Source: Oerskovia enterophila
GTDB taxonomy: Bacteria; Actinomycetota; Actinomycetes; Actinomycetales; Cellulomonadaceae
NCBI RefSeq assembly: GCF_001692445.1
Contig: NZ_MAQA01000047.1
Coordinates: 1 to 37,105 of the forward strand
DNA: 37,105 nt
Direction of reading: 5' to 3'
Shown here: positions 1 through 37,105 of the stretch, piece after piece
How positions within the stretch are numbered: position 1 is the stretch's first letter
Layout of the letters: each line of letters starts with the position of its first letter
Translations under genes and position numbers: made by a program
The notes under the pieces: generated by a model
What the model was told of the DNA's origin: nothing
The model's database searches: none
Seen by the model: the letters and a program-made list of their open reading frames with translations, nothing else

Positions 1-120
1 TCGCACGCCCCACGCCGCAGTGGATCGGCAACATCGCCGCTGCTGCCGCGGCGGTCGCCTTGATGCGCGCCGCGGCAGCAGCGGCGATGTTGCCGATCCA
101 CTGCGGCGTGGGGCGTGCGA
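1..120. repeat. 53-bp perfect inverted repeat at window edge
   Basis: Bases 1-53 are the exact reverse complement of bases 68-120, separated by 14 bases. The right arm lies inside a plausible XRE reading frame (minus strand from 248), so the left arm looks like a copy of coding sequence folded back on itself. A perfect hairpin at the very end of a sequence is typical of a fold-back chimera at a contig end. A genuine hairpin end or inverted duplication is possible but less likely. Confidence 0.9.
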
Positions 121-248
121 TGCCGTTCTCGACGCGCGAGATGTAGGCGGGGGAGGTGTTGGCGACCTCCGCCAGGTCTTCCTGGGTCATGTCCGCGAGA
201 GTCCGGAGGGACCGGACAATCTCTCCTGCGGTGGTCTTGTGTGCCATA
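1..248 (-). CDS. Small XRE-family HTH regulator, partial at left edge
   Basis: This is a Cro/C1-type DNA-binding protein read leftward from ATG at 248 and running off the window. About 60 residues look real: an N-terminal helix, then the helix-turn-helix with MTQEDLAE (residues 20-27) and SPAYISRVENG, the usual recognition-helix pattern of the XRE family. After about residue 60 the frame enters the 53-bp inverted repeat, so the C terminus cannot be trusted. The gene diverges from the larger XRE gene at 349, an arrangement common in phage and integrative-element immunity regions. Its promoter (TTGACT-N17-CTAGGT) ends 8 bases before the ATG, so the transcript is probably leaderless. Family assignment is firm; a Cro-like or excision-control role is inferred from position. 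Confidence 0.75.
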
Positions 249-256
249 GCCAGAAA

Positions 257-285
257 CCTAGGCTGTCTTGTGTCTGGAAGTCAAG
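257..285 (-). promoter_or_regulatory. Sigma70-type promoter of the small XRE gene
   Basis: Read on the minus strand, TTGACT (285-280) is followed by a 17-base spacer and CTAGGT (262-257). The start codon lies 8 bases beyond the -10 hexamer, which fits a leaderless mRNA. The -35 region falls inside the inverted repeat at 266-301, so a repressor bound there would block this promoter. Confidence 0.6.
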
Positions 286-301
286 ATCGACACGCAAGAC
301 C
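266..301. promoter_or_regulatory. Candidate operator between divergent XRE genes
   Basis: GTCTTGTGTC (266-275) and GACACGCAAGAC (290-301) form an imperfect inverted repeat across the intergenic region, covering the -35 and spacer of the leftward promoter and lying just upstream of the rightward one. The position is that of a switch operator shared by the two regulators. Binding is inferred, not shown. Confidence 0.45.
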
Positions 302-312
302 TGGGGTATGTA

Positions 313-341
313 TTGCGCATGAGACCCAAGATGCGTACTGT
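313..341 (+). promoter_or_regulatory. Sigma70-type promoter of the large XRE gene
   Basis: TTGCGC (313-318), a 17-base spacer and TACTGT (336-341) precede the ATG at 349 by 7 bases, so transcription would start at or next to the start codon. This leaderless geometry supports 349 over the downstream ATG at 421. Confidence 0.55.
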
Positions 342-348
342 TATCCGC

Positions 349-891
349 ATGGACACACGGAAGAGCACCCAAGAACTCGCTGCACGTGAAGCGAAGTCGG
401 AGAGCGGGCGGCAAGAGCGCATGTCCTGGGGGCCCCGCGTGAAGGCTGCACGCGAGCGCCTGGGGCTGACGCAGGTTGACCTTGCAGAGGCGGCCGGCGT
501 GGCGGTCGGGACCGTCCAGAACATCGAGAGCGGGAAGACGACTCCACAGAAGGCGAAGCTTGCGCCGGTCCTGGAGTTCCTCGGCCTCGATCGCAAGCAC
601 TCGGAGCAATGGAGTGACGACCAGTGGTACGTCGCCGAGATGGCCGTGGCGATCTACGATCAGGTGCCAGTGAAGCGCCAACCCGAGGCTGCGAGTCGAA
701 TGGCCGCGATCCTGGCAGACCTGATCGTCGAGGAGGCGGTCGCCGAGGCGACCGCTACCGTCCACGCTTTCCCCTCGCGCGAGGAGCGCTCTGGCACTAC
801 GGTCTCGGGACCGCAGGTCATCGCGGCGATGGACGACTATGAGGGTGAGGACCTGGTGGCCGAGATGGAAGGGCACGAGGACCAGCCGTAG
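349..891 (+). CDS. XRE-family repressor-like regulator
   Basis: This 180-residue protein has a central helix-turn-helix (about residues 35-65, with LTQVDLAEAAGVAVGTVQNIE) of the Cro/C1 type, an acidic C-terminal half and no recognisable peptidase fold. The start at 349 is chosen because a promoter lies 7 bases upstream; ATG 421 would give a 156-residue protein that still contains the whole HTH. The next gene, an ImmA/IrrE-type peptidase, begins 10 bases after the stop, and such peptidases classically cleave or inactivate the partner XRE repressor of integrative elements (ICEBs1 ImmR/ImmA is the model). I infer that this is the immunity repressor of the element whose integrase lies at 1862-3085. 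Confidence 0.82.
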   Translation: MDTRKSTQELAAREAKSESGRQERMSWGPRVKAARERLGLTQVDLAEAAGVAVGTVQNIESGKTTPQKAKLAPVLEFLGLDRKHSEQWSDDQWYVAEMAVAIYDQVPVKRQPEAASRMAAILADLIVEEAVAEATATVHAFPSREERSGTTVSGPQVIAAMDDYEGEDLVAEMEGHEDQP

Positions 892-901
892 GAGCGTGGA
901 C

Positions 902-1294
902 ATGTACGACCTGATCGAGCACGCCGAGTCCCTTGGGCTCGGCGTGCAGTTCGATGACCTCGGGGCGCGCCACGCGCACATCCGCGACGACGACGTCGTA
1001 GTCATCAACGATGCGCGCTCCTACCTGCTGCAGCGCGCCGCCCTCGCCCATGAGTGCGGACATCGTGCCCACCGCCACGTTCACGCCGTCGGGGCGCGCG
1101 AGACCCGGCAGGAGTGGCAGGCCGACGAGTACGCCGCGAACCTCCTCTTCGGGCCAGGGGAGTATGCGCGCGCCGAGGGCATGTACGGGCCCGACATCGC
1201 GCTCCTTGCGCGCGAACTCGGGGTGCCAGCGCGGCTGGTTCTTGCGTGGCGCCGCGCCTGGTCTGCGAACCTCTCGCGGGCACTGCTGAACTAA
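902..1294 (+). CDS. ImmA/IrrE-type zinc metallopeptidase (M78)
   Basis: This 130-residue protein has the zinc-binding motif HECGH at residues 50-54 and a likely third ligand in QADEYAAN (Glu76), the pattern of the M78/ImmA-IrrE family. Members cleave XRE-family repressors, often after DNA damage, and so release excision genes from repression. GGAG at 891-894, seven bases before the ATG, fixes the start, and it lies 10 bases after the upstream XRE gene, so the two are probably co-transcribed. The length fits stand-alone ImmA proteins. The family call is strong; that its target is the neighbouring repressor is inferred from the gene pair. Confidence 0.87.
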   Translation: MYDLIEHAESLGLGVQFDDLGARHAHIRDDDVVVINDARSYLLQRAALAHECGHRAHRHVHAVGARETRQEWQADEYAANLLFGPGEYARAEGMYGPDIALLARELGVPARLVLAWRRAWSANLSRALLN

Positions 1295-1348
1295 CTTCAC
1301 CCGGGCATGACGGTGCGCCCGTGGGTGGCGTGCGGAAGGATGCGCCGC

Positions 1349-1816
1349 ATGCGCACACGAACTGCCGCCATCGCGGCTGTATTGGGGGTCGCCCTGCTCG
1401 TCGCCGGATGCTCGGGAGGTGGTGAGTCGGAAGAGGTAGCGTCGCCCCTGGAGGACGAGAAGGTTGTGCCGTCGCCCAGCGAGGATGCCAAGGACGCCTG
1501 CGGCGTTGTGTTCAATGGCGGAGATGGCTCGCTAGCCTTCCGGATCCCCGAGGCGCTCATTGACGTGCAGGCGAACCTCCAGGGCGAGCGTCTCCAGACG
1601 ATGCTCGACATCAACTCGCAACTGACCCAGGCCATATCCCAGGCAACCCCTGAGGTCGCCGCGCCTCTTCGGTCGATCCAGGTGCCGTTCCAGCAGGTGC
1701 AGGACGTGGTGGATGCTGGCGGCGGTGACTTGACCATGGACACATCCAGGGTTGCTGAAGATGTCACAGACCTCATGGCGGCCTGCGTGGATGCCGGGTT
1801 TACAGTCAGCGACTGA
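1349..1816 (+). CDS. Putative secreted lipoprotein, unknown function
   Basis: This 155-residue protein starts with a short basic N-region, a hydrophobic stretch and the lipobox LVAGC (Cys21), then a Gly/Ser/Glu-rich linker. The rest is helical and hydrophilic with a Cys pair (DACGVV and MAACVDAG) that may form a disulfide. I recognise no domain. GGAAGG at 1333-1338 suits the ATG at 1349 better than the in-frame ATG at 1340. It lies inside the integrated element between the immunity genes and the integrase, a common place for cargo or superinfection-exclusion lipoproteins, but nothing in the sequence shows such a role. Confidence 0.7.
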   Translation: MRTRTAAIAAVLGVALLVAGCSGGGESEEVASPLEDEKVVPSPSEDAKDACGVVFNGGDGSLAFRIPEALIDVQANLQGERLQTMLDINSQLTQAISQATPEVAAPLRSIQVPFQQVQDVVDAGGGDLTMDTSRVAEDVTDLMAACVDAGFTVSD

Positions 1817-1824
1817 CGTACGAA

Positions 1825-1848
1825 AGCCCCCGCCGATTGGCGGGGGCT
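1825..1848. terminator. Bidirectional hairpin between lipoprotein and integrase
   Basis: AGCCCCCGCC and GGCGGGGGCT form a perfect 10-bp stem with a GATT loop between two convergent stop codons. It has no long T tract on either side. Confidence 0.75.
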
Positions 1849-1861
1849 TCGTCGTGCTGGG

Positions 1862-3085
1862 CTAGTTCTCGAGAGACAGGAGCGCACCGTAGCGCTGCAT
1901 CGCGTCTCGAGTGAGCGAGTCGGCGATGCGGGTGTAGCCAGCCGTCGTCGTGGCGGACGAGTGCCCCAGGATCGCCATGCGTGTGTTCTCGGGCACGCCG
2001 ATCTCGTACAGCAACGTGGCGGTGGTGTGGCGTGCGGAGTGCAGCTTGACGCGTGGCAGGCCGCACTCGTCGAGGAGTGCGATCCAAGCGTGGTAGTCCT
2101 TGGCGGGGTCGATGGGCTTGCCGCCGTCGCGCGTGAACACGAGGTCGGCCGGGGCATGTGTCTCGACGTGGCGACGCAGGATCTGCGCCAACCCGGGCGG
2201 CATGGGCACCTCACGCCACCCGGCGCGCGACTTGGGGCGCAGCAGCCACAGGCCGCCGTGCACCTGTCGCGCCTCCGTGCCGGCTGGGATCGGCGCCGAG
2301 CGGTGGCGGCAGCTCCCTGCGCGCGCCATGCCGCACGGCCAGCCGGAAAGCTCTCGTGGTCCGCACCCGTGCTCCCACACCACGCGAGAGAGTGCCCAGG
2401 CGACCGTGATGACCTCGTTCTCGAGGTCGAGGAACTCACGGGTCATCCCGAGCTGCTCGCCCTGACGTAGGCCCGTGAGCATCGCGACGGCCCAGCGTGC
2501 GCCGTGGGGGTGGTTGGCGACGTGCTTGAGGAAGATCTTTGCCTGCTCGGCCGTGAGGCTCTGCTGGTGGGTGACGGCCTTCCTCGGAGCGTCGACGAGC
2601 GTCGCGACGTTACGGGAGACCTTGCCCTCGCGGACGGCGTCGGTGAGGCACTTCGCGAGGATGCGGTGCGCCTGGAGCGCCGTGGTCGTGGACAGGCCCT
2701 GGTCCGTGATGGCCTCGTGCATCCGGCGGATGTGGGACGGGCTGAGCTGGTCGAGGCGGTACCGGCCGAGTGCGGGCACGACGTGCTGGTCCATGTAGGA
2801 GCGGTAGCCGGCGAGCGACTTCGGCTTGAGGCGCGGGGCGGCGATCTTGTCGAGCCAGATCTGGACCCACTTCTCCAGGACGGGGGAGGAGGTGGGGAGG
2901 TCCCCCGCACGGTCGAGGTCGACGAGCAGTTTGGTGCGGGCGTCGATCAGGTCGCCCTTGTCCTTGCGGCGTATGGTCTTGCGCCGCCGGACGCCAGTCC
3001 TCGGGTCCGGCGGCAACTCGAACCGTGCAGTCCACAAACCGCGGCCCTCGTCGTAGAAGATCGCGCCTTCGCCCTTGCCTCGCAT
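1862..3085 (-). CDS. int: Tyrosine integrase of a tRNA-integrated element
   Basis: This 407-residue site-specific tyrosine recombinase has an N-terminal arm-binding region (about 1-60), a SAM-like core-binding domain (about 65-165) and a catalytic domain with Arg207 (TGLRQGE), Lys285, His349 and Arg352 (HSARH), His375 (LGHSS) and Tyr384 (TAGYTRI). The full catalytic set is present, so the enzyme should be active. Between the first Arg and the Lys is an unusual Cys-rich insertion (Cys241, Cys251, Cys259, His261). GGGAGG sits just upstream of the ATG. The gene points away from the attR-like tRNA fragment 130 bases upstream, the usual int-att arrangement, and its end is convergent with the lipoprotein gene. 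Confidence 0.93.
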   Translation of the reverse strand: MRGKGEGAIFYDEGRGLWTARFELPPDPRTGVRRRKTIRRKDKGDLIDARTKLLVDLDRAGDLPTSSPVLEKWVQIWLDKIAAPRLKPKSLAGYRSYMDQHVVPALGRYRLDQLSPSHIRRMHEAITDQGLSTTTALQAHRILAKCLTDAVREGKVSRNVATLVDAPRKAVTHQQSLTAEQAKIFLKHVANHPHGARWAVAMLTGLRQGEQLGMTREFLDLENEVITVAWALSRVVWEHGCGPRELSGWPCGMARAGSCRHRSAPIPAGTEARQVHGGLWLLRPKSRAGWREVPMPPGLAQILRRHVETHAPADLVFTRDGGKPIDPAKDYHAWIALLDECGLPRVKLHSARHTTATLLYEIGVPENTRMAILGHSSATTTAGYTRIADSLTRDAMQRYGALLSLEN

Positions 3086-3097
3086 GCTGCCTCCCGA

Positions 3098-3119
3098 GGG
3101 TACCCATCAGGGTACCCAT
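3098..3119. repeat. Direct repeat of GGGTACCCAT upstream of int
   Basis: Two copies of the 10-mer, each containing the palindrome GGGTACCC, lie 12 bases apart in the int upstream region, 13 bases before the int start codon. One helical turn of spacing suggests cooperative protein binding, either an operator or integrase arm-type sites. Confidence 0.5.
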
Positions 3120-3215
3120 TGATGCCGATTACTGCCGACGCGTGGCGACAGTCAGGAGGATGGAAACAGCGGATTCTCAACGTTCCTGCCCTCTCTGAGG
3201 CTAGCAGACTTGGAA

Positions 3216-3258
3216 CTCATAATCCGCCGGTCGTGGGTTCAAGCCCCACCTGCCCTAC
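3216..3258 (+). other. attR-like 3' half of a CAT-anticodon tRNA gene
   Basis: From the anticodon loop CTCATAA (3216-3222) onward the sequence is an excellent tRNA 3' half: TCCGC stem strand, variable loop, T arm GTGGG-TTCAAGC-CCCAC (3233-3249), acceptor strand CTGCCCT and discriminator A (3257). Upstream of the loop the pairing collapses (TGGAA against TCCGC), and no D arm or 5' acceptor strand is present. This is what remains at the right junction when an element recombines in the anticodon loop. An intact tRNA (elongator Met or lysidine-type Ile2) is expected at the other end, outside the window. Confidence 0.8.
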
Positions 3259-3262
3259 CCGG

Positions 3263-3306
3263 GAACGACCCGTGACCCTCGTGCAGACGTGCGTCACGGG
3301 TCGTTC
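3263..3306 (+). terminator. tRNA-downstream terminator hairpin
   Basis: GAACGACCCGTGAC (3263-3276) pairs perfectly with GTCACGGGTCGTTC (3293-3306), a 14-bp stem with a 16-base loop. It starts 6 bases after the tRNA discriminator base and so probably ended the original tRNA transcript. Confidence 0.75.
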
Positions 3307-3406
3307 TCCCGGTCCCGTGCAAGGTGTGCGCGAGCGGCGGGTCGAACGACTTGGATCCCGGAAATCACCACGACGCGCAGTCGTCGCGGAGAGGAGACTC
3401 GGGCGC

Positions 3407-3835
3407 ATGATCCCGCGCCTCCCCGAGCCTTTGCTCCGTGACGTCCTGCTGATCGACGACCTCCGGGTGTTCCGGCAGACGGTACCGGTCTCGGTCGCGC
3501 GGACGTCCGGAAGCGGCCTCGGTCTCCTGCGTGCTGGCGTCGCGGCCGGTCACCGGTGGGAGCAGGTGTGGCTCGACCACGACTTGGGCGACCTGACGGG
3601 GGTCGAGGACACGATCGGGCCCGTCGTGGACTGGCTGTGCGAGCAGGCGGCGACAGGGTCGCCCGTCGCGGTCGGGATCGTCGTCGTGCACACGACGAAC
3701 GCTCCGGCCGGAGCGTCGATGGTCCGGGTGCTGAGCGCCGCCGGGTTCCGGGTCGTGCGGGCCCACGCGGCCGACTACCTCGACGTGGACCCCGACCTGT
3801 ACGAGGCCGCCACGGGCCACCGACCGCGCGACTGA
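3407..3835 (+). CDS. Cyclic-phosphate-processing receiver-like (cREC) protein
   Basis: This 142-residue stand-alone domain resembles a response-regulator receiver. It has the acidic pair LLIDDLR (about 14-20), a second acidic strand WLDHDLGD (about 55-62) in place of the usual phosphoacceptor region, and VVHTTNAPAG (about 93-102). These match the family annotated as cyclic-phosphate processing receiver domain, proposed from comparative genomics to act in RNA end processing or repair rather than two-component signalling. A GAGAGGAG site 10 bases upstream sets the start. It is the first chromosomal gene after the integrated element and no partner is linked. The role is known only by prediction. 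Confidence 0.65.
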   Translation: MIPRLPEPLLRDVLLIDDLRVFRQTVPVSVARTSGSGLGLLRAGVAAGHRWEQVWLDHDLGDLTGVEDTIGPVVDWLCEQAATGSPVAVGIVVVHTTNAPAGASMVRVLSAAGFRVVRAHAADYLDVDPDLYEAATGHRPRD

Positions 3836-3993
3836 CGGGTGCGCGTGGCGGCAAGGTCGACCGCGGGTGCGGTTGCCCTTCGATGCCACGCGACGGCGGT
3901 GGTTGGCTCGGGCGGCAGATCCGTCGCCGAGGGGCCTTGCGCGGACCGCGCCGTCGTCGTGCGTCGAGACCGCACCCGTCGTTCCATGGAGGC

Positions 3994-4347
3994 ATGCCCC
4001 TCCGTATCCTGCGCGTCTATGCCGACCCCACGCCCGACGACGGCTGTCGCGTCCTGGTCGACCGGCTGTGGCCCCGCGGTGTGAGCAAGGAGCGAGCGCA
4101 CGTCGACCGGTGGGTCAAGGAGGTCGCGCCCTCGAACGAGCTCCGGACATGGTTCCACCACGACCGCTCCCTGTTCGACGAGTTCGTCGTGCGCTACCGT
4201 GCCGAGCTCGACGAGAACCCGGCAGTCGAGGAGCTGCGCGCGATCGTGGCCGAGCACCCCGTCGTGACGCTGCTGTACGGGGCCAAGGACGAGCAGGACA
4301 ACCAGGCCGTGGTGCTGCGCGACTACCTGGACGCGGCGGGGGACTGA
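3994..4347 (+). CDS. DUF488 family protein (YeaO-like)
   Basis: This 117-residue protein shows the DUF488 signature: a first strand with VYADPTP, VLVDRLWPRGVSKE (about 21-34), WVKEVAPSNELRTWF and a final TLLYGAKDEQDNQA segment. The length is typical for the short YeaO-type branch. The family is widespread and lacks an established biochemical function. GGAGG ends one base before the ATG, unusually close, so initiation may be weak or partly leaderless. No operon partner is adjacent; 158 bases separate it from the upstream cREC gene. Confidence 0.85.
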   Translation: MPLRILRVYADPTPDDGCRVLVDRLWPRGVSKERAHVDRWVKEVAPSNELRTWFHHDRSLFDEFVVRYRAELDENPAVEELRAIVAEHPVVTLLYGAKDEQDNQAVVLRDYLDAAGD

Positions 4348-4431
4348 CCCGCAGGGCGCTGATGCGGCTAGAGGCTGACCGGGCTGGCCCTGACCAGGAT
4401 GGGCCCTGCCGAGAACGACCTTGCGTGCGGT

Positions 4432-4486
4432 CGAGCACGAGGTTGCGGTCGTATTCGCCGCCAGAACGGTCGCAACCTCGTGCTCG
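4432..4486. repeat. 16-bp perfect inverted repeat in a 334-base gap
   Basis: CGAGCACGAGGTTGCG (4432-4447) and its exact reverse complement (4471-4486) flank a 23-base spacer. The repeat lies in the 4348-4681 intergenic stretch, which holds no convincing gene. It could be a terminator for the DUF488 gene, but its distance (85 bases) and long spacer also fit a dispersed REP- or MITE-like element. The only other readable signal in the gap is the AAGGAG site of the next gene. Confidence 0.6.
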
Positions 4487-4681
4487 GCCACGGGCCGACC
4501 GACCCGGACAGGACCGGCCCCGCGCACCGGCACCCCTCCGCGCGCCTCCAGAGGGTCACGCACGACCGATCGAGACCGAAGCGCCCCATACCTCCCTGAC
4601 GCCCGGATCGTCCCGTTCAGCGGGCGAGTGGCGGTCGGTCGTGACACGATGCCACGTCCGACGACCTGAAGGAGATGCACC

Positions 4682-5497
4682 ATGAGCACCGGCTCGAACC
4701 GCACGACGTCAGGGACCGCCCAGCGGCTTCAGCAGAGCAAGGGGCTGCGGGTCCTCGCCCGGGCCGGGTACGCGGTCAGCGGCCTGCTCCACATCATGAT
4801 CGGGGTCATCGCGGTCAGGATCGCGACGGGATCGGGCGGCGGAGAGGCCGACCAGACCGGCGCCCTCCAGGAGGTCGCGAGCACGACCGGGGGAGCGTTC
4901 GTCCTGTGGTTCGCCGTCGTCGCGTTCGCAGCCCTCGGGGTCTGGCAGGTTCTCGAGGCCGTCGCCGGGACGAGCGGTGACGCGAAGGACCAGGCGACCT
5001 TCCGGGCCAAGTCGGTCGGCAAGGCCGTGATCTACCTCGCGCTCGGGGTGCTGACCTTCCAGGTCGTCAGCGGCTCGGGCTCCGGCGGCGGTCAGGACAG
5101 CCTCACGGCCTCGCTCCTGGCCAACGGGGCCGGGCGGGTGCTCGTCGGGGTGGCGGGCGTCGGCATCGCCGCAGCGGGTGTCTACCACGTGGTCAAGGGC
5201 TGGAAGAAGTGGTTCCTGCGCGACCTCGAGGGCAACGCGAAGGGGCAGGTCGGCAACGCCGTCGTCGTCCTGGGACGGGTCGGCTACATCGCCAAGGGCA
5301 TCGCCCTGGCCGTCCTGGGGGTGCTCGTCGTCACTGCGGCGGCCACTGCGGACCCCGAGAAGGCGAGCGGTCTCGACACCGCGCTGCGGACGATCGGCGC
5401 GCAGCCGTTCGGCGCGTTCCTCCTGACCGCGACGGGCGTCGGATTCGCGGCGTACGGGGTGTACTCGTTCGCGCGTGCTCGGTACGCGCGGATGTGA
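4682..5497 (+). CDS. DUF1206 integral membrane protein
   Basis: This 271-residue membrane protein is built from three repeats of a two-helix unit, each starting with a basic amphipathic stretch and a Gly/Ala-rich helix: RAGYAVSGLLHIMIGV (about 28-43), KSVGKAVIYLALGVLTFQ (about 110-127) and RVGYIAKGIALAVLGVLVV (about 198-217). About six membrane helices result. This triplication is the hallmark of DUF1206, an actinobacterial family without known function. AAGGAG seven bases before the ATG supports the start. The hairpin at 5507-5530 follows closely, suggesting a single-gene transcript. Confidence 0.88.
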   Translation: MSTGSNRTTSGTAQRLQQSKGLRVLARAGYAVSGLLHIMIGVIAVRIATGSGGGEADQTGALQEVASTTGGAFVLWFAVVAFAALGVWQVLEAVAGTSGDAKDQATFRAKSVGKAVIYLALGVLTFQVVSGSGSGGGQDSLTASLLANGAGRVLVGVAGVGIAAAGVYHVVKGWKKWFLRDLEGNAKGQVGNAVVVLGRVGYIAKGIALAVLGVLVVTAAATADPEKASGLDTALRTIGAQPFGAFLLTATGVGFAAYGVYSFARARYARM

Positions 5498-5506
5498 GAC
5501 CGGCAC

Positions 5507-5530
5507 GGGCGTCATGAAACAATGACGCCC
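5507..5530 (+). terminator. Hairpin between DUF1206 and def
   Basis: GGGCGTCAT and ATGACGCCC form a perfect 9-bp stem around a GAAACA loop, 10 bases after the DUF1206 stop and immediately before the ATG at 5531. It could end the upstream transcript or fold in the def leader; an ATG at 5522 would sit inside the stem. Confidence 0.55.
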
Positions 5531-6016
5531 ATGGCGATGAGAGAGATCCGCGTGATTCCGGACCCCGTGCTCCGCACCCCGTGCGACGAGATCACCACCG
5601 TGGACGACCGGGTCCGCTCGCTGGTCGCCGACCTCGTCGAGACCGTCGACTACGAAGGCCGCGCGGGCCTCGCCGCCAACCAGATCGGCGTGAACCTGCG
5701 CGCCTTCTCCTGGAACATCGAGGACGAGATCGGCTACGTCCTCAACCCGAAGATCGTCGAGCTCTCCGACGAGATCCAGGACGGCGACGAGGGCTGCCTC
5801 TCGGTCCCGGGCCTGTGGTACCCGACGCGACGCGCCTGGTACGCACGCGTCGTGGGCATGGACCTCGACGGCAACGAGATCACGGTCGAGGGCACCGGCC
5901 TCATGGCGCGCTGCCTGCAGCACGAGACCGACCACCTGGACGGCATGCTCTACCTCGACCGTCTGGACAAGGCGGTCCGCAAGAAGGCCATGCGCGAGAT
6001 GCGCGCGCAGCTCTGA
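5531..6016 (+). CDS. def: Peptide deformylase
   Basis: Removes the N-formyl group from nascent proteins, using a metal bound by one Cys and two His. All three family motifs are visible: GLAANQIG (about 46-53, motif I, here with Asn where many homologues have Pro), EGCLSVPG (Cys89 metal ligand) and QHETDHLDG (His131, His135, catalytic Glu132). The 161-residue length is normal. The start is uncertain: ATGs at 5522, 5531 and 5537 are in frame, none has a clear ribosome site, and AACAAT at 5518-5523 could serve as a -10 for a leaderless message starting at 5531. It is followed by a strong terminator, so it is probably monocistronic. Confidence 0.93.
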
Positions 6017-6024
6017 CGCAGTGT

Positions 6025-6067
6025 CACGCGATCCCCGGCCCCTGGGAACCCCTGCGGCCGGGGATCG
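6025..6067 (+). terminator. def terminator hairpin
   Basis: CGCGATCCCCGGCC (6025-6038) pairs with GGCCGGGGATCGCG (6054-6067), a perfect 14-bp stem with a 15-base loop, 9 bases after the def stop codon. Confidence 0.75.
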
Positions 6068-6267
6068 CGGCGGCGTATGCGCAGCCGGTGCGGACCGCGC
6101 GCGGCCCTACCCGGAGCGGGTGAAATCTGCGATGGGGAGTTCTCCCCTCGCGATCCGCCGAGGTCTCGGGCAAGATATGCCTGGTATACCGCTGGACGAC
6201 CCTGCATGATGATTCACCCTGGGTGAGGACGTTGGGGAAGACGAAACCTCGACCTAGGGAGGACGAC

Positions 6268-6768
6268 ATGACTGGTGCCATCACACGCGGTGTTCTTTTC
6301 GTGCACTCGGCGCCCCGGGCGCTGAGCCCGCACCTGGAGTGGGCTGCCGGGAACGTTCTTGGCGTGCGCGTCACGCTGGACTGGACCGAGCAGCCTGCTG
6401 CGCGCGACCTGTACCGGGCGGAGTACGCCTGGCAGGGCGCGCAGGGCACGGGCGCGCGCCTTGCCTCGGCGCTGCGCGGCTGGTCGCACCTGCGGTACGA
6501 GGTCACCGAGGATGCGAGCCACGGTGCCGACGGCGCCCGCTGGTCGCACACCCCTGACCTGGGCATCTTCCACGCGGTGACCGACGTGCACGGCAACGTC
6601 GTGATCCCCGAGGACCGGGTGCGCGCCGCGCTCGAGGTCTCGCACGACAACCGGGCCATGCGCGAGGCGCTTCACCTGGCGCTGGGCAAGGCGTGGGACG
6701 ACGAGCTCGAGCCGTTCCGCTACGCGGGCGAGGGATCCAACGTGCGATGGCTCCACCGGGTGGGCTGA
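6268..6768 (+). CDS. DUF3145 domain protein
   Basis: This 166-residue protein matches DUF3145, an actinobacterial family seen near fatty-acid synthesis genes but of unknown function. Recognisable blocks are TRGVLFVHSAPRALSPHLEW (about 6-25), WTEQPAARDLYRAEYAWQG, SALRGWSHLRYEVTED and WSHTPDLGIFHAVTD. GGGAGG seven bases before the ATG fixes the start; an in-frame ATG at 6223 would add 15 poor residues. It is soluble and lacks obvious catalytic motifs. It is convergent with the HTTM gene, sharing the hairpin at 6804-6839, and sits about 2.2 kb from fabF. Confidence 0.87.
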   Translation: MTGAITRGVLFVHSAPRALSPHLEWAAGNVLGVRVTLDWTEQPAARDLYRAEYAWQGAQGTGARLASALRGWSHLRYEVTEDASHGADGARWSHTPDLGIFHAVTDVHGNVVIPEDRVRAALEVSHDNRAMREALHLALGKAWDDELEPFRYAGEGSNVRWLHRVG

Positions 6769-6803
6769 CCCGCTCCTCACCGACCTCAGCGACCACGGTC
6801 GCC

Positions 6804-6839
6804 CGATGCCCGCCGGCTACTAGGAACCGGCGGGCATCG
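6804..6839. terminator. Bidirectional terminator, DUF3145 / HTTM gene
   Basis: CGATGCCCGCCGG and CCGGCGGGCATCG make a perfect 13-bp stem; the HTTM stop codon (minus strand, 6820-6822) lies in the 10-base loop. Confidence 0.75.
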
Positions 6840-8004
6840 CTGCATCCCGCTCCGGTGCGCCGGAGCCCTCGACGTCCCCTGCCGGCGGGCTGGAAGGGGC
6901 AGCGGCCCCCGCGGGAACGAGGTCCCCGTCCTCCCGGGGCGTGGCCTCACGAGCAGGGTCCGGTCTGTCGGCGGCCAGCTCCTCCGGGGCCGCGGGCGGG
7001 ACGGTGGGACGTCGTCGGATGCGGTCCCACGTGCGTCGGAGGACGGGGGCCAGACGGCGCTGCACCCCCTCGTAGGTCACGTCACGGATGAAGATCGCGT
7101 CGATCGCGATCATGGTCATCGAGAAGTACATGAGCCCCATGAGCACCCCGATCCCCAGGTGCATTCCCGTGATGGCGATCAGGGCCAGGATGCGGGTGGG
7201 GCGTCGCAGCAGCAGGAACGGGAAGAAGAGCTGCACGAACACCGCGCTGTAGCTCAGGATCGCGACCAGCACCCCGGAGCGGCCGATCAGCTCGGTGACC
7301 TGCGGCCACGTCGAGAACTCGTCGAGCTGGAACACGTAGTAGATCGCCGTGCCGTGCTGCCACATGCCGCCCTGGATCTTGTACATCGCGGACGCGACGT
7401 AGACGACGAAGATCTGGAAGGCGATGAGGAGGACCGCGCCGTTGTGCAGCAGGGTCCCCAGCCAGGCCCACGACGCGAACCGCGAGGGCGTGCCGGACGC
7501 CTGGGCCGCGCTGCGCCGTCGGGCATCGAGGGACCACCTGCCCGACGTGTCCGCGAAGAGCATGTACACGAGCACCATCCGCATGAGCTGGATGCCGCCG
7601 TCGCCGATGAACGGGTTGGTCCGGAACAGCGCGATGTACAGCACGAGCAGCACCGGGATCACGATCCGCGAGCGCCAGCCCAGGACCAGCAGCACCGAGA
7701 GCGCGACGAGCGCCAGGTACTGGAGGTCGAACGCCCACGCCGGCGCGGAACCGTTGAAGAACAGGTCGAGGAAGGCCGGGAACTCGTCGACGTCGACGCG
7801 CCCCTGGGCGAAGCTTCGCCCGGCTCCCCACGCCAGGCTCCGGTCGCCCCAGCCCGCCACGAGCTGGACGACCAGGATCAGGCCGAAGCCGATGCGCAGC
7901 ACGGCCGTCCCGTAGGAGGCCTTGCGCGAGTCGAGCATCCAGGACTCACCGGCCGCGTACGTCGTGCGGAGCCAGGTGGTCGCGCTCGTCACCAGCCCGC
8001 TCAT
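6820..8004 (-). CDS. HTTM-domain membrane protein (SdpB-like)
   Basis: This 394-residue polytopic protein has about seven to nine hydrophobic helices between residues 30 and 320, with polar motifs such as FRTNPFIGDGGIQLMR and YKIQGGMWQHGTAIYYV. The layout matches the HTTM family, related to the membrane part of vitamin-K-dependent gamma-carboxylase and including B. subtilis SdpB, which matures the SdpC toxin. The last 70 residues are a Pro/Ala/Glu-rich, probably disordered cytoplasmic tail. The ATG overlaps the stop of the DUF5819 gene (ATGA, 8001-8004), so the two are translationally coupled. DUF5819 resembles SdpA in size and topology, but no SdpC-like precursor gene is visible nearby. Confidence 0.82.
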   Translation of the reverse strand: MSGLVTSATTWLRTTYAAGESWMLDSRKASYGTAVLRIGFGLILVVQLVAGWGDRSLAWGAGRSFAQGRVDVDEFPAFLDLFFNGSAPAWAFDLQYLALVALSVLLVLGWRSRIVIPVLLVLYIALFRTNPFIGDGGIQLMRMVLVYMLFADTSGRWSLDARRRSAAQASGTPSRFASWAWLGTLLHNGAVLLIAFQIFVVYVASAMYKIQGGMWQHGTAIYYVFQLDEFSTWPQVTELIGRSGVLVAILSYSAVFVQLFFPFLLLRRPTRILALIAITGMHLGIGVLMGLMYFSMTMIAIDAIFIRDVTYEGVQRRLAPVLRRTWDRIRRRPTVPPAAPEELAADRPDPAREATPREDGDLVPAGAAAPSSPPAGDVEGSGAPERDAAMPAGS

Positions 8005-8762
8005 GAGACCCACCCTCCGAAGACGCTGCTGAAGCCTGCACGGGCCTCGGGGGTGACGGGCGACGGGTCGCGCCAGCCGAGCCGGGTGAACTGCTCCTCG
8101 GGTCGTTGCACACCCGGGACGAGGCGTTGCTCGAACGGGACGACGCCCTGCGTCGAGGTGCTCATCTGGATCGCGACGAGCTCGGTGTCCGGCCAGAGGT
8201 CGAGTGCAGCCTGCGTGCCGAACAGGTACAGAGCGTCCTCGGCCAGCAGGTACGAGTCGATGCCGCTCACGCTCGCTCCTGCGCCCAGGAGGGCCTTGGT
8301 GAGGTCCTGGCGCCCCTGGCCGCCCCCCATGGAGGCGACGTGGTCCGACTGGACCACGGCCTGCTGCTGCCCCACGAGCGCGCCGTAGGCCGAGGTGTAG
8401 AAGCGGTTGACGCTCACGGGGATGCGCCACGTGCGCGTGGGCAGGATCTGGTGCCGCACCTGCTCGTTGAAGACGTCGCCGAGGTTGACCCACTCGGTCA
8501 CCGACTCGGTGCCCTGGGTGTCGCGGGTCGAGGCACGCACCCAGACGCGCAGGTCGACCGACTGCGGGTCCGGGGCGAAGATCTGCCAGTTCTGCCCGAA
8601 CAGGGGCCGCATGTGCGCGGTCGTGACGGGCGCGGCCTCCTGGCTGAGGGACGAGCTGGGCGCGGCGTACAGGAACGTCGAGAGCATGTGGAACGAGACC
8701 ACCGCCAGGACGACGACCATGGTCGCGCGCTGCACGACCGTGCGGGAGCGTGCGGTGCTCAC
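8001..8762 (-). CDS. DUF5819 membrane-anchored protein (SdpA-like partner)
   Basis: This 253-residue protein has one N-terminal membrane helix (about residues 12-34) and an extracytoplasmic domain with the family block PLFGQNWQIFAPDP (about 53-66) and a WVNLGDVFNEQV segment. It is annotated in actinobacteria as DUF5819 and is usually paired with an HTTM protein, as here. GTG at 8762 is preceded by GGAGG seven bases upstream. A TAGTAT -10-like hexamer (8816-8811, minus strand) lies about 50 bases before the start, without a convincing -35. By analogy with SdpA/SdpB, which act together on the SdpC toxin precursor, the pair may process or export a peptide; that is inference. Confidence 0.78.
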   Translation of the reverse strand: MSTARSRTVVQRATMVVVLAVVSFHMLSTFLYAAPSSSLSQEAAPVTTAHMRPLFGQNWQIFAPDPQSVDLRVWVRASTRDTQGTESVTEWVNLGDVFNEQVRHQILPTRTWRIPVSVNRFYTSAYGALVGQQQAVVQSDHVASMGGGQGRQDLTKALLGAGASVSGIDSYLLAEDALYLFGTQAALDLWPDTELVAIQMSTSTQGVVPFEQRLVPGVQRPEEQFTRLGWRDPSPVTPEARAGFSSVFGGWVS

Positions 8763-8866
8763 CCGTGTACCTCCACGTCGAGGACGGCCCTGGCGACCGC
8801 GTTGCGCAGAATACTAACCAGTCCTAACGATTCAAGGAAGCCCTGCGCGCACACCCCGGACGCACG

Positions 8867-8914
8867 GACGCCCGGTGGGGGCGAGGACGAAGGTCCTCGG
8901 CCCCACCGGGCGTC
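8867..8914 (-). terminator. Strong terminator of the fab operon
   Basis: A 22-bp stem with a single mismatch (G8881/G8900) and a GAAG tetraloop starts 40 bases after the fabF stop codon, and the fabF/DUF5819 gap contains nothing else. It separates the fab operon from the co-oriented DUF5819-HTTM pair. Confidence 0.85.
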
Positions 8915-8954
8915 GATGCATCGTGGCGCAGGAGGACTGCGCCGACGACGTGGG

Positions 8955-10199
8955 TCAGGCGTTCGTCACCACGAGGGCGACGTTGTGGCCGCCGAACCCG
9001 AACGAGTTGTTGATCGCGGCGATGTCGCCTGCGGGCAGCTCGGCCGGGACGTCGCGCACCAGGGGGACCTGGAGCTCGGGGTCGGGCTGGGCGACGTTGA
9101 TGGTCGGGGGAGCCAGGCGCTCGTGCACGGCCTTGACCGTGAAGATGGTCTCCAGGGCGCCTGCGCCGCCGAGCAGGTGCCCGGTCATCGACTTGGTGGC
9201 CGAGAGCAGGACGTGGTCCGCGTCGTCGCCCAGGACCGTACGGATCGAGCGCGTCTCGGTGAGGTCGCCGACCTTGGTCGAGGTCGCGTGGGCGTTGACG
9301 TGCACGACGTCGCGCGCCTGCGCACCGGCCTCCCCGAGGGCACGGGTCATCGCGGCGACCTGCCCGCGACCCTCCGGGTCCGGGGAGGTGATGTGGTACG
9401 CGTCCGAGGACAGGCCCACGCCGCCGATGCGGGCGTACACGCGCGCACCGCGGGCCGCTGCGTGCTCGGCGCTCTCGAGGACCACGATGCCCGCGCCCTC
9501 GCCGATCACGAACCCGTCGCGGTCGACGTCGTAGGGGCGCGAGGCGCCCTGCGGGTCGTCGTTGCGCAGCGACAGGGTGCGCGAGGCCGCGAACGCGGCG
9601 ATCGGCATGGGGTGGATCGTGGCCTCGGTGCCCCCGGCCACGACGATGTCCGCGCGACCCGCACGGATCATGTCGACGCCGTACCCGATGGCCTCGGCGC
9701 CCGAGGCGCAGGCCGACACGAGCGCGTGCGCACCGGCACGGGCGCCGATCTCGAGCGAGACGTAGGCCACGGCCGAGTTCGGCATGAGCATGGGCACGGT
9801 CATGGGCAGCATGCGCCGCGCGCCGCGCTCCTTGAGCGTGTCCCAGCCGTCGAGCGTGGTCCAGATGCCGCCGATGCCCGACGAGACGACCGCACCGAGG
9901 CGGTCGCCGTCGATCTCCGGGCTGCCGGCGTCGGCCCAGGCCTCGCGCGTCGCGATCATCGCGTACTGCGTGGACGGGTCCATGCGCTTGATCTCGGGGC
10001 GCGCGAGGACGTCCTCGGGCTTGACCTTGATCTGCGCGGCGAACGTGACGGGGATCTCGTAGCGCTCGGCCCAGTCGTTCTCGAGGGTGCGTGCGCCGGA
10101 CTGCCCGGCGAGCGCCGCGGCCCAGGTGGAGGCCACGTCCCCGCCGAGCGGCGTGGTGGCACCGAGACCGGTGACGACGACTTCACGGACGGAGGTCAT
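8955..10199 (-). CDS. fabF: Beta-ketoacyl-ACP synthase II
   Basis: Condensing enzyme that elongates acyl-ACP with malonyl-ACP in type II fatty-acid synthesis. The 414-residue thiolase fold carries the nucleophile Cys164 (VSACASG), His304 (NAHATSTKVGD) and Lys336/His341 (KSMTGHLLGG), the Cys-His-His triad of elongating KAS enzymes, plus GEGAG and NNSFGFGGHN near the C terminus. It is the last gene of fabD-fabH-acpP-fabF. The 118-base gap after acpP holds an 11-bp hairpin that may adjust its expression relative to acpP. The ATG at 10199 matches the family start. Confidence 0.96.
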   Translation of the reverse strand: MTSVREVVVTGLGATTPLGGDVASTWAAALAGQSGARTLENDWAERYEIPVTFAAQIKVKPEDVLARPEIKRMDPSTQYAMIATREAWADAGSPEIDGDRLGAVVSSGIGGIWTTLDGWDTLKERGARRMLPMTVPMLMPNSAVAYVSLEIGARAGAHALVSACASGAEAIGYGVDMIRAGRADIVVAGGTEATIHPMPIAAFAASRTLSLRNDDPQGASRPYDVDRDGFVIGEGAGIVVLESAEHAAARGARVYARIGGVGLSSDAYHITSPDPEGRGQVAAMTRALGEAGAQARDVVHVNAHATSTKVGDLTETRSIRTVLGDDADHVLLSATKSMTGHLLGGAGALETIFTVKAVHERLAPPTINVAQPDPELQVPLVRDVPAELPAGDIAAINNSFGFGGHNVALVVTNA

Positions 10200-10240
10200 G
10201 GCTGCTCCAGGTGAGTGAGGGGGAGGAAGGGGGGCGGGCA

Positions 10241-10265
10241 GGCCGGCGGTCGTCGACCGCCGGCC
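10241..10265 (-). promoter_or_regulatory. acpP-fabF intergenic hairpin
   Basis: GGCCGGCGGTC and GACCGCCGGCC form a perfect 11-bp stem with a 3-base loop in the only sizeable gap inside this part of the operon. It has no T tract, so partial termination, pausing or an mRNA stability and processing barrier are all possible. Confidence 0.55.
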
Positions 10266-10317
10266 CGCACCGGCTGGGCCGCGAGGGCCCGGCGCCGATC
10301 AGCTGTCGAGCAGCTGG

Positions 10318-10566
10318 TCAGGCCTGTGCGCCCGTGATGAAGGACACTGCGTCGCCGACGGTCGAGAGGTTCTTGACCTCCTCGTCGGGGATGCGGACGC
10401 CGAACTTGTCCTCGGCGTGCGTCACGATCGTCATCATCGACAGCGAGTCGATGTCGAGGTCGTCCGTGAAGGACTTCTCGGCGAGGACGGCGTCCGTGGG
10501 GAGGCCGGTCTCTTCGCTGACGATCTCCGCGAGACCAGCGAGGACTTCCTGCTCGGTGTAAGCCAT
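10318..10566 (-). CDS. acpP: Acyl carrier protein
   Basis: This 82-residue acidic four-helix protein carries the growing acyl chain on phosphopantetheine attached to Ser41 in the motif DIDSLSMMT. The preceding FTDDLDID and following EDKFGVRIPDEE segments are typical of ACP. AAGGAG on the minus strand lies seven bases before the ATG. It sits between fabH and fabF; the 131-base gap after fabH has no clear hairpin and could hold an internal promoter, since ACP is usually needed in excess, though I cannot point to one. Confidence 0.96.
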   Translation of the reverse strand: MAYTEQEVLAGLAEIVSEETGLPTDAVLAEKSFTDDLDIDSLSMMTIVTHAEDKFGVRIPDEEVKNLSTVGDAVSFITGAQA

Positions 10567-10697
10567 GGGTTTCTCCTTGTGATGGGTGCCGGGGCCGTCC
10601 GGCACCGGGAACCTGCAGTGGAACAGTGGAAAGGTCGTACGTGCCCGTCCCGTGCCCCGCGCGGACGCGGACCGGGGACAGACAGGATGATTCTCCC

Positions 10698-11705
10698 CTA
10701 CGGGAGGACGATCACCTGCGCCGCGTAGACGAGGCCCGCGCCGAAGCCGATCTGCAGCGCGAGGTCGCCCGACGTCGCCAGGCCCTCGGACAGGAGCCGG
10801 TCGGTCGCGAGCGGGATCGAGGCGGCCGACGTGTTGCCGGTCTCCGCGATGTCGCGCGCGACGGCCACCGACTCCGGCAGGCCGAGCTGCTTGATCATCT
10901 GGTCGATGATGCGCATGTTGGCCTGGTGAGGGATGAACGCCTGGACGTCCTGCGCGGTGACGCCTGCGGCGGCGAGCGCCTTCTCGGCGACCGGGGCCAT
11001 CTGGAAGGCGGCCCACTTGAAGACCGTCTGCCCGTCCTGGCGCAGCGTCGGCCAGCCGAGCTCGGGGTTCTCGCGCAGGTCCGACCATGCGTGCGTCTGC
11101 CGGATCGCCGGGGCCTTGCCGCCGTCCGACCCCCAGATCGTGGGGCCGATGCCGGGGGTGTCGGACGGGCCGACCACCGCGGCGCCCGCGCCGTCACCGA
11201 GCAGGAACGAGATGGTGCGGTCGGTCGGGTCGACGAAGTCGCTCATCTTCTCCGCGCCGACCACGAGGACGTGCTGCGCCGCGCCCGACCGCACCAGGGC
11301 GTCCGCCTGGGCGATCCCGTACGTGTACCCGGCGCAGGCCGCCGAGAGGTCGTACGCGGCCGCCGGGGTGGCGCCGAGCCGGTCCGCGAGCACCGCGGCG
11401 GCCGAGGGCGTCTGGTGGAAGTAGGTCGTGGTCGCGAACAGGACCGCGTCGACGTCGCCGCCGGTCAGGCCCGCCGCGGCGATCGCCTTGCGCGCAGCGC
11501 CCTCCGCGAGGTCGACGACGTCGACGTCGGCACCCGCACGTCGGCGCGTGACGATGCCCGTGCGCTGGCGGATCCACTCGTCCGAGGAGTCGATCGGTCC
11601 CGCGAGGTCGTCGTTCGAGACGACGTTCTCGCCGCGGACCCCGCCGATGCCCAGGACGCGCGAGTACTCGGCGCCCGCAGCCTGGCGGATCGTCAGCGCG
11701 CTCAC
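10698..11705 (-). CDS. fabH: Beta-ketoacyl-ACP synthase III
   Basis: Starts fatty-acid synthesis by condensing an acyl-CoA primer with malonyl-ACP. In high-GC Gram-positives the primer is often branched, which would lead to iso and anteiso fatty acids. The 335-residue protein shows the catalytic triad Cys124 (SAACAGYTYG), His260 (IPHQANMR) and Asn291 (TGNTSAAS), with GDGAGA in between. The GTG start at 11705 overlaps the fabD stop (GTGA), indicating translational coupling. Specificity cannot be read from the sequence with confidence. Confidence 0.95.
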   Translation of the reverse strand: MSALTIRQAAGAEYSRVLGIGGVRGENVVSNDDLAGPIDSSDEWIRQRTGIVTRRRAGADVDVVDLAEGAARKAIAAAGLTGGDVDAVLFATTTYFHQTPSAAAVLADRLGATPAAAYDLSAACAGYTYGIAQADALVRSGAAQHVLVVGAEKMSDFVDPTDRTISFLLGDGAGAAVVGPSDTPGIGPTIWGSDGGKAPAIRQTHAWSDLRENPELGWPTLRQDGQTVFKWAAFQMAPVAEKALAAAGVTAQDVQAFIPHQANMRIIDQMIKQLGLPESVAVARDIAETGNTSAASIPLATDRLLSEGLATSGDLALQIGFGAGLVYAAQVIVLP

Positions 11706-12718
11706 GCGGTGGCCCCGTCGGCGGGCGGCGTCTCGCCGGCGGCCGAGGAGCCGGCCGCGTCGCTGTGGCGCGCAATGAGGTCACGAGCCTTGTCGATGTC
11801 CGCGGTCGACTTGACCGCGACCGTCTCGACTCCTGGGAGCGTGCGGCGCGCGAGGCCCGTGAGGACCCCGCCCGGCGCGAGCTCGAGGATCGCGGTGACG
11901 CCGAGCGACGCGAGCGTCTCCTGGCAGAGGTCCCAGCGGACCGGGGCGGCGATCTGCGCGGTCAGTCGTGCCAGCACGTCCTGCTCGAGGCCGAACAAGC
12001 CACCGGACTCCGCACCCGAGACGCTCGCGTACGAGGCGCCGTCGGCGTTCGAGAGGAAGGGCAGGCGCGGGTCCGTCGCGTCCCAGCCCGCGGCGACCGG
12101 GGCGAACGCGTCGAGCGCGGACTGCATGAAGGGCGTGTGGAACGCGCCCGCGACCTGGAGCGGGATGACCCGGGCCTTGGCCGGCGGGTTGGCCCCGAGC
12201 GTCGTGATGCCCTCGAGCGAGCCCGCGGCCACGACCTGCCCGCCGCCGTTGACGTTCGCGGGCCACAGGCCCGCGGCCTCGATCGCGGCGAGGACCTCCT
12301 CGGCGTCGCCGCCCACGACCGCGGCCATACCGGTGGGCGTCGCGGCGGCTGCCTCGGCCATGAAGCGGGCGCGGGCCGTCACGAGGCCCACCGCGGCGGC
12401 GTCCTCGAACACGCCCGCGACGGCTGCGGCTGCGAACTCGCCGACCGAGTGGCCCGCGGTCACGTCGACGACCTCGCACGTGTCGCGGCCGTCGAGGATC
12501 GCGCGCAGCGCGATCAGCGAGGCCGACACGATGAGCGGTTGGGCCACCGCGGTGTCACGGATGGTGTCGGCGTCCGACTCGGTGCCGTGGGCACGCAGGT
12601 CGAGGGCGGACGCGGCGGAGAACGCGTCGAGCTGCGCGGGGACCCCGGGCAGCTCGAGCCAGGGGGCGAGCATTCCGGGGGACTGGGAGCCCTGTCCAGG
12701 GCACAAGACGGCTAGCAC
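11702..12718 (-). CDS. fabD: Malonyl-CoA:ACP transacylase
   Basis: Transfers malonate from CoA to ACP to supply the elongation cycle. The 338-residue protein has the oxyanion loop GQGSQ (8-12), nucleophile Ser91 in GHSVGEF, Arg118 that binds the malonyl carboxylate and His194 in GAFHTPFM. The last 25 residues are an Ala/Ser/Pro-rich tail beyond the usual family end. GTG at 12718 gives the conserved N terminus MLAVLCPGQGSQ; no good ribosome site precedes it. As first gene of the fab operon it lies 141 bases from the PucR regulator gene, with a TTGT-N9-ACAA palindrome 67 bases upstream of its start. Confidence 0.95.
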   Translation of the reverse strand: MLAVLCPGQGSQSPGMLAPWLELPGVPAQLDAFSAASALDLRAHGTESDADTIRDTAVAQPLIVSASLIALRAILDGRDTCEVVDVTAGHSVGEFAAAAVAGVFEDAAAVGLVTARARFMAEAAAATPTGMAAVVGGDAEEVLAAIEAAGLWPANVNGGGQVVAAGSLEGITTLGANPPAKARVIPLQVAGAFHTPFMQSALDAFAPVAAGWDATDPRLPFLSNADGASYASVSGAESGGLFGLEQDVLARLTAQIAAPVRWDLCQETLASLGVTAILELAPGGVLTGLARRTLPGVETVAVKSTADIDKARDLIARHSDAAGSSAAGETPPADGATA

Positions 12719-12785
12719 TCGTCAACTGTGCCAACCCGGCACGCCGCCGGGACGTCACGACCCGCACCAACCTTGTCCGGGCCGT

Positions 12786-12802
12786 TTGTGCCGAACCTAC
12801 AA
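12786..12802. promoter_or_regulatory. Candidate FasR-type operator upstream of fabD
   Basis: TTGTGCCGAACCTACAA, of the form TTGT-N9-ACAA, lies in the fab promoter region. The promoter of the adjacent PucR-family regulator carries a palindrome with the same outer half-sites and spacing (14046-14062). Shared sites of this kind suggest one dimeric regulator at both. Binding is predicted only. Confidence 0.5.
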
Positions 12803-12858
12803 GAGGCGCGGGATGGCGGCGTCGCCGACGGCGCCGTCCCGCACCAGAGGTGCGCGGT

Positions 12859-14025
12859 TCAGCGCCCCGCCGGGTCGCCCGAGAGCTGGCCGAGCGCGAG
12901 CGCGATCTGCAGCACGAACGACTCGCGCGCGTCGAGCGGGTCCCAGCCCGTGATCTCGGCGACCTTGCGCAGGCGGTAGCGGACGGTGTTGGGGTGCACG
13001 TACAGGCTGCGCGAGGCGGCCTCGAGCGAGCGTCCGGTGCCCAGGTAGGCGGACAGCGTCTCGAGGATCGCGCCCGTGCTCTCGAGCAGGGGGCGGTACG
13101 CCTGGACCACCAGGGTGCGGCGGGCCGTGGTGTCGCCCGTCAGGACGCGTTCGGGCAGCAGGTCGTCGGCGAGCACGGGCCGCGGGGCCTGGGGCCAGGC
13201 GGGGGCCGCGGCCAGGCCCGCGAGCGCGGCCTGCGCCGAGCGTGCGGCGTCGTCGAGCGAGGGGACCGTGGGGCCGATCACCACGGGGCCCGGGCCGAAG
13301 CGGGGGAGCAGCGAGGCCGCCGCGGCCTGCAGGTCGCCCTCACCGCCCAGGACGAGGACCAGGCGGTCGCCGTGGATGCCCACGAGCGCGTCGCCCGCGG
13401 CACGGCGCGTCGCGCGCCGCAGCTCGGCCGTGCGCAGCTCGTCGAGCGGCGCGGTCGCGGTGCCCACCATGACCAGGACCGACCCGTGGCCGCCCCAGCC
13501 GAGCGCCGAGACGCGCGAGCGCAGCGAGTCGTCGCCGTCGCCGCGGATGAGCGCGTCGACGATGAGCGCCTCGAGGCGCGCGTCCCACGCGCCGCGCACC
13601 TCGGCGGCGCGCGCGTAGACCTCCGCGGCCGAGAACGCGACCTCGCGCGAGTAGCGCAGCACGGCCTCGCGCAGGTCACGCTCGCCGCCGGGGATCGCGA
13701 GCTGGTCGGAGTACGCCTCGACGACCTCGACCACGATCCGCACGAGCTGCAGCGTGTGCTGGAGCGAGATGGACCGGGTGAGCTCGGACGGGGCGGCCGC
13801 GAAGATCTCGCTCACGCCGTGCGGGGGAGAGGCCGGGTTGGCGTACCAGGTCACGAACGCCGTGATGCCCGACTGCGCGACCAGCCCCACGTACGAGCGG
13901 TCGTCGGCAGGCAGCGCGCGGTACCAGGGGAGGTCCTCGTCGAGGCGTCGGAGGGCGGCCGCGGCGAGCAGCCCGCTGCCGTCGCGAAGTCGCTGCAGGT
14001 TGTCGGAGTTCCCCGTGATCGGCAC
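12859..14025 (-). CDS. fasR: PucR-type transcriptional regulator of fatty-acid synthesis
   Basis: This 388-residue protein has a C-terminal PucR-type HTH (about 330-380) with SLYVHPNTVRYRLRKVAEITG, a GGDEF-like central part and a regulatory N-terminal half. In Streptomyces coelicolor the PucR-like FasR (adjacent to fabD in that genome) activates the fab operon. The identical position here, immediately upstream of fabD on the same strand, supports orthology. GTG at 14025 is preferred: TATGCT lies 6 bases upstream and would give a leaderless message. A GTG further upstream (14133) would extend the protein by 36 low-quality residues. The operon boundary is a 140-base gap, so fabD probably has its own promoter. 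Confidence 0.85.
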   Translation of the reverse strand: MPITGNSDNLQRLRDGSGLLAAAALRRLDEDLPWYRALPADDRSYVGLVAQSGITAFVTWYANPASPPHGVSEIFAAAPSELTRSISLQHTLQLVRIVVEVVEAYSDQLAIPGGERDLREAVLRYSREVAFSAAEVYARAAEVRGAWDARLEALIVDALIRGDGDDSLRSRVSALGWGGHGSVLVMVGTATAPLDELRTAELRRATRRAAGDALVGIHGDRLVLVLGGEGDLQAAAASLLPRFGPGPVVIGPTVPSLDDAARSAQAALAGLAAAPAWPQAPRPVLADDLLPERVLTGDTTARRTLVVQAYRPLLESTGAILETLSAYLGTGRSLEAASRSLYVHPNTVRYRLRKVAEITGWDPLDARESFVLQIALALGQLSGDPAGR

Positions 14026-14031
14026 GCCCCG

Positions 14032-14060
14032 AGCATACGGCGTGGTTGTGGGGAGTCCAC
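14032..14060 (-). promoter_or_regulatory. Promoter of the PucR regulator
   Basis: On the minus strand GTGGAC (14060-14055), a 17-base spacer and TATGCT (14037-14032) end 6 bases before the GTG at 14025. The -35 lies inside the TTGT-N9-ACAA palindrome, which suggests autoregulation. Confidence 0.5.
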
Positions 14061-14062
14061 AA
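14046..14062. promoter_or_regulatory. Candidate FasR-type autoregulatory operator
   Basis: TTGTGGGGAGTCCACAA has the TTGT-N9-ACAA form seen upstream of fabD; here the symmetry extends to TTGTGG/CCACAA. It overlaps the predicted -35 of the regulator gene. Confidence 0.5.
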
Positions 14063-14126
14063 AACGGGGAACCATGACATGCGGTCCTCACGCGGCGAGG
14101 CGGACGGGAGCCGCTAGGGTCGATCC

Positions 14127-14813
14127 ATGGCACTGATGCCCCGACTACGACAGCTCATGCGACGCCAGTCCTCGGCGTCGACCGTGGGTGCTCGTCGCCC
14201 CACCAGCGCCGACAGGCGAGGAGACACCGTGCACGAGGACGCGCTGCGCGCCATGCTCGTCGACGACCCCAACGACGAGCGGGCCTTCCAGGCGCTCGCC
14301 GAGATCGTCCGGCGGCGGGCGGCCGAGTCCCACGTGTCCGCGGACCCGCTCGCGGCCCCCGCGGACGAGAGCGAGAAGCAGCAGGCCGCGGACCTGGCGG
14401 TCTGGGCCCTCGCGGAGGAGCTCGCGGGGCACCCGCGCGGCTGGTACCCGCTCGTGGAGCTGGGCCGGCTCTCGCTCGAGGACGACCAGGAGGCGGCGCT
14501 GCGGCGGTTCGCGACCGCGGCCGAGCGCGACCCGTCGGGGCTCGCGCTCGCCGAGAGCATGGAGATCCTGCGCGAGGCGCACCTGCCGGTCGAGGCCCTG
14601 GGCCTGGGGGTGGGGCACTGGCGAGCGCGCGAGCACACGCCCGAGGCCGGGCGCCAGCTCGTCCTGGCCGCGATCGACGCTGACCGCATCTTCGAGGCCA
14701 AGCACCACCTTGAGGCCCTCGCGCTGTACCCGGACGCGGCGGTCGTCGCCCCGATCCGGCACGAGCTCACGCTCGCGATCGCGCACGCCGAGCAGCACCG
14801 CTCGGGCACCTAG
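14127..14813 (+). CDS. Conserved hypothetical helical (TPR-like) protein
   Basis: This 228-residue protein has a basic N terminus and then pairs of helices with TPR-like spacing, for example AFQALAEIVRRRAAE (about 50-64), WYPLVELGRLSLEDDQEAA (about 106-124) and a final DADRIFEAKHHLEALALYP segment (about 188-206). It has no signal peptide, membrane helix or catalytic motif. GGGAG lies rather far (19 bases) before the ATG. It is divergent from the fatty-acid regulator and convergent with aceE, sharing the terminator at 14893-14935. I recall similar genes in this context in related actinobacteria but know of no assigned function; a scaffolding role is only a guess from the fold. Confidence 0.75.
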   Translation: MALMPRLRQLMRRQSSASTVGARRPTSADRRGDTVHEDALRAMLVDDPNDERAFQALAEIVRRRAAESHVSADPLAAPADESEKQQAADLAVWALAEELAGHPRGWYPLVELGRLSLEDDQEAALRRFATAAERDPSGLALAESMEILREAHLPVEALGLGVGHWRAREHTPEAGRQLVLAAIDADRIFEAKHHLEALALYPDAAVVAPIRHELTLAIAHAEQHRSGT

Positions 14814-14892
14814 GCCCGACGACGTCGCGTCGGCCGGGCGCCCTGCGCCCCCGGCGTGCGGCGCGCCCAGGCGTCTCCCGCCCCCGGACGCA

Positions 14893-14935
14893 CCGACGGC
14901 GCCGCCACCTCTCGCGAGGTGAGCGGCGCCGTCGG
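14893..14935. terminator. Bidirectional terminator, hypothetical gene / aceE
   Basis: A 19-bp stem (CCGACGGCGCCGC plus CACCTC against their complements) with one bulged A (14922) and a TCGC tetraloop lies between two convergent genes. Confidence 0.85.
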
Positions 14936-14988
14936 GCACTGCGGTCCTGGTGCCGGTCAGACCGGCGCCGGGCGCGGGGCAGGAGCGA

Positions 14989-17736
14989 TCAGGAGTCGCC
15001 GCCCGCGTTGCCGGACGTACCGGCCGTGACGTCCATCAGACGGTACTTCTCGATCGCCTGGGCCGAGGCCTCGGCCGGGACCTTGCCCTGCTTCGCGAGC
15101 TGCTGGAGCACGCGGACCACGACCGAGGGACCGTCGATCTTGAAGTGACGACGGGCCGCGGCGCGGGTGTCGGAGAAGCCGAAGCCGTCCGCACCGAGCA
15201 CCGCGTAGTCGCCCGGGACCCACTGGCGCACCTGGTCGGGGACCAGGTGGTCGTAGTCGCTCGTCGCGACGAACGGGCCCTCGGCACCCTGCAGCTTGGC
15301 CGTCAGGTACGGCACGCGCGGCGTGGCGGCCGGGTTGAGGAACGCGTCCTGCTCGGCGGCCAGGCCGTCGCGGCGCAGCTCGTTCCAGCTCGTGACGCTC
15401 CAGACGTCCGCGGAGACGCCCCAGTCCTTCTCGAGGAGCTCCTGCGCCTCGAGGGCCCACGGCACGCCCACGCCCGAGGCGAGGATCTGCGCCTTGGGTC
15501 CCGACGCCTCGGAGACCTTGATGCGGTGGATGCCGCGCAGGATGCCCTCGACGTCGACGTCCTCCGGCTCGACCGGCTGCTGCATGGGCTCGTTGTAGAC
15601 CGTCACGTAGTACATGACGTTCTGGTCGCGCCCGTCCGAGCCGTCGCCGTACATGCGCTCGATGCCGTCGCGCACGATGTGGCGGATCTCGTAGCCGTAG
15701 ACCGGGTCGTACTGGACGATCGCCGAGTTGGTGCCGGCCAGCAGCGGCGAGTGACCGTCCGCGTGCTGGAGGCCCTCACCGGTGAGCGTCGTGCGCCCGG
15801 CCGTCGCGCCGATGATGAACCCGCGGGTCAGCTGGTCGCCGGCGGCCCAGAACTGGTCGCCCGTGCGCTGGAACCCGAACATCGAGTAGAAGATGTAGAA
15901 CGGGATCATCACCTCGCCCTGCGTGGCGTACGAGGTGCCGACCGACTGGAACGCGGCCGCGGAACCGGCCTCGTTGATGCCGGTGTGCATGATCTGCCCG
16001 GCCTCGGACTCCTTGTAGCTCAGCATGAGCTCGCGGTCCACGGCGAGGTAGTTCTGGCCCTGCGTGTTGAAGATCTTCGCGGACGGGAAGATCGAGTCCA
16101 GACCGAAGGTCCGGGCCTCGTCCGGGATGATCGGCACGATGCGCTTGCCGATCTCCTTGTCCTTGATGAGGTCCTTGAGCAGACGGACGAACGCCATGGT
16201 GGAGGCGATCTCCTGGTTGCCCGAGCCCTTCTTGAGGATCTCGTACGTCTTGTCGCCCGGCAGCGTGACGGGGGCCGGCGCGGAGCGACGCTCAGGCACG
16301 TAGCCGCCCAGCTGGTTGCGACGCTGCTGCATGTACTGGATCTCCGGCGCGTCGGCACCCGGGTGGTAGTACGGGGGCTCGTACGGGTTGGCGTCGAGCT
16401 CCTCGTCCGTGATCGGGATGCGCAGCGAGTCGCGCAGCGTCTTGAGGTCCGCCAGGCCGACCTTCTTCATCTGGTGCGTCGAGTTGCGCCCCGCGAAGCC
16501 CGAGCCCAGGCCGTAGCCCTTGACCGTGTGGGCCAGGATGACCGTGGGCTGGCCCGTGTGGGCCGTCGCCGCCGCGTACGCCGCGTAGAGCTTGCGGTAG
16601 TCGTGGCCGCCGCGCTTGAGGGCCCAGATGTCGTCGTCCGACATGTTCTCGACGAGCTGCTTGGTGCGCGGGTCGCGCCCGAAGAAGTGCTCGCGGATGA
16701 ACGCGCCGCTCTCCGCACGGTAGGTCTGGTAGTCGCCGTCGGGCGTGACGTTCATCAGGTTGACGAGCGCACGGTCCTTGTCGGCGTTGAGCAGGGTGTC
16801 CCACTCGCGGCCCCAGATGACCTTGATGACGTTCCAGCCGGCGCCGCGGAACTGCGCCTCGAGCTCCTGGATGATCTTGCCGTTGCCGCGGACCGGGCCG
16901 TCGAGGCGCTGCAGGTTGCAGTTGACCACGAAGTTCAGGTTGTCCAGGCCCTGCTGCGCGGCGAGCTGCAGCATGCCGCGGCTCTCCGGCTCGTCCATCT
17001 CGCCGTCACCGAGGAACGCCCAGACGTTCTGCTGGCTCGTGTCCTTGATGCCGCGGTTGTGCAGGTAGCGGTTGGTCCACGCCTGGTAGATGGCCGAGGC
17101 CGGGCCGAGGCCCATCGAGACCGTGGGGAACTCCCAGAAGTCCGGCATGAGGCGCGGGTGCGGGTAGGACGGCAGGCCGCCGCCCGCGTGCGACTTCTCC
17201 TGGCGGAACCCGTCGAGCTGGTCGGCCGAGAGGCGACCCTCGAGGAACGCGCGGGCGTAGACGCCGGGGCTCGCGTGACCCTGGAAGTAGACCTGGTCAC
17301 CGCCGCCCGGGTGGTCCTTGCCGCGGAAGAAGTGGTTCAGGCCCACCTCGTACAGCGTCGCGACCGACGCGTAGGACGAGATGTGTCCACCGACCCCGAT
17401 CCCGGGGCGCTGGGCGCGCGTGACCATGACGGCCGCGTTCCAGCGGTTCCAGCTGCGGTAACGACGCTCCATGGCCTCGTCGCCGGGGAAGTACGGCTCC
17501 TCGTGCACACCGATGGTGTTGACGTAGGGCGTGTTGATGGACGTGGGGATCGCGACGTTGCGCTCGCGTGCTCGCTTGAGCATGTTGAGCAGGACGTAGC
17601 GCGCGCGAGGGCCGCCACGGTCGTCGATCAGTCCGTCCAGGGACTCGACCCACTCGCTCGTCTCAGCGGGGTCGATGTCCGGTACTTGGCTGAGCAGACC
17701 GTTGATCAGCGGTCCTGTCTCGTCAAACGAAGCCAC
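14989..17736 (-). CDS. aceE: Pyruvate dehydrogenase E1, homodimeric type
   Basis: Thiamine-diphosphate-dependent decarboxylation of pyruvate and acetyl transfer to the lipoyl E2, linking glycolysis to the TCA cycle and to acetyl-CoA for the nearby fatty-acid genes. The 915-residue length fits the AceE type. The ThDP/metal motif is GDGEMDEPE (about 243-251) with NCNLQRLDG about 25 residues later; other family blocks are [12 protein letters not shown] and [23 protein letters not shown] at 17736 gives the family-like N terminus (V/M)[10 protein letters not shown] and has GAGG six bases upstream; ATG 17748 and GTG 17793 are alternatives. E2 and E3 genes are not in the window. Confidence 0.96.
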
Positions 17737-18241
17737 CAGCAACCTCATATCTCGTTCGGAGCGGTATTCGGATTGAATCACGGCGCGGTACACCGTGCCC
17801 GCTCTCCTCCAGCCACTCCTGCGCAGCGAGAGCAGTCGCTGGTGGCGACTGTGCCCTCCACACTCTCGGGTGGTCGAACCATTCTGTTACCCCGCAGCCC
17901 GGAAGTCACACCACAAGGGGGTCAAGGGAGCGTGATCCTCACGACACAGGAGGGTGTGGGTCGGGTGCAGACGGTGCGGAGGAGGGGATCGAGCGGGGTG
18001 CGGCGGTGCTCCGGGAGCCCCTCGTGGGCCCGACGGCGGAGCCCGGCCCGGTCGGTCGAGGCACGTTCGCGCGCGCTCTGACGTTGTGCCGAGTGCGGTT
18101 CCCCGCAACACTGGGCTTCTGCGCTGGTGGACACGCCGCACGAAACGCCCGTCCTGCTGAGGCATGCGGGAGTGCCGTGGGCTACCTTTGCCAAGCAGGG
18201 CACTGATCATCAAGCAGTACGAAGAAGGGAAAGAGACACAA
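17737..18241. other. aceE / DUF3052 divergent control region, 505 bases without a gene
   Basis: I see no supported gene here. A small hairpin CAGTCGC-N5-GCGACTG (17833-17851) would lie in the aceE leader. Further upstream on the minus strand, TTGTGG and a TAACAGAAT segment (around 17880-17920) could be promoter parts, but their spacing is poor. On the plus strand TACCTT (18184-18189) is a possible -10 for the DUF3052 gene without a convincing -35. Confidence 0.4.
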
Positions 18242-18655
18242 GTGGGAGCGACGACGGACCCCCAGGGTGCAGGACGCCTGGGGTTCCTCTCTGGCCATGT
18301 GGTGCAGGAGTTCGGTTGGGGCGAGGACGTCGACGACGACCTGCGCGCCGAGATCGAGGAGCTCGTCGGCTCCGAGCTGGTGGACGAGGACTACGGCGAC
18401 GTGACCGACGGTGTCGTCGTCTGGTGGCGCGAGGACGACGGCGACCTGGCCGACATGCTCGTGGACGTCCAGACCGTGCTCGACGACGGTGGACTCATCT
18501 GGATCTTCACGCCCAAGGCGGGCCGCGACGGCCACGTGGGCCACAACGACCTCCAGGAGGCCGCGACGACGGCCGGCCTGCACGCGACCAGCACGTTCGC
18601 GATCGCGCCGGACTGGTCCGCGACGAAGCTCGGGACGCGTGGCCGTGGGCGCTGA
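18242..18655 (+). CDS. DUF3052 domain protein
   Basis: This 137-residue acidic protein matches DUF3052, an actinobacterial family usually beside aceE. Blocks seen are GRLGFLSGHVVQEFGWGEDVDDDLR (shortened: GFLSGHVVQEFGWGEDVD, about 12-29), VDEDYGDVTDGVVVWWREDD (about 48-67) and a C-terminal ATSTFAIAPDWSATKL. The fold looks methyltransferase-like in its last half but lacks a clear SAM motif, and no activity is known to me. GTG at 18242 follows a purine-rich GAAGGGAAAG site. Its last 17 bases overlap the peroxiredoxin gene, so the two are co-expressed. Confidence 0.87.
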   Translation: MGATTDPQGAGRLGFLSGHVVQEFGWGEDVDDDLRAEIEELVGSELVDEDYGDVTDGVVVWWREDDGDLADMLVDVQTVLDDGGLIWIFTPKAGRDGHVGHNDLQEAATTAGLHATSTFAIAPDWSATKLGTRGRGR

Positions 18656-19121
18656 GGCGCCCGAGCTCACGGTCCGGACCGGCGACGTCGCCCCGGACTT
18701 CACGCTGACCGACACGCACGGCACCCCGGTCCGTCTCTCGGACCTGCGCGGCGGCCCCGTCCTGCTCGTGTTCGTGCCGTTCGCCTTCTCGGGGACGTGC
18801 ACGAGCGAGCTGTGCGAGCTCCGCGACAACATCGAGGACTTCGAGACCGCGGGCGTCACGCTCTTCGCGATCTCGTGCGACCCCGTGTTCTCGCTCAAGG
18901 CCTGGGCCGCGCAGGAGGGCTACACGTTCGGGCTCCTGTCCGACTTCTGGCCGCACGGCGAGGTCTCGCGGCAGTACGGGGTGTTCGACGACGAACGCGG
19001 CCTCGCGATCCGCGGCAGCTTCCTGATCGACGCAGACGGTGTCGTCCGGTGGTCCGTCGTGAACCCGCGCGGGCAGCGCCGGGACCTCGCGGGGTACCAG
19101 GCGGCGCTCGCGGAGCTCTGA
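18639..19121 (+). CDS. AhpE-like peroxiredoxin
   Basis: Thiol peroxidase of 160 residues. The active-site motif is PFAFSGTC (Pro47, Ser51, peroxidatic Cys54), followed by TSELCELRD with Cys59, and Arg125 near RGSFLIDADG completes the pocket. This resembles the AhpE subfamily of actinobacteria, which reduces peroxides and is recycled by mycothiol or mycoredoxin; the recycling partner here is inferred from the family. The GTG start overlaps the DUF3052 stop by 17 bases, implying coupling; no other in-frame start gives a normal N terminus. It ends at a good terminator. Confidence 0.9.
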   Translation: MAVGAEAPELTVRTGDVAPDFTLTDTHGTPVRLSDLRGGPVLLVFVPFAFSGTCTSELCELRDNIEDFETAGVTLFAISCDPVFSLKAWAAQEGYTFGLLSDFWPHGEVSRQYGVFDDERGLAIRGSFLIDADGVVRWSVVNPRGQRRDLAGYQAALAEL

Positions 19122-19137
19122 CGCGCACCCCCTCGAC

Positions 19138-19170
19138 GGGCGTGCCGCGGCCCTGAGCCGCGGTGCGCCC
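19138..19170 (+). terminator. Peroxiredoxin terminator
   Basis: A 14-bp stem with two G-T pairs (19138-19151 with 19157-19170) and a 5-base loop lies 16 bases after the stop codon. The rest of the 257-base gap before tRNA-Val holds several GACCGG-type words but no gene. Confidence 0.7.
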
Positions 19171-19378
19171 GTTCGCGCGTCGGTCGACCGGTGAGCCGCG
19201 TGACCGGTGGGACGAACGACCGGGTGCGACGGGCGACCGGTCCCACGGACCGGGGTCGACGGGTGACCCGGCGTTATCGGCCTGCGGTGGCCGTGCGTCG
19301 TCGGGCGGGCGATGCCCGATCTGCGGCTGATGTGCGAGGCACGGCCGGCGACCCGGTAGGCTGTGCACCGCTGTTCTG

Positions 19379-19452
19379 GGGCCTGTAGCTCAGTTGGTTA
19401 GAGCGCCACGCTTACACCGTGGATGTCGGGGGTTCGAGTCCCTCCGGGCCCA
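19379..19452 (+). tRNA. tRNA-Val(UAC)
   Basis: A complete cloverleaf of 74 bases: acceptor GGGCCTG/CGGGCCC (one G-T pair), D arm with AGCTCAGTTGGTTAGAGC, anticodon stem CCACG/CGTGG with loop CTTACAC (anticodon TAC at 19413-19415), T arm with TTCGAGT and discriminator A. CCA is not encoded (CCC follows). The minus-strand recombinase remnant reads into its 3' end, marking it as an insertion target. Confidence 0.97.
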
Positions 19453-20077
19453 CCCAAGATTGGATGTTCAAACCCGCGACGTCAGCGGGTTTTACGTCCT
19501 CTCCCGCACGCAGCTTAGCCTCGAAGGTCGATGCAGCGGCGTGGAGCGACGGGTCGAGCAGCGTGTCGAAGGGCTCCCCTGGGTCGGCGTCCACGATGTC
19601 GCCGCCGTCGTCCAGCTCGTAGACCTTGATGCGGTCAAAGAACGCTTGGTTGCAGATGCGTCGTAGCGAGTCGTCAATGCTCATGTAGATCGCGTGCATG
19701 TCGCCGGCGAGGGCCAGGCAGTCTTCCAGGTGGGCCCTGGCCTGGTCGTACTCGATCTGGCCGGCGTCGATCCGTGAGTCAAGGAACGCGAGCCGGCGGG
19801 CGATGCGGTCCTGTTCCTCATTGAGAAGGTCCAGCGGTACGGCTCCGGCGTGGTGGGCGTGGAGCAGGCTTCGCCGTTCGTCGCGGAGCTTGTCGCGCTC
19901 CACGGCGAGGGTGTGTCGTTCGGCCTTGCTCGCCGCGTGGAGGTCATCGAACTGACGGGTGAGCATGTGGCGTAGCGCGGTGATGATGTGCTCGGGAATC
20001 TGCACGCTCCGGTAGTAGTCCTCCACCTTCTCCTCGCTGAGACCGAGACGCAGAAGATCCACGCCGCCCGTGCGCAT
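19412..20077 (-). pseudogene. C-terminal remnant of a large serine recombinase
   Basis: About 200 residues match the C-terminal part of large serine integrases: LSEEKVEDYYRSVQIPE after the zinc domain, a long coiled coil (about residues 35-120, with LNEEQDRIARRLAFLDSRID) and the closing DDSLRRICNQAFFDRIKVYEL block (about 137-157). The catalytic N-terminal domain and the zinc ribbon are absent: the frame is open for roughly 35 codons upstream but without family similarity, then stops. The last residues (GPEGLEPPTSTV) are the antisense of tRNA-Val, so the gene ends in the tRNA. It is probably an inactive relic of the element that brought in the following genes. Confidence 0.8.
19470..19492 (+). 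terminator. tRNA-Val terminator
   Basis: AAACCCGC and GCGGGTTT form an 8-bp stem with a 7-base loop, followed by one more T, 17 bases after the tRNA. It lies within the recombinase remnant frame. Confidence 0.7.
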
Positions 20078-20406
20078 GCAGCAGTTGACCGTGCTCGGAG
20101 CCTCACCGGCGCTGAGCGACGGCCACAGGAGTCCACGGGTCGAACAAGACCAGGGCGGGCGGGCCTTGCGCTGTAGCCCTCGCCAGCAGGTCGAGCTGTG
20201 CCGCTCCTAGTCTCAAACCTGCGTCGGGTATCATGAGAGTGGGCAGTCTGGACTGCCTGTCTCCGAGTTTGAGTCCCCACGCGACGAAGACGCCGAGGAC
20301 AACCGCCGATGCGGGATCCAGAGAAGCAGCACCTGTTGGTTCGAGATCTCTCTCATGTCACAGGGCTGGTAGGCGTGGGGTGCACAGCCCGGAACAAGAG
20401 ATTGAG
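20078..20406. other. 329-base gap with a possible minus-strand ORF fragment
   Basis: A minus-strand frame (ATG 20234, stop 20103, 43 residues including QGPPALVLFDPWTPVAVAQ) stays open further upstream to about 20355 and has protein-like composition, but I recognise no family; it may be a broken gene of the island. A palindrome, GGCAGTC-TG-GACTGCC (20242-20257), lies in the same stretch. The plus-strand gene starts at 20407 with GAG GAG-poor upstream sequence, so its initiation site is not certain. Confidence 0.25.
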
Positions 20407-21555
20407 ATGACTCCCAGCGATAGCACTCCGACTCGCGCGCTCCAGCAGGATGCGCGGGCCTGGTCCACCTTCACCGGCACGAAGTACACCGCCGCGCTGC
20501 GGCAGATGAGTGCCCCGCTGGCCCAAGGGCTCCTCGGCCCACGGGTCAGCGCACGGCGGCTCATCGCTGCCCTCAGCGATCACGAGCTGGTCGGCTCAGA
20601 TGGCGGCGCTCCCGTCTTGGGCGAGAACGGCGTCCGTTCGGATTCGCCATGGCGCTTCGATGGCAAGACCGACTACATCCAGCTCGCGCTCATCACAGAC
20701 ATGCTCCGGATGTTCACACCCGTCTCGGGCACCTCGACCCCTGAGGTCGGCAGTTACTCCTTGAAGCACACCGCGGAGTGGTTCCTCAGCCCGCACTGCT
20801 CCTATGTGTCCAACGGCCGATTGATCTGGGCAGCAGCAGCCCTTGGGCTCCCGATCACGGACCCGGACGGGTATGGTCCGAACCTCCTGATCGGCGTTTC
20901 CGAGCGTGAGCACGACTACGTGCGCCGCATGGTCGGTACTGGGCAGACCCAACCGCAGGCCGACCATTACCGTCCCGCCGGGTACGAGCACCTCCTGGCC
21001 GCGCTCGCGCAGGCAGCCGCCGGCGAATTCTTCACCGAGAACTGGGTCCGTCCGGAGCCGGTCATCGAGTCTGCTCCGTTCCACGACTGGCTCGTTCAAC
21101 AGGTCGGCCGCAACGACGTCGTGGGCGACCTCGCCGACGACTACTCGGCTGGCGTCCGCGACAGCGACCACCGCGTCGCTCGCACCGCAGGCGAGCTCCT
21201 GGCGATCTTCCACGAGGTCTCTCACTCACCGTCGGCCTACGACGCCGTGGTCACCTCGATCGCCGAGTGGATGCAGGCGAAGCCTTCCCCGGCGCCCATT
21301 CGCACCGAACGGATTAGCGGTGACGCACACGACCACGGCGGTTGGGGCGCTGGTGCCGGGACGGTAGAGCGCTACGAGTTCATCTGCCCCTGTGGGGGCG
21401 GGGCAATCGTCGAAGAGCACGACAGCGTCCCGGGCTTCCGCGAACACGACGTGCGGATCTTGTGTGACAAGTGCCGCGCGGAGTGGCGCTTCGCTGAGGG
21501 CAGGAGCGTACGGGACTGGGCTCTGGTGCCCGTGGCAGCGCGCCTCGCCGCATAG
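20407..21555 (+). CDS. Zinc-ribbon protein of unknown function
   Basis: This 382-residue soluble protein begins with a helical segment typical of an actinobacterial family I have seen without a name (LQQDARAWSTFTGTKYTAAL, about 14-33; GPRVSARRLIAALSDHELVG, about 45-64), followed by EVGSYSLKHTAEWFLSPH and NGRLIWAAAALGLPI. The C terminus is a likely zinc site: CPC (Cys327, Cys329) and CDKC (Cys353, Cys356). I know no function. Its base composition is lower in GC3 than the flanking housekeeping genes, consistent with transfer. It lies in the tRNA-Val island, convergent with the AlbA_2 gene. ATG 20407 is the best start by similarity; an upstream in-frame GTG or ATG would add about 58 residues of poor quality. 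Confidence 0.68.
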   Translation: MTPSDSTPTRALQQDARAWSTFTGTKYTAALRQMSAPLAQGLLGPRVSARRLIAALSDHELVGSDGGAPVLGENGVRSDSPWRFDGKTDYIQLALITDMLRMFTPVSGTSTPEVGSYSLKHTAEWFLSPHCSYVSNGRLIWAAAALGLPITDPDGYGPNLLIGVSEREHDYVRRMVGTGQTQPQADHYRPAGYEHLLAALAQAAAGEFFTENWVRPEPVIESAPFHDWLVQQVGRNDVVGDLADDYSAGVRDSDHRVARTAGELLAIFHEVSHSPSAYDAVVTSIAEWMQAKPSPAPIRTERISGDAHDHGGWGAGAGTVERYEFICPCGGGAIVEEHDSVPGFREHDVRILCDKCRAEWRFAEGRSVRDWALVPVAARLAA

Positions 21556-21573
21556 ACGACAAGAACGAACCGT

Positions 21574-21614
21574 GCGCCGCACCGAGCCGAAGCGAGTCTG
21601 GCTCGGTGCGGCGC
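21574..21614. terminator. Bidirectional terminator between island genes
   Basis: GCGCCGCACCGAGCC (21574-21588) and its exact complement (21600-21614) form a 15-bp stem with an 11-base loop between the convergent zinc-ribbon and AlbA_2 genes. Confidence 0.85.
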
Positions 21615-21630
21615 TTGCGGGGAGCCGCGA

Positions 21631-22884
21631 CTACGCCGACTCGTCTCGGGCAGGCGGCTGAATCATCAGCACGTTCGAGACACCGCCCTGGTTCACGCAG
21701 TCCTGAGCGAGGTCGTGAACGTGCCAGTAGAAGTCCAGGTCGGCCTCCGCCGAGTTCACGGTGGTCTCGACCGGTGTGTAGCGGTGCAGCGGGGTGGAGA
21801 CGCCGCCGTAGGAGTGGCCGAAGTTGTCCACCGTCAAGATGCTCAGAGACTCGGAGCCGACCCACTCAATCCCCACGCGCACGTCGTACTCGTCGTTGCC
21901 CGTCGCCGCGGCGGTCGCGCGGATGAGGGCCATGAGGTCAGCGACGCCACACTCGACCGCTGCCGACTGAATCTGGGAGCCCCCGAAGTATCCGTCGCTA
22001 CTCGAGCGGTGGCCACCGACCGCGGCCGCGAGCGTGACTGATCCGTCGTGATGGAGACTTGCCCACGCTTCCCTCCACAGCGATCGATCGTCTGTCGCGG
22101 TGTTGACGGCAACCCAGCGACGTAGCCCCGGTCGCGGATTGTGCCGGTCAACGTTCTCCAGCGGATGCACGCCGCCACGTCCGGCATAGAACAGGGCCAG
22201 ACCTTCGGCCTTGGTCAGCACATCGCGCGCGCCGTCGCGCGTCAAGCGTTCGTGGAGCCGAGGGACACGGGGGTGGGCGACTGCGACCAGCCAGGCGCGC
22301 TTGTCGGAATCCCTGCCTGCTGCGGCCTCGCCGTACAGGGAATCCAACGCCTCGGTCGCGTGCCGACGCTCGTCGAACCGAGCTCGGTACATCGCCTCGA
22401 TCTGGCGTTCCTTCATCCACACAGTGTCGGAGTCGTTGCGCACCGGAGCGCCGAAGTAGTCGTTGCGGTAGATCAGGTGCGGTCCGTCGACGCTTGCCGG
22501 TACTTCCACGACCACAGCGCGGGTGCCCTCCGTTCCGAGACGATGCACGTTGAGACCGAAGATTGGCGGCGAGATAGCGGTGATCGCGGCGGAGCGCAGG
22601 GATCGTTCATAGGCCTCATCGAACTCTCCGACATCGACCCGATCTGTCGCGGCCTTCTGCGACTCACGTACACCGAACACAATCACGCCGCCGCCACTGT
22701 TCGCCATCGCCGCGACGTCCTTGGGAAAGTCCGTCTGCGGCAAACCCTTCGCCGGCGGCAACTCTGACTTCCAGTCCAAGTCGTTGGTCTCCACGACGCC
22801 GCTGCTCACCGCCGCATCGAGCAGGTCATCCGTCAGCGGTCCAGTAGCGACCCCGAGGGCGCGATGCAGAGCGGTGAAAGTCAT
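21631..22884 (-). CDS. Schlafen/AlbA_2-domain putative nucleic-acid-binding protein
   Basis: This 417-residue protein has an N-terminal AlbA_2 (Schlafen-like) domain: an acidic strand with LDWKSELPP (about 36-44), then DFPKDVAAMANSGGGVIVFGV (core DVAAMANSGGG, about 56-66) and a ligand loop FFGAPVRNDSDTVWM-like segment further on. The C-terminal 250 residues are unassigned. AlbA_2 proteins bind nucleotides or nucleic acids; many act as regulators or in phage and mobile-element conflict, but the role here is unknown. ATG 22884 overlaps the stop of the upstream dprA-like fragment frame (ATGA). Composition and context mark it as island cargo. Confidence 0.8.
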   Translation of the reverse strand: MTFTALHRALGVATGPLTDDLLDAAVSSGVVETNDLDWKSELPPAKGLPQTDFPKDVAAMANSGGGVIVFGVRESQKAATDRVDVGEFDEAYERSLRSAAITAISPPIFGLNVHRLGTEGTRAVVVEVPASVDGPHLIYRNDYFGAPVRNDSDTVWMKERQIEAMYRARFDERRHATEALDSLYGEAAAGRDSDKRAWLVAVAHPRVPRLHERLTRDGARDVLTKAEGLALFYAGRGGVHPLENVDRHNPRPGLRRWVAVNTATDDRSLWREAWASLHHDGSVTLAAAVGGHRSSSDGYFGGSQIQSAAVECGVADLMALIRATAAATGNDEYDVRVGIEWVGSESLSILTVDNFGHSYGGVSTPLHRYTPVETTVNSAEADLDFYWHVHDLAQDCVNQGGVSNVLMIQPPARDESA

Positions 22885-23153
22885 GTTCCCAGAGTAGAGA
22901 TCGCCAACGACAACTGGTGGCGCGGTCGACTGGCGGCTACCCACAGGGCACGCGTCTGCCGGGGCGCGGATCGGGCGATGCCTGACTTACGCTCGAACGT
23001 CCGCTCACCGCCGGTTGCGGGCGGGTCAAGGAGCGCCCTCACGTCGGCCGTATCGGCGACGAGGGAGGCGACGCCTTCGCGCAGGAGCCGATGCGCGCCC
23101 GCGCTGGCCGCGCTGGTCACGGGGCCAGGCACCGCCCCGACCGGACGGCCGAG
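22881..23153 (-). pseudogene. dprA-like C-terminal fragment
   Basis: A minus-strand frame reads LGRPVGAVPGPVTSAASAG and continues HRLLREGVASLVADTADV, then RALLD. This is the end of the Rossmann domain of DprA (Smf), the RecA-loading protein of natural transformation, where VPGPVTSAASAG is a signature. Only about 43 DprA residues remain (23025-23153); upstream there is no similarity in any frame, and downstream the frame runs on for about 48 unrelated residues to a TGA that overlaps the AlbA_2 start. It is a remnant or a chimeric small gene. A possible start is GTG 23132. Confidence 0.6.
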
Positions 23154-23326
23154 CTGCGGGCTCCCACCGGGCTGGACGGCGGACGAGCCGGCTGCCGCGA
23201 CCGTTCTCCACTGACAGCAACGGTGCGTGTCGGTGGCTTCTCCTACTGTGACGTCCGACGCCGCGCCGACGGAGCGCGGCGGCCTCCGGACCCGGTCCGG
23301 CGGCCTGGACGAGACGGCGGGGACAC

Positions 23327-26300
23327 GTGTTCGAGAAGATCAAGGGTTGGCTCCAGGGAGACCACGACGGTGCGGTCGAGGGCGGCGGGACGTCGCTCGG
23401 GGTCGACCGAGCACAAGATGCGCGGCACACGAAGCCTTCCGCTCGGCTGATCGACGGACTGAAGATCCTGGACGCGGACACCCCCGGTCTCGCGGCCCGT
23501 GCCGTCGCCTACGTCCACACGGGCGAGGGACCGGAGCTCGTGACCGAGCTCTCGCAGCGTGGCGACGACTCGACGGACCGTCTGCTCAACCGGCCCGCGA
23601 CGCTGGGCGTGTGGACCTACACGAGCCAGGCCCAGGACAAGGCCATCAAGGAGCACGTGCCCGGCTGGAACGTGGACAAGAGCACGACGGCTCGCGGCAA
23701 CCTCTACACGCTCACCGAACCCGTCGCGATCGACGCGCTCGTCCGGCTCGGACGGCTCCTCGCGGCCGTCTCGCCCGACGTCTCGCGCGCCTCGGACCGG
23801 CTTCCTGCCTGGTTCGCGGCCCTGCTGACCGACGTCGCCAAGACGTGCGGCGACCGTCGCACCCGGGGCAAGGGGGGCAAGCCCGGTATCCGCAGCGCAT
23901 GGACCCCCGAGCTGCTGGTCGCGATCCTGCGCGACGGCGGCGTCGCCGAGGCGAGCATCCCGGCCGCCGTCGTGGCGGCGATCTTCGACCGTCCTGTCAC
24001 GGCCGACTACTACGGCGACCCCCTCGCGGTGTTCGCGGCGCAGCCCGGCGTCGAGGACTACCTGGTCGCCCATCACGCCGAGGTCGTCGCTCTCGCTCCG
24101 CTGCTGCGCGCGACCGGCAAGGTCGAGCTCCTCCAGTTCCTGCGCGCCCAGCCCGCGGCGCGTGACGAGTTCGTCGGGCTCGTCGCCCAGCTCGCGACGG
24201 ACAGCGCGAAGTCGGTGCGCGAGGAGGCCGCAGGCAACCTCGCGGCCCTGCCCGCGGCGCGTCAGGTCGAGCTCCTCGAGCCGCTGCTCACCACGATGCC
24301 CGCGGGCCGCCTCGCGGGCCTCGTGACCCACCTCGTGGGCGTCGAGGGCGGCATCGACGCGCTGCGGCGCGCGCACGCCGCCGACGGCCGCGGGGCACGG
24401 GGGACGCTGCTCTCGAACGCGCTCGAGCGGGCCACGGCCCTCGACGTCGAGACCGTGGCCGCCGACGAGCCCCTCGTCCTCCCTCCCTTCACGCCCCTGC
24501 CCGACGCCGAGCTCGGGGAGCCGTTCGTGCGCTCGGCGCGCGACGCGGTCGACCGTCGCCTCGCCGCGGCCCGCAAGGAGCTCGAGGACCTCGAGGCCCT
24601 GCCCAAGGCGGAGGCCCAGGGCTGGCGCCTCACGCACGCCCGGGGCGCGGTCAAGGACCTGTCGGCCATCACCGACGACCACCTCCGTCAGGTCGCGCAG
24701 TACCTCTCCGGCGCCCTGACCAAGGTGCCCCCGCGCACGGTGCTCGTCGAGCTCCAGGCCCCCGCGATCCGCAACCGCCTCGAGGGCCTGACCATGCTCC
24801 ACGACATCCGCTTCGCACGCTCGCACGGCGGGGGCCGGCAGCGGTACCCCTGGTACCAGCTCAACGCCACGGCCGACCTCGCGATGGACGTGCGGATCCT
24901 GGCCGACGGCGTCGAGCGCGCGGGCGTCCAGGACTCCGAGGTCGCCGTCGCGGAGCTCGTGTTCGACTCCTGGTTCGCCCGGGAGACCTTCGCGCCCGAG
25001 CACCTGTGGCCCTACTACGCCGAGCACCCGGCAGCGCTCGAGACCCACCTCGGCCTGCGTCCCCCGACCAAGGTGGACAGCTACAGCCGCTCCGAGCGGC
25101 TCGAGGTCGCGCTCACGATCCTCGGCGGCTTCCCCACGCTCCCGAACCGCTACCTCCCACGCCTGGCCGAGCTGGCGCTCGGAGACGGCAAGACGCACCG
25201 CGTCGCCGCGCAGAAGGTGCTCGAGTCGCACGCCGGTGCGCGAGACCTCGCCGAGCAGGGGCTGCGTGACGGCAAGACAGAGATCCGAGTCACGGCCGCC
25301 GTCTGGCTCCAGCGCCTGGGCGACCCGGCCGCGATCCCGGCGCTGCGTGCCGCGCTCGCCAAGGAACGCCGCGAGGTGGCCCGAGCGGCGCTCCTCGGTG
25401 CGCTCGAGGCGCTCGGCGACGACATCTCCACGGAGATCGCTCCCGCGACCCTGCTCGCCGAGGCCACCAAGGGGCTCAAGGGCAAGGCTCCTGCGAGCAT
25501 GGCCTGGTTCCCCGTGGACGGGCTGCCGCAGCTGCGGTGGGCCGCGGACGCCCAGCCGGTGCCGGCCGAGGTCGTGCGGTGGTGGGTCGTGCTCGCGGTC
25601 AAGCTCAAGGACCCCAGCGGGCTCGGCCTGATCGCCCGCTACGTCTCGCTGCTCGACGACCAGAGCCGCGCGGCGCTCGGCCGGTTCGTGCTCGACGCGT
25701 GGATCGGTCAGGACACACGGGGCCCCTCCGCGGAGGAGAGCCGCGCCTATGCCGACCGCGAGGCCCAGCAGCGCTACGACCGCTACCAGCACTGGTACAA
25801 GCAGCACCCGCAGTACTACGAGGCCGAGGCGTCCAGGACGGTCGACCAGCATCACCAGGACGCGTTCCGCGAGCACCAGGCCAACTACCTGGGGTCGGCC
25901 ATCAGCGACAAGGGGCTGCTCGCCCTGACCGTCGGCATGCCGGGTACGGACCTGTCCCGTGCCGCCCAGCAGTACCTCAAGGCGCACAACACCCGACGCG
26001 CGCAGATCGAGGTGCTCGTCCGGGCGCTCGCGGCCAACGGCGACCCGGCGGCCATCCAGCTCCTGCTGTCGGTCGCGCGCCGCCACCGGCAGGCCACCGT
26101 GCAGGCGACCGCCCAGGCGCTCGCCCAGGACCTGGCCGAGCGGCGGGGCTGGTCCGCCGAGGAGCTCGCGGACCGCACGGTGCAGACCGCGGGCTTCGAG
26201 GACGACGGGATCCTGCACCTGCACCTCGGGGCACGCGAGTACACGGGACGCATCACGCCCACGTTCACGCTCGAGCTCACCAACGAGGCGGGCAAGGTCG

Positions 26301-27127
26301 TCAAGGCCCTGCCCGCGGCACGGGTGGACGACGACGCCGAGCAGGTCAAGGCCGCCAAGTCGCAGCTCTCCGCGAGCCGCAAGGAGCTCAAGGCCGTCGT
26401 CGCGCTGCAGACCCAGCGGCTGTACGAGGCCATGTGCACCGGACGTGAGTGGCCCGCCGCCGACTGGCAGGAGTTCGTGCTGGGGCACCCGATCATGTCG
26501 CGGCTCGCGGCCGGTCTCGTCTGGCTCGAGAACCCCGGCCCCGACCAGCGGGCGTTCCGCCCGGGCGACGGGGGAGTGCTGATCGACGTCGACGACGAGG
26601 ACGTGACCCTCGCCGACGGCGCGACGGTGTCGGTCGCGCACGGCGTGCTCCTCGGCGAGGACCAGGCCGGTCGCTGGCGCGAGCACCTCGCCGACTACGA
26701 GATCAAGCCGCTGTTCGACCAGCTCGAGGTCGCGGTCCCCGTCACCGACCAGAAGGCAACATCGATCGCGGACCGCAAGGGCTGGCTCACCGACAGCTTC
26801 ACGGTGCGCGGCCGGGCGACCAAGCTCGGGTACTCGCGCAGCCAAGCGGAGGACGGCGGATGGTTCTCGGGCTACGAGAAGGCGTACCCGAGCGTCGGTA
26901 TCACCGCGATCATCGAGTTCACGGGCGCGTTCCTGCCCGAGGAGAACATCCCCGCGGCCCTCACCCAGCTGGTCTTCCGGCGCACGACGCGGGCCTACGG
27001 GCAGAGCGCCGAGGCGCGCCTGGCGGACCTGCCGCCCGTCCTGGTCGCGGAGTCCTACCGCGACTACCTGACCGTCGCTGCCGCCGGCAGCTTCGACGCC
27101 GAGTGGGAGAAGAAGAGCGCATGGTGA
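23327..27127 (+). CDS. DUF4132 protein, first gene of MoxR/VWA operon (YehI-like)
   Basis: This 1266-residue soluble protein has long stretches of HEAT-like helical pairs (for example around 285-310 and 650-705, with IRVTAAVWLQRLGDPAAIPA) and a C-terminal DUF4132 domain (about 970-1070, with VVKALPAARVDDD, VVALQTQRLYEAM and WQEFVLGHPIMSRLAAGLVW). The same domain occurs in E. coli MolR/YehI; I see no WGR domain here. It starts with GTG 23327 after GCGGGGA and its stop overlaps the MoxR gene by 7 bases. Helical-repeat architecture suits a large scaffold or client adaptor for the ATPase, but that is inferred. No function is established for the family. Confidence 0.87.
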   Translation: MFEKIKGWLQGDHDGAVEGGGTSLGVDRAQDARHTKPSARLIDGLKILDADTPGLAARAVAYVHTGEGPELVTELSQRGDDSTDRLLNRPATLGVWTYTSQAQDKAIKEHVPGWNVDKSTTARGNLYTLTEPVAIDALVRLGRLLAAVSPDVSRASDRLPAWFAALLTDVAKTCGDRRTRGKGGKPGIRSAWTPELLVAILRDGGVAEASIPAAVVAAIFDRPVTADYYGDPLAVFAAQPGVEDYLVAHHAEVVALAPLLRATGKVELLQFLRAQPAARDEFVGLVAQLATDSAKSVREEAAGNLAALPAARQVELLEPLLTTMPAGRLAGLVTHLVGVEGGIDALRRAHAADGRGARGTLLSNALERATALDVETVAADEPLVLPPFTPLPDAELGEPFVRSARDAVDRRLAAARKELEDLEALPKAEAQGWRLTHARGAVKDLSAITDDHLRQVAQYLSGALTKVPPRTVLVELQAPAIRNRLEGLTMLHDIRFARSHGGGRQRYPWYQLNATADLAMDVRILADGVERAGVQDSEVAVAELVFDSWFARETFAPEHLWPYYAEHPAALETHLGLRPPTKVDSYSRSERLEVALTILGGFPTLPNRYLPRLAELALGDGKTHRVAAQKVLESHAGARDLAEQGLRDGKTEIRVTAAVWLQRLGDPAAIPALRAALAKERREVARAALLGALEALGDDISTEIAPATLLAEATKGLKGKAPASMAWFPVDGLPQLRWAADAQPVPAEVVRWWVVLAVKLKDPSGLGLIARYVSLLDDQSRAALGRFVLDAWIGQDTRGPSAEESRAYADREAQQRYDRYQHWYKQHPQYYEAEASRTVDQHHQDAFREHQANYLGSAISDKGLLALTVGMPGTDLSRAAQQYLKAHNTRRAQIEVLVRALAANGDPAAIQLLLSVARRHRQATVQATAQALAQDLAERRGWSAEELADRTVQTAGFEDDGILHLHLGAREYTGRITPTFTLELTNEAGKVVKALPAARVDDDAEQVKAAKSQLSASRKELKAVVALQTQRLYEAMCTGREWPAADWQEFVLGHPIMSRLAAGLVWLENPGPDQRAFRPGDGGVLIDVDDEDVTLADGATVSVAHGVLLGEDQAGRWREHLADYEIKPLFDQLEVAVPVTDQKATSIADRKGWLTDSFTVRGRATKLGYSRSQAEDGGWFSGYEKAYPSVGITAIIEFTGAFLPEENIPAALTQLVFRRTTRAYGQSAEARLADLPPVLVAESYRDYLTVAAAGSFDAEWEKKSAW

Positions 27128-28272
27128 CCACACCGACCGCCGCACCGAGCGGCACGCCCCCGGTCCTGGACCGCGAGGCGGCGCAGGAGATCCGCCCGCC
27201 CGCCGAGGTGCGGTTCGCGCACGAGCTCGCGGCCCTCGAAGCGGCCGACCGGGCGCGTGGCGCAGAGCTGCCGCCCGGCTGGCGGCTCAGCCCGCGGGCC
27301 GTGCGCGCCTTCGTCGTGGGCGACGCCGAGCTCGGGGTGCGCCGGAAGTTCTACGGCGACGACCCGCTCGTGGACCGTGCCGTCGTGTCCCTGCTGGGAC
27401 GCCAGGGCCTCATGCTCGTGGGCGAGCCCGGCACCGCGAAGTCGATGCTGTCCGAGCTGCTCGCCGCCGCGGTGAGCGGCACGTCGAACCTCACGGTCCA
27501 GGGCACGGCCGGCACCACGGAGGACCACATCCGGTACTCGTGGAACTACGCGCTGCTCATCGCCGAGGGGCCCAGCGAGCGCTCGCTCGTGCCGTCGGCC
27601 GTCCAGCAGGCCATGAGCGCCGGGAAGATCGTCCGGTTCGAGGAGATCACGCGCTGCGCCCCGGAGATCCAGGACACCCTGGTCTCGATCCTCTCCGAGA
27701 AGCAGCTCATGGTCCCCGAGCTCGGGAGCGAGGCGAGGGTCTCGGCCCGGCCGGGGTTCAACGTGCTCGCGACCGCGAACCTCAAGGACCGGGGCGTCCA
27801 CGAGATGTCGGCCGCGCTCAAGCGACGGTTCAACTTCGAGACCATCAAGCCGCTGACGGACCGCCAGTTCGAGATCGACCTCATCGAGGCGCAGCTGACC
27901 GCCGAGCTCGGTGCGCCCGCCGACCGCCCTCCGCTCTCGCGCGACGTCCTGGACGTGCTGGTCACGGCGTTCCAGGACCTGCGGACCGGCTCCACGAGCA
28001 ACGGAGCACCCGTCAAGCGGCCCGAGACCGTGATGTCGACGGCCGAGGCCGTCAACGTCGCGGTCGCGGCCTCGCTCGAGGCCCGGTACCTCGGCGACGG
28101 CACCGTGACCCCTGCCGAGGTCGCACGCCAGCTCGCGGGCGTGGCCTCGAAGGGCGACGAGGAGGACGCCCGTCGGCTGCGGCACTACGTCGACAACGTC
28201 GTGCGCGAGCGGGCGCGGCGCGACCCGCGCTGGAAGTCGTTCCTCTCGGCGGCGGAGTCCCTGTGGCAGTAG
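27121..28272 (+). CDS. MoxR-family AAA+ ATPase (YehL-like)
   Basis: This 383-residue ATPase has Walker A GEPGTAKS (101-108), Walker B IVRFEEITR (170-178), sensor 1 in LATANLKDRG (about 216-225) and an arginine-finger candidate in LKRRFNFE. MoxR ATPases act as chaperones that remodel protein complexes, usually with a VWA-domain partner encoded nearby; the VWA gene is two genes downstream. The family grouping named after YehL fits the gene set. It overlaps both neighbours (7 and 10 bases), so the five proteins are likely made in coordinated amounts. Catalytic motifs are intact, so ATP hydrolysis is expected; the client is unknown. Confidence 0.93.
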   Translation: MVTTPTAAPSGTPPVLDREAAQEIRPPAEVRFAHELAALEAADRARGAELPPGWRLSPRAVRAFVVGDAELGVRRKFYGDDPLVDRAVVSLLGRQGLMLVGEPGTAKSMLSELLAAAVSGTSNLTVQGTAGTTEDHIRYSWNYALLIAEGPSERSLVPSAVQQAMSAGKIVRFEEITRCAPEIQDTLVSILSEKQLMVPELGSEARVSARPGFNVLATANLKDRGVHEMSAALKRRFNFETIKPLTDRQFEIDLIEAQLTAELGAPADRPPLSRDVLDVLVTAFQDLRTGSTSNGAPVKRPETVMSTAEAVNVAVAASLEARYLGDGTVTPAEVARQLAGVASKGDEEDARRLRHYVDNVVRERARRDPRWKSFLSAAESLWQ

Positions 28273-31022
28273 CACCCGGGCCGGTGCGGGCGGCCTGGGG
28301 GCTCGCACCCGAGCGGATGCAGCGTGCGGTCGCCGGCGTCGAGCAGCTGCGTGCCGAGGGCATCTACCTCGCCCCGGTGCGGCACCACAGCCCGGCCTGC
28401 GCGCTCGCGGTCGAGGCGCTCCTCGACGAGGTCCGCCCCGCCGTCGTGCTCGTCGAAGGGCCCGAGGAGTACGGCCGGCTCCTGCCCGCGCTGCTCGACC
28501 CCCGCACGCGCCCGCCCGTCGCCGTGCTGAGCCTCGGGATCGACGGCAAGGGGGCGGGGTTCTACCCCCTCGCCGAGTTCTCGCCCGAGTGGGTCGCGCT
28601 GCGCACGGCCGACCGGCTGGGAGCCGAGGTCGCGTTCGTCGACCGGTCCTGGGCCGCGCGCGAGGCGGCCGTCGCGTCGGGTGCGTCGGACGCGCCCGAC
28701 GCACCTGACGCACCTGACGCACCAGGCGATGCCGAGGACGACGCGTTCGCCCGGACCCTGCAGTCCGAGCGGAACCTCGCGCACTCGCGGACGGTCGCGG
28801 CCATCGCGGAGCGGCTCGGGTGCCGCGACCACGACGAGGTGTGGGACCACCTGTTCGAGGCGCGCACGCGCGAGCAGCCCACGGACTGGCGCGAGCTCTT
28901 CGACGACGTCTTCGCGTGGGCCGCGCTCGCGCGCCTGGACTACGAGGAGGAGGTGCTCGACGCCGACGGGTCGCTCGCGCGCGAGGCCCTCATGTCCGCC
29001 CGCGTCGCCGAGCACCGGGCGCGGGTCGAGGGGCCCGTGGTCGTCGTGACCGGCGCGTTCCACACGCTCGCGCTCGTCGAGGCCCTCACCGGGGCGCCCG
29101 AGGGCGGGGCGGTCGTGGACCGGCGGCCGGCGGGCGGCTACGGCGACCCGGCTGCGGCCGACGCCTGGCTGATCCGCTACGACCACGAACGGCTCGACGG
29201 CCTGCGAGGGTACGGGGCCGGCATGCCCTCGCCCGGCTACTACGAGCGCCTCTGGGCCGCCCATCGCGACCCCACCGGGCCCGCGGCGCTCAGCACCGCG
29301 CTGCTCGTCGACGTCGCGGCCGCCGCCACGACCCGTGGCGCGCAGGTGAGCTTCGCCGAGGTCGCGTCGGCGGCCGAGCAGGCGCGTCGTCTCGCGGACC
29401 TGCGCGAGCGACCGTGGCCCGGGCGCACCGACCTGCTCGACGCCCTCACCTCGTGCTTCGTCAAGGACGACGGCGGGCTCGACCTGGGCCTCGGGCGTCC
29501 CCTGGGGCAGGCGGTCGCCGAGGTGTTCGGAGGCCGGGCACTGGGTGAGGTCCCGCCGGGTCTCGCGTCGCCCCCGCTCGTCCAGCGCGCCCGGGAACGG
29601 GCCGAGGCGCTGCGGCTCGTCGTGACCGACTCGACGCCGCGCCGCACGAGGCTCGACGCGCGGCGCACGCCCCGGCACCGCGAACGCCGGGCGTTCCTGG
29701 CCCTCACGGACTTCGTGGGGAGCGGTTTCGCGCACCGGGTCTCGGGTCCCGACCACGTCTCGGGTCGCGGCCTCGGCCTGCTGGTCGAGGAGTGGGAGTA
29801 CGCCTGGACGCCGCTCGTCGAGGCCTCCCTGGTCGAGCTCTCGCACCACGGCGCGACGCTCGAGGCCGTCGCGGTGCACCGCCTGCACCGGCTCGAGCAC
29901 GAGCTCGCGACGACCGGCCGCTCGGCCCTCGGGGTCGCGCGACTCGTGGCGCAGGCCGTCGTCCTGGGCCTCACCGACCATCTCGACCGGCTCGTCGCGC
30001 TGCTGCGGTCGACGCTCGACGTCGACCCGTCGCTCGAGTCGGTCGTGGGCGGGCTGCACCGCCTCGTCGACCTGTGGGACGCGCGCGTCGAGCTCGGCCT
30101 GGACGGGCACGCGCCCGAGCTGCTCGACCTGGTGGACCACGGTCTGGCGACGGCCGCCTACCTGGTCCCCGGCCTCGGGAAGGTCGACGCGGACGCGGAG
30201 CCTGCGGCCGTCGGGACGCTCGTCTCGCTGCGCGACCTCCTGCGCGAGGTGCACCGTGCGGGTGCGCTCAGCACCGTGCCCGACGGCGTCGCGCGGCCTC
30301 TCGCGGACGCGCCCGAGGCGGGCGGCGCACCGGCCTCGTCCGCGGCAGGCGGTGCGCCGACCCGTCCCGGGGCAGGCGGCCCCGTGCCCGTGCGCCGCGA
30401 GCTGACCCGCCTGCGCGAGGATCGCGCGACGGCGCCCGGGGTGCGGGGAGCGCTCGTCGCGCTCGCGTCGGTCGACGACTCGCTCGGCGACGACGTCCTG
30501 GTCGCCGAGGTGCGCGCCCAGCTCAGTCCCGGCGCGGACCCGGTCGCCGCGGTCCGCTTCCTCGGCGGGCTGCTGCGCGCGGCCCCCGACCTCCTGCTGC
30601 ACACCCCCGAGCTGTTCGACGCGGTCCACGCCGGGCTGCGCGACCTCGACGAGCCGGCGTTCCTGGCCGTCCTGCCGGACCTGCGCCGCGCCTTCACCTG
30701 GCTCAAGCCCGCCGAGACGCACCACCTCGCCCAGCAGGTGGCCGATCGCACCGGTACGCGCGCCGAGCGGATCGACGTGCACCTGACGGCGACCGAGCGG
30801 GACCTCGAGGTGGGCCTCGCGCTCGAGCGCGAGCTCACCGCGATGCTCGACCGCGACGGCCTCGGTGCCTGGGGCGGCGGGACGCGCCGCGAGCCCGTCG
30901 GAGCACCGGCCGCGGCCGGTGCAGCAGGCCTCGACGGCCCTGTCGGCCCCACCGGCTCGCCCGCCGACCAGGTGCTCGACGACCAGGGCGACCACCACGA
31001 CCTCCAGGAGAACCACCCGTGA
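28263..31022 (+). CDS. DUF5682 protein (YehM-like)
   Basis: This 919-residue protein matches DUF5682: N-terminal PVRHHSPACALAVEALLDE (about 38-56), VVLVEGPEEYGRLLP, VLSLGIDGKGAGFYPLAEFSPEW and, further on, VVVTGAFHTLALVEAL. The N-terminal third has the look of a TraB/EreA-type alpha/beta domain with conserved HH, EGPE and GAFH motifs that could be catalytic; the remainder is helical. An Asp-Ala-Pro tandem tract lies near residue 143. GTG 28263 is chosen for its GGAG site 5 bases upstream; GTG 28284 is an alternative. It overlaps the ATPase gene by 10 bases and the VWA gene by 4. Function is unknown. Confidence 0.86.
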   Translation: MAVAPGPVRAAWGLAPERMQRAVAGVEQLRAEGIYLAPVRHHSPACALAVEALLDEVRPAVVLVEGPEEYGRLLPALLDPRTRPPVAVLSLGIDGKGAGFYPLAEFSPEWVALRTADRLGAEVAFVDRSWAAREAAVASGASDAPDAPDAPDAPGDAEDDAFARTLQSERNLAHSRTVAAIAERLGCRDHDEVWDHLFEARTREQPTDWRELFDDVFAWAALARLDYEEEVLDADGSLAREALMSARVAEHRARVEGPVVVVTGAFHTLALVEALTGAPEGGAVVDRRPAGGYGDPAAADAWLIRYDHERLDGLRGYGAGMPSPGYYERLWAAHRDPTGPAALSTALLVDVAAAATTRGAQVSFAEVASAAEQARRLADLRERPWPGRTDLLDALTSCFVKDDGGLDLGLGRPLGQAVAEVFGGRALGEVPPGLASPPLVQRARERAEALRLVVTDSTPRRTRLDARRTPRHRERRAFLALTDFVGSGFAHRVSGPDHVSGRGLGLLVEEWEYAWTPLVEASLVELSHHGATLEAVAVHRLHRLEHELATTGRSALGVARLVAQAVVLGLTDHLDRLVALLRSTLDVDPSLESVVGGLHRLVDLWDARVELGLDGHAPELLDLVDHGLATAAYLVPGLGKVDADAEPAAVGTLVSLRDLLREVHRAGALSTVPDGVARPLADAPEAGGAPASSAAGGAPTRPGAGGPVPVRRELTRLREDRATAPGVRGALVALASVDDSLGDDVLVAEVRAQLSPGADPVAAVRFLGGLLRAAPDLLLHTPELFDAVHAGLRDLDEPAFLAVLPDLRRAFTWLKPAETHHLAQQVADRTGTRAERIDVHLTATERDLEVGLALERELTAMLDRDGLGAWGGGTRREPVGAPAAAGAAGLDGPVGPTGSPADQVLDDQGDHHDLQENHP
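28689..28724 (+). repeat. 9-bp tandem repeat encoding Asp-Ala-Pro
   Basis: Four near-identical copies of GACGCACCT encode (DAP)4 in the DUF5682 gene, a site prone to slippage that would change length in steps of three residues without frameshift. Confidence 0.85.
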
Positions 31023-32248
31023 CCGACCCGCACACCGGGCGTGCCGACCCCCACCTGGGCCGAGGCGCCCTCGCACCCGTGACCGATCGTGCGGGAGGGG
31101 CAGCGACCAGCCAGGTGACCGACCAGGAGGCCGCTCGTCGCTGGCGGCTCGTCCTGGGCCGCTACGCCGCCCAGGAGCTCCAGCAGGGGCCGGGCGACGC
31201 CGGGATCGAGCGCGCACTGCAGTACCTCTACGACCGTGAGTACGTCGAGCGTGGTCACCGTCTGGGCAAGCAGCCGGGCGCTCGCGGCGGCGGAGGGAGC
31301 CTCGACCCCTCGGCGCTCAAGGCGCTCGACTGGCTCGGCCAGGCACGCACGCTCTTCCCGCGCGAGACGTTCGAGCGCATGCAGGTCGACGCGGTGAGCC
31401 GCTACCGGCTCACGGAGCTGCTCGCCGACCCGACCGCCGCCGAGGCCCTCGAGCCCAGCCGTGAGCTCGCGACCGCGCTGCTGCAGGTCCGCGGCCGGCT
31501 CGACGATCGCGCCGCGGCCGGGCTCCGCACCGTGATCGCGCGCGTGGTCGAGGACATCGTGCGACGCCTGCGCCCCCAGTTCGCGACCGCCCTGAGCGGC
31601 CGCAAGGACCGGTCGCGCCGCTCGATGCACAAGGTCAGCCAGAACTTCGACGGCAAGCGCACGCTGCAGGCCAACCTCTCGCGCTACGACCCCGAGTCCG
31701 GCCGGTTGATCGTCCAGGACGTGCGGTTCGTGTCGAGGGCGCGACGGACCCTGACGTGGGAGGTCATGCTGCTCGTCGACCAGTCGGGCTCCATGGCGGC
31801 CTCGCTGCTCTACAGTGCGGTCTGCGCGGGGATCATGTCGGCCCTGCCCGGGATCTCGGTGCGGCTCGCGGTGTTCGACACCAGCGTCGTCGACCTGTCG
31901 CACCTCGCGCACGACCCGGTCGCGGTCCTGCTCACGGCCCAGCTCGGAGGGGGCACCGACATCGCCAAGGCCATGCGCTACGCCGAGCAGCAGGTGACGA
32001 ACCCGAGCCGCACGGTCGTCGTGCTCGTGAGCGACTTCGAGGAGGGCGGGTCGGTGGCTCAGCTCCTCGCGTCGGTCCGGCGGCTCGCGGAGTCGGGCGT
32101 CCGGCTGCTCGGCCTCGCGGCGCTCGACGAGTCCGCCGAGCCGGTCTACGACCAGGGCACGGCCCGTCGTCTGGCCGAGAGCGGCATGCACGTCGCCGCG
32201 CTCACGCCCGAGCGGTTCGCCGAGTGGCTCGGGGAGGTGCTCGTATGA
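31019..32248 (+). CDS. VWA-domain protein (YehP/CoxE-like)
   Basis: This 409-residue protein has a helical N-terminal half (about 35-200) and a C-terminal von Willebrand A domain with a full MIDAS: DQSGSMA (Asp254, Ser256, Ser258), Thr313 in LGGGTDIAKAM and Asp339 in LVSDFEEGG. An intact MIDAS allows metal-dependent binding to an acidic ligand, as in CoxE, BchD and ViaA, the partners of MoxR/RavA-type ATPases. The GTG start overlaps the DUF5682 stop (GTGA); a GTG at 31079 would remove 20 residues. The pairing with the MoxR ATPase is established for these families; the target is unknown. Confidence 0.91.
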   Translation: MTDPHTGRADPHLGRGALAPVTDRAGGAATSQVTDQEAARRWRLVLGRYAAQELQQGPGDAGIERALQYLYDREYVERGHRLGKQPGARGGGGSLDPSALKALDWLGQARTLFPRETFERMQVDAVSRYRLTELLADPTAAEALEPSRELATALLQVRGRLDDRAAAGLRTVIARVVEDIVRRLRPQFATALSGRKDRSRRSMHKVSQNFDGKRTLQANLSRYDPESGRLIVQDVRFVSRARRTLTWEVMLLVDQSGSMAASLLYSAVCAGIMSALPGISVRLAVFDTSVVDLSHLAHDPVAVLLTAQLGGGTDIAKAMRYAEQQVTNPSRTVVVLVSDFEEGGSVAQLLASVRRLAESGVRLLGLAALDESAEPVYDQGTARRLAESGMHVAALTPERFAEWLGEVLV

Positions 32249-34467
32249 CGCCCGCGTGGTTGGCCGTGTTCGCGGGGTACGACGACGCAGCGCTCGTCGC
32301 GCTCGGCAACGCGGGCCTCCTGCGGCGCGCCCGCAAGGACCTCGTCGGGGGCGAGGTGTCGCTCGCGTCCGAGTCCCCGGACGAGGTCGTGGTCGCCTGC
32401 GGGTCCGCGGTGGTCCGGCTCGGGCCGAAGGGTCCGGTCGCGGCGTCGTGCTCGTGCCCGACGGCGGGCGTGTGCCAGCACGTCGTGGCCGCGTGCCTCT
32501 GGGCCCGCGAGCACCCGGCGGGCCCGGCACCCGAACCCGGCGTGGACGACGCCGGTCCTGGGGCTGCGGCGGCGGACCGTGGAACGGACGGCGGCGATGG
32601 CGACCCTGCGGGCCCCGGACCCGGCCACGGCCCCGGCCCCGGACCCGCCAAGACTGACGAGGCTGCCAGCCCTCTGGCTGCTCTCCTCTCCCTGAGCCCG
32701 GCCGAGGTGTGCCGGGCGGCGGGCAAGGTGGCCGTGCGTCGGGTCGTCGAGCGTCTGCCGAGAGTGCTCCTCGCGGGAGTCGCGGCGGAGGGGAACGGCA
32801 TCACCGACGCGTGCGACCTCGTGGTCGACGGCGCACGGCTCACGATCTCGTGGCCGATCGGTGGCCTGGCGCGCCCGGCCACCGGCGGCGCGAGCGACGG
32901 CCGTGCCACGGTACCGGCCGGGCCGTCGAACGTCGTCGTGTTCGTCGCCCCCGCGGGTTACGGCGGAATGGTCGTCGCAGGGAAGTCGACCGCCGCCGAC
33001 CAGGCCGCCGCCCGGCTCGAGGCGGTCGTCCGGGCCTTCGCCCGCGAGGGACGCTCGTGGTCGTGGCCCCACGAGATCGAGGTCGAGCGCTCGGGTGAGC
33101 TGACCACCGCCCAGCGGGCGGGGATCGAGGAGGCGAGCGCCGTCGTCGGGCACGCGGTCGATGCCGGACTGTCCCACCTCGGGGCCGACGCCGCCGACAC
33201 GCTGCGTGGCGCGGCCGGACGTGCCCGGCTCGTGGGCCTGCTCCTCCTCCACCGGCTCCTGCTCGTCGCCGCAGGGCTCGTCGACGGCCTCGCATCGCGC
33301 GACGACGACGTGACCGAGGCCGACGCGCTGGGCGCGCTCGCCGAGGCCTGGGCGCTCGCGGCCGCGCTCCGCGACGCCCCCGCCGGGGCCCTGCCGGACC
33401 TGGTCGGCGCTCCGGCCCGGCGCGCCCGCGGCGCGGCGGACGACGAGGGCGAGGAACGCCCCGGACGCCTCGTGCCGCTCGGGGTGCGGTGGTGGCGGGC
33501 AGCGAGCGGGGCGCGCGGCATGACCCTCACGGCCTGGGACCAGGAGCACGGCGTGGTGCGCACGGCGACGGCCGCACGCCCCTCGGGGGCAGACCCGGCC
33601 TTCCGCCGGGACGTGGAACTGCCGATGCTGTGGGGGTCCTCGGTCGCGAGCGTCTGCGCGGGACCGTTCACGCTCGACGCCCCTGAGACCCGCCCCGACG
33701 GGACCCTCAGCGTCACCTCGCGCACGCGGCGCGTGGGCGACGGGAGGTTCGACGTCGAGGAGCTGCGCACCGTCGCCGACCGGCTCCGGGACTCGGCGAC
33801 GACCGGGACGGTGGGCTTCGGTCGCGCGGCCCGCCGGGTGCGCCTGGTCATGGTGCGCGAGACGGGAGCGATCGGGGTCGAGGAGGTGCGGCGCGAGGTC
33901 ACCTGGCCCGTCACGGCGGCCGACGGCGGCACGCAGGTCCTGCGCGTCGCGGTCGACCAGGAACGGAGCGTCGAGGCGCTGCTGTCGGTCGTGGCGTCGC
34001 GCCGACCGGTGGTCGCGGTCCTCGTCGAGCGCGAGCCGGGCGGGGGAGCGGACGAGCCGGTAGGCATCTTCCTGCGCGACGGCACCGGGGGGATCGAGCT
34101 CTTCTCCCCCTCGATGTCGCCCGTGTACCGCACCGCGCCGGGCTGGACCGCAATGCGTCGCCTCACGGCGCGGATCGCCGCGCTGCGCAAGGGGTCGACC
34201 ACGCACGTCGCGGAGCCGGTCGACCGGGGGCCCGTGGTGCGCGTCTGCCAACCCGCGCTCGAGGTCGTCGACTCGCTCGGGGCGACGGGCCGTCGCCGCC
34301 TCACGGGATGGCAGCACGAGGCCCTCACCGCCCGTCAGCGCCTCGCGGGGGACCTCGGGATGGCGACCGTCGGACGGTCCCTCGCGGACCTGCTCGCCGA
34401 CCCCACGACGGAGAACGTGCTGCGGGCGCGGTTCGTGCTCGGGCGGGCGCTCGCGCTCACGGGATGA
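32245..34467 (+). CDS. SWIM zinc-finger protein (YehQ-like)
   Basis: This 740-residue protein has a SWIM motif near its N terminus, SCSCPTAGVCQHV: Cys69, Cys71, Cys77 and His79 (C-x-C-x5-C-x-H), which binds zinc and is used for protein or nucleic-acid contacts. A Gly/Pro/Asp-rich linker (about 92-136) separates it from a long, mostly helical and beta C-terminal region without a recognised domain. The ATG overlaps the VWA stop (ATGA). It is the last gene of the five-gene operon, whose families match E. coli yehI, yehL, yehM, yehP and yehQ. SWIM could recruit the complex to a nucleic acid or partner; that is inferred. Confidence 0.88.
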   Translation: MTPAWLAVFAGYDDAALVALGNAGLLRRARKDLVGGEVSLASESPDEVVVACGSAVVRLGPKGPVAASCSCPTAGVCQHVVAACLWAREHPAGPAPEPGVDDAGPGAAAADRGTDGGDGDPAGPGPGHGPGPGPAKTDEAASPLAALLSLSPAEVCRAAGKVAVRRVVERLPRVLLAGVAAEGNGITDACDLVVDGARLTISWPIGGLARPATGGASDGRATVPAGPSNVVVFVAPAGYGGMVVAGKSTAADQAAARLEAVVRAFAREGRSWSWPHEIEVERSGELTTAQRAGIEEASAVVGHAVDAGLSHLGADAADTLRGAAGRARLVGLLLLHRLLLVAAGLVDGLASRDDDVTEADALGALAEAWALAAALRDAPAGALPDLVGAPARRARGAADDEGEERPGRLVPLGVRWWRAASGARGMTLTAWDQEHGVVRTATAARPSGADPAFRRDVELPMLWGSSVASVCAGPFTLDAPETRPDGTLSVTSRTRRVGDGRFDVEELRTVADRLRDSATTGTVGFGRAARRVRLVMVRETGAIGVEEVRREVTWPVTAADGGTQVLRVAVDQERSVEALLSVVASRRPVVAVLVEREPGGGADEPVGIFLRDGTGGIELFSPSMSPVYRTAPGWTAMRRLTARIAALRKGSTTHVAEPVDRGPVVRVCQPALEVVDSLGATGRRRLTGWQHEALTARQRLAGDLGMATVGRSLADLLADPTTENVLRARFVLGRALALTG

Positions 34468-34471
34468 CGGA

Positions 34472-34502
34472 CCCGGGCCAGGGGTGCGCTCGTCGGCCCG
34501 GG
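34472..34502 (+). terminator. Weak hairpin after the MoxR/VWA operon
   Basis: CCCGGGCC (34472-34479) and GGCCCGGG (34495-34502) can pair across a 15-base loop, just after the SWIM stop codon and before the polymerase gene. The stem is short and has no T tract, so read-through into the next gene is possible. Confidence 0.35.
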
Positions 34503-34524
34503 AGAGCGACGGGGCCTGCGGACG

Positions 34525-36306
34525 GTGCGACGAGGAGTGTCAGACCCGCACGGCAGACTCTGCGTCGTGTACTCGGTCCCGCTCCGCACGTCGCCCGCCG
34601 ACCCGGGCCTCGTCGACGTCCAGGACCTCGACGCCCGCGGCGAGCCTCTCGCCCCGCCGCGCACCCACGCGCCCTGGCCGGGGCTGCTCGCGCGCGAGCC
34701 GGACGGTCGGAGCGGCGAGCCTTCCCCGGCCCCGGTGACCCGCTGGGTCTGGGACGACACCAACCTCTGGTACCCGGCAGCCCTCGCAGCGGGCCGACGG
34801 GTAGAGCGCGCGCACGACCTGCGGCTGTCCCGCGCGATCCTGCGCCGCTCGACGCTCACGGTCGGCACGCCGCTCGCACGCGCGCCGCGCGACGCGTGGG
34901 ACCAGATGCACCCCGTGCCCACCGCCCCCGTCCCGGGGCTCGACCGTCCCGACGCGCTCTTCGACCTCGGCGACCGGCGCGCCGTCTCCCCACCCGACCC
35001 GGTCGGGGAGCTGCACAGGCAGCTCGAGGCCGTCGCGACGTCGTCGGGCGCGGGGCGGCTGCGGCTGCTGCTCGCCGCGGAGTCCGCGGGCGCCCTGGTC
35101 GCCGCCGAGATGAGCCATGCCGGGCTGCCGTGGCGTGAGGACCTCCACGACGCGATGCTCACGGGAGTCCTGGGGACACGTCCGCCGCTGGGCCTGCGCC
35201 CGGCCCGCCTCGAGGCGCTGGCCGAGCAGGTCCGGACCGCGCTCGACGCGCCGGCCCTCAACCCCGACTCGGGACCCGAGCTCCTCAAGGCCCTCGAGTA
35301 CGCCGGGGTGGGCGTGAAGTCGACCCGCAAGTGGGACCTCGAACGGGTGGACCACCCGGTCGTGGCCCCGTTGCTCGAGTACAAGAAGCTCAGCCGCCTG
35401 CTCACGGCCAACGGCTGGAACTGGCTCGACACCTGGGTGCGCGGCGGGAGGTTCCGGCCCGAGTACGTCGTCGGGGGAGTCGTCACGGGGCGCTGGGCCG
35501 CGAACGGCGGGGGAGCGCTCCAGCTCCCGCACCAGGTCAGGTCGGCCGTGGTCGCGGACCCGGGCTGGAAGCTCGTCGTGGCCGACGCGGCTCAGCTCGA
35601 GCCCCGCGTCCTCGCGGGGCTCTCGGGAGACCTCGTCATGGCAGAGGCCGGGCGCGGCGGCGACATGTACCAGGGCATCGTCGACGCGGGCGCGGTCGAG
35701 ACGCGCGCGCAGGCCAAGATCGGGATGCTCGGCGCCATGTACGGAGGCACCACGGGGGAGAGCGGACTCATGCTGCCGCGCCTGGCCAAGGCGTTCCCCC
35801 GGGCCCTGGAGCTCGTCGAGCAGGCCGCGCGCGCGGGCGAGCGCGGCGAGATCGTGACCACGCGCCTGGGGCGGAGCTCGCCCCCGCCGGGGTCGGGCTG
35901 GGAGGAGACGCAGGGCGGCGCGTACGACGAGTCCGCGTCGAGCGACGCCCAGTCCCGCGCCCGCAGCCAGACCCGCGCCTGGGGCCGCTTCACCCGGAAC
36001 TTCGTCGTGCAGGGAACCGCCGCGGAGTGGGCGCTGTGCTGGATGGCCTCGCTGCGCGGGCGGCTCGCCGCGATGCCGCAGGCCCGGACCCCGGGCCGGG
36101 CTCCCGCCCCCTTCACCGAGCAGCCGCACATGGTCTTCTTCCTGCACGACGAGATCATCGTGCACGCCCCTGCCGAGCTCGCCGAGCAGGTCGCGGACGA
36201 GATCCGGGCCGCGGGCACCGAGGCCGGGAAGCTGCTCTTCGGCGACTTCCCGGTCGACTTCCCGCTGACGGTCGCGATCGTCGACGACTACTCGCAGGCC
36301 AAGTAG
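34525..36306 (+). CDS. Bifunctional 3'-5' exonuclease/DNA polymerase (PolA-like)
   Basis: This 593-residue actinobacterial family A-type polymerase keeps motif A as VADAAQLEPRVLAGLSGD (Asp354, Glu359), motif B as RAQAKIGMLGAMYGG (Arg394, Lys398, Tyr406) and motif C as HDE (541-543), so polymerase chemistry looks possible. The first 200 residues correspond to the exonuclease-like region, but the DEDD acidic motifs are not evident and the domain may be inactive. It lies 57 bases after the SWIM gene on the same strand. The start is uncertain: GTG 34525 is used; GTG 34537 has a GAGGAG almost touching it, and GTG 34567 is also possible. Role in repair is inferred from the family. Confidence 0.87.
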   Translation: MRRGVSDPHGRLCVVYSVPLRTSPADPGLVDVQDLDARGEPLAPPRTHAPWPGLLAREPDGRSGEPSPAPVTRWVWDDTNLWYPAALAAGRRVERAHDLRLSRAILRRSTLTVGTPLARAPRDAWDQMHPVPTAPVPGLDRPDALFDLGDRRAVSPPDPVGELHRQLEAVATSSGAGRLRLLLAAESAGALVAAEMSHAGLPWREDLHDAMLTGVLGTRPPLGLRPARLEALAEQVRTALDAPALNPDSGPELLKALEYAGVGVKSTRKWDLERVDHPVVAPLLEYKKLSRLLTANGWNWLDTWVRGGRFRPEYVVGGVVTGRWAANGGGALQLPHQVRSAVVADPGWKLVVADAAQLEPRVLAGLSGDLVMAEAGRGGDMYQGIVDAGAVETRAQAKIGMLGAMYGGTTGESGLMLPRLAKAFPRALELVEQAARAGERGEIVTTRLGRSSPPPGSGWEETQGGAYDESASSDAQSRARSQTRAWGRFTRNFVVQGTAAEWALCWMASLRGRLAAMPQARTPGRAPAPFTEQPHMVFFLHDEIIVHAPAELAEQVADEIRAAGTEAGKLLFGDFPVDFPLTVAIVDDYSQAK

Positions 36307-36350
36307 GCGGCGGGCGCTCACGGACGTCCCAGGACCTGGCGGACGACCGG

Positions 36351-36782
36351 TCAGAGGTCGGCGCGCGGTTCGCCGCGGTACGTCCCGATGGACCAGAGGT
36401 TGCCCTCGGGGTCGGCGAGGACCAGCTCACGGCTGCCGTAGTCGGTCTCACGGAGCGGGGTGAGGATCGTGGCCCCGGCGCGCGTCGCCCGGTCCTCGAT
36501 CTCCTCGACCCCGACGCCGCTCCCGGAGTCCCCGGCGACCACGTACCCCCCGAACGTGCCGGGCTGACGGGACCACTCGCCGTCGGGCTTGTGAGACCCC
36601 AGCATGATCCCCCCGCCGGGCGGCCAGTCGAGCTGCGCGTGCGCGACCCGCCCGTCCTCGTCGGTCATGACGGTGTTGCGCCGGAAGCCCACGACGTCGA
36701 CGAGGAAGTCGATCAGCGCGGGCGCGTCGTGCGCCTGGAGCGTGGGCCAGACCTGTGCCTGAGGTGTTCTGTCGGTGTCCAT
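36351..36782 (-). CDS. VOC-superfamily protein (glyoxalase/bleomycin-resistance fold)
   Basis: This 143-residue protein has the two beta-alpha-beta-beta-beta units of the vicinal-oxygen-chelate fold: WPTLQAHDAPALIDFLVDVVGF (about 12-33) and, in the second half, VEEIEDRATRAGATIL with the closing LADPEGNLWSIGTY. Members bind a metal and act on small molecules or sequester drugs; the ligand cannot be told. ATG 36782 gives a normal family start; GTG 36806 is in frame and overlaps the AraC gene end. It follows an AraC-type regulator by 4 bases on the same strand, so the two probably form an operon. It is convergent with the polymerase gene. Confidence 0.86.
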   Translation of the reverse strand: MDTDRTPQAQVWPTLQAHDAPALIDFLVDVVGFRRNTVMTDEDGRVAHAQLDWPPGGGIMLGSHKPDGEWSRQPGTFGGYVVAGDSGSGVGVEEIEDRATRAGATILTPLRETDYGSRELVLADPEGNLWSIGTYRGEPRADL

Positions 36783-36786
36783 GCCT

Positions 36787-37105
36787 TCAGCCTGCGCGCG
36801 GGGCACCGCCCCCGGCTTGGATGTTTGCGCGTTCCTCGACCAACCATGCCGTGGGGCTCAGGCCCGCGAACGCGTGGAAGTCCCGCACCAGGTGGGAGTG
36901 GTCGGCGTAGCCGGTGCGCACGGCGATCGCCGTGAGGTTCGGGCCCGACGGCGCCAGGGACCTCGCGCGGACGGCGTCCCGGGCAGCGTCGAAGCGGACC
37001 AGGCGGCAGGCGGCTCCCGGGCTCAGGCCGAGCTCTGCCGTGAACAGCGACGAGAGCTGGCGGGTGCTGAGCCACACGTGCGCGGCGACCTCGGGCACCC
37101 GGACC
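36787..37105 (-). CDS. AraC-family regulator, C-terminal part, cut by window edge
   Basis: About 105 residues are visible and contain the paired HTH of AraC/XylS proteins: LSTRQLSSLFTAELGLSPG in the first and LTAIAVRTGYADHSHLVRDF followed by GLSPTAWLVEE in the second, which matches the family signature. The N-terminal ligand-binding part lies outside the window. The gene directly precedes and is co-oriented with the VOC-protein gene, which is a common regulator-target pair. Confidence 0.9.
   Translation of the reverse strand, partial: VRVPEVAAHVWLSTRQLSSLFTAELGLSPGAACRLVRFDAARDAVRARSLAPSGPNLTAIAVRTGYADHSHLVRDFHAFAGLSPTAWLVEERANIQAGGGAPRAG

Follow-up and report, generated by a model that had tools for sequence, protein, structure and literature searches.

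A conserved five-gene operon linking a MoxR-type ATPase and a VWA protein to DUF5682, a protein with a probable TIKI-like domain

Layout and surroundings of the operon

The window analysed here is the whole of positions 1-37,105 of NZ_MAQA01000047.1 (GCF_001692445.1) from Oerskovia enterophila, a stretch of 37,105 bases with 72% GC. Five plus-strand open reading frames occupy positions 23327-34467 (Table 1). Their coordinates confirm the successive overlaps of 7, 10, 4 and 4 bases, at the chosen starts, that an earlier note on this DNA had described, and Pfam bears out the families it had named, with SWIM just below cut-off (18.7 bits vs 19.6). The start taken for the DUF5682 gene, the GTG at 28263, is one among several possible starts. 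The MoxR, DUF5682, VWA, SWIM and DUF4132 genes of a YehL-type operon are all present together. A scan of 22900-34700 found no terminator-like site on the plus strand and one on the minus strand (0.9 expected overall). It also found no sigma-70-like promoter, of which 0.0 would be expected at so high a GC content. We infer from the sequence that the five genes are probably read as one transcript.

Table 1. Features of the operon and its flanks in the window
Feature	Position	Strand	Evidence or remark
tRNA-Val	19379-19454		Upstream of operon
Stretch beside tRNA-Val: SLFN/AlbA_2 gene (21631-22944, -) and 440-aa ORF without Pfam match	19460-23226		
DUF4132 protein, 1266 aa: HEAT-like repeats and C-terminal DUF4132 domain	23327-27127	+	Pfam DUF4132 6.2e-37, HEAT_2 1.5e-7
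MoxR-type AAA+ ATPase of the YehL kind, 383 aa; Walker A GEPGTAKS, Walker B RFEE	27121-28272	+	Pfam AAA_5 3.3e-36
DUF5682 protein, 919 aa: N-terminal alpha/beta domain, then helical region	28263-31022	+	Pfam 9.4e-106
Probable TIKI/TraB/ChaN-like domain of DUF5682, residues 17-318	28311-29216	+	hhalign to ChaN and TraB; residue conservation; fragment model
VWA protein, CoxE type, 409 aa, MIDAS intact	31019-32248	+	Pfam VWA_CoxE 5e-50
SWIM zinc-finger protein, 740 aa; ligands C69, C71, C77, H79	32245-34467	+	Pfam SWIM 0.0013, below cut-off
PRK14975-type bifunctional exonuclease/DNA polymerase (DNA polymerase A)	34525-36306		Downstream of operon; weak PADLOC RTasPolA match

The ATPase has an AAA_5 domain, a Walker A motif and the catalytic Glu of Walker B, but it lacks the usual Walker B Asp. 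Walker B normally reads hhhhDE, with Asp at the position where these ATPases carry Glu. Among the 103 MoxR rows above set score and length limits, the Walker A Lys is present in every one and Walker B reads R-h-E-E in every one (R-F-E-E in the window). The description of intact Walker motifs therefore holds for Walker A and fails for Walker B, and the RhEE form, which is new here, appears to be a trait of this ATPase subfamily. The MIDAS of the window VWA protein is complete (DxSxS, T and D), as had been claimed, and its residues are kept in 106-107 of the 107 VWA rows above the corresponding limits. Each of the four SWIM zinc ligands (CxC..CxH) is present in 49 of 51 aligned rows, 31 of which match Pfam SWIM at E≤0.01. 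The middle part of the DUF4132 family profile matches artificial HEAT-repeat structures, and the protein is likely a scaffold or adaptor. Searches of PDB sequences with DUF5682, SWIM and VWA gave no useful match.

The operon and the same downstream polymerase-like gene are kept in all six genus relatives (6/6), and DNA of that polymerase was also matched beside the operon in three of eight other genomes. The flank up to tRNA-Val is common to four of the six relatives. The stretch at about 19.46-23.2 kb found no match in 20-kb pieces from the six (1-kb steps), no convincing direct repeats bound it, and it looks like a separate insertion at tRNA-Val. The earlier note had argued from a bordering mobile island; that argument is not supported, because the island has no match in the pieces from six relatives that all keep the operon, and a defence role by way of the island was rejected on the same ground. 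In a flank scan of 202 of 340 ORFs within 5 kb (nine short or near-duplicate loci left aside, and one very long upstream ORF of 101 chosen left out), no Pfam family exceeded 4 of 100 upstream or 3 of 102 downstream ORFs; these raw counts, taken without a background set, were mainly of transporters and regulators.

One conserved system and its relatives

In a sample of 296 genomes from the phylum, 21 carry DUF5682, and a window-type VWA at E≤1e-30 is found in the same 21. DUF5691 lies above cut-off in 17 of the 296, every one inside this set, and DUF4132 in 14, of which 12 are inside and 2 outside; none of the 21 lacks both. The co-occurrences are not independent events, since the 21 genomes come from 12 of 199 genera and are related to one another. 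DUF5682 is absent from 275 of the 296, which means that the system is not essential in general.

Gene order was compared in the best 80 of 571 loci, from ten phyla as judged by record titles and tree labels, picked by likeness to DUF5682 with the window protein first, a set that leans to the window kind. In the 63 loci with at least 5 kb upstream and at least 4.5 kb downstream of DUF5682, MoxR lies within 4 kb upstream in 60, VWA is directly downstream in 58 and anywhere in 60, a long SWIM protein occurs in 55 and DUF4132 in 53. Five of these loci without a long SWIM protein have a short SWIM and DUF5691 upstream instead. The order of the window, DUF4132-MoxR-DUF5682-VWA-SWIM, is found in 35 of the 80 loci, MoxR-DUF5682-VWA-SWIM-DUF4132 in 16 and VWA-SWIM-DUF4132-MoxR-DUF5682 in 2; the remaining 27 are partial or singular. 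DUF5682 and VWA share one reading frame at six same-class loci (L028, L031-L035), in second copies. On sequence grounds, the five families form one conserved system across phyla. The single system claimed earlier is thus upheld by the shared genomes of DUF5682 and VWA and by the upstream MoxR genes, and the families co-occur in three full-set orders.

DUF5682 stands without the other four families in reach at 3 of the 63 loci (L067, L068, L101), which fits an enzyme able to work on its own. Aldo/keto reductase, cytochrome b and thiolase genes are examples of what adjoins these solitary genes. A different arrangement occurs in Streptomyces atratus (L140:6869-19579), where a 288-aa DUF4132 protein, a 1640-aa 'DNA-binding' protein, an AAA protein, a 1255-aa DUF5682 protein and a SWIM-like protein are encoded consecutively.

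As the earlier note had stated, yehI-L-M-P-Q of E. coli K-12 encode the same families in an order identical to that of the window operon. The E. coli locus differs in having yehK inserted (yehI-yehK-yehL-yehM-yehP-yehQ), an insert that the window lacks, and in carrying the WGR gene yehF and the pseudogene yehH upstream. The yehM gene is near-core, with at least 80% covered in 5,166 of 5,426 E. coli genomes, yet an excerpt of PMC10652928 reports yehI to yehQ as absent from the reduced strain DGF-298; the genes are therefore conserved but dispensable in E. coli. At another locus, L135, the E. coli yeh region lies on a conjugative plasmid, between IS26 copies and adjoining resistance genes.

A sister class, new here, has DUF5691 in place of DUF4132. 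Its SWIM-DUF5691-AAA-DUF5682 arrangement was found on plasmids of Deinococcus, Methylosinus and Rhizobium. The adjoining gene is annotated as VWA in Deinococcus and in Rhizobium, and Methylosinus has a fragmented VWA. DUF5691 of Hymenobacter is joined to a part resembling the short SWIM proteins. In the MoxR tree (98 rows), the DUF5691, DUF4132-last and fused classes each split off at 99-100% support; the program cautions that long-branch attraction is possible between the DUF5691 class and L038/L039. Operons of beta- and gammaproteobacteria (Proteus, Gilliamella, Acinetobacter, Massilia and others) form the sister group to the window clade of Promicromonosporaceae and their relatives (support 99/90), and E. 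coli YehL stands apart from that clade in another lineage with the Lentzea, Actinomadura and Polyangium types. The DUF5682 tree (73 rows, quick method) agrees with this placement of the window clade (support 99). Both genes appear to have crossed phyla, and the inter-phylum transfer that the two trees suggest is also new here; deep branches are unsure because many tree rows differ in letter make-up. L038 and L039 represent a fourth DUF5682-MoxR lineage, a divergent one that lacks the usual RHH motif and has CHH in L039.

Several known systems resemble this one in part. NorQD and CoxDE likewise combine a MoxR ATPase with a CoxE-type VWA, but the present system adds DUF5682, HEAT-like DUF4132 and SWIM proteins and has the RhEE Walker B. 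The vWA-MoxR ternary conflict systems, as excerpted from PMC7159879, also have MoxR, VWA and a large third component, which differs from DUF5682, the third component here; the main text of that paper contains none of the terms 'SWIM', 'WGR', 'Yeh' and 'DUF4132'. An excerpt of PMC3893208 names the YehL subfamily of MoxR ATPases, which comes from the same operon type as the window ATPase, and gives no function for it. The terms 'DUF5682' and 'yehLMPQ', and likewise 'DUF5691', did not occur in the open-licence PMC literature among the matches listed.

The N-terminal domain of DUF5682

The strongest new point of the analysis is a TIKI-like domain in DUF5682. An AlphaFold2 model of the whole protein reached pLDDT 87.5 and pTM 0.83, and residues 17-318 were modelled as an alpha/beta domain with pLDDT 90.4 and pTM 0.90. 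H41 is positioned after the first strand, E65 within the second and H267 after a later strand. The TIKI superfamily, as described in an excerpt of PMC6254334, takes in TraB/PrgY/GumN, ChaN and erythromycin esterase; the 2His/2Glu set is described there too. In hhalign comparisons, DUF5682 scored 39.7 against ChaN (probability 69%) and 36.0 against TraB (42%), both above the yardstick of ChaN against TraB (30.3, 23%). Controls with VWA, MoxR, SWIM and DUF4132 reached at most 16.2 and 59 column shuffles (58 scored) at most 20.5. Of 313 shuffles of 8-column blocks (mean 27.2), two attained the ChaN score and none the TraB score. By subgroup, the window, Firmicutes and Lentzea/Polyangium types score 39-41 against ChaN, and the window type 30.4 against TraB; the DUF5691 class scores 40.3 against TraB but 28.3 against ChaN, the latter close to the highest subgroup control (25.3, SWIM vs that class). 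PF04187 and PF01963 each occur in 0 of 60 genomes of the window's class, so the sequences used as yardstick were taken from 19 genomes located by way of the loci: 18 of 22 TraB and 5 of 6 ChaN loci in the main comparison, and 8 of 22 TraB loci in the count of invariant residues.

The residue pattern agrees with these scores. H41, H42, E65, R240, M244, G264 and H267 are conserved in all rows of the DUF5682 alignment (73/73), which holds 73 of 112 sequences (the window and 111 references; L049 and L089 dropped as broken). Eight TraB rows have invariant G15xxH18, E42, R189 and G214xxH217. DUF5682 and the TIKI superfamily share a GxxH-like motif, a Glu 24 residues on (41 to 65 in DUF5682, 18 to 42 in TraB), an invariant Arg and a GxxH, and the catalytic His, Glu, Arg and GxxH are in register with both ChaN and TraB. 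Conservation of R40, H41 and H42 arises partly by selection because RHH was used in the search and row choice, being one of two search patterns behind L040-L119 and the reason for dropping L038 and L039; E65, R240 and H267 are in no search pattern and free of this selection. DUF5682 differs from TIKI proteins in having P or G three residues before the first His, a long fused helical region and a tie to an ATPase. It also lacks the full 2His/2Glu set, since the first Glu is replaced by V or I at 39, a position where most TraB rows carry GT or GS.

A fold search of the PDB did not confirm the assignment. With the isolated domain, no Foldseek match reached E≤0.001; first in rank was 7w5z_E, a Tetrahymena complex IV chain (E 0.02), and one TIKI relative was recognised among the best 50, 2rad, weakly at rank 15 (E 2.1). 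This entry, target BcR135, is named as an Ere family protein in an excerpt of PMC6254334. The whole model matched mostly helical repeats. Taken together, the profile scores and residue pattern indicate that the N-terminal domain of DUF5682 probably belongs to the TIKI superfamily, as a ChaN/TraB-like member.

A proposed machine and competing explanations

The operon is real, conserved and unexplained, and it probably encodes one multi-protein machine. Its ATPase carries a nucleotide-binding signature and its VWA protein a metal-binding signature. We give an even chance to a remodelling machine controlled by ATP and the MIDAS, with a TIKI-type hydrolase or cofactor-binding subunit. The MoxR ATPase would assemble into a ring, which the VWA protein would link to DUF5682 by means of its MIDAS, in the way that NorD connects NorQ with its client. 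DUF5682 would supply the TIKI/TraB/ChaN-superfamily domain (H41, E65, R240, H267) on a helical scaffold and may be a hydrolase, protease or cofactor-binding subunit, with ATP hydrolysis serving to open or load it. The scaffold or adaptor would be DUF4132, replaced by DUF5691 in the sister class, and the SWIM finger might recognise a nucleic acid or protein target. Only tentatively do we go further and propose an undescribed AAA+ class, in which an RhEE MoxR ring and a MIDAS protein gate a TIKI-superfamily hydrolase, with interchangeable DUF4132/DUF5691 adaptors, SWIM targeting and apparent exchange between phyla. The proposal turns five genes without an established role, which E. coli K-12 has as well, into one testable machine, and the TIKI-like domain makes the orphan family DUF5682 a testable enzyme or cofactor-binding subunit. 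The candidate active site of DUF5682 and the odd Walker B are ready targets for point mutants, and the DUF4132/DUF5691 swap suggests a general design with different targets.

Other readings assign DUF5682 or the whole set a different part. DUF5682 could be a catalytically dead scaffold in which the TIKI-like residues merely keep the fold. The missing first catalytic Glu and the weak fold search would suit this, but E65, R240 and H267, which lie outside row selection, are kept in every row, and we regard a dead scaffold as distinctly unlikely. An unlikely reading, although less so, is that the set inserts metals or cofactors, as CoxDE, NorQD and the Mg/Co chelatases do, and that DUF5682 is its large subunit for binding the cofactor or client. 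ChaN binds haem, the top Pfam family of the VWA protein is CoxE, some DUF4132 or WGR proteins are named 'molybdate metabolism regulator', and work on E. coli molR reportedly connected it with molybdate. Excerpts of the literature state that NorQ and NorD serve FeB insertion (PMC9976466), that MoxR-vWA pairs derive from CoxD-CoxE (PMC7159879) and that yehM was mutated in E. coli lines exposed to copper (PMC12409786). Among the 25 most numerous of 84 and of 123 flanking families, however, no metalloenzyme family goes beyond 2 of the 202 ORFs (Cytochrome_CBB3 has 2), and moeA and moeB were unchanged in cells with raised DRA0166 according to an excerpt of PMC8533742.

The earlier note had also left room for defence, and an anti-phage or conflict system would have a precedent in the MoxR-vWA ternary conflict systems (PMC7159879, in excerpt). 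The ATPase scores 26.0 bits vs a cut-off of 27 for bpMoxR and matches MadB of the MADS defence system at 4.6e-8 (32.6 vs a cut-off of 475 bits), the distribution across 59 relatives is patchy, with 7 of 46 genera positive, restriction-modification genes follow the operon on an Iodobacter plasmid, and some flanking ORFs match PADLOC models, among them mad2, mad3, mad6, GajA, LmuB and AbiLi, each with 1 or 2 members. Set against this, the five operon proteins have no PADLOC match at E≤0.01, yehM is near-core, the operon and its downstream gene persist in all six genus relatives, and DUF5682 was matched in 35 plasmid records (of 72,556) and a single phage record (of 50,697). Nor do defence families recur strongly among the neighbours, each PADLOC family occurring in at most 2 of 202 flanking ORFs (a raw count without a background set). 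A defence role is therefore not favoured and seems improbable to us; a chromosomal maintenance, stress or cofactor role is more likely than phage defence.

We consider a DNA-damage or genome-maintenance machine very improbable. SWIM and WGR domains are thought to contact nucleic acid, and E. coli yehF near the operon carries a Pfam WGR domain. WGR labels outside YehF are unproved because our home-made WGR profile drifted, matching YehI, which lacks Pfam WGR, and it was not relied on. DUF4132 and WGR genes were raised upon DdrO depletion (PMC8533742, in excerpt), but no general SOS box lies upstream in the loci tested, and SOS regulation as a general control was not borne out. The window has no SOS box with fewer than two mismatches; its 44 two-mismatch sites (28.8 expected, 0 of 100 shuffles as high) are scattered and mostly within genes. 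Only four of the loci tested, L045, L056, L057 and L064 (Proteus, Xenorhabdus), share a LexA-like site, CTGTTTAT(C/T)CATACAT, 74-86 bases before the DUF4132 match, a count made without a chance control.
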